NCBI GenBank assembly: GCA_014055465.1
Contig: WIAF01000015.1
Location: 1 to 64,000, forward strand
Direction of reading: 5' to 3'
Origin: Nitrospira sp. CR1.1
GTDB lineage: Bacteria; Nitrospirota; Nitrospiria; Nitrospirales; Nitrospiraceae
Length of the DNA stretch: 64,000 nt
Shown here one piece after another: positions 1 through 64,000 of the stretch. The translations under genes were made by a program, and so were the position numbers. The notes below the pieces were generated by a model. It was not told where the DNA came from, did not search any database, and saw only the letters and a list, made by a program, of their open reading frames with translations. Position 1 is the first letter of the stretch. Each line of letters opens with the position of its first letter.

Positions 1-346
1 CGCGCGACCAGGCCACGAACCAGGTGCTCGAAAGCCGGCTGCTCTTTCCCGCCCGTGCCACGTTTGCCTCGACGACGCCCCTGGGGACACCGCTCGTGGT
101 GGCCTCGGCGACGGTGCCCACGACCACACCGGTGGCGGATGGCACGCTGTACTATCACCAGGACGGCCTCGGTACGGTGACAGAACTCACCGATATCAAC
201 GGCAGCGTCGCCAAAGCATATGCGTATGATGCGTACGGGAATATTCTGGAGTCACCGGGTACGGTGGAGCAGCCCTATACGTATACGGGCAGGGAGTTCG
301 ATCAGGAAACGGGTCTCTACTACTACCGGGCTAGATATTATGATGC
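1..346 (+). repeat. Rhs core duplication, copy 1
   Basis: This segment aligns without gaps to 2335-2680 at a constant offset of 2334 bases, with only scattered substitutions. Similarity ends just after the RYYDA motif, exactly where Rhs tips become polymorphic. Such duplicated core ends allow tip exchange by homologous recombination. Confidence 0.9.
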
Positions 347-881
347 GGCGACGGGGCGTTTCCTGCAGAACGATCCGATAGGTTTCAGAGGAGGGGATGT
401 TAACCTTTACCGGTATGTTTCGAACAACCCTATCTATTTCAGCGATCCAGTAGGTTTGCAAAATACAGCTGTGTTCCCTGGGACTGCAGCTGGTTCAGCG
501 GCTCAGGGGACAAGCGCTGGTGTGAAAGGAGCTTTACAAGGCATCGGGCTAGGTCTTGGAACTGTAGCTGGTGCAATAACTGGAGTAACTATATTTCCCG
601 ACTCCGCTGGCGAGGGATCCGACATAATTCCTCTTCCTGATACCTATCCCGATACTCTGCTTCCTGAAGACGATACTGTACCAGATATTCTTCTACCCCC
701 TTATATAGACATCGATACGGAGATTGCATGCCCAGTTGACCCACTTCAGTACAGTCCGCATAAAAAGAAGAGGCCATCGACTTACGATAAGCATACTAAA
801 CCTCGACCTGGACGACCGACAGAGAAGAAGAAGCAACAACCAGGTTGGAAGCCATTCAACGACAATAAGCGGAGACCATAA
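1..881 (+). CDS. Rhs-family protein, C-terminal part with variable tip (5' end outside window)
   Basis: The frame is open from the first bases, so the gene starts upstream of the window. Residues up to about 145 are the Rhs/YD-repeat core end, with the hallmark RYYDAATGRF, NDPIGF and NLYRYVSNNP segments. The tip after SDPVGL is unique: an Ala/Gly-rich hydrophobic stretch, an acidic Pro-rich stretch, then a strongly basic tail (HTKPRPGRPTEKKKQQPGWK). In Rhs proteins this tip is normally a toxin. The basic tail would suit a nucleic-acid-directed toxin, but I do not recognise the domain. The first 346 bases are almost identical to 2335-2680, so this is one of two tips on a duplicated core. Confidence 0.85.
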   Translation, partial: RDQATNQVLESRLLFPARATFASTTPLGTPLVVASATVPTTTPVADGTLYYHQDGLGTVTELTDINGSVAKAYAYDAYGNILESPGTVEQPYTYTGREFDQETGLYYYRARYYDAATGRFLQNDPIGFRGGDVNLYRYVSNNPIYFSDPVGLQNTAVFPGTAAGSAAQGTSAGVKGALQGIGLGLGTVAGAITGVTIFPDSAGEGSDIIPLPDTYPDTLLPEDDTVPDILLPPYIDIDTEIACPVDPLQYSPHKKKRPSTYDKHTKPRPGRPTEKKKQQPGWKPFNDNKRRP

Positions 882-924
882 TCGTGCAACGATTGCTGGC
901 AATTACTAAGGGAGCTGAACTTCA

Positions 925-1614
925 ATGCTAGCGGGAATAACCCTTCTCTTTAAGTGTAGATCGAGGAGTGCGCTTTTAGGGATGTTGAATGATTATGTTG
1001 TTTCAGCGAGGTCCCTTAGGGACCTCAAGAAGCGCGCAGTAAATCTAGGCAAAAGAGAGTCCCATCGCATTGCTGTTGATACGAAAATGAGCTGCGAATA
1101 TTTGGGGCTTTACGATACATATTATGTCTGTGGACCATTAAAGTCAGGAGCCCTACTTGGATATACGAGCACATGGGGAATCAAACAAAAGACACTTCTT
1201 CCGATGATGAACGAAATTCGAATCAGGAAGGCACTCTCGGGAAGCTCTAAGGGTGCTTACGTTATTGATGCCGTGTATGTTATCGGCTCTCAAAAGCCTC
1301 CAATCTTCAAGCGAAGAATAATTGAAGCAGCTCTGCTCGTTGAGCATGACGGCAAAAAAGATATTCTTGAAGTCGCAGGTCGACTAGCTAACTCCCCACA
1401 TGTAAAGCGCAAGATAACGAGAGACTTGAGACGCCAGGTTTTACCTGAAGAGTTAGAGATCGCTGGTTTTTCGAGCATTCGCAGATGGGCGAGCCCTTCT
1501 GTAGGTTTAGGGAGGTGCTTTAAGTGTAATGTGAAACGCTATGCGAAAGAATTTATGATCAGCAGGCTTCTTCACGAGGAAAAGAAGCTGGTTTTCCCGA
1601 AACCCTTGAGGTAA
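925..1614 (+). CDS. unrecognised protein next to an Rhs tip; candidate immunity gene
   Basis: This 229-residue protein is preceded by a plausible ribosome-binding site (GGGAG about 9 nt upstream of ATG). It is basic, has no signal peptide or membrane segment that I can see, and ends in a Cys pair (CFKCNVKRY). I do not recognise a family. Its place directly downstream of a polymorphic Rhs tip, and a lower GC content than the tra genes, match the usual position of an immunity gene. That function is inferred from position only. It could equally be an unrelated cargo gene. Confidence 0.5.
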   Translation: MLAGITLLFKCRSRSALLGMLNDYVVSARSLRDLKKRAVNLGKRESHRIAVDTKMSCEYLGLYDTYYVCGPLKSGALLGYTSTWGIKQKTLLPMMNEIRIRKALSGSSKGAYVIDAVYVIGSQKPPIFKRRIIEAALLVEHDGKKDILEVAGRLANSPHVKRKITRDLRRQVLPEELEIAGFSSIRRWASPSVGLGRCFKCNVKRYAKEFMISRLLHEEKKLVFPKPLR

Positions 1615-1639
1615 CCATGTGCGTTCTCCGTCTGATAGT

Positions 1640-1994
1640 GAATTGGGCTCCTCCTACGATCCCGCCAATCGGGAGACCGCAATTAGCCATTAGCTCACGA
1701 CCACCAGCAGCCAGATCAACAGGGCCGACTATGTCTATAATCCCGTCGGCAATCGGACCAGTCTGACGGATCGACGGGGCGCGCAGACGTTTGGCTATGA
1801 CCGGTTGGACCGACTCACCTCAGCCAGCTACCCCTTGCTACTCGATTCGCAAGCGTTTGCCTATGACGCGGTGGGGAATCGCACCACCGGTGGTGTTGTC
1901 GTGAACCCAGGGAATCAACTCACGGCGGATACTAACCATAGCTACCGATGGCGAAGACATTCTGCTGGAATATAATGGCAGCAACGTGCTGTAA
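1640..1994 (+). pseudogene. Rhs YD-repeat relic
   Basis: Translated fragments read as YD repeats (ADYVYNPVGNRTSLTDRRG, then FAYDAVGNRTT), but a frame change lies near 1940 and an in-frame TAA sits at 1992-1994. The TAA falls where the sequence would otherwise continue into the core of the next Rhs copy. The part around 1698-1845 is repeated at 3648-3795. This is a decayed stretch of Rhs core left between two tip cassettes. Confidence 0.8.
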
Positions 1995-2030
1995 GCACGC
2001 TATACCCACGGCCCTGGCATCGACGAGCCC

Positions 2031-3203
2031 TTGAGCCGGACGCCGATGGTGCCGGGCCTCGGCAGCGGGCAGACGGCTGTGCTGGCTTCCACCCCGGATG
2101 GCCTGCGGGGGCCGGTGGTGGATGATGGGATCAAGGTGAACGGCCAGGTGTCGGTGGGCTTTGTGTTCGTCTCGGGGATGCCGGCGCCGGCGATCGGGCA
2201 GCCGATTGATTCAACCGGCCTCGAACAGCCGATCGCGCCGATCGATGTCACGGCCGCCGCGGCCACTGGCACCCTCGCCGTGGACCTGATCGATACGGGG
2301 GGCATCGGGGGCAATGCCCCACTCTATCTGGTGACGCGCGACCAGGCCACGAACCAGGTGCTCGAAAGCCGCCTGCTGTTCCCCGCCCGTGCAACCTTTG
2401 CCTCGACGACGCCCCTGGGGACGCCGCTCGTGGTGGCCTCGGCGACGGTGCCCACGACCACGCCGGTAGCGGACGGCACGCTGTACTATCATCAGGATGG
2501 CCTCGGCACGGTGACGGAGCTGACCGATAGCAATGGCGCGGTGGCCAAGGCCTATGCGTACGATGCGTACGGGAATATCCTGGAATCACCGGGCACGGTG
2601 GATCAGCCGTATACGTATACGGGGAGGGAATACGATTCAGAAAGCGGATTCTATTACTACCGGGCTAGATATTACGATGCACAGATTGGGAAATTCACTC
2701 AACGTGATCCTATTGGTCGTGTCGGAGGTAACAACTACTATGAGTATGCCCTTGGAAATCCGACATTGCACTTTGATCCATTTGGGTTAAAGGCACAGAT
2801 TGTGATTTGGGCCCCGGTTGGAATTGGCACATCATCGTTTGGCCATGTGTCCACCAACATCAATGGCACAACCTATTCATTCGGGCCAAATGGGATGACG
2901 AACGAGCCCACTTCCGTATTTAATCAAAGGAACTCGTTCCGGAGTTCGCTGGGGTTGGATTTGACCCTCACAGCCGAACAGGAAAAAGCACTGGAAGAAT
3001 GTCTCAAACGGGACCAACCCGACTATAACTTTCTGACGAACAACTGCGGTGCGCCAGTTCAGAGATGCCTGAATTGGATGGGTTACGACATTGGTAAAGT
3101 ATTAACACCATCACAGCTTTACGAAAGTATGACTGGAGTTGGCCTCGTAGGCGGTACGATCTTTTATCCCGGAGCGGCTGCCAAGCCTGCTCAAGCTAAA
3201 TAG
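2031..3203 (+). CDS. Rhs C-terminal cassette with permuted papain-like (NlpC/P60-type) tip
   Basis: The frame opens right after the TAA at 1992 and the first usable start is TTG at 2031, so this is a core remnant plus tip, not a full Rhs protein. The core ends at NPTLHFDPFGL. The tip of about 140 residues has FGHVSTNINGTTYSFG and later YNFLTNNCGAPVQRCL. A conserved His followed by a Cys in this order is what circularly permuted papain-like hydrolases show (LRAT/YiiX type), with H and C the probable catalytic pair. Such tips can act as peptidoglycan amidases, proteases or acyltransferases. The exact activity is inferred. A lipoprotein gene follows 11 bp downstream. Confidence 0.75.
   Translation: MSRTPMVPGLGSGQTAVLASTPDGLRGPVVDDGIKVNGQVSVGFVFVSGMPAPAIGQPIDSTGLEQPIAPIDVTAAAATGTLAVDLIDTGGIGGNAPLYLVTRDQATNQVLESRLLFPARATFASTTPLGTPLVVASATVPTTTPVADGTLYYHQDGLGTVTELTDSNGAVAKAYAYDAYGNILESPGTVDQPYTYTGREYDSESGFYYYRARYYDAQIGKFTQRDPIGRVGGNNYYEYALGNPTLHFDPFGLKAQIVIWAPVGIGTSSFGHVSTNINGTTYSFGPNGMTNEPTSVFNQRNSFRSSLGLDLTLTAEQEKALEECLKRDQPDYNFLTNNCGAPVQRCLNWMGYDIGKVLTPSQLYESMTGVGLVGGTIFYPGAAAKPAQAK
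2335..2680 (+). repeat. Rhs core duplication, copy 2
   Basis: This is the second copy of the segment at 1-346, in the same orientation and gap-free. The tips that follow the two copies are unrelated, which shows tip replacement downstream of a conserved core end. Confidence 0.9.
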
Positions 3204-3214
3204 AGGTTTATTCT

Positions 3215-3571
3215 ATGGCGATAAAAAGGGTGATCGGTCGAGGCATTTCGGTTGTTCTCTGGCTGATGATTCTCCATGTCTTCATGGGGTGCCAAGGTGA
3301 GGAGCTGGCCGAAATCGATGGTGATGTCAATGTGCTAGAGCATCCGTTGCCTCTCAGGTTTTCTGATCCCAAGACATATACTCATCCGCCAGATTCACTT
3401 CCCATCAATAAAGTGCTAGTTGTGCTCACGAAAGGGCAGATGGTTCCAGTCATGCGACGTATCTATGGGAAAGAGTTTCTGGCATATGAGATCCAATTGC
3501 CTGACAGTAGTAAAGGATATCTGTTCCATGGTGATGCCTTTCATCTTGTTGATTCGAGACGCGCTCCATAA
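3215..3571 (+). CDS. small lipoprotein, candidate immunity protein for the adjacent Rhs tip
   Basis: This 118-residue protein starts with a positively charged N-region and a hydrophobic segment ending in the lipobox FMGC, so it should be exported and lipidated. The mature part is short and has no domain I recognise; it contains a VLVVLTKGQMVPV segment and an SSKGYLFHGDAF segment. It begins 11 bp after the papain-like Rhs tip. A lipidated periplasmic protein paired with a tip that may act on the cell wall is consistent with immunity. That role is inferred from position and localisation. Confidence 0.6.
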   Translation: MAIKRVIGRGISVVLWLMILHVFMGCQGEELAEIDGDVNVLEHPLPLRFSDPKTYTHPPDSLPINKVLVVLTKGQMVPVMRRIYGKEFLAYEIQLPDSSKGYLFHGDAFHLVDSRRAP

Positions 3572-3599
3572 CTGCAACTGTTCGAGCCTGATATGGGCT

Positions 3600-3800
3600 A
3601 CACCTATTATCCCGCCTCACAGGTCACCAGCATCCTGCTCAACTCACCGCGACCAGCAGCCAGATCAACAAGGCGGACTATGTCTACAACCCAGTCGGCA
3701 ATCGAACGAGTCTGACGGATCGCCGAGGGTCGCAGACGTTTGGCTATGATCAATTGGATCGGCTGATCATTGCGAGCCATACGTGGCTGCCCGACGCTCA
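3600..3800 (+). pseudogene. second Rhs YD-repeat relic
   Basis: One frame reads SSQINKADYVYNPVGNRTSL, followed by a YDQLDRL segment and ASHTWLPDAQAL, clearly homologous to the relic at 1698-1870 but with different substitutions. It then runs out in non-coding sequence. The remaining bases to 3939 hold nothing I can identify. The relic marks the right edge of the Rhs tip array. Confidence 0.75.
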
Positions 3801-3939
3801 GGCACTTGTCTCTTAGGCAATCTCAGCTAGTGATGATGGCCTTCATCCACATGCTCACCATTTTAATCGTGCCCGATGGTCACCCTGTTCGTGACTCTTG
3901 ATTCCACGACGTACGCGCCCTATCAGGGTCAGTCATTCT

Positions 3940-4755
3940 TTAGAAAAGTCCAGCTAAGGAATCCTCAAGTTTGTCACTGAGTACCTTGCTGGCTTCCGGA
4001 ACGGACAGCCACATCTTTTGGTCAGACGCCACGATTCTCGCTTGGTGGAAGCGGCGAGTGCCTTTTCGGATTTCGCTGATCTGTTGGGTGACCTGTCCAG
4101 CTTGAGGCGGGGAGACACTTTGTTGATTCAGAAAGCCAAAAGCTCCAGGTTGTGACTGTGGTGTGCCTGGCCCTGGCATACTATTGGTCGTGACAGATTG
4201 TTGAATTTCTTCCTTGGTGCGCTCCTGTACCATCGCGTCGACCACGCAGGCGACGATAGAGTCCTCTGAGAATTTGCTCGCGGCAAATCCCCCAACCGCT
4301 CCTACCGCTCCGAGAATTGGAATCTGGCTAAGCGACGCCCCGCTGAGTGCTGCGGCCGAGCCAGCTGCGACTCCGATGGCCCCACCGAACCCGCCGGCGA
4401 TCAAGGCATCGACGGTTTGCCCGGGCTTTAATTTATTGCAGAGTACTACCTGGCTCTGGAGGATGTACTGAGCTTTGTCGGGATTATCAACGATTGCATA
4501 TCCCTTTGCTCTGATCTTGTTCGGGAGTTCAGCAAAGTTGATATTGGGGTTGTCGCTGGTGTTGCGATTTTGGAGATAGATTGTCTTCTCTTCCGACGGG
4601 GTGAGAAAGATGGCGTTACTGCTTGTGAGATTCACCTCATGACTTAGCGTCATGTGGCCAGCACACCCAACGATCGATCCTGTGGCGATAACGACACTAA
4701 GGCTGGCGAGAATTCTGCCGACTGAACAGTGGGTGCGACGGTTAATACGTGACAT
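3940..4755 (-). CDS. traT: TraT-like surface exclusion / complement resistance lipoprotein
   Basis: This 271-residue protein has a signal peptide ending in lipobox IVGC. It shows the TraT pattern: IFLTPSEEKTIYLQNRNTSDN near the start, IRAKGYAIVDNPDKAQYILQSQV, a Gly/Ala-rich hydrophobic pair of segments around residues 120-165, DAMVQERT, and a C-terminal ARIVASDQKMWLSVPEA region. TraT is an outer-membrane lipoprotein that reduces mating between like donors. It is longer than F TraT (about 243 residues) because of a Gln/Pro-rich insert near residues 190-225. The ribosome-binding site AGGAGG is 5 nt before ATG. The gene sits far from the tra operons but has its own GTAATAC motif upstream. Confidence 0.88.
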   Translation of the reverse strand: MSRINRRTHCSVGRILASLSVVIATGSIVGCAGHMTLSHEVNLTSSNAIFLTPSEEKTIYLQNRNTSDNPNINFAELPNKIRAKGYAIVDNPDKAQYILQSQVVLCNKLKPGQTVDALIAGGFGGAIGVAAGSAAALSGASLSQIPILGAVGAVGGFAASKFSEDSIVACVVDAMVQERTKEEIQQSVTTNSMPGPGTPQSQPGAFGFLNQQSVSPPQAGQVTQQISEIRKGTRRFHQARIVASDQKMWLSVPEASKVLSDKLEDSLAGLF

Positions 4756-5131
4756 GCCTTCCTCCTGGGTATGTGAACGAGTGTGAACCGCTTCTGCTAT
4801 GTATTACTGGATGGCAGTGGATGGTCCTTGGCGATACCCGTTTGCGTCGTCGTCACAGAGTGGATGAGACCGAACTAGTTGCCATGTGCCAATTTGAAAC
4901 AATCAGACCGAAAGGAGTGTGTGTATGGAAAAAACCATGCGCAGGAAAGCTGGGTATTGAGTCACAGAACGTGTTTTTGTCATACTGCCGCCTGTGCTTG
5001 GGACGAGTAGTCGTAATACGTGTAATGTGCATAGAGTTGGCGTGACGTCCACGAGCGATTCTCTGACGGCAGAGTGAATCGGAGAGCGGCCTACTGAGTT
5101 GTGAGTTGGTGAGAGGGAGTTGGAGGGTAGT
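4756..5131. other. divergent intergenic region between traT and the sensor kinase
   Basis: These 376 bases separate divergently transcribed genes and hold no convincing gene. On the minus strand a CCAGTAATAC motif (4801-4810) precedes traT. On the plus strand TCGTAATAC at 5011-5019 precedes the kinase but lacks one G of the shared motif. Promoters for both genes must lie here. Confidence 0.5.
4801..4810 (-). promoter_or_regulatory. GTAATAC motif upstream of traT (variant)
   Basis: The minus strand reads CCAGTAATAC, one base away from the core GGTAATAC found before several transfer genes. It ends 45 nt before the traT start codon. I read it as a possible -10 element of the shared transfer promoter class. 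Confidence 0.45.
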
Positions 5132-7477
5132 ATGTCGTTGAGCGTCAAAGGCCAAGAATCGACGTTTGATCTCCGAGAGCTCTCCCTCGGTGATGCGTGT
5201 CGTTTAGGCTCGTGGGTACGAGATTTAGAGACAGTTGGAAAATCTTCCGAGGAGGTCTGTCAACTCATTGCGATGTCTCTGGCCCGGTCTTTCTGTTCCC
5301 AGGAGAGTCGTCAGTCTCAATTGTCTCTCGTCGAGGTCTTTCACACTCGTAATCTTGGTGATCTCCCAGCGCGCTACCAAGACCGATGGGTGTCTTCGGT
5401 TGATGGGGACCACGCCCCCGCTCAAACGCGAGTCCTTGCATTGATGGGCGTGGCCGGAGATTCTGCGGAGTGGACGATCGACAGACCTCCGTTCGGACTA
5501 CATTGTGTCCCCATTCAAACGAAGTTCAGTTCCCAGGAAACTGCGTGGTACACGCAATCGTGGGAGGATTTGGGGCTGAGCAGTCCGGTGAATAATTTTG
5601 AGAAGAGTCTTACTGTCGCTAATTCACACAATCAATTGTTTGGAATCCTGGTGCATGAGATCCCACGCTCTTATAACCTCGCCGAAAGCAGAGCAGACTT
5701 TCTGCGGAGGCACGGAGTGAAACAGGTTATTTGCCTGGGTGGGCTGCTGCCTTCTGGAGGGAGCTACTGTGTCTTCCTCTACTCGAGGGTGACAGTCGAT
5801 TCTAGGATCAGATCGTTGTTGCAAGTGTTATCAGGCAATATTTGTCTGGCGTGTTCTACTGGGGACGAGCAGTATTGGAGTGCTAAGGCTAAGAGTGGTG
5901 AAGGGAAGCCGTACTCCAGAGAGGTTGGATTCGCATTTGCTGAAGAGACTTATCGCCGGCTCTTGAAGCTGAATGAGTCGCTCGTGGTCGATCAGGAGAA
6001 GAAGTATTTCGAGGATGTCCAAGAGTTACACCAGACTGACCTCAAGATGCGACGGATTGCGGATGCTGTGCCCGGTGCGGTGTATCAATATGTTATTACG
6101 CGGGATGGATGTCAGCGGTTTAGCTATATCAGTCGTGGAGCCATGGATATGGTGGGGTATCCATCAGACGTCATTGTGTCAGATTATAGTGCGGTCTGGA
6201 AATTGGTCCTACCAGAAGATATGCCGGGGATCATGGCATCCATTGAAAACGCAATCCGCAGTGGATCGCGGTGGGCGCATGAGTTTAGGTTACGACTCCC
6301 CGATGGTCGCGTGAAATGGTTGCGTGGGGATTCTCTGCCTGAGAGGCCTACGGTAGACGGAACAGTACTGTTTCACGGTTTGTTAACCGATGTGACTGAG
6401 CGACGGTTGGCTGAAGCCAAGCTGAGGTTTACGCAGTTTGCGACGGACCATGCGGCTGATGCCATTCTTTGGGCTGGGCCTGATCGTCGCATCATGTATG
6501 TGAATGTACGGGCAACCGAGTTGTTGGGCTATTCACGCGAAGAACTCTTGAATTTGTCGATGCCGGATATTGCTCCTTTACAGAGCCGAATCGACATTCT
6601 TAACGATCTGACGCGGCTGAAACAGGGCGAAGTAGTACAGTATGCGACTACATTCCGAAGAAAGTCTGGAACGGTCTTTCCCATCGAAGTGTCGATGCGC
6701 TACTTGGAGCATGATGGGGAAGGGTATGTGTGTGCCATCGTGCGAGACGTGTCAGAGCGAAAGCGTGCCGAAAGTGTTATTCAGGAGGGAGCTGAGGCCC
6801 TGCGTCGCAGCCAAGAAGCGTTGAGGGCCCTCCATTCACAGTTGCTGACCGCGCAAGAGGACGAACGACGCAGGGTTGCCAGGGAGTTGCATGATGATCT
6901 GGGATCACGATTGGGAAGTGTGATTTTGAGGGCCGAAGGGAAATTGGTGTTGTTGGAGAACAAGAGCCCTGAGGCGGCGGTCATCAAAAATGTCACTGAC
7001 GAGCTACGGGGAATCAGTGATCGGGTGCGAACGATTGCGCACGAGTTGCACCCATCGATCTTGGATAATCTTGGGCTCTCGGTGGCGCTCAAGAAAATGT
7101 TGAAGGAGTATGGCAGTTGGTCGGGGATGAAGATCGTCAGTAATATATCGATGGAGTTTACTGAGGCCTTGGATCGGGAGGTCGCGACCTGTCTGTATCG
7201 GATTGCTCAGGAAGCCTTGATGAACGTGAAGAAACACGCTGGTGCGCAACAGGTCATGGTATCCTTGGCTCGAGAAGAGGGTTGGGTGCAACTGAGTGTG
7301 AAAGATGATGGAATGGGGTTCAGTCCAGAGACAGAATCGCGTCGAACCAAGGGACTAGGGATTGTCGCGATGGAAGAGCGCATCCACATGGTGGCAGGGG
7401 AATTGGCGGTTCAGTCAGGGAAAGGGCGAGGAGCTGTCGTAGTGGCTCGGGCACCTTATAGGGAGCGTGAAGCATGA
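5132..7477 (+). CDS. PAS-domain sensor histidine kinase (NarL/DesK-type, HisKA_3)
   Basis: I chose ATG 5132 because GGAGGG at 5122-5127 lies just upstream. The 781-residue protein has an unassigned N-terminal third with no clear membrane segment. Two PAS domains follow (about 315-430 and 435-550; GAVYQYVITRDG, then ADAILWAGPDRRIMYVN). The dimerisation box is ERRRVARELHDDLGSRL with the phospho-accepting His. The ATPase domain shows IAQEALMNVKKHA, DDGMGF and GLGIVAMEER. It phosphorylates the response regulator whose start overlaps its stop codon. Probably cytosolic. The signal is unknown. Confidence 0.9.
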   Translation: MSLSVKGQESTFDLRELSLGDACRLGSWVRDLETVGKSSEEVCQLIAMSLARSFCSQESRQSQLSLVEVFHTRNLGDLPARYQDRWVSSVDGDHAPAQTRVLALMGVAGDSAEWTIDRPPFGLHCVPIQTKFSSQETAWYTQSWEDLGLSSPVNNFEKSLTVANSHNQLFGILVHEIPRSYNLAESRADFLRRHGVKQVICLGGLLPSGGSYCVFLYSRVTVDSRIRSLLQVLSGNICLACSTGDEQYWSAKAKSGEGKPYSREVGFAFAEETYRRLLKLNESLVVDQEKKYFEDVQELHQTDLKMRRIADAVPGAVYQYVITRDGCQRFSYISRGAMDMVGYPSDVIVSDYSAVWKLVLPEDMPGIMASIENAIRSGSRWAHEFRLRLPDGRVKWLRGDSLPERPTVDGTVLFHGLLTDVTERRLAEAKLRFTQFATDHAADAILWAGPDRRIMYVNVRATELLGYSREELLNLSMPDIAPLQSRIDILNDLTRLKQGEVVQYATTFRRKSGTVFPIEVSMRYLEHDGEGYVCAIVRDVSERKRAESVIQEGAEALRRSQEALRALHSQLLTAQEDERRRVARELHDDLGSRLGSVILRAEGKLVLLENKSPEAAVIKNVTDELRGISDRVRTIAHELHPSILDNLGLSVALKKMLKEYGSWSGMKIVSNISMEFTEALDREVATCLYRIAQEALMNVKKHAGAQQVMVSLAREEGWVQLSVKDDGMGFSPETESRRTKGLGIVAMEERIHMVAGELAVQSGKGRGAVVVARAPYREREA

Positions 7478-8193
7478 CGACCAGTGTGAATTCTCCGATC
7501 AACTCTCCGGTAAAAACGATTAGCGTGGTCTTTGCTGACGACCATGCGTTGGTCGCGGATGGGATGACTACCATTTTACATGGAGTTAACCATAAGCAGC
7601 GTGACTATGAATTCGCCGTGGTGGGCCAAGCCTCTTCAGGCCGTGGATTGCTCGAACTTGTGAAGCGGGTTCCTGCGGATTTGGCATTTGTCGATATCTC
7701 GATGCCGGATATGTCTGGCCTTGATGCAGTTCCGAAGGTTCGAGAAATCAGGCCTGACATTAAGATCATCGTCGTGACCATGCACAAAGAACCTGAATAC
7801 ATGACTCGAGCGTTATCTGTGGGGGCGAATGGGTATCTGATGAAGAGTTGCAGTGCTCAGGAGTTCTGCCATGCGATCGATGAAGTGATGAGAGGCAACG
7901 CGTATGTGACGAGCCTGCTTGGTAGTCGTCCGACAGGGGCTCTGCCTGGTTCTGATGACGAAGAGGATCAACTCGCCTCCTTGGGGATGTCGCAGCGGCA
8001 GCGTGAAGTCGTGACGTTGCTGGCGTCAGGCAAGACGATCAAAGAGACTGCGTTTCAATTGGGTCTGAGTCGAAAGACCGTTGAACACCACAAGGCAATG
8101 TTCAGGGAGAAATTTGGCATTGAGACAGATGCCGACCTAACCAAGTTCGCGATCAAGCATGGTCTGACCGGGACCGATTGGATTCAGAAGTAA
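7474..8193 (+). CDS. LuxR/NarL-family response regulator
   Basis: The start codon overlaps the kinase stop by 4 bases (ATGA), so the two are translationally coupled partners. The receiver domain has the acidic pair FADDH, the phospho-acceptor Asp in LAFVDISMPDMSG and the conserved Lys in YLMKSC. A LuxR-type helix-turn-helix follows (MSQRQREVVTLLASGKTIKETAFQLGLS, then KTVEHHKAM). It should bind DNA when phosphorylated. The targets are not visible here. Whether this pair belongs to the element or to flanking DNA is unclear. Confidence 0.92.
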   Translation: MTTSVNSPINSPVKTISVVFADDHALVADGMTTILHGVNHKQRDYEFAVVGQASSGRGLLELVKRVPADLAFVDISMPDMSGLDAVPKVREIRPDIKIIVVTMHKEPEYMTRALSVGANGYLMKSCSAQEFCHAIDEVMRGNAYVTSLLGSRPTGALPGSDDEEDQLASLGMSQRQREVVTLLASGKTIKETAFQLGLSRKTVEHHKAMFREKFGIETDADLTKFAIKHGLTGTDWIQK

Positions 8194-8442
8194 CTACCTG
8201 GCTTTGCTTTCGGGCTTGGGTGGTGGCGCTTCGCAGTCGATGATGAGGTGCTGGCCGAAGCTCTCACCCGGGGTGAGGTCCCATCCCTGGATTACGGGTG
8301 TAAACCTCTCTATTGTCCTCTCCGTTGTTCCTTCCTCCCGTTCATTTGCTCTGTCTGTGACTTCGACGATCGGTTCGAGATCGACGCGTGTCTTTGTTGT
8401 GGTGCCCTTGATTGCCCAGCGCTTGTTGTGCTGTTCAAGCAT
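8194..8442 (-). CDS. small hypothetical protein
   Basis: This 82-residue reading frame looks protein-like (VDLEPIVEVTDRANE, GWDLTPGESFGQHLIIDCEAPPPKP) and is the last member of the leftward operon. The frame stays open and protein-like for about 17 codons upstream of this ATG, to a TAA near 8494, with no start codon and no clear ribosome-binding site. The true N-terminus may therefore have been lost, or may belong to the gene upstream through a frameshift. No family recognised. It ends exactly against the response regulator stop codon. Confidence 0.4.
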   Translation of the reverse strand: MLEQHNKRWAIKGTTTKTRVDLEPIVEVTDRANEREEGTTERTIERFTPVIQGWDLTPGESFGQHLIIDCEAPPPKPESKAR

Positions 8443-8516
8443 GGTGTTATTGACGAGACCGCTGGCAACATATCCAAGGCCGATCGGCCTTTAGGCTTGG
8501 AGTCTGGGACTACTCT

Positions 8517-10091
8517 CTAGGCGCAAATCTGGCATGTCGGTACGGGCGATGGCCAGCTGTGGGGGTCGTTACTGTCTAGATGAGAATATGAAGCTTGGGA
8601 GTCCTGATCTCTATGGCAAGTGGTCCCAATCCACTGACGTCCTGCGGCTGCGGTCGTGTTGAAGGTGGCCAGCAGGTCCTCTCGTTTCCATTTGAGATGC
8701 ACGGTTCCCTTTTTGAAATAGCGTATACGAAAAAAGGTACTCTCACAGGGGTGGGGGTGCACCCCATGATTGTGAAATGAGCGTTCCAGCGCGTCTCGCA
8801 CCGTGACAATCTCTTCGAATGATTGTCCATCTAGCACGGCGAGGACGCGATCCAGATCGGAGTAAATCTCGCCGGCGTCACGGGCAGACCAGAGATCGAA
8901 TCGTCCGATCCAAAATCGACAGCCGTATGGAAACACAAGCCGGCAATTGACCTTGTACGAGTCGTTGCTCTTCCAGCCCGCCTTGCCGTCCCCGCTCCCG
9001 ATGTCTCCGGTGGTGTTGCCCTTGTAGTGTCGTGTGAGCGCGAGGAACACATTCCATACCGATTTCTCAAACAAGCGTTTGCGCTGTTGGAATATATTGG
9101 AGAGGGTGCCTTTGATGTTCTGTGTGGTAAAGGGCACGGTGCTATCGCGTTCAAGGTCTTGTAAGAGTTCTTCTGTCTGTTTCGTATCTAGCCACTTCCG
9201 GAAGTCCATTTGTTCAAAGACGTGCATCCAGGCGCTTCGGCGAAGGGCCCGTGCGAATTCGGCGCGCGCGGCGGTGGTGTTGGTTTGGGCCAAGCCAAGG
9301 ATCTTTTTAAGATCGGACTCGTCTCGCGTCGATCGGCTCGGGCGAAGCTCCGTGCCGAGTGCGCCCATAAAGAGACTGGCTTTGCGGATGTGGGCGAAGG
9401 CCTTAAACATCTCTTCTAGGGATTGTGTGTAGTAGTGCTGCATATTTCCAAGGGTATCGCGAAGCGCGGGGATCGCTTCAGGTGTGCCGATGTCATCGTT
9501 AACAGATTGTTCGCGGTCGGCCGAATGCCAAAGATGGATGCGATCATCTTCCGTAGTCTTCTTAAGGTAGACGAGGGCGACCTGAGTATCGGTGGGCCGT
9601 TCCGCCGTGAGGAAGCAGGGGCCAAGAGGTTCGACCGAGCCATGTGCAGCAATAATCGCGGCCAGCCGTTGACGGTCTTCCGTGTAAGGATTATCGATGG
9701 TCTCTTGATTCAGGAGGCAGACGATTTCGCCGTTGTGCAGAAAATCCCAAGCGCGGAGAAGATGGAGGGCACCTTTGCTGAAGGGAGGATTCATCACAAT
9801 GGCGTCGTAATAGGAGACGCCGTCGTAGGTCAACCAATCGTATCCGACGACGGTTAGCTCCTCATGGGCTTGGAGGATCTTCAAGAGATCTGGGTGGAGT
9901 TCGATCACGTCGACGCGATGGCGTGAACCGTGATCGTAGGGAGACCGAGTCCGACCGAATCCCAATATGGCTTTAGCGAGATCGCCTTTGCCGGCACTCG
10001 GCTCAAGAAAATGGACAGCATTGCGATCAATTTTCTGAAGCATTTTCGCTGCGACGGCCCCGGGCGTGGGGTAGAAATCTTCGCTGAACAT
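8517..10091 (-). CDS. class I SAM-dependent DNA methyltransferase with DUF4942-like C-terminus
   Basis: This 524-residue protein begins DFYPTPGAVAAKML, has the SAM-binding motif FLEPSAGKGDL and the catalytic NPPF (in IVMNPPFSKG), the arrangement of N6-adenine methyltransferases. The C-terminal half matches DUF4942 proteins of phages and mobile elements (FKKGTVHLKWKREDLLATFN near its end). It probably methylates element or host DNA as an orphan enzyme, since no restriction nuclease is adjacent. The last 40 or so residues look atypical. The neighbouring frame reads DVSGLGPLAIEIRTPKLH and stops near 8576, so a late frameshift is possible. Confidence 0.8.
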   Translation of the reverse strand: MFSEDFYPTPGAVAAKMLQKIDRNAVHFLEPSAGKGDLAKAILGFGRTRSPYDHGSRHRVDVIELHPDLLKILQAHEELTVVGYDWLTYDGVSYYDAIVMNPPFSKGALHLLRAWDFLHNGEIVCLLNQETIDNPYTEDRQRLAAIIAAHGSVEPLGPCFLTAERPTDTQVALVYLKKTTEDDRIHLWHSADREQSVNDDIGTPEAIPALRDTLGNMQHYYTQSLEEMFKAFAHIRKASLFMGALGTELRPSRSTRDESDLKKILGLAQTNTTAARAEFARALRRSAWMHVFEQMDFRKWLDTKQTEELLQDLERDSTVPFTTQNIKGTLSNIFQQRKRLFEKSVWNVFLALTRHYKGNTTGDIGSGDGKAGWKSNDSYKVNCRLVFPYGCRFWIGRFDLWSARDAGEIYSDLDRVLAVLDGQSFEEIVTVRDALERSFHNHGVHPHPCESTFFRIRYFKKGTVHLKWKREDLLATFNTTAAAGRQWIGTTCHRDQDSQASYSHLDSNDPHSWPSPVPTCQICA

Positions 10092-10314
10092 ACCGCTCCT
10101 TTTCGACAGACGCAGGCAACTGTGACTTGAATAGGTTGACGCTGTTGGGGATTCCGGAGTGCGGCCCTATCTAGGGCTTCATCGACACAGTGTCTACCAG
10201 GTAGGTCACGCCGTGGTCATTCAGCTCCTGTGGTCGTAGTAGTGGGTGTCATACCGTGAGTGTGACGGGGTGTCAGAGGTCACGGACGAGGCCATGGAAT
10301 GTGACGCGGCTGCG

Positions 10315-11370
10315 CTAGCACGCTGGTGCATGGTGGAGGCCCGTTTTTGCCAAATCGAGCAGCGACACTCGCTGCGGATGCTTCAGCCAAAGCTTGTGAA
10401 GATCCTTTACGTTGGCGTTGTGATGGAGTAGCACTTCCATAACGTGATAGCCCATGTAAGTCAGCAGCGAGACCAGTTCTTTCTGGACGTGTGGCCCCTT
10501 CTTTCGTGAGCTGTTCTGAGGCGCATTTCCCACGGCGATACAGCTTGCGTCGTTATCTAACGCGACATAGATGATTCGTGAGGGGAGCCGTTTGAGATAT
10601 TCCTGGAGGCGCTCAACCGTATTCAGCCCATTCAGGGCACAGAGGGTAAACGAGGGTCCGAATAGCTCATCGCCTGCAAGGCAATCCACGATGCTTTCCG
10701 TGATCAGAATTGGCGCGTTCCCGCGTTTAAGGATCCAGGGGCCCTTGAGGCCGCGGGCGACCCGCATCAGGGCAGGTGGGGCCTCGCCCAAGGCTCGTGC
10801 CATCAGCCCTTGCATGAAATGGATGTTGGGTGTGGGAAGCGGGAAGGCTACGTATGGGATGCCGTCGTCGCCTAGCCGCATCCATACAGCGCCAAGATGC
10901 TGGTTGTAGGGGAGCGCCAATTTATGGAAATACGACCGGAGCTCTTCCTCACGTTCCGGGGTCATGTTGGCTTGGGCGGCATAGTAGAGCTTCTTGGCGT
11001 GAGCAATACGCTCTTTGTCGGTTGGGGGGGCCGTGGAGGGGTTGCTCGGGGCCACCATACTCCTGACGGTGTTGTGCAGAATCCGGTGCAGGGCTTCTGC
11101 GAACGGCACATGGTCGAGGAGTTGGACGAGGTCGATGAGGTCTCCGTGCTGTTTGCACCCCTCATGTTCGTTGCGCCCGAAGTCATACCACACCCAGGTG
11201 CCATCCGGTCGCTGCGAGACAGAGAACGAAGGATTTCTATCCTCACGATAAGGGGCGTGAAAATCTGCATGGTGCGGCCTTCTCGACACCGGTTTGTGGC
11301 CCCGAGCGATGAGAAACTCAATGAGGTTGATACTGCGGGCGTGGGCGATGGCGTCTGGAGAAATGGACAT
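10315..11370 (-). CDS. Toprim-domain DNA primase-like protein
   Basis: This 351-residue protein has a CHC2-like N-terminal domain (ADFHAPYREDRNPSFSV, WVWYDFGR, HGDLIDLVQLL) followed by a Toprim domain: catalytic Glu in ILITESIVDCLAG and the DxD-like YVALDNDAS. Such two-domain proteins are primase relatives found on phages and plasmids. The zinc-ligand Cys residues of a normal CHC2 finger are missing (His and Phe in their place), so the N-terminal domain may bind DNA without zinc. It would help replicate or convert transferred single strands, which is inference. No strong ribosome-binding site is visible. Confidence 0.72.
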   Translation of the reverse strand: MSISPDAIAHARSINLIEFLIARGHKPVSRRPHHADFHAPYREDRNPSFSVSQRPDGTWVWYDFGRNEHEGCKQHGDLIDLVQLLDHVPFAEALHRILHNTVRSMVAPSNPSTAPPTDKERIAHAKKLYYAAQANMTPEREEELRSYFHKLALPYNQHLGAVWMRLGDDGIPYVAFPLPTPNIHFMQGLMARALGEAPPALMRVARGLKGPWILKRGNAPILITESIVDCLAGDELFGPSFTLCALNGLNTVERLQEYLKRLPSRIIYVALDNDASCIAVGNAPQNSSRKKGPHVQKELVSLLTYMGYHVMEVLLHHNANVKDLHKLWLKHPQRVSLLDLAKTGLHHAPAC

Positions 11371-11428
11371 GTGCGTTATCAGTACCGAGAAAGAGGGTGT
11401 GTCGCGATGAGGGGGCTAGTTCGTAAGG

Positions 11429-12340
11429 TTATGCCGCTTCGTCGAAGCTGTAGAGGCGTATCGGCTTCTTGATGAGGAGGGAGTCCAGTTGGGCCTTAAT
11501 CGTACCCATCCCGTTTTGCACGACGTTAGCGATCGATTGATCACTGCGGAGCAATTGCGAGTCTACTCCACTCAGCACGTTTTTGGCGGTTGTGACGAGT
11601 TGAGCGAGCTCGATATCATTACCCAAATTGCGCGCGTCGAAGGTGTTCAGGAATTCCAGGAGATTGGTGAGCGTGCTGCTCTTGAAGGTCTTGGACTTGC
11701 CAGATTCACTCGGACTTAACCGATCGACCAGGTGGTTAACGAGCGAGCGCATGGCTTCTCGGAGGTAGGTATTTACGTCTTCGAGCATATTGTTCACCTT
11801 TTCCATTGACCGGCGTTCTTCTCGTTTAAGCATCGTGGCACTGATAGTCTCTAGGGTGCCGGGAAGATCAAACGTAATATAGGAGTAGGTGAGTCCGAAC
11901 GCCGCCCGCACAGTGTCTGGATCGGGGTAATCTCTGGTGCGATAGGCCGCCTTGAGGCGAGACTCCTCTTCCACAATACGTTTATCGTATTGTGCGAGAA
12001 AGACATCAACGAGCTGTCGTAGCTCGTCTTCTGCGTTTGCAATAATGGCGTCGACCTCTGAGGCGAGCGAGACAGGAATGAGGTACATGCCTGAACGAAG
12101 GCCGGCCGGCAGAGTCAACTTCTCCAATTTGGTGCGGACGCGTGAGTACAGTCTCGTAATGGCCAGGTATTCCGGACAGGACAGAATAGATTTAGTCACA
12201 CGGACACGACTGGGTTCCGTATCAATGGAGAGCACCGAGGCGCTGTCCATCCGTCGGTGAATGCCGAGTTTGCGATACGTGAGCATGAGGCAGAATGCGT
12301 TGGACCACAGTGAACTAAATGCCGATTGAGCATTGAGCAT
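11429..12340 (-). CDS. hypothetical protein, possibly DUF3150-like
   Basis: This 303-residue helical protein is rich in Leu, Glu and Arg and has several predicted long helices (VDAIIANAEDELRQLVDVF, EERRSMEKVNNMLEDVNTYL). Size and style resemble DUF3150 proteins that accompany AAA+ ATPases on phages and plasmids, but I am not certain of the match. GAGG lies 6 nt before the ATG. It belongs to a tightly spaced leftward operon with the Ycf46-like ATPase three genes upstream, so it may be a partner or substrate of that ATPase. Confidence 0.5.
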   Translation of the reverse strand: MLNAQSAFSSLWSNAFCLMLTYRKLGIHRRMDSASVLSIDTEPSRVRVTKSILSCPEYLAITRLYSRVRTKLEKLTLPAGLRSGMYLIPVSLASEVDAIIANAEDELRQLVDVFLAQYDKRIVEEESRLKAAYRTRDYPDPDTVRAAFGLTYSYITFDLPGTLETISATMLKREERRSMEKVNNMLEDVNTYLREAMRSLVNHLVDRLSPSESGKSKTFKSSTLTNLLEFLNTFDARNLGNDIELAQLVTTAKNVLSGVDSQLLRSDQSIANVVQNGMGTIKAQLDSLLIKKPIRLYSFDEAA

Positions 12341-12351
12341 GATGACCTCGC

Positions 12352-12555
12352 TTAGTGGTGAAGATGTTCGTCAGCCTGATGATGGTGGTGATTGTGTGTT
12401 GAGCGCCGACTGCTTTGGAGTGAGCCGCCTGAGAGTGTGATGATCTGTTGTATAACGTCTTCTGCAGTGGCGTGGTTGGCTAGGCTGATCTCGTCGGTAA
12501 TCAGTTTGATGGTTCCATCTGTTTCAATCTTGATGCGTATGCTGTCGGTCTGCAT
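12352..12555 (-). CDS. small protein with DUF2997-like start and His-rich tail
   Basis: This 67-residue protein starts with a beta-hairpin-like segment (IRIKIETDGTIKLITDEI) resembling DUF2997. It then has a short helix and a tail with about ten His residues (HNHHHHQADEHLHH) that could bind metal. DUF2997 and DUF1257 proteins are often neighbours of Ycf46-type ATPases, and that neighbourhood is reproduced here. Family assignment is by resemblance only. Confidence 0.5.
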   Translation of the reverse strand: MQTDSIRIKIETDGTIKLITDEISLANHATAEDVIQQIITLSGGSLQSSRRSTHNHHHHQADEHLHH

Positions 12556-12576
12556 GGAAAGGTCACTCCAGCCGGG

Positions 12577-12894
12577 TTAGGAGAAACGAGTGAGCAGTAA
12601 TTCTTGTTCTGCCCCCTCAACGCGTTCTAACGTCCACCCGAATTGTTCAGCGGCCGTCTGAATGATGGTTTGTGCATAGGCTTGCTTGAGCTCCAGAATC
12701 AGGGCTTCGTGTCGCTGGTCCAGGGTGGCTCTTCCTTTCGAAATGGAGACTTGCTGATTTTGTGGAGTGGTGAAGACCAGGACGTCGTCTTTGAGGGTGT
12801 GTTCCCACCCGAGAGAAGATCCCGCGGAGATGAGGAGGGGGACATCGGCCATATTCAACTCCACCGAGACTCTTTGTTCGAGATAGCAGGGCAT
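12577..12894 (-). CDS. small DUF1257-like protein beside the AAA+ ATPase
   Basis: I chose the ATG at 12894 (MPCYLEQRVSVEL) because AAAGGA lies 8 nt upstream. A longer frame starting at 13011 would overlap the ATPase gene. The 105-residue product has a C-terminal half (LELKQAYAQTIIQTAAEQFGWTLERV) resembling DUF1257 proteins. It lies 34 bp after the Ycf46-like ATPase and before the DUF2997-like gene, the usual trio. Function in this family is not known to me. Confidence 0.5.
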   Translation of the reverse strand: MPCYLEQRVSVELNMADVPLLISAGSSLGWEHTLKDDVLVFTTPQNQQVSISKGRATLDQRHEALILELKQAYAQTIIQTAAEQFGWTLERVEGAEQELLLTRFS

Positions 12895-12928
12895 GGCGTG
12901 TTCCTTTTCTCTAGGCGACAGCGCTGGC

Positions 12929-14482
12929 TTATTGCGCCAGGGTAATGGTGCGAGGACGTGTGTGATGCGGCGTGTCTCGGTTCTGGTCAAAAACGCCCTC
13001 ACGGTTCGCACTCAGATAAGTCTGATGCGCCTGTGCTTCGAGTGCCTTGATGCTTTCCTTTGCACTGATGGCCGTGGGAACGATGTACTTGGCTGCCTCG
13101 GACAGTGGCATTGAGAGTTCCCAACTGAGCCGAGCGCAGCGCTCGATTTCTGCGCCTGTCCAGTTGTGATCATTCGGTCGGTCTGTGTCGGCGGCGAGAC
13201 CGAACTTGGCGAAGTAGATGTTCCAGATCGCCTCGCGCTCATCCTGACTGGGGAGATCCACATACCAGGTGCCATAGCCGAACCGACGGATGAGTTCGGG
13301 TGGTAGCTGACTGATGTTGTTGGACGTGGCGATAAAGCAGGCTTTGTCCTGAGAGATAGCTGAGATGACATTCAGCGCTTGCCGCATCTGTTGTTCACTT
13401 GAGCCTACCAGTGAGGACTTGAGACCAGAGATGTCTAAGGCGATGGTGGGGATGTTCGCCTCGGCTCCCGTGGCTTTCGCAATGGCACTCTTCGAGGTGC
13501 CGTTGGGGCCGACGAGGAGTAAACCTGAGGCCTGGTGGTCCTGCATGTAGCTCAGAAGAATGCCGAGTAAAGCCTGAGAGACGCCTGATGTATCTGAGGC
13601 TTGTCCAGTGGATCCGGAGAGGCTTTTTTCAATCTCGTCTAGCCAGACGATGCAGCGGGGAGCGCGTTTGGAGACCAAAACCTGTTTGAGGAAGTGTTTG
13701 ATGGTAGCGACTCCCCCGATTTGCGCGTAGCTGCTCCCTCCTCGCCAGACGCTGAGTCCTGGTGTCGCATCGATGATCTGTCGCTTGCGTTCCCACAATT
13801 TGTCCACGTTAAGTCCGCTCGCTTGCATGGACCGAGCGACTTCCTGTTCGGCGGTGAAGGCCCCAAGGCCAAGCGTGGCATCGACGGCCTTGGCCAATGT
13901 GGCAGGATCGGGTAATGGCAGCGATGCTGCTGAGAGCTGCTCTTTGACAATGGATTCCAGCTGTGTGGCCGTCGGGAGCGGCTCGTTTAGGAGCACCACG
14001 TCATTGGCGAGCTCCGGTGGCAGTTTAAATCCGATACCCAGGAGGACGATCGTACTTCCGTTCGTCTTGTAGAGGTCGCGGCAATTCCAGAGGCCTTGAA
14101 TGAAGAAATCGTTTGAGAGGTAGCGGTGTCCGTTCAGGATGAATGTCAGTGTCCGTTGCGGCACCTTTTCGAGGACGCGGAGGGCTTCTGCAGGGTTGAT
14201 GGTCGTATTTTGTTTGGAGGGCCCGACATTTTGGGTATGCCAGTTCTTACCCTCCTCATTGAGCGGGATCAGGCCATGCCCAATATCCCATTTTAGTATT
14301 GGGAAAGCATGGAGGCCGAATTCGTTGTCGGTATCAGCTTGGGAGGCGCTTGCGACATTGACCAATGACCAGGCAAGGGCTCGCATGGTGGCGGCTGGGT
14401 CCAGTGAGTTGACGGCAATAAGCGGCACACTGACGTTTCTGGCAGTACGAAAATCGATGGCCAGCGGGTATTGTTCTGACAT
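12929..14482 (-). CDS. Ycf46-like AAA+ ATPase with swapped Walker A and Walker B blocks
   Basis: Start ATG 14482 follows AAGGA by 6 nt; 517 residues. The N-terminal half has the Ycf46 character (TFILNGHRYL, VVLLNEPLPTATQLE, GLGAFTAEQEVARS). The ATPase core has an unusual order. The Walker B block CIVWLDEIEK is at residues 277-286, before the Walker A block GPNGTSKS at 325-332, which is followed by SLVGSSE (357-363), sensor FIATSN (383-388) and PPELIRRF. Canonical proteins have A before B. Walker A also has Ser where Gly is expected before Lys. Probably a remodelling ATPase. The substrate is unknown. Confidence 0.8.
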   Translation of the reverse strand: MSEQYPLAIDFRTARNVSVPLIAVNSLDPAATMRALAWSLVNVASASQADTDNEFGLHAFPILKWDIGHGLIPLNEEGKNWHTQNVGPSKQNTTINPAEALRVLEKVPQRTLTFILNGHRYLSNDFFIQGLWNCRDLYKTNGSTIVLLGIGFKLPPELANDVVLLNEPLPTATQLESIVKEQLSAASLPLPDPATLAKAVDATLGLGAFTAEQEVARSMQASGLNVDKLWERKRQIIDATPGLSVWRGGSSYAQIGGVATIKHFLKQVLVSKRAPRCIVWLDEIEKSLSGSTGQASDTSGVSQALLGILLSYMQDHQASGLLLVGPNGTSKSAIAKATGAEANIPTIALDISGLKSSLVGSSEQQMRQALNVISAISQDKACFIATSNNISQLPPELIRRFGYGTWYVDLPSQDEREAIWNIYFAKFGLAADTDRPNDHNWTGAEIERCARLSWELSMPLSEAAKYIVPTAISAKESIKALEAQAHQTYLSANREGVFDQNRDTPHHTRPRTITLAQ

Positions 14483-14574
14483 GTGGATCCTTTTGGGTTC
14501 GGAGGGTAAGAGGTCGTGATCCATGAAATGGTGTTAGAGGCACGCTGGTGGCGCGGTCGTTTCTGGGGTAGGTA

Positions 14575-14796
14575 TTAGCTGGTGATTGGGGTGTCCATGA
14601 GGGAACGAATGCGTTTGCCGGTCTCGATAAACGAGGCATGGTTGTCTGTCCGGTAGTCGCGATCACACTTATCGAGTAGTGTCATGATGATGGGGAAGCG
14701 GGGGTCTTCGGAATTGAGCGAGGCGGTCAACTGAGCAAGGCGTTTGAACCGTTGGAGCCAGATATTGTGTGGAGGGGTGGGCAGTGGGACTGACAT
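14575..14796 (-). CDS. small hypothetical helical protein
   Basis: ATG 14796 (MSVPLPTPPHNIW) follows GGAG by 6 nt and gives 73 residues. The protein is largely helical (QRFKRLAQLTASLNSEDPRF) with no recognised family. It lies between the ribonucleotide reductase fragment and the AAA+ ATPase in the same leftward operon. Confidence 0.5.
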   Translation of the reverse strand: MSVPLPTPPHNIWLQRFKRLAQLTASLNSEDPRFPIIMTLLDKCDRDYRTDNHASFIETGKRIRSLMDTPITS

Positions 14797-14840
14797 AGAC
14801 ACTCCGTGTGATCTGAGTAAAGGGACTGTCTTAGCTAGGT

Positions 14841-15551
14841 TCAGCTGCAACCCGTGGAGCTCCCGCATGTTGAGCATGTTCGACACGTGCCCCGTCGGAC
14901 GAGAGTGAATCGATGACACTCTGGGCACGGGTCGCCCTCGTAGCCTTTGATTCGGGCTTCTTCAATGTCGTTTGTTGGGTGCGAGGCCATGGTGTTGAGC
15001 GATGAAGATTCTTGCCGTGTTTGGTGGTTTGTGGATTTGGCATAGGGTTTGACGGAGTCTCCCCGGAGGTCGTCATGAGTAACCTGGACATGAGCGAGGT
15101 CCTGTCTGTCGAGGTAGTTGATCGCCAGATCACGCATGATGTAGTCGAGGATGGACGAGGCCATCTTGATTTGATCGTGTCCCGATACCGGTCCGTTAGG
15201 TTCGAAGCGCATCAACGTGAAGGATTCAACGAATTCTTCGAGCGGAACGCCGTATTGCAGTCCTAAGGATATCGCGATTGCAAAGCAGTTCATGAGACTA
15301 CGAAATGCGGCACCTTCTTTGTGCATGTCCAGGAAGATTTCCCCCAGAGTTCCGTCTTCATATTCTCCTGTCCTGATATAGAGCTTGTGCCCGCCTATCG
15401 TGGCTTTCTGGGTATAGCCTGTCCGGCGATTCGGCAGGTTCCGATGTGTTCCTCTGGCCGTTACGAGCTGGCGCGGCTCGGGGGTGAGGGCGTGTCTATC
15501 GGCATCTTGGTTATCTCTGGGCTGGGCCAACATTTTTGTCGTGATCTCCAT
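14841..15551 (-). CDS. orphan C-terminal part of B12-dependent (class II) ribonucleotide reductase, NrdJb-like
   Basis: These 236 residues match the C-terminal end of Nrd[86 protein letters not shown]. They end in a Cys-rich tail ([26 protein letters not shown]) that in NrdJ carries the redox-shuttle cysteines. The catalytic barrel is absent from this gene and from the window. Pseudomonas-type split NrdJa/NrdJb is a precedent for a separate C-terminal subunit. It may complement or modulate host NrdJ. GGAGA lies 4 nt before the ATG. It heads the operon behind a TCGGTAATAC motif. Confidence 0.85.
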
Positions 15552-15593
15552 GGCTCTCCGGGTTGTTCTGATTTCGACTTAGTCGATATCTTT

Positions 15594-15603
15594 GTATTAC
15601 CGA
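15594..15603 (-). promoter_or_regulatory. TCGGTAATAC motif upstream of the nrdJ-C operon
   Basis: The minus strand reads TCGGTAATAC, 42 nt before the start codon at 15551. It forms widely spaced inverted copies with the motif before traD, so the divergent promoters use the same element. This is a candidate -10 sequence. Confidence 0.6.
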
Positions 15604-15680
15604 TGTCTAAATGAGTGAGGGTGTGGGCGGCAGAAGGAGCTTGGATATGACCTACTCCTGTGTATGGCTGAGACAATGGT

Positions 15681-15690
15681 CTGGTAATAC
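15681..15690 (+). promoter_or_regulatory. CTGGTAATAC motif upstream of traD
   Basis: The core GGTAATAC is exact. It lies 20 nt before the traD ATG and is followed by the ribosome-binding site GGGGGGAG. If this is a -10 element, the untranslated leader is very short. Confidence 0.55.
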
Positions 15691-15710
15691 ACGATGAGAA
15701 GGGGGGAGCC

Positions 15711-17120
15711 ATGTCGGAACAAGGCATTGAGGAATTGAGGATCCGTAATCGAGCAGGGCAGCGAGATCCCATTGTGGACGGGAAGGTCTTGGTGGGATAT
15801 GGCGCATGTTTGCAGGACCCTCAGCGAAGAGAAGGATACCTTGTGATCCGAGATGAGGATCGTTCTGGGCATGTGGGGATTTTTGGGACGACCCGTATCG
15901 GGAAAACGCGATTGATGGAGTCCATCCTCGAGCAGGACATCCGGAGTCACAAATCGGTGGTTGCAATCGATCCCAAAGGGGACATCGACCTCTTTTCAAA
16001 GGTCGTGCAGGTCGCTGCAGAGGCCGGGAGGCTGGATGAAGTGATGCTGGTGACGCCGATCTTTCCAGACTACTCCAACTATCTCGATCCGTTGGCGAAT
16101 TACTATATGGAAGATGAGTTGGTCAGCCATATCGTCTCAGGGATCAAGGTGAAGGATGACTACTACCTCTCCATTGCGTCTGAGGTTTCCCAGGTGATCG
16201 TCTCGGGACTAATCAAACTCGCGACAAGTCGAGGGCAAGTCCCGACCATCTCCTTCAACGATGTCAATCAACGGGTGGGCTACACTGAATTGATCAATTT
16301 CCGAGATGTCTTAAAGGTTCTGAATGATACGGAGGAGCTGTGTGGCTTGATTGATAGAGTGTGCCATGGTCCCGGCATCGCGGAGCATTTCGCCAAGGTG
16401 TCGTCGTCCCTTCGCACGATGCTGAGCGCGCTGACTTTTGGGAATATTGGTCGGATTATTGGGAAGGCGCGAACCAATGAATTCATCACTCGTCTGGAGC
16501 AGGGCAAGCGGGTCATCTTGGTATGTCATACTGGGTCATTGTTGAGTCCTCGCGCGTCCCTCATCTTCGGACGGGTGTTTGTGTCTATGATTCAAAGTCT
16601 CGTTGGACGTCTTTTCGCGTCCGGCCGTCAGTTGGATCCTCCGTTGTGCGTGCATATCGACGAAGGACATAACGTGCTGTATCCGGGGATTCAAGAAATT
16701 TTCAATAAGGCCGGCGGGGCAAACGTTTGGCTGCACTTCTATGAGCAATCAGGTGCGCAAATGTCGGCTGAGATTGGGGCGGATCTGGCCCGAAGTATCA
16801 GCGACAATATCAACAGCTGGATTTATTTTCGAGTCAATCATGCTGAGACGGCGCAAAGTGTTGAGGATGCTTCTCCGCTGGTGCAACGGCCACGGTCAGT
16901 CGTGTCTGTGCAAGGCAACGTCACGTTGCATTTGAATGAAGAACGCTTGGTGTTGCGGGACCGCGTGTTGCATTTGCCAAAGCGGTGTTTTTACATGCGT
17001 ACTCATGGCCAGTGGTACAAAGGGAAGACGCTGGATAGCAGTGCGTCCTACGTCCAGGTGAAGTTTCCTACACCTGCGGTCAATAGCCCTAAATCGGAAA
17101 CCCCTCCCTCTGCCGCGTAA
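15711..17120 (+). CDS. traD: TraD/VirD4-type conjugative coupling protein
   Basis: This 469-residue ATPase has Walker A GTTRIGKT (residues 59-66) and Walker B VHIDEGHNV. It also shows features of TraG/TraD ATPases: VAIDPKGDIDLF, a conserved NINSWIYFRVNHAETAQSVED segment, and a C-terminal FYMRTHGQWYKG. Coupling proteins deliver the relaxosome to the secretion channel. There are no N-terminal membrane helices, unlike F TraD, so it would be soluble or membrane-tethered by partners. It stands alone, divergent from the nrdJ-C operon, with a strong GGGGGGAG ribosome-binding site and the shared motif upstream. Confidence 0.85.
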   Translation: MSEQGIEELRIRNRAGQRDPIVDGKVLVGYGACLQDPQRREGYLVIRDEDRSGHVGIFGTTRIGKTRLMESILEQDIRSHKSVVAIDPKGDIDLFSKVVQVAAEAGRLDEVMLVTPIFPDYSNYLDPLANYYMEDELVSHIVSGIKVKDDYYLSIASEVSQVIVSGLIKLATSRGQVPTISFNDVNQRVGYTELINFRDVLKVLNDTEELCGLIDRVCHGPGIAEHFAKVSSSLRTMLSALTFGNIGRIIGKARTNEFITRLEQGKRVILVCHTGSLLSPRASLIFGRVFVSMIQSLVGRLFASGRQLDPPLCVHIDEGHNVLYPGIQEIFNKAGGANVWLHFYEQSGAQMSAEIGADLARSISDNINSWIYFRVNHAETAQSVEDASPLVQRPRSVVSVQGNVTLHLNEERLVLRDRVLHLPKRCFYMRTHGQWYKGKTLDSSASYVQVKFPTPAVNSPKSETPPSAA

Positions 17121-18204
17121 GCGTAGGGCCCGAGTCCGGATCGCCGATTGCGTCTTGGACTCGGGCGATCATTGAGCGTGTCACCATTCCGACACACGTC
17201 CCACCCGCAAACACCAACAGCTGATCCGAACCGCTGAGGAGCATCGCATCGAGCGCCCGTTGTAAAGTGTGAACCGGGTGCACGATTAGATCTGAGGACA
17301 AGTTGCGAATGAACGGGGTGATGGTCGTTCCGTTCGGAGCGAGCCACTTGGGGTCGGTGCGCACGTCTTTGTAATACACCAAGCCTGTGATCTGCCCGTG
17401 TTCGGCGGTGGGGTAAGCTCGGTACCCGTAACGAAGAAACTGGTCTTGCAGCTCTTGTAGGGGCGTATCGTGGGCCAGCGTCACCATGCGATCCCGCGGA
17501 ATCATCACTTCCTGCAGCGGCCTGGTGAGCTGTTCACTCTGTTGTACGGTGCGATAAGCGGTCTCGGCGATCATGCGGAGAATGCCACCGATAATCGCAA
17601 GCCATAGCGTTTGGTACTGAAAGATTATGCCGAGAATGCCGATGGCCATCATGCCGCTGCTGATTTGTTTGCTCATTTGAGCGGTACGTTCAGTGGCGAC
17701 CGCAAAGGAATGGGTTTGAGTCCACAAAACTGCCCGTAAGATGCGGCCGCCGTCCATTGGCAGGCAGGGAATGAAGAGATTGTAGGCGCCGAGTGTGAGA
17801 TTAACTTTGTAGAGGGAGTTTGCCAGAGGGTCTGCCTTCAGCGCATAGAGGAGGATGGTAAGGAGAAAGGAGCAAGCTGGACCTGCGAGGGCGACCAGAA
17901 TTTCCACCCGAGGGCTTGAGAGTTCCCGCTCAAAGATTGTCCAACCTCCGAGAATGTGCAATTCGATGGTCTTGACGGCGTACCCGAGTCGCCGGGCGGT
18001 GACGGCATGGGCCAGTTCATGCAAAAAGACTGAGACGAGAATGAGGAGGGTGGCGATTGCTCCAGATGCCCACTGGTAGCTGATGGGGAGGTCAGCCTGC
18101 GTGTCGTGAAAGTAATTGGCTGCGAGACTCCAGGTGATGAGGCCAAATCCGATGAGCCATGTGTAGTGGAGCCGTACATGGAAACTGGCGATGTGGAACG
18201 TCAT
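17089..18204 (-). CDS. site-2 protease (M50, SpoIVFB-like) with CBS domains
   Basis: This 371-residue membrane protein has the zinc-binding HELAH (residues 62-66) in one helix and the second active-site motif PMDGGR in a later helix. About five or six hydrophobic segments are followed by two CBS domains (VMIPRDRMVTLAHDTPLQEL; LIVHPVHTLQRALDAM). Such proteases cut transmembrane substrates, often anti-sigma factors or regulators. It is the last gene of the leftward operon that also encodes the sigma factor and overlaps the previous stop (ATGA). Its 3' end overlaps convergent traD by 32 bp. A regulatory role on this element is inference. Confidence 0.85.
   Translation of the reverse strand: MTFHIASFHVRLHYTWLIGFGLITWSLAANYFHDTQADLPISYQWASGAIATLLILVSVFLHELAHAVTARRLGYAVKTIELHILGGWTIFERELSSPRVEILVALAGPACSFLLTILLYALKADPLANSLYKVNLTLGAYNLFIPCLPMDGGRILRAVLWTQTHSFAVATERTAQMSKQISSGMMAIGILGIIFQYQTLWLAIIGGILRMIAETAYRTVQQSEQLTRPLQEVMIPRDRMVTLAHDTPLQELQDQFLRYGYRAYPTAEHGQITGLVYYKDVRTDPKWLAPNGTTITPFIRNLSSDLIVHPVHTLQRALDAMLLSGSDQLLVFAGGTCVGMVTRSMIARVQDAIGDPDSGPTLTRQREGFPI
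17128..17166. terminator. hairpin just after traD
   Basis: GCCCGAGTCC (17128-17137) and GGACTCGGGC (17157-17166) form a perfect 10-bp stem with a 19-nt loop, 8 nt after the traD stop codon. No T-run follows. It could end traD transcription or only be a conserved hairpin inside the 3' end of the opposite gene. Confidence 0.4.
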
Positions 18205-18797
18205 TCCTTCTCATCCTTGCTTGGCTGGGGTGTGTGTCTGCGAACCCGTGTGAAGGAACGAGTGGTGCTGCTTCGAGGTGCTGTGGAAGCTGGCTCTCCC
18301 GTGACTTTAGTCTGTCGCTTCTCGATCGGTGGCAACTGCGCCACAGGTCGCGGGGGATGTGGTTCCATTCGTGGCTGATCGACGGGCGCCGTTCTGCCCT
18401 TCCACGAGCTTGCGGCAGATTCAAAACGCCAATGTCCCTTTGCGAGGTCTTGAGGTGAAGCCTGCCCGGCCACGTATTGGACGACTTTGAGGGCGTCATC
18501 GACCTCATCGGCAATCGCGACGAGGATCAAGTATCCCTTGGGGACGACGAGATAGAAGCCGCGATATTCCCGGTCTTTTGTTTCACCGCGTTTCACTTCA
18601 ACAATGTCCCCGACCGCGGCATCGAAGGTGCATTCACCGACGGCCCCAAAACGGCCTACTGGGGTGATTTGAATGGCATAAAAACCACGTGCCAGAGATT
18701 TGGTCTCGGTGTCCCATGTCACGCGTGCCACAAAGGGGCGATCCTTCCGTTCGCATTGGGTGCGGAACTCGAAACGGAATATGCAGGGAGACTTCAT
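18201..18797 (-). CDS. hypothetical protein with Pro/Arg-rich tail
   Basis: This 198-residue protein has a folded N-terminal half of beta character (FYAIQITPVGRFGAVGEC, YLVVPKGYLILVAIADEVDDA) and a disordered C-terminal half rich in Pro, Arg, Ser and Thr. It is coupled at both ends: its start overlaps the UvrD stop and its stop overlaps the protease start. No family recognised. Given its position it may work with the helicase or the protease. Confidence 0.6.
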   Translation of the reverse strand: MKSPCIFRFEFRTQCERKDRPFVARVTWDTETKSLARGFYAIQITPVGRFGAVGECTFDAAVGDIVEVKRGETKDREYRGFYLVVPKGYLILVAIADEVDDALKVVQYVAGQASPQDLAKGHWRFESAASSWKGRTAPVDQPRMEPHPPRPVAQLPPIEKRQTKVTGEPASTAPRSSTTRSFTRVRRHTPQPSKDEKE

Positions 18798-20908
18798 CAG
18801 ACTTGATCCATCGCGAATCCAGGAAGAATGTCGTCTGGGATCGGCGCGAGAAACCGACAGAGCGAGTCAAGGTTCTGCTGAGATGCGTTGTGATAGTGCT
18901 CTGACGGATATGTGAGGAAGAGTTGGTTCCGCGGTCGCGTAATAGCTACGTAGAGGAGGCGTCGTTCTTCTTCAAGGGCGTCCTCGTCATGCCAACTTCT
19001 GACGGGAGGAAACTGCCCATCGAGGACCCAGATAACAAAGACCACATCCCACTCCAAACCTTTGGCGCTATGGATTGTCGAAAGAACGAGGTGGTGTTCT
19101 GGGTGGGCATGCTTTGTACCCGGTGTGGTCGAAGGGTTCAACGTGAGGTCTTCCAAGAATGCCTCTAAGGTGAGTGATTGCCGCGCGAGATAGCAGAGTT
19201 GCTTCAGATCTTCGAGCCGGACTTTGGCATCTTCTGGATAATCGCGTTTAAGAATCGGCTCGTAGTGTTTGATTACGAAGGTGAGACGATCGGCTAAAGA
19301 AATCGTATCGTCCTGTGTCGTCCGGATAACGTTATTTAAAAGCCGGATAGTTGATTCCGCCTTGCCATGGACATGATCGAGCACGTCCAGAGGGTGGGGG
19401 GCCTCCTGCATGGTGGCGATGAGCCGCTCGGCGAGCTTCGGTCCGACGCGATCGAGGAGCAGGAGTAGCCGATGCCAGGCATTGCTGTCGAGAGGATTGT
19501 CTGCCGCGCGGAGATACGCGAGTACGTCTTTGAAGTGTGCTGTTTCGGTTAGCTGGAGCCCACCATATTTGACGAAGGCAAGCTTATGCCGTGCTAGCGT
19601 CAGTTCAAGGTTGTTCGAGTGGGCAGAGGAGCGAAATAAGACCGCCATGCGGTGGAAGGGAATACCCTCGTCGCGGCATTGCAGGATACGTTCCGTGAGT
19701 AAATCGCTTTGCGCCTGTTCTGAATAACAGGCGATTAGTTCCGGTGGCTGGCCGCCGTGTTTCGTGGTGAAGAGTCGTTTCGGATAGAGAGCCTTTGCAT
19801 CATGGAGGACGGTGTTGGCCAGGGTGAGGATAGGAGCTGTGCTGCGATAGTTGTGTTCGAGTTTGTAGAGCCGCACGTCGGGGAAGGCGTCTTGAAACTC
19901 CAACATGTTTTTCGTATGGGCCCCGCGAAAGCCATAGATACTCTGGGCGTCGTCACCGACGACCATCACGTTGTGATGGTGGCTGCCCAGGAGCCTAATA
20001 ATCTCGGATTGGAGTTTGGTCGTGTCCTGGTACTCGTCGACAAGGATGGCCTGATAGTGTGTCCCGAGTCTGCGACGGGTAGGCTCATGGAGGCAGAGTA
20101 ACTTGTATACCAGGAAAAGCAAGTCGTCGTAGTCCACGCGATGTTGGCGCCATTTCGTTTCCGTATAGGCACGAAACAGAACGACGAGCTGAGGGGTGTG
20201 TGTTTCAAGCCAAGGGAAATCGCTGGAGACGGTATCCGCAATCGAGCGAAGCGTATTCACGGCCCGACTAAAGAGGGCCAGAATGTGTTGTTTCTTGGGA
20301 AACCCTTTCCGACGGGAAAAAGACAGTTTGCTCATCAACAAATGCACCAGTCCCTGCGCGTCGTCTTCATCCATGATGCTGAACTTGGGAGGGAGACCCA
20401 GTGCGCCTCCATAGTGCTTTAGCCATATCAACCCCATGGCGTGGAAGGTGCCGCCTTGGATCTTCAATGAGTGTTGCTGGAGAAGGAGTTGCGTCCTGTG
20501 GATCATTTCTTCTGCGGCTTTGCGCGTAAACGTAATGAGAAGGATTTGATCGGGGGGAAGCCCTTGGGTGACGAGGTGTGCAACGCGATGAATGAGCGTG
20601 TGGGTTTTACCGCTGCCAGCGCCAGCCAAAACCAGTGTCGGTTCGGCTGGGGCTGTCACCACGGCGAGTTGCTCTGGATTGAGTTGGGCATTCTGGATAA
20701 GGGGCGAGATCGTGGCGAGATCCAGCGAGACAGTTATTTGTCGCTCTTGGGTGATGCTATCTGGGGTCTGAATGCGTGCGTGCAGCCAGTCTGGGAGTGT
20801 TTGAGACGGGAGTGTGTGGGAGGATGGTTCAGACGGATCCTCCATCGGCAACGACGGATCGAGAGGGAGCGGGACCACGGATGTCGTGTTGGCGTCATGG
20901 ATAGACAT
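18797..20908 (-). CDS. UvrD/PcrA/Rep-family DNA helicase
   Basis: This 703-residue superfamily 1A helicase has LNPEQLAVV (Q motif), Walker A AGAGSGKT (95-102), TFTRKAAEEM, Walker B ILVDEYQDT, VVGDDAQSIYGFRG, LEHNYRS, STIHSAKGLEWDVVFV and LLYVAITRPR. These are the full set of helicase motifs I, Ia, II, III, IV, V and VI. It unwinds duplex DNA 3' to 5' in this family and could serve replication or excision of the element. The first 70 residues are a non-conserved Ser/Pro-rich extension. Minus-strand GGTAACAC 14 nt upstream resembles the shared motif with one mismatch. Confidence 0.93.
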   Translation of the reverse strand: MSIHDANTTSVVPLPLDPSLPMEDPSEPSSHTLPSQTLPDWLHARIQTPDSITQERQITVSLDLATISPLIQNAQLNPEQLAVVTAPAEPTLVLAGAGSGKTHTLIHRVAHLVTQGLPPDQILLITFTRKAAEEMIHRTQLLLQQHSLKIQGGTFHAMGLIWLKHYGGALGLPPKFSIMDEDDAQGLVHLLMSKLSFSRRKGFPKKQHILALFSRAVNTLRSIADTVSSDFPWLETHTPQLVVLFRAYTETKWRQHRVDYDDLLFLVYKLLCLHEPTRRRLGTHYQAILVDEYQDTTKLQSEIIRLLGSHHHNVMVVGDDAQSIYGFRGAHTKNMLEFQDAFPDVRLYKLEHNYRSTAPILTLANTVLHDAKALYPKRLFTTKHGGQPPELIACYSEQAQSDLLTERILQCRDEGIPFHRMAVLFRSSAHSNNLELTLARHKLAFVKYGGLQLTETAHFKDVLAYLRAADNPLDSNAWHRLLLLLDRVGPKLAERLIATMQEAPHPLDVLDHVHGKAESTIRLLNNVIRTTQDDTISLADRLTFVIKHYEPILKRDYPEDAKVRLEDLKQLCYLARQSLTLEAFLEDLTLNPSTTPGTKHAHPEHHLVLSTIHSAKGLEWDVVFVIWVLDGQFPPVRSWHDEDALEEERRLLYVAITRPRNQLFLTYPSEHYHNASQQNLDSLCRFLAPIPDDILPGFAMDQV

Positions 20909-20982
20909 GAAGTACCTATGTGTTACCGGAATTGGACGGAGTGAGGTTTTCGGGAATTGGTGGGCGAGGGACGTTGGTCGTG

Positions 20983-21597
20983 TTAGGGGGTACGGGTGTC
21001 AGAAGCGGCAGACCTGGTCGTCTGGATTGTGAGTGGCGTGCTCAGGAACCGACAGTATCCGCCTGTTTGGGACTCAGGCGCGAAGAAGTCGCAAGCAATG
21101 CATGCCCGAGTTGTTAAGATTGTGTTGGTCGCAATAAGGCTATAGATGGCCCGTTGGAGTTGGTGGAGCAGATCTCGTACCCCGGCATCTGATCCACATT
21201 CCGCATACTGGTAGAAGCTGGTGGTCCACGATTCCAGTGAGATAGCTACAGTGTGTCCGGACGCCGTGAGTTCGTAGCTGGTCTGTTCAGGGGCGTGCTG
21301 CGGTAGCGTATGTACTTCATTGCGTTGCTCAAGGTTGAGGAGAGCGCTATCGATCGTGGATGGGTTGATCTTGGTAATCTGGTGTAGCTCGGTGCGCGAG
21401 AGGTGTCCGTCTTCATTGGTCAATAAGATGCACAATAGGAGTCGTTCGGTCAGTTCGATTGGTGTATCCAAACTGTGTGCGGCGGCAAAATTATAGAGAG
21501 TGATTTTGGAAAGTGTAGTGCGGAGCACAGACCGATGATCTTCGCCCGGTTGGGCGTGATCGACGGATGCGAACGATTCAGGAGAGGAACACTGCAT
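20983..21597 (-). CDS. MarR-like winged-helix protein with C-terminal Cys cluster
   Basis: I prefer ATG 21597 (MQCSSPESF) because GGAG lies 9 nt upstream; an earlier ATG at 21675 has no ribosome-binding site. The 204-residue protein has a winged-helix segment (LLLCILLTNEDGHLSRTELHQI, INPSTIDSALLNLEQ) and C-terminal RACIACDFF with a later GGYC. A Cys-x2-Cys plus Cys pattern occurs at the end of some MarR-type regulators. It may sense redox or metal and regulate transcription. It sits between the ParB-like and UvrD genes in the regulatory operon. Confidence 0.6.
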   Translation of the reverse strand: MQCSSPESFASVDHAQPGEDHRSVLRTTLSKITLYNFAAAHSLDTPIELTERLLLCILLTNEDGHLSRTELHQITKINPSTIDSALLNLEQRNEVHTLPQHAPEQTSYELTASGHTVAISLESWTTSFYQYAECGSDAGVRDLLHQLQRAIYSLIATNTILTTRACIACDFFAPESQTGGYCRFLSTPLTIQTTRSAASDTRTP

Positions 21598-21717
21598 GTG
21601 TAGATTCTCCAGTTTCCACAGTTCAGTAGTACAAGTATTAGATGTCTCGGACAAGTGGCCAAATGCCTGTTGCATCGGGGCGCTGACTTGGGGATTTCCC
21701 CATAAGCTTACGTAGCA

Positions 21718-22812
21718 CTAGGTATCAGCAGAGAGCCCCTTGTGTACTGACAGCGTTTGTCGCGGTGTGTGGAGCGGCGAGGCTGTGGGGCTCGGGAGCA
21801 CTTGTTCGAGCTCTCCTAGGGCCTGGCTAGTGAACTTGATATGTTCGAGAATCGTAGTCTGATCAGGGGCCGTCAAGGTGGCAATGCGCTGGGCAAAGGC
21901 CTGAAGCAATTGGATGGTTTTACGTGTGTGCAGCAGCCCAGAAATGAGGGGGCCTGCCTCGTCGATCGTCAAGCTCTGAGAGCGACCTTTGCGCTGTAGT
22001 TTGAGAATGCGCTCGGCCTTGTGGTCGAGATCGTCGCTCGTCAGTTGCCGTTGAAGGGACTGGAGCTCCTCGTGTAACTTTTCTTTTTCGTCAGTCTGTG
22101 CCCGCAGTTGACGAGAAAGCGAAACGTTGTGTTGTCGTACGTCCTCTAATTCCTTCTTCTGCTGTGCGACCTGTCTTTTAAAATCCTTGGTCAGCTGATT
22201 TATCTGGCGGATCAGGTGTTTGTGCCCCTTGGGAGTTGGTGTTTCCGAAGTGTCCGGTTCTTCTGCGGCGAGTTTGTTGTTCTGTGGTTCCGGGAAGCGC
22301 TGAATGCTCACCTGTTGTATTTGGGCCATCCACTTTGAGAGGAAATCACGTTGAGTATCGTGATTGGATTGTGTGAGTTGGAGTTGCACTTCAGGAGGCA
22401 GCATGGGAAGCACATTCAAGAGCTCTGGAATCAGCCGTTGCCTTAGCTTGGTGCGGTAGCGCTTTTCCTCATCCTGCATTTGTTGGCGGAGAGTGTCCGA
22501 CAATTGGCGTCGATGGATGTTATCGAACAGCGCGGCGACCTTCAGTTCCAAGGTTGTCACAACGATGCAGGGCACTTCGGGGATGTTGAGTTCCTGCGCG
22601 ATGCTCAGGCGGTGGTGTCCTGCGAGTACTACATAGGGTTCCGCGGAGGCTATGTCAGTGGGTTGTCGTTCGACTCGCAGCGGATCGTGAATTCCGGCCT
22701 CTTGGATGCTAACTTTCAGGTTCTCTCGCTCGGTTGGGGTGAGCGGGGGAAAGAGGGTGGCGTATTCTTCATGGACTCGGATTTGCGAGATGGGAATCAT
22801 GATGATTTGCAT
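21718..22812 (-). CDS. ParB/Spo0J-like protein with coiled coil
   Basis: ATG 22812 is favoured by AAGGAG 6 nt upstream; starting at 22953 would overlap the upstream gene by 185 bp. The 364-residue product begins with a ParB/Srx fold (MIPISQIRVHEEY, LKVSIQEAGIHDPLRV, YVVLAGHHRLSIAQEL), where AGHHR is the CTP-binding-type box. A long Gln/Lys/Glu-rich coiled coil follows (about residues 180-285), then a helical tail. ParB-type proteins act in partition or transcription control. No ParA is adjacent, so a regulatory role is as likely as partition. Confidence 0.78.
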   Translation of the reverse strand: MQIIMIPISQIRVHEEYATLFPPLTPTERENLKVSIQEAGIHDPLRVERQPTDIASAEPYVVLAGHHRLSIAQELNIPEVPCIVVTTLELKVAALFDNIHRRQLSDTLRQQMQDEEKRYRTKLRQRLIPELLNVLPMLPPEVQLQLTQSNHDTQRDFLSKWMAQIQQVSIQRFPEPQNNKLAAEEPDTSETPTPKGHKHLIRQINQLTKDFKRQVAQQKKELEDVRQHNVSLSRQLRAQTDEKEKLHEELQSLQRQLTSDDLDHKAERILKLQRKGRSQSLTIDEAGPLISGLLHTRKTIQLLQAFAQRIATLTAPDQTTILEHIKFTSQALGELEQVLPSPTASPLHTPRQTLSVHKGLSADT

Positions 22813-23359
22813 GCCGGACTCCTTGTTGCTGACTGTGACGAGCGATGATTCTGTAAATGTGACGTCGGGACAGCTCATGCCCGCGACGATGAAGTTCCCG
22901 TTGGAGCTGATGACTGGTGATCGTGGGCTGTCGGCGGAGGATTCCATTGGCAATTTGTTGAGCGCTGGAGTCCGGCTCAGCGAGGTTTTTTGTCAGTCTA
23001 CATTGGATTGCAAAGTTGCGATGAAGCGCGGACAAATAGTGCAGAGGGACCACATATTGCCGACCTCGATAGCGGCCCTGAGACGGGGTGGTAACGATGT
23101 ACCACTGGGCCGGTGCATGCTGAAGAATGGTTTGCACGAGCCTTGGCAGACTATCGCGTTCCAAGGTTAACCATCGATAGAGCTTCCAATCACTGCAGGG
23201 AATATTGTGGGCACGGCAAATCTCCCTGAACCCGCTCATGGGCAGAACTGGCTCCATGGGCATCGGAGTAGGCCCTGCGTGGAGCCCCACCTCCCGGCAG
23301 ATGGTTTCCGCGAGGCTTCGTGTCGTATCAGTTGGCATAGTTTCGACGTTTCCGTGCAT
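22769..23359 (-). CDS. hypothetical protein with C-terminal helix-turn-helix-like segment
   Basis: This 196-residue basic protein overlaps the sigma gene at its start (32 bp) and the ParB-like gene at its end (44 bp), so it is translated in a coupled series. The C-terminal part (ITSHQLQRELHRRGHELSRRH) looks like a winged or simple helix-turn-helix. The middle (FREICRAHNIPCSDWKLYRW) is also helical and may bind DNA. It is not a recognisable sigma region 4, although its position directly after a region-2-only sigma makes that worth testing. Confidence 0.55.
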   Translation of the reverse strand: MHGNVETMPTDTTRSLAETICREVGLHAGPTPMPMEPVLPMSGFREICRAHNIPCSDWKLYRWLTLERDSLPRLVQTILQHAPAQWYIVTTPSQGRYRGRQYVVPLHYLSALHRNFAIQCRLTKNLAEPDSSAQQIANGILRRQPTITSHQLQRELHRRGHELSRRHIYRIIARHSQQQGVRHANHHDSHLANPSP

Positions 23360-24005
23360 GACGAACGGAGCTGCTACTGTCAGGAGAGAATCGCGTGATG
23401 GTCTGCTCCGACTCGGTCAACAGGTTGTGATCGAGGGCGGTTGGCTGCGGAATCGTCCTGGCGCGTTTGCGAGAGAACTCGATGAACCGATCGATGGCCG
23501 TGAACGCAAGCACCTCATCGGTGTTGGGTAGATCGGGCAGTCCCAGGGATTCAGGCGAGGCGTCGGGGGAGACGGGCGGTTCGTGAGTCGCCAGAGGAAC
23601 AATCCTTCGGAAGATGCGACTTTTAAAGCCCTGGCTGTGTAAGCGCCGCTTTTCTTTGATGAATGTGGAATAGGGCAGCGTCTTGACGTATTGGTCGTCT
23701 TTATCTGTGATTTCGACCAATTTGTCCCGGCCATCAAATTCGCTTTGGTATGCTTTCTGGATATAGCGATAGAGGAAGGTTTGGAATTGGGCGTTGCCAC
23801 GGGAAAAATCCCATTTCTCAGTGGCCTTTCTGACGGCCAGAAATCCTATCTGCTCTAAATCTTCAATTTCATAGGAGCGATCTAAATTGCAGTAGCGCTT
23901 CGCGATCGAGTGGATGATGGGTTTGCTCTGCTGAAACAGCTTGAGTAGTGGCGAAGTATCATCTGAGTCGATGGCGAGTTGTTGAGCTTGTGTTCGAAAC
24001 GACAT
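23328..24005 (-). CDS. sigma-70 family protein with region 2 only
   Basis: This 225-residue protein has sigma region 2 at about residues 25-92: IIHSIAKRYCN, YEIEDLEQIGFLAVRKATEKW, RGNAQFQTFLYRYIQKAY. This part binds core polymerase and the -10 element. No region 4 is visible: residues 100-225 are low-complexity Pro/Ser/Arg-rich with a basic end. A sigma lacking region 4 would be expected to rely on the -10 element alone, as phage T4 gp55 does. AAAGGA lies 8 nt before ATG. It is second in the leftward operon facing the XRE repressor. I infer it reads the GGTAATAC promoters. Confidence 0.75.
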   Translation of the reverse strand: MSFRTQAQQLAIDSDDTSPLLKLFQQSKPIIHSIAKRYCNLDRSYEIEDLEQIGFLAVRKATEKWDFSRGNAQFQTFLYRYIQKAYQSEFDGRDKLVEITDKDDQYVKTLPYSTFIKEKRRLHSQGFKSRIFRRIVPLATHEPPVSPDASPESLGLPDLPNTDEVLAFTAIDRFIEFSRKRARTIPQPTALDHNLLTESEQTITRFSPDSSSSVRHARKRRNYAN

Positions 24006-24027
24006 ATGGTTGTCCTTTCCGATGGGG

Positions 24028-24378
24028 TTAGATGAGTGAGGCCGTGAGTTCCGGAAAATGAAAGAGCGTGTGGCAACGTTGCTGGAGACGATGATGGTTC
24101 CGTGCGTAATATGTGCGCGCGCAGGCTTGTGTGAATCTGTGCGCCAGGTCCCGGCGATGGGTCAGTGTGCAGGGATTGGGATGGTTGACATAGAGGGTGA
24201 GGATGGCTTTCAGGAGGTGCTGTGAGGGAATGATGTCGTTGTTGAGCAGCCGGCGCATCCAGACGTCGGTAATGCCTAATTGATTGGACATCGCCTTCGT
24301 ACTGAGGTTGAGTTCGCACTGGATGAGTGCGAGAAGTTTTCCCGCTTCTTCAGGAACAGGATGGGACGTGACATTCAT
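24028..24378 (-). CDS. helix-turn-helix protein, first gene of regulatory operon
   Basis: ATG 24378 (MNVTSHPVPEEAG) is preceded by AGGA 8 nt upstream; a longer frame up to 24675 runs through the operator and overlaps the divergent repressor, so I reject it. The 116-residue protein has a helix-turn-helix (LNLSTKAMSNQLGITDVWMRRLLNN) and a basic, His/Arg-rich C-terminal half. It probably regulates the operon it heads or the divergent gene. It may play the counter-repressor role relative to the XRE protein, which is inference. Confidence 0.65.
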   Translation of the reverse strand: MNVTSHPVPEEAGKLLALIQCELNLSTKAMSNQLGITDVWMRRLLNNDIIPSQHLLKAILTLYVNHPNPCTLTHRRDLAHRFTQACARTYYARNHHRLQQRCHTLFHFPELTASLI

Positions 24379-24420
24379 GCGGCTGTCCTTTCTCCTTTGG
24401 TGTAAGTGGTGATGATCAAC

Positions 24421-24444
24421 ATGAACAAATGTTTGTTTGTTCAT
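24421..24444. promoter_or_regulatory. palindromic operator between divergent regulators
   Basis: ATGAACAAA (24421-24429) and TTTGTTCAT (24436-24444) are perfect 9-bp inverted repeats around a 6-bp spacer. The site is 42 nt from the leftward HTH gene and about 200 nt from the rightward XRE gene. A dimeric XRE/cI-like repressor is the natural candidate to bind it. Confidence 0.65.
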
Positions 24445-24643
24445 CACTGTGTTACTGCCCTCGGGAATGTCAGCAGGACTATACGCAGGTTTCTTGGGGT
24501 CTGAAATTGGGAAGGTAGAGTAATCCCCATAGGCGTATGGACAATAGATTGGGGTTTTCCTATAATTTGCGAACAAGCGTTTAATCACTTCGCAAGCGAC
24601 GGTTGCGCATCTGTCTAAGTCTGATTGGGAGAGTGCAGCGGGT

Positions 24644-25318
24644 ATGGTGCTGGTCAAAGATTTGTTAGTCCGCATGCGGATTGCCCAGAATCTAACTCAA
24701 ACGGAGTTGGCTGAAAAATTGGGGTGTACTGCCTCGCACATATCGATTATTGAAGGGGGAAAGAGCAGCGGGCGGAAAAAGATTCTCCCGAGTGATGATA
24801 TGTTGCGGCGGATTGCGCAGTGCCTAGGTGGATCCCCGCTCGATGTGCAACGGCGAACGTACCAACTCCTGCTCGCCCGAGCTCGGGAGGTGTGTTCGCC
24901 AGAAGTTGCAGAGCTTTTAGATGATCAGATTCTTTCGGGTATGCCTGCTGCCTTTTTGGAGCGGGTCCGGCAAGACGTGAGTCAATATTCGGACGAGGAG
25001 CTTTCTCGGGTTACGGATCAGCTGCAGCTGGGTGGACGATTGAAGCAGGTGCTGTCAGGCATCGGTCGGTTGAGCCAAGCAGAAGTGGCGCGCTTGGCCC
25101 AGGTCTTAGGCCAATCGTCGGAGACCTACCTGGTGGATGCCGGGTATCTATCTGAATCCGCGAGATTATTGTTCGGACGCAATCCCAACTGTGTGAATAT
25201 CCTTCAAATATTTGGGTCTTTACGCCCAGAAACGCAGGAAGAATTGTTGCGTTTTGGCGAGGCGTCCGGAAGTCTTTCAGTGACGGATGGCGCGCGCCTA
25301 CCAGCTTCCCATGAGTAA
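24644..25318 (+). CDS. XRE-family transcriptional regulator (cI-like)
   Basis: This 224-residue protein begins with a clear XRE helix-turn-helix (LVRMRIAQNLTQTELAEKLGCTAS, HISIIEGGKS). The rest is helical, with SQAEVARLAQVLGQSSETYL resembling a second helix-turn-helix-like segment near residues 150-170. No LexA-type protease domain is visible, so derepression would not follow the classical RecA route. It is divergent from the operon carrying the sigma factor and likely represses it through the palindrome at 24421-24444. GTG 24647 is an alternative start. Confidence 0.8.
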   Translation: MVLVKDLLVRMRIAQNLTQTELAEKLGCTASHISIIEGGKSSGRKKILPSDDMLRRIAQCLGGSPLDVQRRTYQLLLARAREVCSPEVAELLDDQILSGMPAAFLERVRQDVSQYSDEELSRVTDQLQLGGRLKQVLSGIGRLSQAEVARLAQVLGQSSETYLVDAGYLSESARLLFGRNPNCVNILQIFGSLRPETQEELLRFGEASGSLSVTDGARLPASHE

Positions 25319-25351
25319 GCGTGTCCCGGAAAGCGTTGCGCTCGTGTCATA

Positions 25352-25389
25352 AGTGCTCAAGGACGGCCTTGAGCCGCCCTTGAGGCACT
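25352..25389. terminator. hairpin between convergent genes
   Basis: AGTGCTCAAGG (25352-25362) pairs with CCTTGAGGCACT (25378-25389), leaving one bulged C. The loop can itself pair GGC with GCC. It lies between the XRE gene and the convergent Gp3-like gene and probably serves both. No strong T-run. Confidence 0.6.
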
Positions 25390-25420
25390 CTCACATTCCC
25401 TTTGCCTGGTTGACAGTGGC

Positions 25421-26755
25421 CTAGAATTCCGGTTCCTCCTCTCCTGGTACTGTCCCAGAAGTGGTAAGGATTGGCAGTTCCTCCTCCTTCATCTCCTGGA
25501 AGGCTGAAAAGTCTCCACTAACAAGTTGGTCGATCAGCGTCGAAGCTTGTCGTTTCGTGTATCCCGCAGTCAGAGTTTTCACGTGCGGTTCTGGGATACC
25601 CATCGAGAGGACGTGGTCCATGATTTTCTTAAACTGAGGATCGGTCATGGTATCGGCTGCTGACCCTGTGTTCACAGGCGTGGCCGGAGGAGCGTTCGGG
25701 CTCGATGTGAAGAAAGAAAAGTCCTCAGCGAGGAGTTTCTTGATCAGTCCCGACGCTTCGCGCTGTGTGAGTGCGCGGACTTTCATGCGTACATCATCCT
25801 CTGTGAGTGCCAGGGATTTGGTCAACCGAAGCAAATAGTTGGTTTGAGCCACCGAGATGAGTGGTGCTGGGTGTGAGGATGCGGCCGGCGGCGCATTCGT
25901 AGCGGCTATCGTAGGCGAGGACATCGCTGGAAGCGTGGGATTGTGCGTCTCAGATTCGGGCTCTGCCACGACCTCCGCTGGTGTGTGGCTGGATTCATCT
26001 TCTAACTCCTCTTCCATGACGACGTGTGCGCCTGGATCCAGAACCGGGTTGATTTCAATCGGCTCCTGAATTTCCAACATCTTAATCTTTCTCAGGACCG
26101 TCTCCGTTTCCTGTTGGTGCCTGGTCGTCTCGTCCGCTGAGCCTTCATAGCGCAATTCGAGCGGATAATGAGTGGTCGGGCGTCCTTCGCGGCGTCTTGT
26201 GACGGGCACGCGACGGAGTTTCAGCGGGATCATGGCAATACGTCCGAGGGTGAGCGCGAGGAAATCGAAATAGGAGTTAATCTTCTCCATCGAGTTGATA
26301 CTGCTGGAATCGATCTGAAACAGGCCGCCGCTGCTGACCTTCGGGATCATGAAGATGAGATTTGCGCGTGGTCCGCATTCTCCGGACTCGAGTTTCTCGC
26401 ATGGACAAGATCGTGATTCAGTTTTCCAGGTGTCTTGATTCAGGCGACGAGCCACCTGATTGTTTCCAATGCATTGTAGTCCGGCGGATTCTCCATACCA
26501 TCGGAGAGCTTGCGGGCAGTTGACCGTGGGATCGTTGGAGACGAACATCACCTCCAACTCCCTGGGTTGCGCCCCAAAGACCTTGGCTACTTCTTCTGGG
26601 ACCACGAAATGAGGCGTTTCCTTGGGGTAGAACCCGTTGGGGCCGCTCACTTTTACGCCGAGACGGATCTTGCCGATGATGGGCATGCGGCGTCGGTTAG
26701 AAATGCCGTTAATGCGGTTCATAGGAATGAACGTGGGTTTGTCTGCGTCGGACAT
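25421..26755 (-). CDS. Gp3-like protein (phage recombination directionality factor family)
   Basis: This 444-residue protein has an N-terminal half typical of Gp3-like proteins: MPIIGKIRLGVKV, FVVPEEVAKVFGAQPRELEV, four Cys in SCPCEKLESGEC plus CIGNN, a FQIDSSSINSMEKI segment and LRRVPVTRRREG. phiC31 Gp3 controls the direction of a serine integrase, but many family members are uncharacterised. Two similar helical repeats follow (LTEDDVRMKVRALTQREASGLIKKLL; PEPHVKTLTAGYTKRQASTLIDQLV). AGGAGG lies 4 nt before ATG. No integrase is in the window. Confidence 0.65.
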   Translation of the reverse strand: MSDADKPTFIPMNRINGISNRRRMPIIGKIRLGVKVSGPNGFYPKETPHFVVPEEVAKVFGAQPRELEVMFVSNDPTVNCPQALRWYGESAGLQCIGNNQVARRLNQDTWKTESRSCPCEKLESGECGPRANLIFMIPKVSSGGLFQIDSSSINSMEKINSYFDFLALTLGRIAMIPLKLRRVPVTRRREGRPTTHYPLELRYEGSADETTRHQQETETVLRKIKMLEIQEPIEINPVLDPGAHVVMEEELEDESSHTPAEVVAEPESETHNPTLPAMSSPTIAATNAPPAASSHPAPLISVAQTNYLLRLTKSLALTEDDVRMKVRALTQREASGLIKKLLAEDFSFFTSSPNAPPATPVNTGSAADTMTDPQFKKIMDHVLSMGIPEPHVKTLTAGYTKRQASTLIDQLVSGDFSAFQEMKEEELPILTTSGTVPGEEEPEF

Positions 26756-26793
26756 GATGCCTCCTAGTCATGATAATCAGCTGATGAATACAG

Positions 26794-27930
26794 TTACACG
26801 ATTTGAGTCGTCGGTTTAGGCTTTTTAAGAGGGGACCGGCGTTTCGGTTTGGTTGCGTCGACGGCTTTGGACAGTCGGCCTGCTGAGAAACGGCTGTAAG
26901 TTTCCTTCACGGTTGCGCGCTCAATGATGGCTTTAGAGAGTTTGGTTTGATCCAATTTGCTCTGTTCATACGGTGATGACGCGATATAGTAGCCATACCC
27001 CTCCGCGCGCGTGATTCCCTCGGTTCGCAATTCCAACTTAAATTGCTGCTTAAGGGCGTCCAGCCGCTTTTGTTTCGGAGTGAGCGCTGCAAGCTCAGTT
27101 TGTAGGTCGAGATACTCCTCCACGGCCGGCACCAGCCCAGTACGAAGTTCCGCGATTCCCTCAATGGGGACCTGGTCGACCCCTTCCCAGCAAAACTGAT
27201 ACGGACAGTAGGCGCAATGGAAGTTGTCGGCATTGGGGTACGGGCGTGGGGGCAACGCGTCCTGATCACGGTACTGTTCCACCTCTTCAAAGCGTCGGAG
27301 TGCCTCTTGATACAAGCCCACGAAGTCTTGGTGGGGGTATACGCGTGTGCCTGTACTGTAGGTGATTTCCAGGACCGTCAGGCGGTCGTTTTCCCGGTCG
27401 TAGCGAACTCGATATTCAAGGAATGCGCTTTGGTTCTTGTTTTTGATGAGAAGGAGAGCTTCGTCGATATGAGGATTCAGTGCGGCCAAACCAACCAGAT
27501 AGAAGACCACTTGTACGAGATAGTTAGTCGGGTAATTTCCTTCTGCATAGCGAGTGAAGGTGAAGTGTTCGACAGCCTTTAACTCCAGAAGGCGATCAAT
27601 TCCCAAGAGGTCCGTGATGACGCCGTCAATGTGGCCTTTAATTGGGAAGGGCTGACCCTGGAAGGTCGTGGTCGCGCAGGTCAGTTCAAGCTGCTGACTG
27701 TGGAGATGAAACGTGCTCTTAGCAATCCAGTTTAACACCAGTTCTTCGTGCCACGTACTATCGTCGAGGACAACGAGGAATCGACCGCTTGGACTTTTTG
27801 CGGGAGCATGCCGGGCATGGTACGTGAGTTTCCGGATGCAGTGGTCTGGACCGGCATTCGAGGGACGAGGCCGGTACTCCCATTCCTGATGTTCCATGAG
27901 AGCGAGTGGATGAATGAGTTCAGCGAGCAT
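26794..27930 (-). CDS. PD-(D/E)XK nuclease, Cas4/RecB-like with Cys cluster
   Basis: ATG 27930 is favoured by GGAGG 4 nt upstream. The 378-residue product has the nuclease core GHIDGVITD followed by LLELKAV (the D and ExK residues) and a later Cys set in NFHCAYCPYQFC, as in Cas4/AddB-type proteins with an iron-sulfur cluster. It probably trims DNA ends during replication, recombination or entry. It is divergent from a RecD2-like helicase across a perfect palindrome, so the two may act together as a helicase-nuclease pair, by inference. The C-terminus is basic (PKRRSPLKKPK). Confidence 0.8.
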   Translation of the reverse strand: MLAELIHPLALMEHQEWEYRPRPSNAGPDHCIRKLTYHARHAPAKSPSGRFLVVLDDSTWHEELVLNWIAKSTFHLHSQQLELTCATTTFQGQPFPIKGHIDGVITDLLGIDRLLELKAVEHFTFTRYAEGNYPTNYLVQVVFYLVGLAALNPHIDEALLLIKNKNQSAFLEYRVRYDRENDRLTVLEITYSTGTRVYPHQDFVGLYQEALRRFEEVEQYRDQDALPPRPYPNADNFHCAYCPYQFCWEGVDQVPIEGIAELRTGLVPAVEEYLDLQTELAALTPKQKRLDALKQQFKLELRTEGITRAEGYGYYIASSPYEQSKLDQTKLSKAIIERATVKETYSRFSAGRLSKAVDATKPKRRSPLKKPKPTTQIV

Positions 27931-28001
27931 AGGGCCTCCGGGTGAGTTCGTGCAGCGCGTCGATTGACCGGGAGGTCGTGCGGTTCGCTGAGGTGAACGA
28001 G

Positions 28002-28041
28002 CTGTGACATACCGTTTTGGAACCAAAACGGTATGTCACAG
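28002..28041. promoter_or_regulatory. perfect 19-bp inverted repeat between nuclease and helicase genes
   Basis: CTGTGACATACCGTTTTGG (28002-28020), a spacer AA, and its exact complement CCAAAACGGTATGTCACAG (28023-28041). It lies 71 nt from the nuclease start and 48 nt from the helicase start. It is too long for a simple hairpin terminator and has no T-run. A dimeric or tetrameric regulator site is likely, and a recombination or replication site is possible. Confidence 0.75.
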
Positions 28042-28089
28042 AGTTGCAGAGATGAGTGCGTGATGGCTGAAGCATGGGGAGGGAGAAGA

Positions 28090-29877
28090 ATGGTCTGCTC
28101 TGGATCCTTAGAAGTGCGCGTGCAAGGGGAGGTCGTCTCAGCCGAGATGGCGGGCAGTCCTGAGGAAATGCCTAAGGTGGTTGGGGTGATCACGAGTCGG
28201 ACCCGTGCGCGCCGTGGGTCTGGCGATTGGATCGAAATAGCTCGTAAGCATCGGGCGTTTCTTCCGGACGGACTGTCAGTCCCTTCGGTCGGAGAGGTGG
28301 GAGAGTGCTGGGGGCGAGTGATAGCCAATGGGCCCGATCCCTTTCTGATGGTGTCCAGGATACGATCACGACGATTCGAAGCCTGCGCGAGCTCATCGGA
28401 GTTGTTGGGGGTGCTCGACTTGCGTCGTTCGCCCCCACGTCAGGTCGTGAAGGTGTTTCAATTGTTGGGCCCGCTGGTGGAATGGCTGTGTTGTGCAGGC
28501 TGGAAAGCCGTGGCGCGCAAACTCGTCAAGGGAACGCTACGATCAGTGCAGGCCATCGCTGCAGATCCGTTTCTACTATATCGACGTCGAGGCCTCCCAT
28601 TTCAGGCTGCGGTGGCGGCCGCACAGGTGTTGGGGCACGACTTGTATAGTGACGAACACTATAAGGCCGCAGTGATGGAGGCCCTTGCACAAGCCGATGA
28701 AGAAGGGATCGGAGGGCTTTCTGACGTTCATCTTGTGGCACGGTGCGCAGAGCTGATTGGACTGCCTGCGGATCGGGTAGCGTCGTCAATCACACTGCAG
28801 GCAGGACGTGCGGGGAAATGCGAGCAGGGCTTGTGGTTTTCCCCAGGGGTGTATTTTGTGCGGCAGAAAGCCCTGGCCATGATTCGAGCGAATCAGCAGG
28901 ACTCAGGTAACGCGAGTCCCAGCGTGCAAGCCAGGGCGTTGCGCTATCGGTATACGGTGGTTACCGGTGGGGCTGGAAGTGGAAAGACTGAGCTAGCGAG
29001 GTCTCTCAGTGCTCAGGTGCGTGAGCGAGGAGGGACGGTGGCGGCCACGGCGATGACCGGGAAAGCGGCGACCCTCCTCGGGGAAGACGCCACGACGTTG
29101 CACAAGTTGCTGGGGTATGGAGGCGGCGGCTATTCGGTGTCGAGTGTGGGTGCCGACTTGGTCTTGGTCGATGAGGCTGGCATGCTGACCTGGCATATCC
29201 TGTATCGATTGTTGTTGAGCTGTCGCGGGCAAATCGTGTTGATCGGCGATCCGCAGCAACTAGCCCCGGTGGGAGCGACTCCTGTGATGGCGGAGCTGTT
29301 GACCGTCTTGCCTGTGGTGCACTTGGGCGAAGAAGGATCCAAGGGGTCGTTGCTGGTCAAGGTCCAGGTGATTCGCTTCGCATCCGAGGCGCTTTTGCTG
29401 CATCAGTTGCGGAAAGTGGTGTGTGGCTATCAAGACACTGGGGTTGAGTGGCAGGCGTTGTCCCCTGTGTACGCAGGAGGCCTTGGTGTGGATCGGTTAA
29501 ACCGATTGCTGCAGGAGATTGTGAATCCGGACGGACTGCCATGTCACGGTGGGTTTCGAACGGGCGATCGCGTCATTGTCACGAAGACTCGATACGATGG
29601 CGGTCAGCGAGCAGTCAATGGTGAGCAAGGGCGGGTGCTTGGGGGAATGGGTGACACGATAGCGTTGCGCCTGGACTCTGGGCGCGAGGTAGCACTCAGG
29701 GCGGATGAGTTGCAGTTAAGCTATTGCATTACCGTGCATAAAGCGCAGGGGAGTCGCTACCAGTGCGTGGTGTTTATCATTCCAGAGCGGGAATGTGGGG
29801 CCTTTGCAGTCGAGGAGCGCATGCAATATGTTGGCAGAACACGTGGACGTGAGGCGACAGTCTGTATGGTGTATTAG
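28090..29877 (+). CDS. RecD2-like superfamily 1B helicase
   Basis: ATG 28090 follows GGGAGGGAG and gives 595 residues. Motifs: Walker A TGGAGSGKTEL, TAMTGKAATLL, Walker B LVLVDEAGMLT, VLIGDPQQLAPVG, and C-terminal LSYCITVHKAQGSRY with YVGRTRGRE. The N-terminal part has RecD2-type helical domains (ADPFLLYRRRGLPF, helix-hairpin-helix-like). It unwinds DNA 5' to 3' in this family. It is divergent from the PD-(D/E)XK nuclease, sharing the palindromic control site. It is somewhat shorter than typical RecD2 (about 720 residues). Confidence 0.85.
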   Translation: MVCSGSLEVRVQGEVVSAEMAGSPEEMPKVVGVITSRTRARRGSGDWIEIARKHRAFLPDGLSVPSVGEVGECWGRVIANGPDPFLMVSRIRSRRFEACASSSELLGVLDLRRSPPRQVVKVFQLLGPLVEWLCCAGWKAVARKLVKGTLRSVQAIAADPFLLYRRRGLPFQAAVAAAQVLGHDLYSDEHYKAAVMEALAQADEEGIGGLSDVHLVARCAELIGLPADRVASSITLQAGRAGKCEQGLWFSPGVYFVRQKALAMIRANQQDSGNASPSVQARALRYRYTVVTGGAGSGKTELARSLSAQVRERGGTVAATAMTGKAATLLGEDATTLHKLLGYGGGGYSVSSVGADLVLVDEAGMLTWHILYRLLLSCRGQIVLIGDPQQLAPVGATPVMAELLTVLPVVHLGEEGSKGSLLVKVQVIRFASEALLLHQLRKVVCGYQDTGVEWQALSPVYAGGLGVDRLNRLLQEIVNPDGLPCHGGFRTGDRVIVTKTRYDGGQRAVNGEQGRVLGGMGDTIALRLDSGREVALRADELQLSYCITVHKAQGSRYQCVVFIIPERECGAFAVEERMQYVGRTRGREATVCMVY

Positions 29878-29892
29878 TGTGGGGGCTGGTGC

Positions 29893-30279
29893 ATGAGGCC
29901 CGGTCAATGGCGAGGTTTACAGCAACGGAGGCCCATGACCTTGCGTGCTTTTGGAGCCACAGTGGTAAAGCCGATGGCGACACGGAGCCTGGACCGTATT
30001 CTGATATTGGAATATCACGATACGAGTCAGTCGGGGAAGAATCAGATGGGTCTGTTGGTTGTCGATGGCCGGATTCGCCGGTATCCAACGAAGCGCTTCA
30101 TGCGGTGGCTGACGAATGTGGAACGGGAGTTTAGGACTCAGCTAAAGGGGATGCAGCCGTACCTACCGATCCAGGGGGAGTGTTATGCGATTGTGGAGTA
30201 TGTGCCGGGCGATCTTATCACACGGGATCTCCCGGGGATGCAGGATGCGGTCTGGCATATGTGCGAACGATTTGGGATT
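29893..30279 (+). pseudogene. unknown gene, 5' part, interrupted by IS605-family insertion
   Basis: The gene starts 16 nt after the helicase stop with GGGGG 8 nt upstream. It encodes LDRILILEYHDTSQS, GLLVVDGRIRRYPTKRFMRW, CYAIVEYVPGD and ends ERFGI at the insertion. Codons beyond 30279 come from the insertion. The 3' part resumes at 31570, and joining the two keeps the frame (FGI then DELLVMPLR). No family recognised. Confidence 0.7.
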
Positions 30280-31569
30280 TTGACATCCTCCCCGGCCTGA
30301 AGACCGGAGATTCTTACGGCGCTCGGGCGAGTGATCGAACGGCGCCAGAGTCGCTTCGGTGGGTTCCTGCTTCGCAGAGGCTGCACGTTTCACCTTTGCA
30401 GGTGTGGCGTGACTGATATCCTCTCCACAGGCTAACTGGGCGTGTCCCGCCCTTAATACATTAATCGCCCCGACCACATCGGCGTGGCCCTCGAACCCGC
30501 ATTCGACGCACCTGAATTCCGTCTGAGTCTGTCGGTTGTGCCTTGAGACGTGGCCGCAGTGTGGGCAGGTTCGGCTGGTGTTCCGTGGTGGCACAGCGAG
30601 CAGCCGTCCAGCATTCCATGCCAGCTTATACTGCAACTGGCGGCGGAATTCGAACCAGCCCTGGTCGAGAATGTGTTTGTTCAGGCCTGACTTAGCCCGA
30701 ACGTGTCTACCCGGTGCTTCGAGGCTCCCTCCCGCTGACGCGGACATGTTTCTTACCTGCAAATCCTCGACGATTACGAGAGCGTGGTTGTGGCTGATCG
30801 CGGTCGTGGCTTTGTGCAAGTAGTCACGGCGGACATTGCCGATGCGGGCATGGATACGCTGGATGCGGGCTTTCGCCTTCTTCCAGTTGTTGCTGAATTT
30901 GGTTCTACGACTCATCGCCCGCTGCGCTTTGCGCAGGCGAGTTTCGTGCTGTGTGAAGCTGTTCAGTGGGGGCAAATAGCTGCCAGTAGAGAATGTTGCG
31001 AACCGTGCAATCCCCATGTCGATACCGACTGCGTCGCCATTGGGGAGGGGCGGCTCAACCTCTCGCTCTGTCTGGATGGAGACAAACCATTTTCCGCACA
31101 ACTGGCTCACGGTGACGTTCTTGACCGTGCCGAGTACTTCACGGCTGTTGCGATATCGTAGCCAGCCAAGTTTTGGGAGGAATAGGCGGCTATTACCTTG
31201 TTCCAGCTTGATCTGTCGAGTATCCGGATAGCGGAACCTCTCACTCTGGCCTTTTTTCTTGAAACGTGGACAGGCTGCACGCTGGGCAAAAAAATTGGCA
31301 TAGGCTCGCTCCAAATTCTTGAGCGATTGCTGCAAGGGGTGCACCGGTGCATCGGCCAGCCATGCCGTTTCCTGGCTGTTGCGCCATTCGGTGAGTAGCT
31401 TGCACAAGCCGGCGTAGCTCAATTTCTTTTCGCGTTGCTCATAGCGCTCCTTCTGCAGCGCCAAAGCCCTATTAAATACGAATCGACACGAACCAGCGAA
31501 GCGACGCATGTGGTTCTGCTGCTGGCCATCTGGCATCAATTCAAATTTGTAGGCCTGTATGCGCTTCAT
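30163..31569 (-). CDS. tnpB: TnpB RNA-guided nuclease (IS200/IS605 family)
   Basis: TnpB starts MKRIQAYKFELMPDGQQQN and has all three RuvC acidic motifs (VGIDMGIARFAT; IVEDLQVRNM; HADVVGAINVL) and a zinc ribbon (CPHCGHVS, FRCVECGFEG), so it should be catalytically intact. No TnpA transposase is present, so it would need one in trans to move. The reading frame runs through the element's right end into the interrupted gene, adding about 40 foreign residues (after GGCQ), because the usual stop is absent. TnpB cuts DNA guided by an RNA made from the element's right end. Confidence 0.92.
   Translation of the reverse strand: MKRIQAYKFELMPDGQQQNHMRRFAGSCRFVFNRALALQKERYEQREKKLSYAGLCKLLTEWRNSQETAWLADAPVHPLQQSLKNLERAYANFFAQRAACPRFKKKGQSERFRYPDTRQIKLEQGNSRLFLPKLGWLRYRNSREVLGTVKNVTVSQLCGKWFVSIQTEREVEPPLPNGDAVGIDMGIARFATFSTGSYLPPLNSFTQHETRLRKAQRAMSRRTKFSNNWKKAKARIQRIHARIGNVRRDYLHKATTAISHNHALVIVEDLQVRNMSASAGGSLEAPGRHVRAKSGLNKHILDQGWFEFRRQLQYKLAWNAGRLLAVPPRNTSRTCPHCGHVSRHNRQTQTEFRCVECGFEGHADVVGAINVLRAGHAQLACGEDISHATPAKVKRAASAKQEPTEATLAPFDHSPERRKNLRSSGRGGCQNPKSFAHMPDRILHPREIPCDKIARHILHNRITLPLDR
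30280..31569 (-). mobile_element. tnpB-only IS605-family insertion sequence
   Basis: The right end is recognisable on the minus strand by the terminal hairpin CTCCGGTCTTCAGGCCGG and end GGGGAGGATGTCA near 30280. The left end is not marked by any sequence I can see, and the element cannot extend past 31569 without consuming the target frame. No target duplication is expected for this family. The insertion splits the gene at 29893 and 31570. Confidence 0.75.
30281..30420 (-). ncRNA. predicted TnpB omega-RNA (right-end RNA) scaffold
   Basis: In this family the guide RNA comes from the 3' end of tnpB plus the right end, finishing with flanking sequence as guide. Here the scaffold would end at the CTCCGG/CCGG hairpin. 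The guide would be minus-strand 30279-30260, AATCCCAAATCGTTCGCACA. Boundaries at the 5' side are approximate. Position is inferred from known TnpB biology. Confidence 0.5.
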
Positions 31570-31719
31570 GACGAACTGCTAGTGATGCCTCTGAGAAGTG
31601 AGCACGATTATGTCCGCACGCTCTGTGAAAAGCTTCATGGGGGTATTGAGCTGCCTGCTGGACTGAGGTGCAGACTCATACAGGAGTTACTGGATCACAC
31701 GGCCAATGGATCGCGCTGA
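31570..31719 (+). pseudogene. unknown gene, 3' part after the insertion
   Basis: This segment encodes DELLVMPLRSEHDYVRTLCE, then KLHGGIELPAGLRCRLIQEL, and stops at TGA. It has no start of its own, continues the frame of the 5' part, and was cut off by the insertion. The next 200 bases to 31931 hold only the promoter region of the following gene. Confidence 0.65.
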
Positions 31720-31870
31720 TCCACGGCTCTCCTTGCGAATTGTGCCTGGCTCATGGTCCCTGGAATGGGCCATTAGGGACCTGTCAGGGGGCGTGACACT
31801 GACATCTTCTCTCCTCTGCCCCTGACGTCTACTCAATCCAAAATCTCCTGCCTTTCCTGTCCTTGGTCCT

Positions 31871-31880
31871 TCGGTAATAC
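31871..31880 (+). promoter_or_regulatory. TCGGTAATAC motif before the outer-membrane gene
   Basis: Exact 10-base copy of the shared motif, 51 nt before the start at 31932, in the 212-bp gap that follows the interrupted gene. Candidate -10 element of a transfer promoter. Confidence 0.6.
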
Positions 31881-31931
31881 GAGGGTAACAACCTTCTATG
31901 TTGTGCAATTCCTATAAGGAGCTTGGGACTA

Positions 31932-32744
31932 ATGCGTGGAGGCAGGAAGTGGTTACTGGCGGTTGCGGGGGCCCTGGGGCTCGTATGCCTGGGGGGCAAC
32001 GTGGTGATGGCACTCTCCCCGGCAAATATCAGTCCGGGCTACCCTACGTCTCTCGATGACGCCTACCCGGTGCCCACAGATCAAGTGGTGATCCAGTCGG
32101 CGATCCGGCCCGACATCACGCGGAATGATTCGGGCTCTGAGAGTGGGCGCTTCCGGGCAACTCACGATATTCGCTATGGCGCCACAGAAAATATGGAATT
32201 GACGGTCAGTGGGACGTCGCTCCGAGGTCCGCTCAATCCTGGGACGATGGACGATCCTCGGTCGATCCAGTTGGGAATTTTAGCGCGGTTCCGGAAACAG
32301 GCCGAAGAACGAGAGCTGCTGCCATCGATTAGCGTGCGCGTATTGGGTGAGGTGCCCTATGCGGGAGACCGAACGAATCCTGGCTTGCGCGGGGCGTTGG
32401 TCACGTCCTGGAATCTTGGGAATCGGTGGTGGCTCCATGGGAATCTGGGATATGAGGTCGTGCCGTCATTTCAGCCAGGCCATTGGGTCCCGCATCGTTC
32501 GAGCATTATTCTTGTGAACTTGGGATTTGTAAAAGCCCTGGATGAATCTTCTGCGATTGTGGGTGGCTTGCGATTCCAAGAAGACCCGCTCAATTCCAAG
32601 AAGCAAGTCGCTAGTCCGGAGCTGGGGTATGTCTTGGCGTTGGACAAACACTGGTTGTTCTCGTTGAGTGCCTCCCGTGATTTCCTCGGATCTGTTGGGC
32701 AAGCGGCGTTTCGTGGGTCAGTGGGAGTGATCTATGCCTTCTAG
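31932..32744 (+). CDS. putative outer-membrane beta-barrel or secreted protein
   Basis: ATG 31932 lies 10 nt after AAGGAG. The 270-residue protein has a signal peptide (WLLAVAGALGLVCLGGNVVMA). Its body has many alternating short beta strands (ATENMELTVSGTSL, WWLHGNLGYEVV, SIILVNLGFVKAL, LFSLSASRDFLG) and ends in an aromatic residue (GVIYAF), as outer-membrane barrels do. It is the first gene of a rightward operon behind the shared motif. No specific family recognised. It might help the mating bridge or adhesion. Confidence 0.6.
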   Translation: MRGGRKWLLAVAGALGLVCLGGNVVMALSPANISPGYPTSLDDAYPVPTDQVVIQSAIRPDITRNDSGSESGRFRATHDIRYGATENMELTVSGTSLRGPLNPGTMDDPRSIQLGILARFRKQAEERELLPSISVRVLGEVPYAGDRTNPGLRGALVTSWNLGNRWWLHGNLGYEVVPSFQPGHWVPHRSSIILVNLGFVKALDESSAIVGGLRFQEDPLNSKKQVASPELGYVLALDKHWLFSLSASRDFLGSVGQAAFRGSVGVIYAF

Positions 32745-33522
32745 CGCAGTAGGAGGGCTGATGCTGGAGTACGCGGCTGATTGGCAGGAATCGTTGGTGC
32801 AACGGGCTGAACAGTGTGCGAGGTCCATCACGTATGTGGCGGGAGAGTTGATCCGTGAACGCTTTCGGCTTGGCGGTATAGTGGTTGAAGCCCTGGAACG
32901 GAGCCAGCATGGGGATGCTGTCGTCGTGAAGATGGCAGAACGTATGTCCGCAGCGGTCGGGAAGTGTATTCGTCCACACATGCTGTACGAGTCCGCGAGG
33001 ATCTACAACGCCTTCGGAGGGCAGTGGGAGAGGATTGAAGCCCTGCGCGCCCAATTGAGCTTTCCCCTTTCCTATAGTTATCTCGTCCGATTCTGTCTGC
33101 CGGCCTTGACTATGGATAGTGCCTGGAATGCCGAACAGGTGACGTATTCCAACGACTCTGAATTACGGGGCTTCGAGAGTGCGGTCTTGCGTATCGAGGC
33201 GCGTGTGCAGGCTCATCGTACGCGGCAGCAGGAAGGTGGCAAGGAAAGATCGACGGATTTCGAAGCCGAAGGGTTCGTGGGGGCCTGTACGCAATCCGCA
33301 GAATTTCAAGAGATGGCCGTCAGAACCATTGTGCGGCGGCTTGATGTGTTGTGCGAGGCACTGGAAGGAAAAGCTCAGCAGCGAGGCGTCGAATTGGAGG
33401 CGCTGCGTGAGTCGCAGGAGGCAATCGCGAGGATTGCCTCCAGAATGGCGACCCTCGGCACGCTGATCCATGCACCGGTGATGCATGCAGTTATCCCAGA
33501 TAATAATACGAGTGTCTTGTAG
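32734..33522 (+). CDS. hypothetical protein, possibly DUF1016-N-like
   Basis: This 262-residue protein overlaps the end of the outer-membrane gene by 11 bp. The N-terminal half (YVAGELIRERFRLGGIVVEA, ERMSAAVGKCIRPHML, YESARIYNAFGG) resembles the helical DUF1016 N-terminal domain, which can be DNA-binding. The second half is a long helix rich in Gln, Glu and Arg, probably coiled coil. No nuclease motif is seen. The role is unknown; the resemblance is weak. Confidence 0.5.
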   Translation: MPSSAVGGLMLEYAADWQESLVQRAEQCARSITYVAGELIRERFRLGGIVVEALERSQHGDAVVVKMAERMSAAVGKCIRPHMLYESARIYNAFGGQWERIEALRAQLSFPLSYSYLVRFCLPALTMDSAWNAEQVTYSNDSELRGFESAVLRIEARVQAHRTRQQEGGKERSTDFEAEGFVGACTQSAEFQEMAVRTIVRRLDVLCEALEGKAQQRGVELEALRESQEAIARIASRMATLGTLIHAPVMHAVIPDNNTSVL

Positions 33523-33542
33523 TGAAGCGAGGAGAGCAAACA

Positions 33543-33746
33543 ATGGGACTGTATGCAAATTTGTTGAAACCGTGTCCTCGTTGTAACGGAGAGTTGTTTG
33601 GGTATCGTTCACACGATGGTGACGAATTCATGGATAGGTACCTTCATCAGTGTCTTCAGTGCGCGCGTTTATTCCAGCAATGTCCCGACGGGACCTTCCG
33701 GGCCTGGGGTGGGTGGGTGGCTACTGTTAATCTGATCGCTTCTTAA
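33543..33746 (+). CDS. small zinc-ribbon protein
   Basis: ATG 33543 follows GAGGAGAG. The 67-residue protein has two Cys-x2-Cys pairs (CPRCNG near residue 11 and CLQCARLF near residue 37), typical of a zinc ribbon, separated by an acidic stretch. It ends with a Trp/Val-rich segment. It closes the short operon that begins with the outer-membrane gene. Function unknown, possibly a regulator or RNA polymerase-associated factor. Confidence 0.6.
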   Translation: MGLYANLLKPCPRCNGELFGYRSHDGDEFMDRYLHQCLQCARLFQQCPDGTFRAWGGWVATVNLIAS

Positions 33747-33839
33747 CCCGCTGGCGTCTTTGCTTGGTTCCGTCGTCGCGTCGACGACGTCCCTTCCGAT
33801 ATCCGGCAACCCCTGTTTCCGTTCGATACACCGTGGCAG

Positions 33840-33849
33840 TCGGTAATAC
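33840..33849 (+). promoter_or_regulatory. TCGGTAATAC motif before the OmpA-domain lipoprotein and tra operon
   Basis: Exact 10-base copy, 46 nt before the start at 33896. It would head the operon that continues into traA and the mating-pair genes. Confidence 0.6.
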
Positions 33850-33895
33850 CAAAGATGAACCTGGCGACTCGGAAGCCGTGGTGAAAGGGGGGAGT

Positions 33896-34741
33896 ATGAC
33901 AGGGGGACGGACGACTTACATGCCATGGGCCGGTCTCGTTTGTATGGGACTGCTGACCGTCGGGGGCTGTACGACGCGACCTGCTGCGTCGCCAACAATG
34001 TCCGAGGCAACGCGACTCTGCGGGCAAGGCTACACCTTCCCGACTACGGTGGTTTCCGTCCAATCTGGTCCGCAATGGCTTCTGTCTCGTCCCGCTGGAT
34101 GCCCAGAGCCAACACCCCTGACGCAGGTCCCAACCAAACCGTTGGTGGCGGATCTCACACCGAAACCGATTAAGGCGGTGATGCATCGGCTCCAGACATT
34201 GCCGACGTTTTCTGCGGGTGCGCTGGCAGGCCGTCAAGGTGACATGTCTCGCGCTGCGGTGAGCAGCGTGGACAAACCAGCACCTCCTGGTTTCACAGGA
34301 AGGACGTCCCCGTCCGCCTGTCGTCGCGATCCTGAGGTGCGGCATCGAACCGTTTTGTTTGCCATGGGTTCGGCTGCTGTACCGGAGCGTGCGCAACGAG
34401 ACTTAACGGAACTGTCCACAGAGGAGGTCTTCTATCTGCGGGTGGAGGGATACACCGATCCGACGGGGTCTCGGGAGACAAACGAAGAACTTGGGACGGC
34501 TCGGGCACACGCGGTGGCGAAAGCATTGCAGGCTGGCTTGAAGGTCTCGACTCAGGTGGAAGTGGTCGGCCGCGGAGGCTGCTGCTTTATGCCGAACCAT
34601 GCGGACAGTCGACGCGTGGAGATCACGATGCTGCTGCGAGGTAGGTGTGGAGATCCCCCATCGGTTGAGGAGCGATCCCAAATACCTCCAGTAACATCTG
34701 TTGTGTCCACTGGTGTCACAGGCGACTCAGTAAAACCATAA
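33896..34741 (+). CDS. OmpA-domain lipoprotein
   Basis: ATG 33896 follows GGGGGGAG. The 281-residue product has a signal peptide with lipobox VGGC, a linker rich in Pro and Thr, and a C-terminal OmpA/peptidoglycan-binding domain (VLFAMGSAAVPERAQRDL, YLRVEGYTDPTGSRETNEE, LGTARAHAVAKAL, HADSRRVEI). It anchors the outer membrane to peptidoglycan. As first gene before traA it may stabilise the envelope around the transfer channel. Comparable OmpA-type proteins occur in other F-like systems. Confidence 0.8.
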   Translation: MTGGRTTYMPWAGLVCMGLLTVGGCTTRPAASPTMSEATRLCGQGYTFPTTVVSVQSGPQWLLSRPAGCPEPTPLTQVPTKPLVADLTPKPIKAVMHRLQTLPTFSAGALAGRQGDMSRAAVSSVDKPAPPGFTGRTSPSACRRDPEVRHRTVLFAMGSAAVPERAQRDLTELSTEEVFYLRVEGYTDPTGSRETNEELGTARAHAVAKALQAGLKVSTQVEVVGRGGCCFMPNHADSRRVEITMLLRGRCGDPPSVEERSQIPPVTSVVSTGVTGDSVKP

Positions 34742-34854
34742 GGAGAGGCTGAGGAGGAGCATGGCTATGCTGGAATGAACTAAGGGCGCTCATTCGGTTT
34801 GGCAACCACACGTCTTGTAAACAGTGAGCGACGAGCCAGAGGAGGGGCTGGAGT

Positions 34855-35175
34855 ATGGGCAACGTCTTGAAGAGAGTGACCGGAGAAATGTGGCGAATGA
34901 GTCTCTTGTTGGGGCTCATGGTGCTTGCCTCGTTTGTGGTTCTGGCCGTGCCCGCGTTCGCAGGTGCGGATGCGACGTTTGGTCCGCTGGTCACGTTGTT
35001 GACCAACTATATGCAGGGGTCGCTGGGGACGTTGTTAGCCCTGGTGGCGGGGGCGATCGGGTTGGGATCGGCGATGGCGGGCCGGTGGGCCGGCATGTTC
35101 ACCGGATTCGGTGTGGCGGCAGCAGCCTTCTATATCCCCAACATCATTCCGACCATTACCACGGGACTGATGTAA
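34855..35175 (+). CDS. traA: TraA-type conjugative pilin precursor
   Basis: This 106-residue protein has a long leader (VLKRVTGEMWRMSLLLGLM, ending PAFAGA) and a mature part of about 68 residues with two hydrophobic segments separated by a short GRWAG loop, as in F and VirB2 pilins. It is directly followed by traL, traE, traK and traB, the canonical F order. The ribosome-binding site GGAGGGG plus GGAG precedes ATG. It would be polymerised into the pilus. Confidence 0.8.
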   Translation: MGNVLKRVTGEMWRMSLLLGLMVLASFVVLAVPAFAGADATFGPLVTLLTNYMQGSLGTLLALVAGAIGLGSAMAGRWAGMFTGFGVAAAAFYIPNIIPTITTGLM

Positions 35176-35253
35176 GTGGGCGGTACAGGCATGGTGTCGT
35201 GACGGCGGGACAGATCATGGCCCCGCCGTCACAATGAAGCAGAAGAGGGACGG

Positions 35254-35535
35254 ATGAACGGGACATTTATTCCACGATATCTCGATAGCCTGCCCCAGAT
35301 CTTTTGGTGGGAGATTGATGAGTTGGCCGTGCTCTTTGTGTGCATCTTTCTCGGCATTGTGACGAAGTTCCTGACCTACCTGATAGTGGTGGGGATCGTG
35401 AGCACGTTGATTTTGTCGAAAATGAAGAACGGGAAATCCGAAGGATTCCTCTTCCATTGGGCCTATTGGTCTGGTGTGCCCACGTTTCAGCTGACGGGAT
35501 CACCTCACGGAACAACCCGAGAGATGATGGAGTAA
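35254..35535 (+). CDS. traL: TraL, pilus assembly membrane protein
   Basis: This 93-residue protein has the TraL pattern: FIPRYLDSLPQIFWWEIDE, two hydrophobic segments, then a conserved HWAYWSGV. TraL corresponds to VirB3 and assists pilus assembly at the inner membrane. It is followed 5 bp later by traE. Confidence 0.9.
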   Translation: MNGTFIPRYLDSLPQIFWWEIDELAVLFVCIFLGIVTKFLTYLIVVGIVSTLILSKMKNGKSEGFLFHWAYWSGVPTFQLTGSPHGTTREMME

Positions 35536-35540
35536 CGACG

Positions 35541-36122
35541 ATGACAATCGAGCTGTGGAAATCAAAATTGCATAACGCCCAGGTCTTGAATCTGGTGTTC
35601 GCCGCCCTGGCAACAGTTTTAGCGGTGGCGTTGGTGGCGAACGGATTTTTTCGGCAGAACGTCGCGGTTCATGTGGTGCCGATCAATCCGACGCAGGAAT
35701 ATTGGGCGAACGCAATGGGCGGCGACGAGTATTACAAAAAGTCCATTGCCATGGCCATGTTGCCCTGGATTGCCAATGTCACGCCGGCCTCTGTTGAGTT
35801 TCACCATCGGCAGCTTCTGCAGTGGGTACCGTCAAGCCACTATGGGCTTATGTCAGAGTCTCTCGGGGCGGAGGCCGTGTACGTGAAGACCAACAATCTC
35901 AGTCGTGTGTTTTTTGTGACGGCTAGTCGTGTGGACGGGGACGTGGCCGTGTTCGAGGGCATTGAGCGCCGATTTGTGGGAAAGAGCGAGATACGGGAAG
36001 AAGAGCGGGAGTACCGTATCTCGATGCGGTGGGATCAGGGCAGGCCGTGGGTGGTTGGGCTCTCTGCGGTTCATTTAGATCGTTCACGGCAGGATAGTCA
36101 ATCAGATCCGGCAAAGGGGTAG
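35541..36122 (+). CDS. traE: TraE, conjugative transfer protein (VirB5/VirB8-like position)
   Basis: ATG 35541 follows GGAG 8 nt upstream and gives 193 residues. One N-terminal membrane helix (LNLVFAALATVLAVALVANGFF) precedes a periplasmic domain with the TraE pattern (YYKKSIAMAMLPWIANVTPAS, FEGIERRFVGKSEIREE, YRISMRW). TraE is the VirB8-like inner-membrane component that bridges the channel. Confidence 0.88.
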   Translation: MTIELWKSKLHNAQVLNLVFAALATVLAVALVANGFFRQNVAVHVVPINPTQEYWANAMGGDEYYKKSIAMAMLPWIANVTPASVEFHHRQLLQWVPSSHYGLMSESLGAEAVYVKTNNLSRVFFVTASRVDGDVAVFEGIERRFVGKSEIREEEREYRISMRWDQGRPWVVGLSAVHLDRSRQDSQSDPAKG

Positions 36123-36132
36123 GGGGAGACGT

Positions 36133-36906
36133 ATGACATCCAGCGTGTATCGAGACTCGAAGCACCGGGCGATGGCGATGTGCGTCCTTGGCCTGCTGTT
36201 GTTTCTGTCTTGGGCCAAGTCGGTAGGAGCTGCGGTGGTGGTTGGTGATGAGGGTGCGACGTCCCTCACATTGTCTGGAAGAGATTTGAACGTCCTGACC
36301 TTTCCTGCCCCGATTACCATGGCGACGAGCTCTAGGGCGGATCTCAAAGCGAAGCCGGAAGGGCGTAACTTGATTGTCCAGGTGAAGACTGGCCCCGCTG
36401 ATCTGGTCGTGATGGCCGGCGAGCAAACCTACGTCTTTGAGGTCGGGGTGAGCGTGTCGTTAGGCGCGCAGACCATTAGTATTGAAGATAGGCGCGTGGG
36501 GACTGTGGTCTATGACGCGGATCCTGCTCGCCAAGCCGCTGACTATGTGGATGGGCTACTCGAGACTTTGCAGATGGCTGCGCGGGGAGCGTTACCGAAA
36601 GGGTATCGGCAGTCGTCGATTGCCGAAGAACGGTATCCGAAGTGGCTTGAGCTGAAGGTGGTGCAGGGAATCGAGTATCGAGGGCCGAAGTACCGGGTGA
36701 TTGTGTATCGATTGGTGAATACCGCGGGACACAAATACACACTGCGGGAACAAGAATTCCTGACCGGGGTTCAAAAAGCAATCGCCTTAAATCGCGAGGT
36801 GGTCGAGTCAGGGGAAGAAGTGGTGGTGTACCTGCTGGATGACGCACCGCCTGAACCGCCCAAACCCAAGCCCGAGCCGAAAGTGGATCCAGACGCAAAA
36901 AGCTAA
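36133..36906 (+). CDS. traK: TraK, outer-membrane secretin-like channel protein
   Basis: This 257-residue secreted protein has a signal peptide ending in GAA and a VirB9/TraK-like beta-rich body (LSGRDLNVLTFPAPITMATS, VFEVGVSVSLGAQTI, YRVIVYRLVNTAGHKY, EQEFLTGVQKAIAL). It ends with a Pro/Lys-rich tail. TraK, TraV and TraB form the envelope-spanning core. GGGGGAG precedes ATG. Confidence 0.88.
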   Translation: MTSSVYRDSKHRAMAMCVLGLLLFLSWAKSVGAAVVVGDEGATSLTLSGRDLNVLTFPAPITMATSSRADLKAKPEGRNLIVQVKTGPADLVVMAGEQTYVFEVGVSVSLGAQTISIEDRRVGTVVYDADPARQAADYVDGLLETLQMAARGALPKGYRQSSIAEERYPKWLELKVVQGIEYRGPKYRVIVYRLVNTAGHKYTLREQEFLTGVQKAIALNREVVESGEEVVVYLLDDAPPEPPKPKPEPKVDPDAKS

Positions 36907-36926
36907 CCTCAGACCGGAGACCTAGG

Positions 36927-38213
36927 ATGGCATCGATTAAACCGACGGAGAGCGCGATTCTCAACCCTGGCGACCCGATTCGTCCAGAGAAACCCGCTCC
37001 ATCCAAACTGCTCGCGGGAGTGGTTCTGGTGGGTGGGTTCATCGTGCTGAGCATGGTGCTTCAGCAATTCCGAGGGAATCAACCGGGGATTGTCCGTGGG
37101 AAGTCTCCAGCCAAGACCGTGTCGATCAATCGCGAGGAAACCGACAAAGAAATTTATATGAAAGATGCCGGGGCCAGGATCGAAGCGTTGGAGCAGCAGC
37201 GGGATCAAATGCGGAGATTGTTGGAGCAGGACGGACGAGACAAGACCGACATTAAGACTCAGTTGAGTGACCTGCAGAAGCGGATTGAGTCAGTGGCGCG
37301 GTCTGGTGGCGTGGTCTCAGCCGGGACGAAGAGTGGCGCGTTGCCGCCGCTGCCGCCTCCGCTCAGTGCCACTCCCGTGGGTGGAGGAAGTGCGACGCCT
37401 GTCTCGGCCATGCCGGTTCCGAAAGGCCCCATTCCGGTGCAAAGCACCCCGAAACCGGCAGGCGGGACGCTACCGGCCCCTGGGGCCGGGGGCGGGGTGA
37501 ACGAGGGGTTTCAGGTATTTCGGCCAGAGATAGTGCCTGGCGCCAAAAAGAACGAGAAGAAATTGTGGCTGAATACGGGGACGATTATTCCCGTCAAATT
37601 GCTTTCTGGCATGGATGCACCGGCCCGTTCGACGGGGGCGCAGGGTGGGGGCGCCTCCGCAAACAGTCCCTACCCGGTGCTGATGATGGTGCGTGACATC
37701 ATGAAGCTCCCGAATGAGGCGAGGATTGATGCGAAGGACTGTTTCCTAGTGGGAGAAGGCTTGGGAGATTTGTCCTCGGAACGCGTGATGATTCGTGGCA
37801 ATGCCTTGTCGTGCGTGAAGAAGAATGGGGAAGCGGTAGATATCGAATTGAAAGGGTTTGTGAGTGGGGAAGATGGCAAACAGGGAATGCGTGGGCGGGT
37901 TGTCTTGAAAGAGGGGGCATTGTTGGGTCGCACGCTGCTCGCTGGTTTTGTGTCAGGCATCTCCCGAGCCTTTATGCCCTACCAGTCCGGATTTTTCGTC
38001 GCACAAAGCCCGAGCCAAGCCTTCAACTTACCGCCGGCCGGGCCTGTGGCGATGTCGGGAATGGCCGGTGGTGCCGGTCGGGCGGCTGAATTGTTGGCTC
38101 GCCACTACAGCATGATGGCTGCCTCCATTTTCCCGGTGATTGAAATCGACGCGCAACGGGAAGTGGATTTCATCGTTGGGACAGGACGTGAGTTAGAGGG
38201 GTTCTTCCAGTAA
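36927..38213 (+). CDS. traB: TraB, VirB10-like channel scaffold
   Basis: This 428-residue protein has one N-terminal membrane helix (LLAGVVLVGGFIVLSMVL), a coiled coil (RIEALEQQRDQMRRLLEQ), a Pro/Gly-rich periplasmic linker and a C-terminal VirB10-type domain (LWLNTGTIIPVKLLSGMDAP, VRDIMKLPNEARIDAKDCF, GEGLGDLSSERVMIR, FPVIEIDAQREVDFIV). It links inner and outer membranes and senses ATPase activity. Confidence 0.9.
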   Translation: MASIKPTESAILNPGDPIRPEKPAPSKLLAGVVLVGGFIVLSMVLQQFRGNQPGIVRGKSPAKTVSINREETDKEIYMKDAGARIEALEQQRDQMRRLLEQDGRDKTDIKTQLSDLQKRIESVARSGGVVSAGTKSGALPPLPPPLSATPVGGGSATPVSAMPVPKGPIPVQSTPKPAGGTLPAPGAGGGVNEGFQVFRPEIVPGAKKNEKKLWLNTGTIIPVKLLSGMDAPARSTGAQGGGASANSPYPVLMMVRDIMKLPNEARIDAKDCFLVGEGLGDLSSERVMIRGNALSCVKKNGEAVDIELKGFVSGEDGKQGMRGRVVLKEGALLGRTLLAGFVSGISRAFMPYQSGFFVAQSPSQAFNLPPAGPVAMSGMAGGAGRAAELLARHYSMMAASIFPVIEIDAQREVDFIVGTGRELEGFFQ

Positions 38214-38236
38214 TTCGTAGTGTGAAAGGGGGCATG

Positions 38237-39019
38237 ATGGCGATGAGACGATCCTATCAGCAGATAATCGCGGGGTTGGTGTGTGCCGTGTGCGTGTCGG
38301 TTGCGGGAGAGTCGATCCTGAGAGCCGAAACGGATGATGCCGTGAGGCCTATCAAAACGGTGATCGAGCAAAAGTTTCCTGGCATGAAAGTGTTGCGAGT
38401 GTCCAAGACGGAAATTCCTGGATGGCTCTTGGTGGAGAGCGACAGTGACCGGGTGGAAAACTATATGTACGTGCATGAGTCTGGGCGGTACGTGCTCTCC
38501 GGGGCACTCTTCGATATTCAAATGGGCCGAAATGTTACGCAAGAGTATGTGAGAGACCGTCAGCAGGCGCTCTTGGCCGGAATGGATACCTCGAAAACCA
38601 TTCTGTTGTCTCCCATGCAATCGAAGTTGGAGCGTCCGGTGCTGGTCTTTGACGATCCAGACTGTCGGTTCTGTCAGCAGTTTCATCCGGAGGTGCAGAA
38701 GCTTGTTGAGGCAGGTGTTCCGGTGGCCGTGGTTCTGTATCCACTGGTACGGACGCATCCGGATGCCTATCGCAAGTCTGTCGCCATTTGGTGTGCTCCC
38801 GATCAAGCCGAGGCGCTGGGGCGCGCGCTGATGTCAAAACCGGTAATGGGTGAGGTAGGGGCTTGCAGTCATCCGATCGACGAAAACATCAAATTGGGGA
38901 AGCGTTTGGGAGTGAACTCCACCCCAATGGTATTTTTGCCAAATGGGCAATCGTTTGCCGGCTATCGTCCTGCCAGTGAAGTATTGGCTTTACTGCAGAT
39001 AGAGGCCCAGCAGAAGTAG
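38237..39019 (+). CDS. DsbC-like thiol-disulfide isomerase
   Basis: I take ATG 38237, 5 nt after AAAGGGGG; GTG 38222 and two nearby ATGs are alternatives. The 260-residue product has a signal peptide, an N-terminal dimerisation-like region, and a thioredoxin fold with the active site CRFC (VFDDPDCRFCQQFHPE) and cis-Pro segment STPMVFLPNG. Such periplasmic isomerases are part of SXT/R391-type tra operons and fold Cys-rich transfer proteins such as TraU, TraH and TraN. Confidence 0.87.
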   Translation: MAMRRSYQQIIAGLVCAVCVSVAGESILRAETDDAVRPIKTVIEQKFPGMKVLRVSKTEIPGWLLVESDSDRVENYMYVHESGRYVLSGALFDIQMGRNVTQEYVRDRQQALLAGMDTSKTILLSPMQSKLERPVLVFDDPDCRFCQQFHPEVQKLVEAGVPVAVVLYPLVRTHPDAYRKSVAIWCAPDQAEALGRALMSKPVMGEVGACSHPIDENIKLGKRLGVNSTPMVFLPNGQSFAGYRPASEVLALLQIEAQQK

Positions 39020-39057
39020 AGAAGTCGAGTGGGCGGATTCTGGAGGAGGCATGCGAC

Positions 39058-39789
39058 ATGATGTCTGGGTATATCAGGCGCTACATCACACGAGGCGGAT
39101 CATGGTACGGCTTGGGATCTGGGGTAGCTATGGGCCTGTCTGTCCTTCTGGCGGGCTGTGGGGGCTATGAGTCTAATTTCAGTTGTAAGGGGTATCCGGA
39201 TCAAGCGACGTGTGAGTCCGTCTCGGAAGCCTACGAGAAGCGGTTCTCTGCTGGGCAGAAGGTGACGCAGTACACGAAAGACCAAAAGGGCGTTGGACAA
39301 GACACCAGCTCAAGCTCTGGCCCTGGTCAGGTCACTCCTCCGATGATCTTCAGCGGCAAGACGGACAGCGCCATAGGCAAGCCGGTGATTACGCCGGTGT
39401 CGGCTCTTCGTGTGACGGTATTTCCATGGAAGGATACGAAAAAGCGCCTCCATGATCAGTCGCGGCACTATCTCATTGTCGACGAACCAGATTTTATTTT
39501 CGGACACATGGCGCAGGGGGTGAGTGCTGGGTCGAGTTCGGGGCATGGAAAGGATCTGTATCCGAGAATGGGGCGGATGGTCGAGAAACGAGACGGAAAG
39601 AGAACACCCAGTGGGAATGCGGCGGCGAACGCCATGACGGAGAATGTTCCTGAAGTTGGCCAACGTTCGGCGCCGATGTCCGTGAACCCTCTTGGCTCGG
39701 GTGGCATCATGCCGCAGGGATTTCCTCAGCTCCCTCAGACCGGGGCGTCCAATTATCTGACCGATGATGGGCCGCTGCCACCCCAGTAG
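39058..39789 (+). CDS. traV: TraV, outer-membrane lipoprotein
   Basis: This 243-residue lipoprotein has lipobox LAGC and the TraV signature of Cys residues (NFSCKGYPDQATCESVSEAYEKRF). The body is Ser/Gly-rich. TraV corresponds to VirB7 and anchors the TraK ring in the outer membrane. GGAGGAGG lies 8 nt before ATG 39058. Confidence 0.88.
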   Translation: MMSGYIRRYITRGGSWYGLGSGVAMGLSVLLAGCGGYESNFSCKGYPDQATCESVSEAYEKRFSAGQKVTQYTKDQKGVGQDTSSSSGPGQVTPPMIFSGKTDSAIGKPVITPVSALRVTVFPWKDTKKRLHDQSRHYLIVDEPDFIFGHMAQGVSAGSSSGHGKDLYPRMGRMVEKRDGKRTPSGNAAANAMTENVPEVGQRSAPMSVNPLGSGGIMPQGFPQLPQTGASNYLTDDGPLPPQ

Positions 39790-39813
39790 TGGAATGAACC
39801 CAGAGGAGCGAAT

Positions 39814-42327
39814 ATGTCAACGATCCTTGAGTGGAAGGTAAAGCAGCTGGTCGATCGGACAGCCATCAGTGACTGGCTGCCCTATGAGGCTTGGGATGAC
39901 ACCAATCAGGTCTATCGATTGGATGATGGGCGCATCGGTGTGGTGTTTTCTAGCAAGCCCCTACTGGGATTGTCGGAAGAGTCTATTCAGAAGCTGACGA
40001 ATCTCTTCGAGTCGGACCTGCCAATTGGAACCACGTTTCAATTCATGCTTCATGCGTCCCCCATTATCGAGCCATATCTGGACAATCACGTGATTCTGGC
40101 TCAACGAGGTCAGGCAGGGGAACGTTATGTAGCTGATGCGAGAAAGACCGCAGAGTTCTATCTGCATGCCAGAGATACACAACTGACGTCTAACCCACCT
40201 CTGCGCCCACGAGATTTCACGGTGTATGTATCCGTGGCGTTCCCAACGCAGGAAACGACGGCGCAAGGATGGGAAGACGAGCGGATTCATCAAGCGGTGT
40301 CGGGCATTGAGGGGCAATTGAACACGTTGGGATTATTGCCCGAGCGCGTAGGGCCGCTGCAATTATTGAGTCTCTTGCATGTGTTGCTCAATCCGGGCCA
40401 CAGCTGGGAGAGTCGGCCGCCGGCGTACAGCGACCAACTGCCGATACGAGATCAGGCGGTCCGTCTCGATACGAAGGCGACGCTTCGCACCAAGATGATT
40501 GAACTGGACGGAAAGTTTCTCAAGACGCTGACTGTTCAGTCCTGGCCTGTGCAGTGGCATGGCGGGAACAATCGCGAGTTGATTGGGAGCTTGATCCGGT
40601 TCACCGATCAAATTACCTGTCCATTTTTTCTGACGCTGAATGTGTTGAAATTTGACCAGGTCAAAGCGAAAGGCAAGTTACGAAAGAAGCACGTCATTAT
40701 TAATCAGCAGGCCAGTGGGTTTCTTCTGGGGCTTATTCCCTCCCTCAAGTTCAAATTGGATCATTTCAATGGCGTCCAAGCGCAACTTGAAAATGGCAGA
40801 CAGCTCATAGGGTCCTATTTCCAGGTCGTTCTGTATGGGGATACACCGCGACATGTGGAGGAGCAGACAGGCGCCCTTCGAGCTCTCTATCGGGCGAAGG
40901 ATATCAACTTGCAGGAAGATCACTTCATTGGATGGAAAATCCTTATGACGGGTCTACCCCTCGGACTACCGTCGGACGACAAAGCGCTCATTGATGGTCT
41001 GCGACGAATGAAGACTTATCATACCGAGGTCCCGGCGCATATTTGCCCCATTGTGGCTGACTGGAAGGGGGGCGGAGCTCCAGTGGTGCTACTGACGTCT
41101 CGTTCAGGTCAATTGATCACCATGGATGTGTTCGCCAATCAACAGACGAATTACAACATGGCGATCGCAGCGACATCGGGGGCGGGTAAATCGTTCTTTA
41201 TGAACAATTGGATCAAGAGCTACTTGGGTATTGGTGGCCAGGTGTGGGTCATCGATGCTGGCTTCAGCTACGTCAAACTTGTGGAGTTGCTCAAGGGGCA
41301 ATACATCCAGTACGGCGCAAACGCTCAACGCCTTTGTTTTAATCCGTTCAGCAAACTTGTGCATTGGGGGAGTAATGCCGGCGGGGTTGACGATCCAAGT
41401 GACCGAGCCGATGAACTGGCGACCCTCAAAGCGTTGCACGCGCAAATGGCGTCACCTTCGCGCCCTCTCTCCGATGTCGAGCTCTCGTTCATCGAAGAGG
41501 CGATCATGCGCGTACTCGAAGGAGAGGGATGTGAGGGATGTCCGGATTCGGTACACAAGGTGTTGAAGAGCATGACTGATCCTCGAGCCAGAGATCTCGC
41601 GCGTGTGCTGGCTTCCTATGCGAGGGGGGGTATGTATTCCCATCTCTTCAACGGGGCGAACAACGTCAATTTTGAAAATGACTTTGTGGTGCTTGAACTC
41701 GACGGATTGAATGAACAGAAGCAGTTACGGTCAGTCATTCTCCTGCAGATGCAGATGAATATCCAGGCAGTGATGTACAAAAAGGAGAACCGTGGCCGGC
41801 GGAAATTCGTCATTCTAGATGAGGCGTGGGATTTGTTGTCTCAGGGAGGCAATACCGCTGCGTTTTTTGAAACCGGCGCGCGCCGGGTCCGGAAGTCCGG
41901 TGGCTCAATGATCACCATCACGCAGGGCATCAACGACTACTACGACAAGATGCGGGATGTTGGGCGCTATTTGCTTGAGAATGCGGAATTTGTGGGACTG
42001 CTCAAGCAAAAGACCGAAAGCATCGCGGCGTTTAGGAACAATGGGCGCATTGTATTGTCGGAAATGGAATACCGACTCCTGTCATCCGTCACAAAGACCA
42101 CGGAGTACTCTGAGATTTTTATGATCACCCCATTTGGGAGAGGCATTTGCAGGCTAACCGTGCCGCGTGAGACACAGCTGTTGTTTACGACGAATCCGGA
42201 TGAACTGTCGATGATTGATCGCGTGAGAAAAGAAGGACCAAAGGAGCTCTCCATCGATGAAGCTATTCAATGTATTATCGCTGCTGAACGTGCTCAAGCG
42301 GGCGCCGACAATCCTCGACTGGCTTGA
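39814..42327 (+). CDS. traC: TraC, VirB4-type transfer ATPase
   Basis: This 837-residue ATPase has the TraC N-terminal domain (YRLDDGRIGVVFSSKPLLG), Walker A ATSGAGKSFF near residue 455, Walker B KFVILDEAWDLL near residue 665 and GGSMITITQGINDYY. TraC energises pilus assembly at the cytoplasmic face. GAGGAG lies 6 nt before ATG. Its last 71 bases overlap the S26 peptidase gene. Confidence 0.93.
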   Translation: MSTILEWKVKQLVDRTAISDWLPYEAWDDTNQVYRLDDGRIGVVFSSKPLLGLSEESIQKLTNLFESDLPIGTTFQFMLHASPIIEPYLDNHVILAQRGQAGERYVADARKTAEFYLHARDTQLTSNPPLRPRDFTVYVSVAFPTQETTAQGWEDERIHQAVSGIEGQLNTLGLLPERVGPLQLLSLLHVLLNPGHSWESRPPAYSDQLPIRDQAVRLDTKATLRTKMIELDGKFLKTLTVQSWPVQWHGGNNRELIGSLIRFTDQITCPFFLTLNVLKFDQVKAKGKLRKKHVIINQQASGFLLGLIPSLKFKLDHFNGVQAQLENGRQLIGSYFQVVLYGDTPRHVEEQTGALRALYRAKDINLQEDHFIGWKILMTGLPLGLPSDDKALIDGLRRMKTYHTEVPAHICPIVADWKGGGAPVVLLTSRSGQLITMDVFANQQTNYNMAIAATSGAGKSFFMNNWIKSYLGIGGQVWVIDAGFSYVKLVELLKGQYIQYGANAQRLCFNPFSKLVHWGSNAGGVDDPSDRADELATLKALHAQMASPSRPLSDVELSFIEEAIMRVLEGEGCEGCPDSVHKVLKSMTDPRARDLARVLASYARGGMYSHLFNGANNVNFENDFVVLELDGLNEQKQLRSVILLQMQMNIQAVMYKKENRGRRKFVILDEAWDLLSQGGNTAAFFETGARRVRKSGGSMITITQGINDYYDKMRDVGRYLLENAEFVGLLKQKTESIAAFRNNGRIVLSEMEYRLLSSVTKTTEYSEIFMITPFGRGICRLTVPRETQLLFTTNPDELSMIDRVRKEGPKELSIDEAIQCIIAAERAQAGADNPRLA

Positions 42328-42835
42328 TCGGCATCGCTGGACGCATGTGGGGTTGATGTTGTTCTGTGGTGCGATTGTTACTGCCGGCGTTATCGCCCCT
42401 TGGTATGAGGTCGCCGCTCGCATGAGCGGGAGTTGGCCGCACCATAACTTTTTCCTCATTCAAAAGGGGCAGCCCGTAGGACGAGGGGATCTCGTGGCGT
42501 TCATCATGCGGCGGGACTACGTGGAACGCGTGCAGCCAGGCCATTTACACCGTGACTATGCGGACGTGGGGAATCGGTGGATGAAACGAATTGTTGGAGT
42601 GCCGGGTGACCATATCGTGATCAAAGAGGACGAGGTCTATATCAACGGGCAATCCGTGGGTCGTGGATTTGGGATCGATCGTTACGGGCAACGGATCGAT
42701 TTAGCGTCACTTCCGGAAGTTATTCCGGAAGGGGAATACTATGTGGCGCTGCCACACCCGCGGTCGTTCGACTCTCGATACTATGGCCTAATTCGGAAGG
42801 CGGATATTCTCGGCACGGTGACACCACTCATCTAG
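42257..42835 (+). CDS. S26 signal-peptidase family protein (TraF/TrhF-type)
   Basis: This 192-residue membrane protein has one N-terminal helix, the catalytic Ser in MSGSWPHHNFFL and Lys in RWMKRIVGVPGD, and the closing boxes GDHIVIKEDEVYINGQ and GEYYVALPHPRSFDSRYYG. In IncP, R27 and SXT systems such peptidases mature the pilin. It is translated from inside the end of traC. A later start is possible, but none leaves the membrane helix intact. Confidence 0.85.
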   Translation: MKLFNVLSLLNVLKRAPTILDWLDRHRWTHVGLMLFCGAIVTAGVIAPWYEVAARMSGSWPHHNFFLIQKGQPVGRGDLVAFIMRRDYVERVQPGHLHRDYADVGNRWMKRIVGVPGDHIVIKEDEVYINGQSVGRGFGIDRYGQRIDLASLPEVIPEGEYYVALPHPRSFDSRYYGLIRKADILGTVTPLI

Positions 42836-42840
42836 CTAGG

Positions 42841-42850
42841 TCGGTAATAC
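42841..42850 (+). promoter_or_regulatory. TCGGTAATAC motif before trbC-traW
   Basis: Exact 10-base copy, 30 nt before the GTG start, in the 45-nt gap between the S26 peptidase gene and trbC-traW. It suggests a second internal promoter for traW, traU, traF, traH and traG. Confidence 0.6.
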
Positions 42851-42880
42851 TCCATACAGACATTCTGAAATGGAGGTACC

Positions 42881-44086
42881 GTGAACGTATCGAGCGGTAT
42901 TGTCTGTGTGGTAGCGGTCGCAGGGCTCTCCCTTCTGAGCATCGGGGCTTCTGTTTTCGCGGGAAACTCGCAATCAGCAGTACGTCCAAGTATCCCATCT
43001 CCTGAGGAGATGGCGCAGGACATCGCAAGGTACTCGCGCCAAGCGTTGCGGCATGGGCGTCCTCAGGAGTCACCAAAAGAAGTGCGCCGCGACGGCGTCT
43101 ACCTTCTACTCTCCTTCTCGTTACCGAACGACACCTTCAAAGACTACCTGCGAGAGGCGAAATTACTTGGCGCCAAGGTGCTCTTGCGTGGACTGGTGCA
43201 GGATTCGTTCAAGGTTACACAGGAGCGGATCAAGCATCTGTTCTTCACCGGGGATCATCCAGATGACTCACTGCTGGTTGGAATCGGGATTGATCCAGTC
43301 ATTTACCGGACGGTTGGTGCGGCAGAAGTTCCGGCCCTGGTGTTTGTGAAAGACGAGAAATTCCTAATAGCGAGCGGAGGAGCTTCGGTCGCGCATCTCC
43401 TGACGTTGTTGTCGAAGGAACAGGCCGGTGTGACGCCATGGATCGAATGGTTCGAGCGCCGGCACCGAGGGTTTCTTCAGGGGGGGCCGACGGAAGAAGC
43501 TCCGCCACAGGTTCCGACCATTGGGCGGAGTGTGAAGGTACAGGGCGACGCACGTGGAGCCGACATCGCGGAGCGGGACATGATCGATGTGATGAAGGAG
43601 CGGTTGGCGAAGGCGGACTGGCCGGATATTCAACGGCGGTCTGGCGACGCCCTCAAACGTCAGTTCGCAAAGGGCCCAGGGTTGGCCCTTCCGCATGCCG
43701 AAGAAGCGAGGGTCGTGCTCGTTGATCCAACGGTCGAGTACCCCGAGGATATTAAGGACCCCACGACGAACACGGTGTTGATCAAGTCCGGCACCAAAAT
43801 TAATCCCTTCGACAAGGTACGGTGGATTCGAACTCTGGTGTTTTTCGATGGCACCAGTTCCTCGCAGGTAGGTTGGGTGCAGCAGTATTTAAAAGAGCAT
43901 GATCCGAAGTTTGTGAAGCTGATCATCTCTGACGGCGACGTGCAGAAAGTGATGGAGCAACTTCATCAGCGGGTCTATTGGGCGAATCCTCTGCTTGTCA
44001 GTCGCATGGGGGTCGGTGCGGTACCCAGTATCGTCTCTCAGCTAGGTCGGCATCTGCGGGTGGAGGAGGTGGCGATTCATGAATAA
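42881..44086 (+). CDS. TrbC-TraW fusion protein
   Basis: GTG 42881 follows GGAGG by 4 nt. The 401-residue exported protein joins two F-system proteins. Residues about 60-180 match TrbC (YLLLSFSLPNDTFKDYLREA, LLRGLVQDSFKVTQERI, AEVPALVFV), and residues about 260-400 match TraW (RVVLVDPTVEYPEDIKD, TKINPFDKVRW, VFFDGTSSSQVGW, RVYWANPLLVSRMGVGAVPS). Both act in periplasmic pilus assembly with TraU. The fusion fixes their stoichiometry. I recall similar fusions in R27/SXT-type systems. Confidence 0.88.
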   Translation: MNVSSGIVCVVAVAGLSLLSIGASVFAGNSQSAVRPSIPSPEEMAQDIARYSRQALRHGRPQESPKEVRRDGVYLLLSFSLPNDTFKDYLREAKLLGAKVLLRGLVQDSFKVTQERIKHLFFTGDHPDDSLLVGIGIDPVIYRTVGAAEVPALVFVKDEKFLIASGGASVAHLLTLLSKEQAGVTPWIEWFERRHRGFLQGGPTEEAPPQVPTIGRSVKVQGDARGADIAERDMIDVMKERLAKADWPDIQRRSGDALKRQFAKGPGLALPHAEEARVVLVDPTVEYPEDIKDPTTNTVLIKSGTKINPFDKVRWIRTLVFFDGTSSSQVGWVQQYLKEHDPKFVKLIISDGDVQKVMEQLHQRVYWANPLLVSRMGVGAVPSIVSQLGRHLRVEEVAIHE

Positions 44087-45167
44087 GGCCTCGAAAAGAG
44101 GGATACAGCATATGCTGCTGCTGGTCTGCCTGAGTTGTGTCCTGATCAGCGTGGCGACTCTGTGGCCGTCGGGCTCCGCAGAGGCGGTGTGCACGACAGG
44201 GACCAATGTGTTGGCGAATAGTCTCGCTACGACGTGTTGGGAGTGCATGTTTCCCATTTCTCTCAGCGGGGTCACGGTGTTTAACCTGGGAGAAGATTTT
44301 ACCGAACCGGCCATCGGTCCTGGACACGCCCCGTTTCCGCCGCAGTTGTGTGGGTGTGTGTGTCTTGGTCCGATCTGCATTCCTGGGCTACCTCTGGGCA
44401 TCTGGGAGCCGAAGAATCTTGTCGAGGCGGTCCACGATCCACTGTGCTTTCCGACGCTCGGTGTGTCTTTGGCCGGGGGGTTCAGTTACATCGGGCGTGG
44501 CATGGCTACGACACAGATGGACTCCGAGCTAAATTATGCCTTTTTTCATGTGCATTATTTCGTTTTTCCCCTATGGGCCATCGTTGGTATCGGAATGGAC
44601 ATTCTGTGTCTGAATCCTACCGGGATTGCAGACGAAATCGATTTGGCCTATGCCTCCGAGATTGATCCCTTGTGGGACGACGACCTGATTTCACTCATTC
44701 TCTTTCCGGAGGCATTGGTCCTGGCCAATCCGGTGGCACTCGCGGCCTGCGCGGCCGATTCGGTAGCTGCAGCAGTCGGTTTCCCAATTGATCCGCTGTT
44801 CTGGTGCGCCGGGAGCTTTGGATTCATGTATCCGCCGACTGGGCATGTCTCAGGAGCGGATGGGGACCTCAAACCTGCCGCGCTGTCGATGACGCGATTG
44901 TTAGCGAAACTGGCCCGCGCGGGAACAGAGTTTTGGACCTCCGCTAATGGTCCGCTGCTGTGTGAGGACATCCCGACCGCACTCATTGTGAAAAGCCAGT
45001 ACAAGTTTCAATTACTCTGGCCGATTCCAAACACAGGACTCCCTCCCCCGTGCTGTCAGCCTCTAGGACGGACACTCATGATGTGGGGGCTCGGGAAAAT
45101 CGTGCCAGCCGTTGGAGAGGATTTTGTGTGGCTGCTATGGAAACGACAAAACTGCTGCATGCTCTAG
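44079..45167 (+). CDS. traU: TraU, pilus and DNA transfer protein
   Basis: This 362-residue Cys-rich secreted protein shows the TraU pattern: NSLATTCWECMFPISLSGV, LCGCVCLGPICIPGLPLG, NLVEAVHDPLCFP and AYASEIDPLWDDD. It starts 8 bp before the end of trbC-traW and overlaps the following traF. Its many Cys pairs explain the need for the DsbC-like and TraF thioredoxin-fold proteins. Confidence 0.92.
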   Translation: MNKASKRGIQHMLLLVCLSCVLISVATLWPSGSAEAVCTTGTNVLANSLATTCWECMFPISLSGVTVFNLGEDFTEPAIGPGHAPFPPQLCGCVCLGPICIPGLPLGIWEPKNLVEAVHDPLCFPTLGVSLAGGFSYIGRGMATTQMDSELNYAFFHVHYFVFPLWAIVGIGMDILCLNPTGIADEIDLAYASEIDPLWDDDLISLILFPEALVLANPVALAACAADSVAAAVGFPIDPLFWCAGSFGFMYPPTGHVSGADGDLKPAALSMTRLLAKLARAGTEFWTSANGPLLCEDIPTALIVKSQYKFQLLWPIPNTGLPPPCCQPLGRTLMMWGLGKIVPAVGEDFVWLLWKRQNCCML

Positions 45168-46039
45168 CTTGGTATTGCGTGACCTTCTGCTCGGTGGGAG
45201 GGGTGAGTAGCGCTGTGCTGGCCGCTGAGCCTCCTGGGTCTCAGACTTTTATCGACCATCCCAGGCAGGGGTGGTTCTCTTATCAGGACCCGTCAGCCGA
45301 GGCAGAGGAAGACGGAGAAGAGAATCCTGCCCCCGTTACGATGGATAGCTTACCACCAGAGGCTTGGCTGGACCCGTCGAAGTACCGAACTCTGTTTAAG
45401 GGGCTTTCGGTCGAAGGCGTGAAGTTGAACGCCCTCCCGATGACGGTATTGCGTGAACTGGTGTCGGCCAAGAAGGAACGCGCATTGGATCATCCTTCGG
45501 TCGAGAATGTAACGACTTACATCAAAGTGCAAAAGGAAGCGTATGACCGCTCGCAACGCTTCACCGATGCATGGCAGATCGCCATGTACACGGACCCCAA
45601 ACTCGACTATGCATCGCAACACCCCACGTCCACCTATGGGCATAGCGTCGAAGCCGAGATCAAGCGGAACACCGAAGAGCAGCTTCTGGCGGGCACAGCC
45701 GACCGGGTCGGACTGTTCTTCTTCTTCACCTCGACCTGCCCGTTTTGTCAAGAACAGTCCAAGGTATTGAAGGTCTTTGCCGATACCTACGGACTGACGG
45801 TGAAACCTGTGTCGCTGGACGGGGTGGGATTGCCGGAGTACCCGCAGCCCGTCACTAACAATGGCATGGCGGAGAATGTGGGCGTGCATATGGTGCCCAT
45901 GATTTATCTGGCAATTCCTGAGGAGAACTTCCTAAAGCCGCTCGGAGCCGGTCTCATGACGAATGCGGATCTACGGGAGCGCTTGCTGGTGTTGTTGCGT
46001 AACCGAGGATTGTTGGGCGAGCGACGGTCTCAGGGATAA
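45137..46039 (+). CDS. traF: TraF, thioredoxin-fold pilus assembly protein
   Basis: ATG 45137 (METTKLLHALAW) begins a signal peptide; the frame opens earlier but inside traU. The 300-residue product has a helical TraF region (ENVTTYIKVQKEAYDRSQRF) and a thioredoxin domain with FFFTSTCPFCQEQS and cis-Pro HMVPMIYLA. F TraF lacks the active Cys pair, while this one has CPFC like TrbB, so it may combine both activities. Confidence 0.9.
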   Translation: METTKLLHALAWYCVTFCSVGGVSSAVLAAEPPGSQTFIDHPRQGWFSYQDPSAEAEEDGEENPAPVTMDSLPPEAWLDPSKYRTLFKGLSVEGVKLNALPMTVLRELVSAKKERALDHPSVENVTTYIKVQKEAYDRSQRFTDAWQIAMYTDPKLDYASQHPTSTYGHSVEAEIKRNTEEQLLAGTADRVGLFFFFTSTCPFCQEQSKVLKVFADTYGLTVKPVSLDGVGLPEYPQPVTNNGMAENVGVHMVPMIYLAIPEENFLKPLGAGLMTNADLRERLLVLLRNRGLLGERRSQG

Positions 46040-46049
46040 AGGACACACG

Positions 46050-47384
46050 ATGCGAATCAAACTGATTCTGGTGGGAGTGTGTATGTGGGCAGTACTGGTC
46101 TGGCCTCCCCTGGTACAGGCGCAGTCAATGAATGATGCCCTTACGAACATGTTCACGTCGTGGGGTGTCGGGATCACGAGTCCTCCAGGTGCCTACGAAA
46201 GTCAAAGTCGAGGCTACTTCAGCGGCGGCGGGGTCTCGGTCCGTTTGTGGCAGGACCCGATGCGGTTGTGGTCGATTGCCCCGCCGCGATTGAGCGTGGG
46301 CTGCCAGGGCATCGACGTTTACCTGGGCTCGTTTTCCTACGGCAAACTAGATCGGTACGTCCAATTGCTGCAGCAAATCGGGACCGGTGCCGTCTTGGGG
46401 TACGCTTTCCAGCTGGCGATGAAAGCCATTTGTGAAGACTGCGCGGACGTGCTCAACAAGATTGAAGCGGCTGCGAGAGCGCTCAATGCTGCGGGACGGA
46501 TCCAACCCTGTCAAACAGGGATTGAATTGGGCAAAGCGCTAGCCGGGAACGAAGCCTCCAAACAAAAGCTCGCGAGTCGATTCGGCGATGCCTGGCAGAA
46601 GATGAAGGAAGCGGGCGGCGCCATTGGAGACGTGTTTGAAGATCGGGATACCGTCAAGAACCAGTCGAATGCGGATGCGGCCTCAGCATTGAAAGGCACG
46701 GAATACGATGTCACTGGCAATCTGGTGTGGGATGTCCTGACGCAGGCTGGCCTGGATCAGAATCTGATCGTCATGGTGATGTCGGTCACCGGGACCGTTA
46801 TAGTCGGTAACGATGGCGATGTTCAAACCCGCGATCCGACGATGACCTTCGAACAGCTGGTCGATAGTCATCTGGGCGACGTGGTGAAAGTGTTTAATTG
46901 TGGGGGCGACTCGGAATGTTTGAGCCCCACGATTACTGACGCGACCGATATCGAAGGATTCGAGAGTCGCGTGTATACGTCCATGAGTAACCTGATCGAA
47001 GACCTCTACTCCGGCTCAGCTATCAGCGCGACAGATCAGCAAATCATCAACATGACCCCGGTCCCCATTCTGACCATGCTCGCCGATTATGGGCGTCCAC
47101 GGGATGTCGGCAATCAGATTGCGCGATTGTCTTCAGAAGTGGTCGCTGCGGACATGGGGTATCAATGGGTGAAGTGGGCGGCCACCGAAACGTCCAGGAA
47201 CGTTAGCTATATCCAAAAGGTCAAACCCGAGTGGCCAGGCAATCTGCAAGACTTTCAGGGGCGGCTGCATCAGATCCTAAGGGGGGCTAGTGAGAGTCTC
47301 GCGAAGCGGCAACGTATGGTGAATAACATCAACCAGCTTATGCAGTTGACGAAGACTCAGGGCGAAATGCGATCGCTGCGGTAG
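46050..47384 (+). CDS. traH: TraH, pilus assembly protein
   Basis: ATG 46050 follows AAAGGA. The 444-residue secreted protein matches TraH: MNDALTNMFTSWG, YESQSRGYFSGGGVSVRLWQD, PPRLSVGCQGIDVYLGSFSY, CEDCADVLNKIEAAA and NTLIEDLY-type C-terminal segments. It works with TraF, TraW and TraU at the outer membrane. Length is close to F TraH (458). Confidence 0.93.
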   Translation: MRIKLILVGVCMWAVLVWPPLVQAQSMNDALTNMFTSWGVGITSPPGAYESQSRGYFSGGGVSVRLWQDPMRLWSIAPPRLSVGCQGIDVYLGSFSYGKLDRYVQLLQQIGTGAVLGYAFQLAMKAICEDCADVLNKIEAAARALNAAGRIQPCQTGIELGKALAGNEASKQKLASRFGDAWQKMKEAGGAIGDVFEDRDTVKNQSNADAASALKGTEYDVTGNLVWDVLTQAGLDQNLIVMVMSVTGTVIVGNDGDVQTRDPTMTFEQLVDSHLGDVVKVFNCGGDSECLSPTITDATDIEGFESRVYTSMSNLIEDLYSGSAISATDQQIINMTPVPILTMLADYGRPRDVGNQIARLSSEVVAADMGYQWVKWAATETSRNVSYIQKVKPEWPGNLQDFQGRLHQILRGASESLAKRQRMVNNINQLMQLTKTQGEMRSLR

Positions 47385-47428
47385 TCGGAGTAAGTCTGTC
47401 TGCGATGTGAGGGAGAGGATAGCGCATC

Positions 47429-50400
47429 ATGTGGACGATCTATACGTTTGGCAACGGCGATGTGCTGACGCAGATTCTACTGGGCATCCGGATCATGATG
47501 ACCACCGGACGCTTCGAAAGCTTGATGGAGCTCGCACTTCTTGTCTTCGCGATGTTCGGACTCGTGTATTTTGTGTTCAATCGGCGCTTCTTGGTCCCGC
47601 TGGTCGTCGGGGCATTTTTCATTCTCTTTGTCAGTGTCCGAATCACGGTCGACGTGTCCGTGGAAGACCAAGTCAATCCCGATGTGCCGGATCAAATTGT
47701 GAACAGTGTGCCGCTGGCGATCGCGTTACCGGCATACCTCTCGGGGCAAGTAGGGTACTACACGACTCAGCTTGTCGAAGCGTCGTTTCCGATGCCCGTG
47801 CAATATACCCAGGGACAAGCGTCATTCAATCGCCCGCTATTCGATCTGCAAAAAGTCCTCAATGCGAGATTGCAAGACTCGGATCTGGCCCGCAATACCG
47901 ATTCATATTTTATGATGTGTGTATTTCGGGAGGTGGGCCTGCTCCAAAAGAACCTCGGTACGCTGATGAATTCTCCGAATCTGCTCAATGATATCGGGGC
48001 TACGAATAACGCACTCACGGCACTTGGATATACAGGTGGGACGTTGGAAGCGGCCCCGCGGGTGTGTCCCGACTTCTATAGTTCTCTCATCCTTCCTGCG
48101 TATACCACGGGGCAGCCTGACTACGAAGGGGCGATGCGGCATTTGCGGACACAGTTGCAGCTTGATCCGGCCACCGGCGATGAGGAAGGGCTCACTGAGG
48201 ACATCCGGGCGAATCTCTTGTTATCCGTCGGGCAATCGGCCCGAGACATGATTAATAATGTGCTGCTCATCCATGCGTGGAAAAACGCCGAATCCGCCGA
48301 TGCCAAACGGCGCGCGGCGACTGCGGACACTGTGCTTCTGCAGCAGCAGGCGATCCAAAAGGACTTAAAGTTCCAAAGCTACTCGAAGTCCTATGTCGCT
48401 CAAAAGGTCGTACCGCTATTACGGACCATTGTGGAAGGGGTTGTGTACATCATGACCCCGTTCCTTCTAGTGCTTGCCATTTCGCCTGGGATGTCACGGT
48501 TGATGGGCACCTATTGGCGCTTGTTCATGTGGCTCCAGACCTGGTCGCCTCTGTATGCCGTGCTGAATTTTGTCATGTTTTGGGAAGCGCGAAGCCGGCT
48601 CGGCGCGATCCTGAGCTCAAACGGGGTTGGCCAATCCGTCAACTATGCAACGTTAGACAGAATCAATGAACATGTCGCCATGCTGAATTCCACAGCCGCA
48701 GATTATGTGTGGCTCGTGCCAGCGATCGGTTTCGGTCTGATGTGGGGCGGAAGCCAGGTGTTGGGATCGATCCTGGCAGGATCGCGGACTGCGGAAACCG
48801 TCGCTGGGCAAGTGGGAGGACAGTTCTCACGTGGGCTTGGTGCCAATTTGGAGGAAGGCCCGTCCTATCGACACGAACAGCGTGGGGCCCAGTTCGGCGA
48901 GATGATCGGCCATGACGTCGAACCACAGATGACTGTGCCGACTGGTCAGGGTGGGTTTCGTGTGGATAGTCAATCCGGCACGAGTGAGATCCACGACTCC
49001 CAGGGCGGCATCACCAGTATTGGCGCGAACGGCATTCAGAACTACAAGGGGCCAGAAGGACAGTATTCAATGGATTCAAAGGGGCATCTGCTGAGTGGGG
49101 TGTTCCGTCACAAGATGTTTGATCCACAGTCCGGGAAGCAGGTCGATGCACAAACCTCGGTGTTTGGTTCGATGGTGGAGCATCGCTTCGATACGATGGG
49201 GGAGGATGGCTCCAGGAAGAGCGTGCTTGTGCAGGAAAATCAGGATACCGGAGAATTAGTGGCGCGCACGGAACAATCCGTTCGGAAAGGCCTGTCCGAG
49301 ACGCGTACGATTGCTGAAGATGGTAGTCAAAGTTTTGCACGATCGGGGAATGTGCCGTTGTTTTTGGAAGTCGCGGGCGAGACACGTCCCGATGCCGGAT
49401 TTGTCCAGATGATGGGTGAGCGTGGGCCAGGCGAGCGGGTAGACACCCTCACACAGTCGACATTTCAGAGCACGATGGGTGCGAAACAATCGTATACCGG
49501 GCGACTGGTAGAACGCGATGGACAGTTTCATTTTCTGGCGACCGAGGGCGGGGCCGTCCGAGGATTTGACAACAAGGATACGGAGGCCGGCGTCCACAGG
49601 GAATCGTTCGTTTCCCCTGACGGTTCCAATTATTTTGTGGAGACTGGGCAAACGGAACAGATGGTCTTAGGGAAAGATGGGGTGACTCGGCCGATGGAGG
49701 GATATGTCAGGGCGTTTGGGTCAGTCGATCGCTCGGACCCGGTGCATCCGCGAGACATCTATTCCAGTTACAGTCTCACCAGTGATGAGGGTGGTCACAC
49801 GCACACAGTGACAGGAACATTGGGCACCGATGCATCAGGACGACAGTTCTTGGTGGAAGCCACGGAACATTTTGAGTCAGGCACGAGCGGTGTTGCCCAC
49901 GACACCCACACGGTCGGTTCCTACACCCTGAGCGGCACGTTCACGGCTCTGAGTCATGGGGAAGCCAATCAACCAGGAGTGCCGACAGCCTTCTTTGGCT
50001 CTGCCATCGACAATAGCAAGCCAGGTTCTCCGGCGTTTCAAGCCAACGCGTTGTTGTACGACGGCCAGGTAAGCTTCTTTGACGGCCGGGAGGGAGGTAC
50101 CAAGAGTATTTCCGGGGAACGTAATCTAGTGGATGGCACCCATTTGTCTGGGCAGTTCACCCAGCTAAATGTGATGGGACAAGATGGACACCAGGTTGAG
50201 ATGTTTCATGGGTATGCGCAGCAACCGGGGGCTCCGGCCCGCGATGTCACAGGGCTGATTGATAACGGTAGTCTCGTCTCGTTTAAAGGAGCCTCAGGAA
50301 ACGAGTTCCGAGATGTTATTGAACGAACTGATTCTGGAGATCTTCAATCTATCGGCGCTCAGGAGACATATAGTGCTCCTGGAGGAACTCACTCCCTATC

Positions 50401-51895
50401 AAATTTTCAGGGAGTAACCGTTAATCCTCAGGGGGACGCCTTCAAAAGATCATCCACAAACCTGGACGGGGTGAGTGTGTATAGCGATCAGATGAGGGGA
50501 TCGCGCCAAATGACCGTCGAGTTCGAGCAGTCCCTGCGTGGGTACAACAACGAGGTACAGTCGATCGATAAAGAGTCAGGCTGGCGTCGGATCAATGACG
50601 GGCATCGCGATATGGATGTGTACGCCAATCTCTACTACGGCCCGACCAGTAGTGAGACTGGCGGACGCAAGCTACTGGGCGGGACGATTACCAATGTGAC
50701 CGACAACACCTATTCCACTTTTATGAAAGATGGAGAAGGCAACGAGGTGTGGGGAATTGCCAGGTCACTGGAGGATCCAAACAGCGGGGCTATGAGCGGC
50801 TCTATTGATCAGACGGTGAAGGTCGTGGCGGCGAAAAACGGAGCGATAGACACACAAGTCCTTGGTCCTATGAAGGATGATGGCGGCCAGCGCGAAGTCT
50901 TGTATCATTCGGTGTTGGGCGGATTGGACTCACAGTACTATAACAATGAGCGTAAATCCGGCATTTTCACCGTGCCTGATCCTATGCATCCCGGGCAGAC
51001 CAAGGAGCTACAGGGGACGTTCTACTATAGTCCTCAGTCTGGCCAGTTAATTGCGTCAGAAGTAACGGACTTGCAAACAGGGAAAATCGGCCAGTACCGT
51101 ACTGATGCACAAGGGCAAGAACACTTCCAGGTAGTGGAGTATTCACAGTCGCCCGATGGGGCGAGCGTGATTGCAAATACGAAGGAGCTATCGAAGAATG
51201 AGTATGCGGCACATGGATTTGCGGTTAACGATGTACTTGACGGTAGCGGGAATGTGCTGAGTTCGTCCGGTCACAAAGGCTCCGATTTTCATGACTTCAA
51301 TCGTGTGCAATTTCATCATGACAGTGGGGCGAATCTAACGATTACACAAATGGCGTTTGCGGCCAAAGGCACCGATATTACAAACCCTACGCAGACGGAC
51401 GAGGCGATTGCTTATGGGCTTGAATTTGGTCGGATCGGAATGGATGGGGCTTCGCGATATTTGATCCTCAAAGGACGAATGGGGAAATTTGGTGGGGGAG
51501 GAGTTGGAGGAACACCGGTTCAGCCAGGTGGTGGACCTGTGCCGAATGGCCCTGGTGGAGGTGGGGGACCGAGCGGTCTTTTGGACTCGCATCAAAATAT
51601 GGGCGCCTGGTGGAAAGAATATTCCGGAGTGATGGATAATGCTATCTCGTTTGCCCGCAGTTCTGTCGAACATTTGGAAAAGACCGGGCGTGCACAAAGC
51701 ATGTCTCCCGAAGAATTACAGAACTTTGCTGCCAATGCCGCTTATAATGCGGTGCGCACATCGGCCCTTGGCATGATGGGAGAAGAAGCGTCGAGTGCGT
51801 TTGGGACTATGCCGAGGTGGCAGGAAGGCCAAGAGTCGCTGTTGAAGATTTCAAAACCGTCTTCACAAGGTGTGAATACCGGCAGCAACAAGTAA
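47429..51895 (+). CDS. traG: TraG-like mating-pair stabilisation protein with very long repeat-rich C-terminus
   Basis: The 1488-residue protein starts with the TraG N-terminal domain (YTFGNGDVLTQILLGIRIMM, several membrane helices, VYIMTPFLLVLAISPGMSR, LQTWSPLYAVLNF). From about residue 480 the rest is a periplasmic-type region built of repeated beta modules (SGTFTAL, SGQFTQL, VTGTLGT, KELQGTFYY) with frequent Gly and Asp, then a Gly/Pro linker and a helical end. F TraG is 938 residues; here the extra length is in the repeats. TraG acts in pilus assembly, mating-pair stability and entry exclusion. Confidence 0.9.
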   Translation: MWTIYTFGNGDVLTQILLGIRIMMTTGRFESLMELALLVFAMFGLVYFVFNRRFLVPLVVGAFFILFVSVRITVDVSVEDQVNPDVPDQIVNSVPLAIALPAYLSGQVGYYTTQLVEASFPMPVQYTQGQASFNRPLFDLQKVLNARLQDSDLARNTDSYFMMCVFREVGLLQKNLGTLMNSPNLLNDIGATNNALTALGYTGGTLEAAPRVCPDFYSSLILPAYTTGQPDYEGAMRHLRTQLQLDPATGDEEGLTEDIRANLLLSVGQSARDMINNVLLIHAWKNAESADAKRRAATADTVLLQQQAIQKDLKFQSYSKSYVAQKVVPLLRTIVEGVVYIMTPFLLVLAISPGMSRLMGTYWRLFMWLQTWSPLYAVLNFVMFWEARSRLGAILSSNGVGQSVNYATLDRINEHVAMLNSTAADYVWLVPAIGFGLMWGGSQVLGSILAGSRTAETVAGQVGGQFSRGLGANLEEGPSYRHEQRGAQFGEMIGHDVEPQMTVPTGQGGFRVDSQSGTSEIHDSQGGITSIGANGIQNYKGPEGQYSMDSKGHLLSGVFRHKMFDPQSGKQVDAQTSVFGSMVEHRFDTMGEDGSRKSVLVQENQDTGELVARTEQSVRKGLSETRTIAEDGSQSFARSGNVPLFLEVAGETRPDAGFVQMMGERGPGERVDTLTQSTFQSTMGAKQSYTGRLVERDGQFHFLATEGGAVRGFDNKDTEAGVHRESFVSPDGSNYFVETGQTEQMVLGKDGVTRPMEGYVRAFGSVDRSDPVHPRDIYSSYSLTSDEGGHTHTVTGTLGTDASGRQFLVEATEHFESGTSGVAHDTHTVGSYTLSGTFTALSHGEANQPGVPTAFFGSAIDNSKPGSPAFQANALLYDGQVSFFDGREGGTKSISGERNLVDGTHLSGQFTQLNVMGQDGHQVEMFHGYAQQPGAPARDVTGLIDNGSLVSFKGASGNEFRDVIERTDSGDLQSIGAQETYSAPGGTHSLSNFQGVTVNPQGDAFKRSSTNLDGVSVYSDQMRGSRQMTVEFEQSLRGYNNEVQSIDKESGWRRINDGHRDMDVYANLYYGPTSSETGGRKLLGGTITNVTDNTYSTFMKDGEGNEVWGIARSLEDPNSGAMSGSIDQTVKVVAAKNGAIDTQVLGPMKDDGGQREVLYHSVLGGLDSQYYNNERKSGIFTVPDPMHPGQTKELQGTFYYSPQSGQLIASEVTDLQTGKIGQYRTDAQGQEHFQVVEYSQSPDGASVIANTKELSKNEYAAHGFAVNDVLDGSGNVLSSSGHKGSDFHDFNRVQFHHDSGANLTITQMAFAAKGTDITNPTQTDEAIAYGLEFGRIGMDGASRYLILKGRMGKFGGGGVGGTPVQPGGGPVPNGPGGGGGPSGLLDSHQNMGAWWKEYSGVMDNAISFARSSVEHLEKTGRAQSMSPEELQNFAANAAYNAVRTSALGMMGEEASSAFGTMPRWQEGQESLLKISKPSSQGVNTGSNK

Positions 51896-51932
51896 CTGAC
51901 TACGATTACCAGCCATATCTAGGGAGGCCGCA

Positions 51933-52328
51933 ATGCGGCTGCTTCGAGCGCGTATTTTTCTAAGCCTAAGTCTTCTATTTTTGTGCTCAGCGCACCATTC
52001 TTTAGCAGAAACTAGAACAGATAGCTGGCTAGGTGCATTTGTGGGATCAGCAATTCCTGGCAAGGTGCCAGGCCATTCAACGATCGCCGTTCTTTCAAAA
52101 CGCTTTAGGCCATCTTTCGAGGGCAACGCCTTAGCGGTGTTGGATGAACTTGTGAGCTATTGTCGCGATATGACAAAAGGGCGTGCGCTCTTAAACACTA
52201 GGATTGAGACATCTGTTGGGGATATGTCGAAGAGTGGATCCGATAAACAAGCCATCACGATGTATCCAGGTTCACTTCTGATCACTGTGTATGGTGATTG
52301 CGTGCTTGAGGTACAGGATGCGAAGTGA
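51933..52328 (+). CDS. small secreted protein after traG, candidate entry-exclusion protein
   Basis: GGGAGG lies 5 nt before ATG. The 131-residue product has a signal peptide (FLSLSLLFLCSAHHSLA) and no recognised domain. A VLDELVSYCRDMTKG segment and a late Cys (GDCVLEV) are visible. It is richer in A and T than its neighbours, suggesting a different origin. The position just after traG is where some systems keep exclusion genes. That role is only a positional guess. Confidence 0.5.
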   Translation: MRLLRARIFLSLSLLFLCSAHHSLAETRTDSWLGAFVGSAIPGKVPGHSTIAVLSKRFRPSFEGNALAVLDELVSYCRDMTKGRALLNTRIETSVGDMSKSGSDKQAITMYPGSLLITVYGDCVLEVQDAK

Positions 52329-52333
52329 GATTG

Positions 52334-53458
52334 CTATGAGCAGGATTGATATCCTTTGGGGAAGATCGTTTGCATATAGGCCTTCACCATCTGCGCATCC
52401 TCTTTCCAGTCGCTACTATACCGTAGGACGTCGTATCTGATTCGTTCCGCCCTCTGAATATCCACGAATTCTAGAATAGCTATTCCCTGATTGGCGGCCC
52501 CTTTTCTGATGGTGAGCGCCACAGTGGCGGGTATCCATTTGCCAAAGTGAACAGCCGTCTGGTCACTGATCCGCCCGGATTGGTGGAGTAGCAGCTCATC
52601 CTGTAAGTCTTTAGCGAAAGTTATTGGTGCGACCACACAGATGTGGCGTTCCAATAAGGCCTGTGTCACCAAACGTCCCCATGCTCTCAACGTAGGTGGT
52701 GCAGCGCCATCGAGCGGTTCGAGGACTAGTGCGACGATCGGTGGCCAGCTCGTACCTGCCGTGTGCGGTTCGTCTGGCAATGGGCCACTTGGTGTCATCT
52801 CGCTAGGGGTAAGGCGATGAGTCCAGAGGACGCGATTGTCGACGAGGATAGACAGTGTGGGAAGCGTCGACGGGTCGCGCTCCGTCCCCGAACGGAGTGC
52901 GTGTTGAGGAATGGACACCTCTCCATCGGGATTCACGTCATAGACCAGTGGCGGATGTATCGCATCGTCCCATGCCACTCTCAGTGTGGCGTAGCGCACG
53001 GGCTCTGTTGTGGTGTGTGTCTCGTAGCGGTGTTCGATTTCGGTGGCAACCCGCGGTGATCCGGCAAGAGGTTCCTGCATCAGGAGCCGTCGGCAGGCGG
53101 GAGCAAGAGATTGTGAGCCTAGGTGTCCGGCTGAAATCACATAGGCAACAGTCAGTACCGGACAATGAACAGCGCCGGCAAGGGGAGCGGTAGGCGAAAA
53201 CACATAGCGTCGTGCCTCGACCTTCATCGGCGTGTCCGTCTCGAGGGTGATTTGGGAGCGTTGTGTCACGCGAATGGTGAGGCGTTGCTGATCGTGATGG
53301 GGTGTAAGGGTAACCTCTGGTACATCGATCGGAGTGCGCGCGATTTCTCGAGTCGAGGTATTTTCTCCCTGCACCGGGGTGTTGGAGAGTATGAGAGACG
53401 AACAGCCGACCGCACTGGTGGCGAGGAAGCAGATGAGGAATGTGCCATATCGTGTCAT
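52334..53458 (-). CDS. lipoprotein of unknown function
   Basis: ATG 53458 overlaps the stop of the upstream lipoprotein gene (ATGA), so the pair is translationally coupled. The 374-residue product has lipobox AVGC. The body shows TPHHDQQRLTIRVTQRSQ, a YDVNPDGEVSIP segment and a C-terminal YMQTIFPKGYQSC. Its layout parallels the upstream lipoprotein (both have LxxxPHxDxxxxTxRVTQ near the start), so they look like distant paralogues. No family recognised; an envelope component is likely. Confidence 0.65.
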   Translation of the reverse strand: MTRYGTFLICFLATSAVGCSSLILSNTPVQGENTSTREIARTPIDVPEVTLTPHHDQQRLTIRVTQRSQITLETDTPMKVEARRYVFSPTAPLAGAVHCPVLTVAYVISAGHLGSQSLAPACRRLLMQEPLAGSPRVATEIEHRYETHTTTEPVRYATLRVAWDDAIHPPLVYDVNPDGEVSIPQHALRSGTERDPSTLPTLSILVDNRVLWTHRLTPSEMTPSGPLPDEPHTAGTSWPPIVALVLEPLDGAAPPTLRAWGRLVTQALLERHICVVAPITFAKDLQDELLLHQSGRISDQTAVHFGKWIPATVALTIRKGAANQGIAILEFVDIQRAERIRYDVLRYSSDWKEDAQMVKAYMQTIFPKGYQSCS

Positions 53459-54753
53459 GGTGTGACGAACCATCCCCGTGTGAGAGTGGGACCATGGGGC
53501 AGGACGAGATCGGTGACAACTGCCGCCAGAGTTTCGGCCGTTGGCGCGACGGCGTTGATCGGACATTCGAGGACAAACTGAGCCAGCACTTGTGCGGTCT
53601 CAACAGAGACAAGAGTCGTGGTGAGCAGCAGCCCCTGATCTGAAGCAGAGGCGATGTCGATGGATACGAGCAGATTTGCTCCGGTGCCCATGCCGGCTGA
53701 CGGTTGTCGCTCATCATTAAAGAACGGAGCGAGTTGCCGGACCTGGACAGGAACTAGTTTCCGATACCGTTCGTTTCGGATGACCAGCGGAAGGCCGCGC
53801 TCCTTCATACGGCCAATAAGCCTGTCTACTATCAACTGGGACTGTTCGTGTCCCCAGTCATTGTTGACCGCCAGCCTGAGGCGAGGCTGCTTCGGCCAGC
53901 GATCTTGGGGGAGCACTGCGAGATCGTGCTGCAGCATAGCGGTGAGTACGTGCCCGTCGATCGGCAACTGTGTGGTCGGGCCGGGGTTGCCGACAGTTGG
54001 ACTGTAGGAAATCTCGACGGTCCCGTCAGGGACGTCGGCAGGATTCACGCCCTGTTCCCGTAAAGCCATTGCAAGCCATCGAAGGCGGATGTGCGTCCCT
54101 TGAGAATCCTGACTCACAGGGACGGCAATCCCAATGCGGTCCCGTCCATCGGCGGCAAAAGTGAGCCGAAGGTCACCGTCCACAATTATCCGCGTAACAG
54201 TCTGAACCTGGGGATCGAGGTCATCAGCGATCCGAGTTCGGGTATCGGCGCGGCCAGGCACGTCATATCCGGCGGCGGCCAGGCAGTATTGCCATGGTGA
54301 ACTCCATCCCGGCTGGTTTGGTGTTCCCATGGAAAAGAGGGTATTCAACAGGAGATTTGGGGCACAGAGTAGTCCCCCTCCCACCATCGTGACAAGATTG
54401 AGCCGACGTTCATAGGTATATCCTCCCCAGACTTCTTCTCGCCTGATCCGATTCTTCTCCTCAATGGTTTGGGTGACTCTCACCGTCCATCCCAGGCCAT
54501 CACTGTGGGGTGATAGTGCCAATCGAGGATGTTCTACAGCCGTCGTTGAGCTGGTTTCACGCGATTCTTTGAAGTCCTGCAAAGTGGTCGGCGTGAAGAC
54601 GGGGGCACAAGATACCAAGGTGACGAGCACAAGGAGGACCACGCTGATCGTCCAACTAGACCACTGCCAAGCAAGGTACGCAAGAGAGCGGATCTTCTCT
54701 CTAGATGAGGATAGAAGCGGAGTGGGAGTGATCCGGTAATACCTGTTGGGCAT
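53455..54753 (-). CDS. lipoprotein of unknown function, paralogue of the next gene
   Basis: This 432-residue lipoprotein has a long N-terminal region before the hydrophobic segment and lipobox LVSC. It contains LALSPHSDGLGWTVRVTQTI, a hydrophobic GGGLLCAPNLLLNTLF segment, DLRLTFAADGRDRIGIAVPV and a conserved-looking C-terminal domain (LRLAVNNDWGHEQSQLIVDR, NLLVSIDIASASDQGLLLTT). The C-terminal part may resemble outer-membrane assembly lipoproteins that bind partner proteins, but I cannot name it. It is divergent from the NusA-like gene. Confidence 0.65.
   Translation of the reverse strand: MPNRYYRITPTPLLSSSREKIRSLAYLAWQWSSWTISVVLLVLVTLVSCAPVFTPTTLQDFKESRETSSTTAVEHPRLALSPHSDGLGWTVRVTQTIEEKNRIRREEVWGGYTYERRLNLVTMVGGGLLCAPNLLLNTLFSMGTPNQPGWSSPWQYCLAAAGYDVPGRADTRTRIADDLDPQVQTVTRIIVDGDLRLTFAADGRDRIGIAVPVSQDSQGTHIRLRWLAMALREQGVNPADVPDGTVEISYSPTVGNPGPTTQLPIDGHVLTAMLQHDLAVLPQDRWPKQPRLRLAVNNDWGHEQSQLIVDRLIGRMKERGLPLVIRNERYRKLVPVQVRQLAPFFNDERQPSAGMGTGANLLVSIDIASASDQGLLLTTTLVSVETAQVLAQFVLECPINAVAPTAETLAAVVTDLVLPHGPTLTRGWFVTP
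54733..54742 (+). promoter_or_regulatory. CCGGTAATAC motif before the NusA-like gene
   Basis: The core GGTAATAC is exact. It lies 93 nt before the NusA-like start and inside the first codons of the divergent lipoprotein gene. It is the only core copy located inside a coding region, but it still points towards a downstream operon. Confidence 0.5.
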
Positions 54754-54835
54754 AGTTGTGAGACCGAGTCTCGAACTACACGCATGTGGCAGGTGCGTAT
54801 ACGGGTCGAAAAACTATAGCACAGGCGAGTGACGA

Positions 54836-55489
54836 ATGGTGCAGGTGGGAGACTTAGTAATGGCTCGGGTCATTCGGATGGATCCGGGACACAGCGCATA
54901 TCTGCTGTGGGCGGATTCCATCGGGAGGTATGCCATCTTGCCGCATCAGTATGCCGACCGTCAGTACAAGGTACGCGACTCATTGATGGGAGCTGTGTAC
55001 AAGGTCGGTGACGAGTTTCCGATGCTGTCGCAGCGATCGATGCACTACTTCCGGCGTATTGCGGAGTTAGTGCTGGCTCCGGTGTTGGCGGACGACCACG
55101 TGCACATCAAGCGTGTGGCGACGGCTCAAGCCGCGTCGTTTGTGAAGATTGCGGTCGAGACTTATCGCACGGGGGAAGATGTCATCGCGACCTGCAAGCC
55201 TCTGTTGTACGAGTTCCGGACCTACACATCCCGCACGATCGCACTCGTGAAGTATCGCATGGAGGTGGAAGCCTACATTCGCGAGGCATTAGCGCCGGCC
55301 CCGAGCCGGTCAGTGCGACGAGTGGACGTGTATCGGGAAGAACATCAGGCGCGAGTCATTGTTGAACGGGGCACGATCGCACAGTTTCTTGGTCGCAAGG
55401 GGATGAATGCTGCGGTGGCCAGCAAATTGACCGGGTATGGACTGGTGCTCGTGGACGAAGCGGATCTGGGAAAGACAGCTCGGGCGTAA
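54836..55489 (+). CDS. NusA-core-like protein (S1-KH1-KH2) without the polymerase-binding domain
   Basis: The 217-residue protein follows NusA from its S1 domain onward: S1 at 1-65 (VGDLVMARVIRMDPG, AILPHQY, DSLMGAVYKV), then LSQRSMHYFRRIAEL, HVHIKRVA, SFVKIAVET, VEAYIREALAPAP, and KH2 with FLGRKGMNAAVASKLTGY. The N-terminal domain that binds RNA polymerase and any C-terminal acidic repeats are missing. KH1 has lost its GxxG (CKPLLYEF), while KH2 keeps GRKG (186-189). It should bind RNA and could act as an element-specific elongation or antitermination factor. It heads the last transfer operon. Confidence 0.8.
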   Translation: MVQVGDLVMARVIRMDPGHSAYLLWADSIGRYAILPHQYADRQYKVRDSLMGAVYKVGDEFPMLSQRSMHYFRRIAELVLAPVLADDHVHIKRVATAQAASFVKIAVETYRTGEDVIATCKPLLYEFRTYTSRTIALVKYRMEVEAYIREALAPAPSRSVRRVDVYREEHQARVIVERGTIAQFLGRKGMNAAVASKLTGYGLVLVDEADLGKTARA

Positions 55490-55504
55490 TCGAGGAGGTG
55501 AGGC

Positions 55505-56149
55505 ATGGCTCATGGGGTGGACGCAGAGCGACAACTGGGGATGGTACGGCGCGAGGGCCAGTCTCTTCGGAGCGCGTCTCCGACGAATGGACGAAGGCCC
55601 GATCGGGCGGAGGAGAACAAGCGGCGGCTGGAAGATCCGAATTCGGTGCTCCTTTTACCACAAACAAAGGCGGGGATGGCCTGTGTCTCCATGCTGTACA
55701 TGTTTGACAAGGTAATTCATCGTCTTCGGCGGGCAGCAGGATCTCATCTCTCCATTGAGCAAGTGCGCAACGAGTTGGCTCGTGTGGAGCAATGGGTGGC
55801 GCGGGCAAAGGTGATCTTGCGAGAGCTTGGAGTGGGGGAGTTCGAGTTGCTCCCTCAAGACCCATATCCCGACCTAAAAGAACGGAGCGTGAAGGCGGCG
55901 TGGCGCAATGCGCGTGTCATTACGCCCCGCGTCGGAGACACGGTGAGACTGGTGCCGGTGATTCGCGCCCTAGATAACGCGCTCAATAGCATTCGTCTCC
56001 GAGCGGAAGATCTCACTCCGTATGTGAAACATTTTCAGGCCGTCGATGAGCTTGTAGTGGCCTTGCACGATGTCATCGGGCATGTCGCTCGCGTGACGGT
56101 GACAGAGTATGAGCCGCGGGGCGCGGTGAAAGCATTTTTGAACCAATAG
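55505..56149 (+). CDS. hypothetical protein after the NusA-like gene
   Basis: GAGGAGGTGAGGC precedes ATG. The 214-residue protein has a disordered Arg-rich N-terminus and a helical remainder (MLYMFDKVIHRLRRAAGSHL, LSIEQVRNELARVEQW, PVIRALDNALNSIRLRAED). No recognised domain, signal peptide or membrane helix. Sixteen bases separate it from the NusA-like gene, so they are co-transcribed and may be partners. Confidence 0.6.
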   Translation: MAHGVDAERQLGMVRREGQSLRSASPTNGRRPDRAEENKRRLEDPNSVLLLPQTKAGMACVSMLYMFDKVIHRLRRAAGSHLSIEQVRNELARVEQWVARAKVILRELGVGEFELLPQDPYPDLKERSVKAAWRNARVITPRVGDTVRLVPVIRALDNALNSIRLRAEDLTPYVKHFQAVDELVVALHDVIGHVARVTVTEYEPRGAVKAFLNQ

Positions 56150-56193
56150 GGAAAAGGGAGGTAGTCACCCCTCTCGTATGAAAGGAGCACGGT

Positions 56194-57165
56194 ATGTGGC
56201 AACGCATGGCAGCCCTTAGTCTCGCACTGTTGTCCGGTTGCGTCAGCACCGGTGAATATCAGGATTTGGAAACCAAGTACCAGCATCAACTCGCGGTGAA
56301 GGAAGTCATGGAGACCGAGCACGACGAGCTGTCCCAGCGAGTCGACAATGTATCCCAGGTGTATCGGCATGTTGCGCAAGAGCAGATGGGACTAAAGGCC
56401 CAAGCGGAAAAACTGCAGGGGGACATCCTGACCGTGAAGGGGGTGGTGAAAGACACCCAGAATCAGTACGAGTCCCAGCGGGCGCAGTTTGCGCAGCAGG
56501 CGCAACAACTGTCCGGAGTCGACGCGCGCCTGCAAAATATTGCGGGGAAGATCGAAACCCTCACAGAAACGACGGTCGCCTTAGCCAATCGCTTCGAACG
56601 TGTTGAACTGTCGATTGGGAAACTTGGGAAGTCTTTGCAGGCTAGAGGGGGTGCTCCCGACGTCCAGAAAACGCGCGTCCAGTTGGGTGAGGGTAAGTCA
56701 GGAAGTGCTCCCAAAACTGAACCGGTCGCCAAGGCTGGCAGTCCGAATATGGAGGGGAGCGTAGGCGCTGGGGGCTCGGGTGTTGAGCCGAGCGGGACGA
56801 GCCTGGCGGTCGCTCCAAGTCCAGTGGCGACGACCACTGTCCCTGCCAAACCGGATGTGCCGATGCTCGTTCCTCAGAGGGTGATAGAGGCTAAGGTCGA
56901 ATCGCCTCGAACCAAGCCCGATGCGGACAAAGGATGGTTACGACGATTTCTGGATGGCTTCCGTGGGGGGAATGGGCAAAACGCGGAACTGGTGTCTCCT
57001 CCTCTAGCTTCTGGGATGTCCGGAAAAGCTTCAACTGGACGTCCCCTTCTTCCGGCTGTCGATGGGGAAGTGATGGCCGCGCCCGTGAACACATTGACGA
57101 TCAGTATCGACGCAGATGCTCCGAAGAAGGCCGAGGTGTCACCGTCTGATACCGAAAAGCGATAG
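56194..57165 (+). CDS. coiled-coil lipoprotein
   Basis: This 323-residue protein has a short signal peptide with lipobox LSGC. Residues about 25-150 are coiled coil (YQDLETKYQHQLAVKEVMET, TQNQYESQRAQFAQQAQQL), followed by a Pro/Ala-rich flexible region and a C-terminal basic patch. It is probably a periplasmic spacer or anchoring protein for the transfer apparatus. AAGGAG precedes ATG. It is 7 bp upstream of the YbjQ-like gene. Confidence 0.7.
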   Translation: MWQRMAALSLALLSGCVSTGEYQDLETKYQHQLAVKEVMETEHDELSQRVDNVSQVYRHVAQEQMGLKAQAEKLQGDILTVKGVVKDTQNQYESQRAQFAQQAQQLSGVDARLQNIAGKIETLTETTVALANRFERVELSIGKLGKSLQARGGAPDVQKTRVQLGEGKSGSAPKTEPVAKAGSPNMEGSVGAGGSGVEPSGTSLAVAPSPVATTTVPAKPDVPMLVPQRVIEAKVESPRTKPDADKGWLRRFLDGFRGGNGQNAELVSPPLASGMSGKASTGRPLLPAVDGEVMAAPVNTLTISIDADAPKKAEVSPSDTEKR

Positions 57166-57171
57166 GCCCGA

Positions 57172-57663
57172 ATGAAAATTCTTACGGTGGATGTCATTCC
57201 CGGACATACCTATCGGTATTTTCAGGCATTGATTCAGATCGAGACCGTCGGGATCGCTTCCTGGCGGGATGCCGTTGTCCGATTCACCGATTTCTGGGGA
57301 GGGCGCGCGAAGACGTATGACAGTCCGATCGTCCATGCGACTCAGAGCATGGTGAATAGGCTTGCGCAAAGCGCTGCGGCGTTGGGAGCTGACCTGATCA
57401 TTGGTTTCGACATTCAGATTCATCAGGTGACGGCACGATACTGGGGGTGGGGTATGGCACAAATCATCATGCGGGGAACGCCGATTCAGTTTATGGATCG
57501 TGACGCGCTTGGGACGATTTTGGCCGGTGAACTGTCCCCCTTCGTTGCAAGGGACCAGTCCGCTCGACATCCGCCGGACGGAAATTCACTGGGAGAAGCG
57601 GTAGGGATGGACGAGATGACGGTGCCCTCATTGGATACGGCTCGGTTAGGCACGCGTCGATAG
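57172..57663 (+). CDS. YbjQ/UPF0145-like protein
   Basis: The first 110 residues of this 163-residue protein match the UPF0145 (YbjQ) fold: VDVIPGHTYRYFQALIQIET, FWGGRAKTYDS, a helical AAALGADLIIGFDIQI, and a closing IIMRGTPIQF. UPF0145 proteins form pentameric rings and have been proposed to bind metals. Function is uncertain. Residues 110-163 are a disordered tail. Its presence in a conjugation operon between a lipoprotein and traN is unusual. Confidence 0.7.
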   Translation: MKILTVDVIPGHTYRYFQALIQIETVGIASWRDAVVRFTDFWGGRAKTYDSPIVHATQSMVNRLAQSAAALGADLIIGFDIQIHQVTARYWGWGMAQIIMRGTPIQFMDRDALGTILAGELSPFVARDQSARHPPDGNSLGEAVGMDEMTVPSLDTARLGTRR

Positions 57664-57679
57664 GGGGAGGCTGTCTGTG

Positions 57680-59635
57680 ATGAAGCGCATGCTCATAGGG
57701 ATTTGCCTCGCGATCTGTTTGGTGTGTGGTGTTGTGGAGGTACGCGCAGATTGCAGTGGGATTGACGATCCGTACCTCAAAGCGAAGTGTGAGGTAGAGG
57801 GGCAGAAGGCCTCAGGATTAGTCGGTGCAGGTATTCTGGCGCCGAACATGACCAAAGTGCCGCAGTACTCAGGGTCGCCGGGTTGTGTCACGGCAGGGTG
57901 CTCTGGGGCTGCTGAAGAGAGGTATTACGATGATCCTGGCAGTTTGAGCGCGGCCGGCGGTGCGGCGGCGAGCTCCGATGAGCGTTACTCGAAAATCCAA
58001 CAGAGCAGGATTGACCGAGATGGGTGGGATCTACGGACTAGTAGCCCGGTGACGACGGCGCAATCGACGGCAGCGACGCTGCCGACCGATTCCATCATGA
58101 CGGAGAGCTGTTCCGTGGTGAATATGTGCACGAGTTACACCGAAGGGGCTGGCGTCACGGGGACCTGCCAAGTGCCTGGGGGCTCACGGCAGACCTGCCT
58201 CAAGATTCGCAACCCCACCCTGCTACCGAACGCGTGCACGGTTCCTGGAATTCCCAGCCCTCCCTATACCTCTGAGACGGAGGTCAATGGGTGCAAGGAT
58301 CTAGAAGCGGCTGGCGCCAGTGGCCTCGCCGCACTGGTGACTACGACCTGTCTCGACGGAGCTGCGCGGGATCTCAAGTGTTCTCAACCGTATGCCACCG
58401 TGCTGACCGGGGGGACTTCTGGATTCAACGCGCACGACCATGCGCCGGGAATGGCCATGGGCAATTTTACGATCGAATCGGCGTTTCCTATCTGGGATGG
58501 AACTCGATGGGTGGTCGGCTTGAACGTCACTGGCAATTCCGCCGGAGAAGACAAATACGGCTGCACAAATGTTGGCTCGGTGAAGACCGGGCCTTACGTG
58601 TTGACTCCGGCGAACCCGACGGCCTCTGGAAATGGCTCGCCGGCCTACTGCAATAGCAAGTGCTCATGCTTTGGGTATCCCATGACGTTTACGATGGGCG
58701 CCTTCAGTCCCACCGGCCCACTCAGCTGGCAAGTTCCGTTTACATTTACTTACGAGTCGCATTCGATTGCGGTCATGGTAACGGGAACCTTTCTCGATAC
58801 GTACAGCGTGGCGCCCTTAACGGGATGCTTTCAAGAGGAGCAAAGCTGGGATGTCACGTCCACGGCCGGGGACACCTGTGGCGAGTATCGAGACAAGGGC
58901 TGCAATCAAGTCAGCTCTCGCTGCGCATCGGTGCAGCCGGGGACGGGATATTGCTTGATGTACGAGAACACCTACAAGTGTCCGGGACCGTCGGAATGTT
59001 CGACGACGCAACCCATTACTCAATGCACGAAGTGTGGAAAACCAGACAGTCCTGTGCCGTTTTGCGTGGATACCAGTACGCCACCCAATGAGAATCTGGC
59101 GTTAGCGGCCACCTGGCTGGCGATGACCAAGAATGTCGAAGAAGATTGGGATCCGGACCGTCTGCGTATCTTCACGGGCAAAAGGAGCACCTGTGATTTC
59201 AGCACAATCGGGCGATCACTAAACAATTGCTGCGATTCGGACCCCGATAAATTGATTGGGAAATGCTCTGAGGAGGAGATCGCGCTAGCGAGGGATAAAC
59301 ACGATCGAAAGGCTCATCTAATTGGGACACATTGCGTGGATAAAGGCTCCTTTCTGGTCGGCAGTGTGTGCCTCCGAAAGGAAGAGGTCTACTGCACTAT
59401 GAAATCCGAGCTCGGTCGGATGGTTCAGGAACAAGGCCGTGTGCAGTTGGGCATGACCTGGGGATCAGCGGATGCGCCCCAGTGTGACGGATTTACGGTC
59501 GATCAGTTCAGTGCTTTGAACTTCCAGGCGATGGATTTCACTGAATGGTACAAAAATGTTTCAGCGAATATTGACCCGGCTGTGATTACGAAGGAAATGG
59601 CGACGAAGATATGCACCTACACAGGCACCTGTTAA
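57680..59635 (+). CDS. traN: TraN, mating-pair stabilisation adhesin
   Basis: ATG 57680 (GTG 57677 just before) lies 9 nt after GGGGGAGG. The 651-residue protein has a signal peptide ending VRA and is Cys-rich throughout. It has the TraN C-terminal pattern (STIGRSLNNCCDSDPDKLIG, HCVDKGSFLVGSVCL, YCTMKSELGRMVQEQGR, GSADAPQCDGFTVDQFSAL). TraN is an outer-membrane protein that recognises recipient surface proteins. The central part differs between elements and sets recipient preference. Confidence 0.9.
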   Translation: MKRMLIGICLAICLVCGVVEVRADCSGIDDPYLKAKCEVEGQKASGLVGAGILAPNMTKVPQYSGSPGCVTAGCSGAAEERYYDDPGSLSAAGGAAASSDERYSKIQQSRIDRDGWDLRTSSPVTTAQSTAATLPTDSIMTESCSVVNMCTSYTEGAGVTGTCQVPGGSRQTCLKIRNPTLLPNACTVPGIPSPPYTSETEVNGCKDLEAAGASGLAALVTTTCLDGAARDLKCSQPYATVLTGGTSGFNAHDHAPGMAMGNFTIESAFPIWDGTRWVVGLNVTGNSAGEDKYGCTNVGSVKTGPYVLTPANPTASGNGSPAYCNSKCSCFGYPMTFTMGAFSPTGPLSWQVPFTFTYESHSIAVMVTGTFLDTYSVAPLTGCFQEEQSWDVTSTAGDTCGEYRDKGCNQVSSRCASVQPGTGYCLMYENTYKCPGPSECSTTQPITQCTKCGKPDSPVPFCVDTSTPPNENLALAATWLAMTKNVEEDWDPDRLRIFTGKRSTCDFSTIGRSLNNCCDSDPDKLIGKCSEEEIALARDKHDRKAHLIGTHCVDKGSFLVGSVCLRKEEVYCTMKSELGRMVQEQGRVQLGMTWGSADAPQCDGFTVDQFSALNFQAMDFTEWYKNVSANIDPAVITKEMATKICTYTGTC

Positions 59636-60234
59636 GACGGGGGTATGGTGGGCCTCTGGGTGCATTCTCCAGACCGAAAAGTCGCCGTTCGACGTGGTTC
59701 TGTCTTGCGGTGGTATGTCTCGGTGTCTTGCCGGACAGTGTTGCGGCGGAGATGCCTCCGGACCGGTTTTGGTATGTGAACCACAGTTGTGTTGTGGCGG
59801 CGGCGAATCGCTACGCGGTGACCGTGCAAATATTGGAAGCCATTATTCTAGTGGAGAGTGAAGGGGATCCGCATGCGGTGAATGTGAATCGGGACGGCAA
59901 GGGGGATCGGCGAGGACCACTTTCTTTCAAGCAAGCGACGGATCTGGTTGCTGAACTGTGGAAGGCGGGGGCGAATTTTGATGTGGGGATTGCACAGATC
60001 AACAGCGTACACATGCGCCAGTACAAAATTGATCCAGTCCATTTTCTCGATCCTTGTATCAATATCCAATGGGCGGCCTTTGTCTTGCGGCAGAAGATCA
60101 ACGAGTACCAAGAAACGTGGACAGCCGTAGGCCGTTACAACGGCAGTCGCAACATCGCGGGCTACAGCTGGAAGGTGTATCGGGCATTGGAGCGCCTCGC
60201 AGGCATCAGACGAGCCCGTGGCTTGCTGCGATGA
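59611..60234 (+). CDS. VirB1-like lytic transglycosylase
   Basis: This 207-residue secreted protein overlaps the end of traN by 25 bp. It has a signal-like hydrophobic segment ending SVAA and an SLT domain with the catalytic Glu in AIILVESEGDP (E82), then FDVGIAQINSVHM and WAAFVLRQ, ending YNGSRNIAGYSWKVYRAL. Such enzymes cut peptidoglycan to let the channel through. F TraP/Orf169-type enzymes play this role. Confidence 0.9.
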   Translation: MHLHRHLLRRGYGGPLGAFSRPKSRRSTWFCLAVVCLGVLPDSVAAEMPPDRFWYVNHSCVVAAANRYAVTVQILEAIILVESEGDPHAVNVNRDGKGDRRGPLSFKQATDLVAELWKAGANFDVGIAQINSVHMRQYKIDPVHFLDPCINIQWAAFVLRQKINEYQETWTAVGRYNGSRNIAGYSWKVYRALERLAGIRRARGLLR

Positions 60235-60275
60235 GTCCGCGGGGTGAGGTGGAGCGGCTTTCAAAAGGAGGAACT

Positions 60276-60728
60276 GTGAGCGACAGACAAACAGAGGCGT
60301 GCTCCACTGAGAATGCGATACATGCACGGTGGGCGTTTGATGTCACGCCAGGCCGTGAACGACACGTGGCCTTGCAGCTCCAGGAGTTGGGGTGCACGGA
60401 CGTGGAACGTCCGACAAAGGGCTATGTGATCGCGCACTGTGATCCAACGGCCGTTCCCGTGATCAAGCGGCTGTCTGGAGTGGTGCGAGCGCTTCCTTTG
60501 CTGGATACCGACCTCTTCGAGAACCTTAGCAATGTTGAACCACTCCTGGCCAAGGTGGCGGACGTGGTGCAGGTGAGTTCGGGCCCATATGCGCAGATGA
60601 CGGGCATCGTCCGAGCCTTGGACGGGGAGGATGTGCTGGTGGATGTGAGTTTGATGGGGCGGGTGGTACGAGTCCGGGCTAAAGCGACGCATGTGAGCGT
60701 GATGCCGTTACCGGAACCGTGGAGGTGA
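60276..60728 (+). CDS. NusG/RfaH-like transcription factor
   Basis: GTG 60276 is set by AGGAGG 4 nt upstream; 150 residues. An NGN-like domain covers about 17-74 (ARWAFDVTPGRERHVALQLQ, VIAHCDPTAVPVIKRLSGVV), and a KOW domain covers about 97-140 (VVQVSSGPYAQMTGIVRAL, VLVDVSLMGRVVRVR). NusG paralogues such as RfaH and ActX bind paused polymerase and prevent termination in long operons. It follows traN and the transglycosylase, and 3'-adjacent is the HD protein with GGAGGTGAC at its junction. It probably serves this element's tra operons. Confidence 0.8.
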   Translation: MSDRQTEACSTENAIHARWAFDVTPGRERHVALQLQELGCTDVERPTKGYVIAHCDPTAVPVIKRLSGVVRALPLLDTDLFENLSNVEPLLAKVADVVQVSSGPYAQMTGIVRALDGEDVLVDVSLMGRVVRVRAKATHVSVMPLPEPWR

Positions 60729-60729
60729 C

Positions 60730-62109
60730 ATGCTCGGGAGATTGTGGGCAGCTTGGCGGGGCGAGTCTGCGAGAGTTCATACCGGAGAAGCAACTTCCCT
60801 TGTGGTGCCGAGCCTGATCGAAATCACCCTAGAGGATCTGGCTAAAGACGTGTGGCTTCCGCTCAATTTGGACTTCATTCAACAAACTGGGGAGCTGGTC
60901 GAGGAAGCTGAGCCCGAGGGCAGTCCAGTAGAGTATGCACCGCCTGATCCTGAGGTGGCCGTCGCTCCTGCGGCCCTGACATATCCCAGTGCATCAACTT
61001 CTGCGGAGGGCCCGTCCTCTGCCCAGCCGGTGCTGCCTCCTCAGGGAGGCGCACAGGCCGCCACACTCGATCCCGCCACCTCGACACGCCCGGTGTCGTC
61101 TGGCCGGTCGTCCGCACTTATTCGGGATTTCATCATGCCCTATCAACCGGTAATTGAGAGCCAGCGCGCACTGGAGCCGCTGCTCACGGTGGTGAAAATT
61201 CTCGAGGAATATGGGGACTGTCCGTCGATCGTGACGGCCGGTATCGAACGGGACGAAGAATGTACGGACCTCTATTCCATTCGCGATACGCTCGCGAAAA
61301 TCACGCTGCGAGACCATACGTATCGGGTCACGGAGTTAGCGTTGGCGTTGCTCAAGCAGACCTACCGGGATGGAGATCTTATGATCCCGAAGGTACTGGT
61401 GGCGACACTAGGACATGATCTGGGTAAGATTCCGCGCTTTCGTGCGACTGCCGCCCATGCGATGGGGGATCATCCGGTTGTCAGCGCGATTAAGCTCCAA
61501 GAGTGCTTTGCCGGCACGTCCATCCCATGGTTCAGTGAGGTGTTGGATGCCATCAAGGGCCATCATCGGATCGGGAAGGATCGGCTGGGCGTGATTCTTC
61601 GGCAAGCCGATGGGCAGGCACGCGTGAAGGAAATGATCCTCAGCACGCAGGAGATGCAGGAGAAGCCGTTAGACAGTTGGTGTGCGGGACCAGAAGTCTT
61701 GGCGATCGTGGCGCCTCGGATCAATCGGCCACTCAAAGGAAGCAAGTGGGCGGCGTTTTCGCTGAAAGGGGTGGTGTATGTGACACCGGATGCCATTCTG
61801 GAGGCCGCCAAAGAGTTGGCACGGCAGAAGAAGGTCGTCGAAATGGGACTCATTCGATCGACCGATCGCGAGGATACGCTGCGGCGACTGGTGAAAATTC
61901 TAGGTGCGGCGGATCTCTTGGCTATGGAGATTGGCGAGCATTTTTACGGCCGGCCGTTCGACATCTTCACAAAGAAAGCGGGCATCAAACAGCGTGGCTA
62001 TTTTGTGCCGGTCAAACTTGAAGCGTTTCAGATCGCCGAATCGGAACTCGAGTCTCGCAAGGTGGCGTTTATGCAGTTGGTGACCGAATTCCAGCTCGGT
62101 CGAGGATAG
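60730..62109 (+). CDS. HD-domain protein, candidate MOBH-type relaxase-related protein
   Basis: GGAGG lies 5 nt before ATG, overlapping the end of the NusG-like gene. The 459-residue protein has a disordered Ala/Pro-rich N-terminal region and an HD metal-dependent phosphohydrolase domain: H196 (LRDHTYRV), H229-D230 (LGHDLGK), H248 (GDHPVVS) and H278-H279 (KGHHR). A C-terminal domain resembles the TraI C-terminal part of MOBH relaxases (WAAFSLKGVVYVTPDAILEA, IKQRGYFVPVKLEAF). No other relaxase is seen in the window, so it may be the relaxase. Signalling HD hydrolase is the alternative. Confidence 0.6.
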   Translation: MLGRLWAAWRGESARVHTGEATSLVVPSLIEITLEDLAKDVWLPLNLDFIQQTGELVEEAEPEGSPVEYAPPDPEVAVAPAALTYPSASTSAEGPSSAQPVLPPQGGAQAATLDPATSTRPVSSGRSSALIRDFIMPYQPVIESQRALEPLLTVVKILEEYGDCPSIVTAGIERDEECTDLYSIRDTLAKITLRDHTYRVTELALALLKQTYRDGDLMIPKVLVATLGHDLGKIPRFRATAAHAMGDHPVVSAIKLQECFAGTSIPWFSEVLDAIKGHHRIGKDRLGVILRQADGQARVKEMILSTQEMQEKPLDSWCAGPEVLAIVAPRINRPLKGSKWAAFSLKGVVYVTPDAILEAAKELARQKKVVEMGLIRSTDREDTLRRLVKILGAADLLAMEIGEHFYGRPFDIFTKKAGIKQRGYFVPVKLEAFQIAESELESRKVAFMQLVTEFQLGRG

Positions 62110-62119
62110 GAGTACAGGT

Positions 62120-62338
62120 ATGGATCCGGAAACTTTTATTGCCGTGTCATCGTGGGTCAATACGACGTTGCTGGCCGGTGTTCCGCTCCGCATCCTGGCC
62201 TCTTCCACTCTGGCGGCGACGTTCTGGTTCGGGGCCTACAAACAACGGATTGCACTGGGATTCTTGTTTTTCATGCTGACGATTTTGCTGTCGTATTTTC
62301 GGCCGCTGATCAACCTGATCGGCTCGGGGAGCATGTAA
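62120..62338 (+). CDS. small two-helix membrane protein
   Basis: AGGAG lies 8 nt before ATG. The 72-residue protein has two hydrophobic segments (LLAGVPLRILASSTLAATFW and IALGFLFFMLTILLSY) separated by a short basic loop. No family recognised. It is coupled to the following membrane protein gene, with 2 bases between them. Confidence 0.6.
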   Translation: MDPETFIAVSSWVNTTLLAGVPLRILASSTLAATFWFGAYKQRIALGFLFFMLTILLSYFRPLINLIGSGSM

Positions 62339-62340
62339 CA

Positions 62341-63081
62341 ATGGAACAATCAGCTTCGCGGCGAGGACCGATCTTTGCGGAGGGAGCTTCAGGCCGAAGC
62401 CGTCCCCGAAGTCTGATTGCAGCGATCAGCGAGATTCAGGAGTTGGCGGTGGTGGAGAAGCTTGGTACGCCGCTCCCGGAACATCTCATTCTGCTCGATC
62501 GCAGCTTTGCCTATACTGAGGTGGGAGTGCATAGCGTCGTGGTTGATGGGCTAATCAATATGCTAGGAGTGCCGATGGGACTCGGTGTCATGGGGAGCTT
62601 GATGCCGATCTTCGGGGATCCGGATCCGAGTCTCTTCGATCAGGTGTTCGCCCAGCTGATCGGGATTACATACGGCGTGGGGTATGCGGTGATGATTGGG
62701 CATAATCTCGGGTCGTGTTACATCGGAAAAGTCTGTAAACGGGCGATACAGGACATTTATCAGTCGATGATCGTGGCTAATATCATTAAGGTGATCCTCC
62801 TGTCCGTCTTCTTTAATTTTATGTATCAGCTCTTGACCCCAGAACATGTACAGAAAGGCTTTAAGGTTCTCTGGCCGTTACTACGAGGGGTGATGTCCGA
62901 TCAGATGGCGGTCGGGGTGCAAGACTGGGTGATTAGCATGCGCGAGGTCATGATTCCATCAGCCACGGTAGTCATTCTGGTGACTATCGCCACGCTCTGT
63001 GTTCCCTATGTCTATTTTGTGATTGGTGGACGGGAGGCGGCAGAAGAAAAGCGCCGGAATCGCCTGTACGATGTGTGTTGA
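62341..63081 (+). CDS. integral membrane protein of unknown function
   Basis: ATG 62341 follows GGGGAGC about 10 nt upstream. The 246-residue protein has a cytoplasmic-type N-terminus, then four to five hydrophobic segments (LINMLGVPMGLGVMGSLMPI, IGITYGVGYAVMIGHNLG, MIVANIIKVILLSVFFNFMY, MIPSATVVILVTIATLCVPY) and a basic C-terminus. No motif identifies it. It likely belongs to the transfer apparatus or an exclusion system, given its operon. Confidence 0.6.
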   Translation: MEQSASRRGPIFAEGASGRSRPRSLIAAISEIQELAVVEKLGTPLPEHLILLDRSFAYTEVGVHSVVVDGLINMLGVPMGLGVMGSLMPIFGDPDPSLFDQVFAQLIGITYGVGYAVMIGHNLGSCYIGKVCKRAIQDIYQSMIVANIIKVILLSVFFNFMYQLLTPEHVQKGFKVLWPLLRGVMSDQMAVGVQDWVISMREVMIPSATVVILVTIATLCVPYVYFVIGGREAAEEKRRNRLYDVC

Positions 63082-63184
63082 TATTTTGCCTCGAGCGCAT
63101 GAGAATTTATGTTCAGCGTTGTAGTTTCCTTTTGATGCATCCCGGAAGTGGCCTCACGTTTCAGGGCCAAATCGCTCCGAGTGA

Positions 63185-63310
63185 ACCGCCGGTGTCAGCA
63201 ATTATGCGAAACGCGAAGTGCTGCGGGAGATTCTCGCCCAGGTCGCCCATACATTGCGCGATTGGGTGCAAAATGCAGGGATGCAGATCTTACTTTCGGC
63301 GCAATTGTGA
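63185..63310 (+). pseudogene. coding remnant without start codon
   Basis: After a TGA, one frame reads AGVSNYAKREVLREILAQVA, then HTLRDWVQNAGMQILLSAQL, and stops. It looks like a helical protein end but has no start or ribosome-binding site. Origin unknown; it might be the end of a lost recombination or transposition gene. Confidence 0.35.
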
Positions 63311-63346
63311 CGGCCAAAACATACTTTTATAAACATATTGGCAATG

Positions 63347-63356
63347 TCGATAATAC
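63347..63356 (+). promoter_or_regulatory. TCGATAATAC variant before the last gene
   Basis: One base differs from TCGGTAATAC. It lies 48 nt before ATG 63405, within the 30-51 nt range seen for most exact copies. Candidate -10 element. Confidence 0.45.
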
Positions 63357-63404
63357 ATGCTACTATGGTGTTGTTGGAAGTATGGTCACCGAAAAGGAGC
63401 CGCT

Positions 63405-63941
63405 ATGACCACCGCCATCGAAGACACCATCGTTGTTTTTACTGCTCGAAGCCCGGAGCGCATCGTCCGTGAAGGTGGGTCGAAAGCGTGGGTGCTGAAT
63501 CCGGTTCGCGCGAAGCAATGCACATGGCTGGTCTGTACCCAAAATCGCCACAACCCCGATCACGAGTTTTCGGATGCCACTGAACCGCACGGCATGGGTT
63601 TCCTGCTCGGGCGAATTTCTGCCATTCGGAAACCGGAAGATGATGGTGAGGGTGACCGCTGGATCATCGCCATCAGCGAGTTTGCACGGATCGCAATTCC
63701 CAATACTTGGGATCATGGGCGCAATCCAGTGCGATACGAGTCGCTAGCTCAATTAGGTATCAATCTAGACGAGGTTACGTTTCAGTCGATGCCGCAGGAG
63801 AGGGCGTCTCCTGTGCCAGCCGAACTACCCGCTCTGGCAAGGAATCCTGAAGCGGTCCTAAGCATCACAGAGGCAAAGCGGCAACTTGCGCAAACTTTCG
63901 GCGTCAAGCCTGAAGCGGTCGAAATCACTATTCGAGGATGA
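63405..63941 (+). CDS. hypothetical protein
   Basis: AAGGAG lies 5 nt before ATG. The 178-residue protein is soluble, with VLNPVRAKQCTWLVCTQNRH, GMGFLLGRISAIRKPE and WIIAISEFARIAIPNTWDHG segments and a C-terminal helix (SITEAKRQLAQTFGVKPEAVE). I do not recognise a family. The closing helix resembles the end of some DNA-binding or toxin-antitoxin regulators, but this is weak. The 59 bases after it hold nothing identifiable. Confidence 0.6.
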   Translation: MTTAIEDTIVVFTARSPERIVREGGSKAWVLNPVRAKQCTWLVCTQNRHNPDHEFSDATEPHGMGFLLGRISAIRKPEDDGEGDRWIIAISEFARIAIPNTWDHGRNPVRYESLAQLGINLDEVTFQSMPQERASPVPAELPALARNPEAVLSITEAKRQLAQTFGVKPEAVEITIRG

Positions 63942-64000
63942 TGTCCGGCTTGGCATCATTACTTGGAGAAGACTTCCCGGCACTTAACGAATGACAGCTT

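Follow-up and report, generated by a model that had tools for sequence, protein, structure and literature searches.

Transcript elongation in bacteria is modulated by NusA, a protein whose two functional halves have been assigned distinct tasks. The N-terminal domain (NTD) binds RNA polymerase (RNAP) at the beta flap tip, and is both necessary and sufficient for pause enhancement, while the S1-KH1-KH2 region, or SKK, constitutes the RNA-binding unit (PMC4642336, PMC7171158). Archaeal NusA and NusA2, which are host proteins, display a NusA-type KH pair in the absence of an NTD. In addition, long operons can be served by supplementary copies of a general elongation factor, as is the case for ActX, RfaH and LoaP (PMC7819879, PMC12691694); ActX is encoded in plasmid pilus operons (PMC7819879), and LoaP brings about antitermination via the antagonism of NusA (PMC12691694). 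Mobile elements are already known to carry NusG paralogues, as well as small antiterminators. ActX, RfaH and LoaP are all paralogues of NusG, whereas the gene that is the subject of this work, carried by an element that also harbors a NusG-like gene, encodes a NusA. Word searches of the open-access literature yielded no conjugative element with a NusA paralogue.

The gene lies in a 64,000-nucleotide stretch of DNA from Nitrospira sp. CR1.1 (here called the window), which forms part of an 88.6-kb contig (C15). It opens with an ATG at position 54836 and closes with a stop codon at 55489 on the forward strand, and encodes a protein of 217 residues that corresponds to a NusA core devoid of the domain through which NusA binds polymerase and enhances pausing. 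The complete NusA of the host, of which there is a single copy, is encoded on a different contig (C1) by an intact open frame of 390 codons.

Architecture of a stand-alone NusA core

The 217-residue protein matches the NCBIfam model of bacterial NusA, TIGR01953, over model positions 173-333 with an E value of 7e-13, at a score of 48.3 bits that does not reach the curated cut-off of 253.4 bits. As a single sequence it recognizes NusA chains in the PDB (E 1e-6), and a profile built from 16 family members extends this match to residues 5-213 (NusA, 4mtn, E 1.4e-15). The AlphaFold2 model, with a mean pLDDT of 92.7, consists of an S1 barrel of five strands, two linker helices, KH1 and KH2; in a Foldseek search with this model the top 17 matches were all NusA, with best TM scores of 0.82-0.84, and VIA-align superposed 206 residues onto the S1-KH1-KH2 region of Mycobacterium tuberculosis NusA (residues 108-329) with a Z score of 23.0. 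Given these profile, Foldseek and VIA-align matches, the likeness to NusA is far beyond chance. The first-pass annotation had read the gene as NusA from S1 through KH2, and both the profile search and the structure prediction that it proposed as checks return NusA. A Pfam match to MiaE_2 (E 6.6e-4, under the cut-off of that family) was set aside, since fold and profiles both indicate NusA.

The S1 domain occupies residues 1-68 (54836-55039, forward strand), and VIA matches to S1 domains cover approximately residues 1-75. KH1 (residues 89-151; 55100-55288) carries a five-residue deletion at the point of the alignment where NusA has its GxxG loop, and in the model an unbroken helix, formed by residues 116-129, runs through this site. 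The deletion is common to every short member of the family described below, one of which (L022) has a partial filler there. KH2 (residues 160-216; 55313-55483) retains its loop in the form of FLGRKGMN at residues 184-191; both glycines are present in 20 of 22 distinct sequences, L009 and L021 having GKAA and GPKA instead, and the first glycine of the loop and the asparagine after it are invariant across the alignment. The loss of GxxG from KH1 and its retention in KH2, both pointed out in the initial reading of the gene, are therefore features of the family as well. The protein has in common with the SKK region of bacterial NusA the order of its domains, their fold and the GxxG of KH2, and differs from it in having no RNAP-binding NTD, in the deletion within KH1, and in being borne by a conjugative element beside the NusA of its host.

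The absence of the NTD, also noted in the first-pass annotation, was confirmed in two ways. The open frame ahead of the domain measures 1-32 codons in all short members versus at least 132 in full-length NusA; and a profile search of the whole genome for NusA_N (PF08529) found no match on contig C15 and a single one elsewhere, within the nusA gene of the chromosome (contig C1). The location of the latter also excludes the case, named in the first-pass annotation as one that would count against its reading, of a complete NusA encoded near the core. The resemblance to the archaeal proteins is partial: 2cxc aligns over 124 residues (Z 13.3), only from residue 68 of the core onward, and has no S1 barrel, while NusA2 aligns over 138-145 residues with Z scores of 9-10.

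A conserved family within F-type conjugative elements

A search at the protein level, covering 396 genomes of the phylum, identified 16 homologues beyond that of the window, with frames of 214-249 codons and identities of 29-93%; for nearly all of them, a second match in the same genome is a NusA. Further searches raised the collection to 22 distinct short homologues, 28-99% identical, which score 237-330 bits against the family profile versus 49-86 bits for full-length NusA. A tree built from 21 short sequences and 23 full-length ones separates the short ones from the rest by a branch supported at 100/100; the root is a midpoint root only, and long branches render the inner order uncertain. 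The dN/dS ratio between close short members is 0.06-0.16, and the gene is therefore under purifying selection. In light of the supported clade and of the low dN/dS, the core represents a conserved family and not a decayed fragment.

Wider alignments of the family hold no stretch conserved enough for scans of large collections, and searches beyond Nitrospirota were narrow ones. A scan of genome contigs with narrow patterns returned only Nitrospira or Nitrospirales records and contigs of metagenome-assembled genomes filed under Nitrosospira and Mesorhizobium; the core on the Mesorhizobium contig (L064) is 99% identical to that of the window, and reflects either misbinning or transfer across phyla. 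In viral contigs, the patterns that were used for them detected no relative. Of the plasmid and phage records recovered by tblastn, the five that were examined were rejected as short cores: four have NusA frames with at least 139 residues preceding the domain, and in the other one the gene is placed between rimP and infB. The NusA in two records filed as phages, MT835665 and OQ572408 (L037 and L038), looks like bacterial contamination; in L037, nusA is flanked by rimP-like and infB-like ORFs. It is also of note that a 636-kb phage genome (LR756504.1, L036) encodes a 423-residue NusA at 5557-6828, with approximately 149 residues before S1 and thus room for an NTD, and that a Paenibacillus plasmid (NZ_CP145893.1, L039) carries at 5566-6639 a NusA gene, annotated as 'transcription termination factor NusA', between genes for an AAA ATPase and topoisomerase 3.

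The description of the core as element-borne, made at first from the window, is borne out by its surroundings both here and in its relatives. Upstream, on the same strand, lies a series of F-type transfer genes (36133-51895), named by likeness and gene order as traK, traB, dsbC, traV, traC, lepB/traF, traW, traU, traF, traH and a traG-like gene; several of these have homologues arranged alike in related loci. Homologues of traG, traH, traF or traU are found upstream of the core in those loci that have a sufficiently long flank. Among related loci with readable sequence throughout the region, one order recurs with few departures: NusA core, a gene encoding 214 residues in the window, (coiled coil), YbjQ-like, traN-like, SLT, NusG-like, HD and two small genes. 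Even in the deep relatives L057 (33% identity) and L058 (29%), core and neighbour sit among homologues of traB, traC, traE and traK or of SLT, dsbC, lepB, traF and traC. A search for the same gene in other conjugative elements, also suggested at the outset, thus found it among tra genes.

The HD-domain protein (60730-62109, forward strand; PF01966, E 2.2e-7) belongs to the same cluster and serves as a marker of the element. Among 175 genomes of the bacterial family, 17 have the core (E < 1e-80); all of these also have the HD gene, which occurs elsewhere only in G420, as a fragment at a contig end. TraC is present in 16 genomes, 14 of which are among the 17 with the core; the two others are G311, where TraC is split, and G455, a genome that is 72% complete. 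Fisher tests on these genome counts, uncorrected for relatedness, give p values of 1e-22 for core and HD and 5e-16 for core and TraC. In three genomes (G251, G052, G412) the homologues lie inside single-contig chromosomes, which suggests that these elements are integrated.

Putative partner genes and the upstream region

The gene that follows the core (55505-56149, forward strand) encodes a protein of 214 residues, a homologue of which directly follows the core in all 18 loci with a readable downstream side. The gap between the two genes, some values of which are a few bases off owing to an inexact position of the NusA stop, is mostly within about 35 nt, with a Shine-Dalgarno-like sequence; wider gaps occur in L056 (approximately 50 nt) and L051 (as much as about 110 nt), while in L057 the frames overlap. 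The 16 members of the neighbour family gave no convincing match to Pfam, and a search of plasmids for the 214-residue protein gave none. Its predicted structure (pLDDT 85.4, with the first 30 residues poorly predicted) contains a strand and two long helices, this unit occurring twice. Foldseek returned nothing significant for this model; in a second look with VIA, the top match was AcaB, with a Z score of 10.8 over 144 residues against 8.3 for the next row, a range about which the tool warns for helical proteins.

AcaB has been described as a transfer activator of IncC plasmids (PMC11493245) and, like the 214-residue protein, is borne by conjugative elements, in its case plasmids of the MOBH/MPF_F type. 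On pMS6198A, where the identity of AcaB was checked, no adjoining gene is annotated as NusA-like, unlike the arrangement observed here. The AcaB family PF08900 matched none of the 16 neighbour-family members, and an hhalign comparison of the neighbour with AcaB was not significant (probability 5%, P 0.007, control pairs 0.12-0.65). The likeness to AcaB in the predicted fold is thus suggestive only, and is regarded as a lead, not as family membership. The ICE_PFL4669 family (TIGR03761) was also considered and rejected, having matched one member of the neighbour family at E 0.095 and nothing in the genome from which the window comes.

A second potential partner is encoded at 60234-60728 (forward strand), where a short NGN is combined with a KOW. 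The family profile of this NusG-like protein matches NusG with an E value of 5e-9, with a KOW of the NusG type, and hhalign relates the family to the NusG of the host (P 2.8e-6), mainly through the KOW; within the NGN, only short stretches could be aligned. Of 18 loci, 15 have the gene in the cluster of the core; it was not detected in the stretches read for L056, L057 and L058, of which the last two are the deepest relatives. A third, weak NusG-like gene is present in the host genome (G000:C6:55845-56300, L062), in addition to nusG and the copy of the element. The first-pass annotation had suggested that the core works with the 214-residue neighbour or with the NusG-like protein; gene context agrees with such a partnership, and it is from gene context that the suggestion draws its support.

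The presumed leader or promoter region of the core (54743-54835, forward strand) contains an inverted repeat, TAGTTGTGAGACCGAGTCTCGAACTA, at 54753-54778, which is identical in close relatives and could be an operator or an RNA hairpin. The leader presents no folding excess over shuffled sequences (z 0.45), no nut- or ops-like leader element was found, and no Rfam family matched in the window. Intrinsic terminators are not in excess in the transfer region (16 found versus 16.5 expected), and downstream of it 5 were found versus 9.6 expected.

A separate observation concerns the heptamer GTAATAC, of which the window contains 11 copies versus 1.98 expected, a number attained by none of 100 shuffles; its density is 1.69 per 10 kb on contig C15 versus 0.44 in the sampled host chromosome. 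Seven copies (15684+, 15600-, 31874+, 42844+, 54736+, 4807- and 5013+) are located approximately 20-110 nt upstream of starts of element genes, and the heptamer also precedes the core in several distant elements; it is possibly a shared promoter or operator motif.

Possible roles of the NusA core in transfer-gene expression

The combination of a missing NTD and a preserved SKK leads to the expectation that the core binds RNA and does not enhance pausing (PMC4642336, PMC7171158). The role that we consider the most likely, and put forward tentatively, is that of an element-encoded RNA-binding cofactor for the transcription of transfer genes. The core would bind the nascent RNA of transfer operons through S1 and KH2; lacking an NTD, it would not be expected to enhance pausing alone, and any action on transcription would require a partner to bring it to the elongation complex, most likely the NusG-like protein and/or the AcaB-like neighbour. 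Once there, it could act as an element-specific antitermination or anti-pausing cofactor for long transfer operons, and the precedents of ActX and LoaP make such a role in elongation plausible. Beyond this literature, the model is favored by the identity and fold of NusA, the separate clade and its selection, the co-occurrence with HD and TraC, the neighbour in 18 of 18 loci, the NusG-like gene in 15 of 18 and the fold match to AcaB. Against it stand the searches for an RNA target, a nut- or ops-like leader or an excess of terminators, which found none, the three loci in which the NusG-like gene went undetected, and the fact that the resemblance to AcaB is one of fold only.

The same architecture could serve a protein that never meets RNAP: a post-transcriptional regulator, whose S1-KH core would bind transfer-operon mRNA, perhaps its own leader, and control translation or decay with the neighbour as co-regulator. 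The absence of the polymerase-binding domain from every member, the retention of the KH2 loop, the fact that the core opens its run of genes and is closely followed by the neighbour, and the existence in archaea of a NusA that is a KH-KH protein without an NTD all suit this explanation; the NusG-like gene in most clusters points instead to elongation, and the leader shows no excess of folding. We consider it somewhat unlikely, though the strongest of the alternatives.

It is more improbable that the core is a decoy, which would lower NusA-dependent pausing and termination by competing for the nascent RNA or the Nus partners of host NusA, without forming a specific complex. The protein does possess the RNA-binding half of NusA and not the half required for pause enhancement (PMC4642336), and antagonism of NusA is a demonstrated route to antitermination (PMC12691694), but the RNA loop of KH1, which a protein that simply competes for RNA should have retained, is lost from all members, and the constancy with which the neighbour accompanies the core points to a specific complex. 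Least probable is a structural, protein-binding subunit co-opted to bind the 214-residue neighbour, in which RNA binding would no longer be important, as could be proposed from the invariant pairing, the loss of GxxG from every KH1 and the change of the second KH2 glycine in two members, and against which the loop of KH2, with its invariant glycine and asparagine, is otherwise maintained.

If the elongation-cofactor model is extended to all three proteins, a polymerase-domain-free NusA, an AcaB-like DNA-binding protein and a NusG paralogue would form an element-specific elongation complex on the transfer operons of Nitrospirota conjugative elements, that is, a dedicated antitermination machine with its own NusA-type RNA-binding module; as a whole, this picture is speculative, and rather doubtful in its entirety. 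In more general terms, the element may use the core to control the reading of its transfer genes. The gene of the core can also serve to mark a family of conjugative elements in Nitrospira and its relatives. Finally, a natural S1-KH1-KH2 protein that has no polymerase-binding domain, is maintained by selection and is linked to transfer genes makes it possible to test directly how the RNA-binding half of NusA acts in isolation, and whether other partners can re-target this half.
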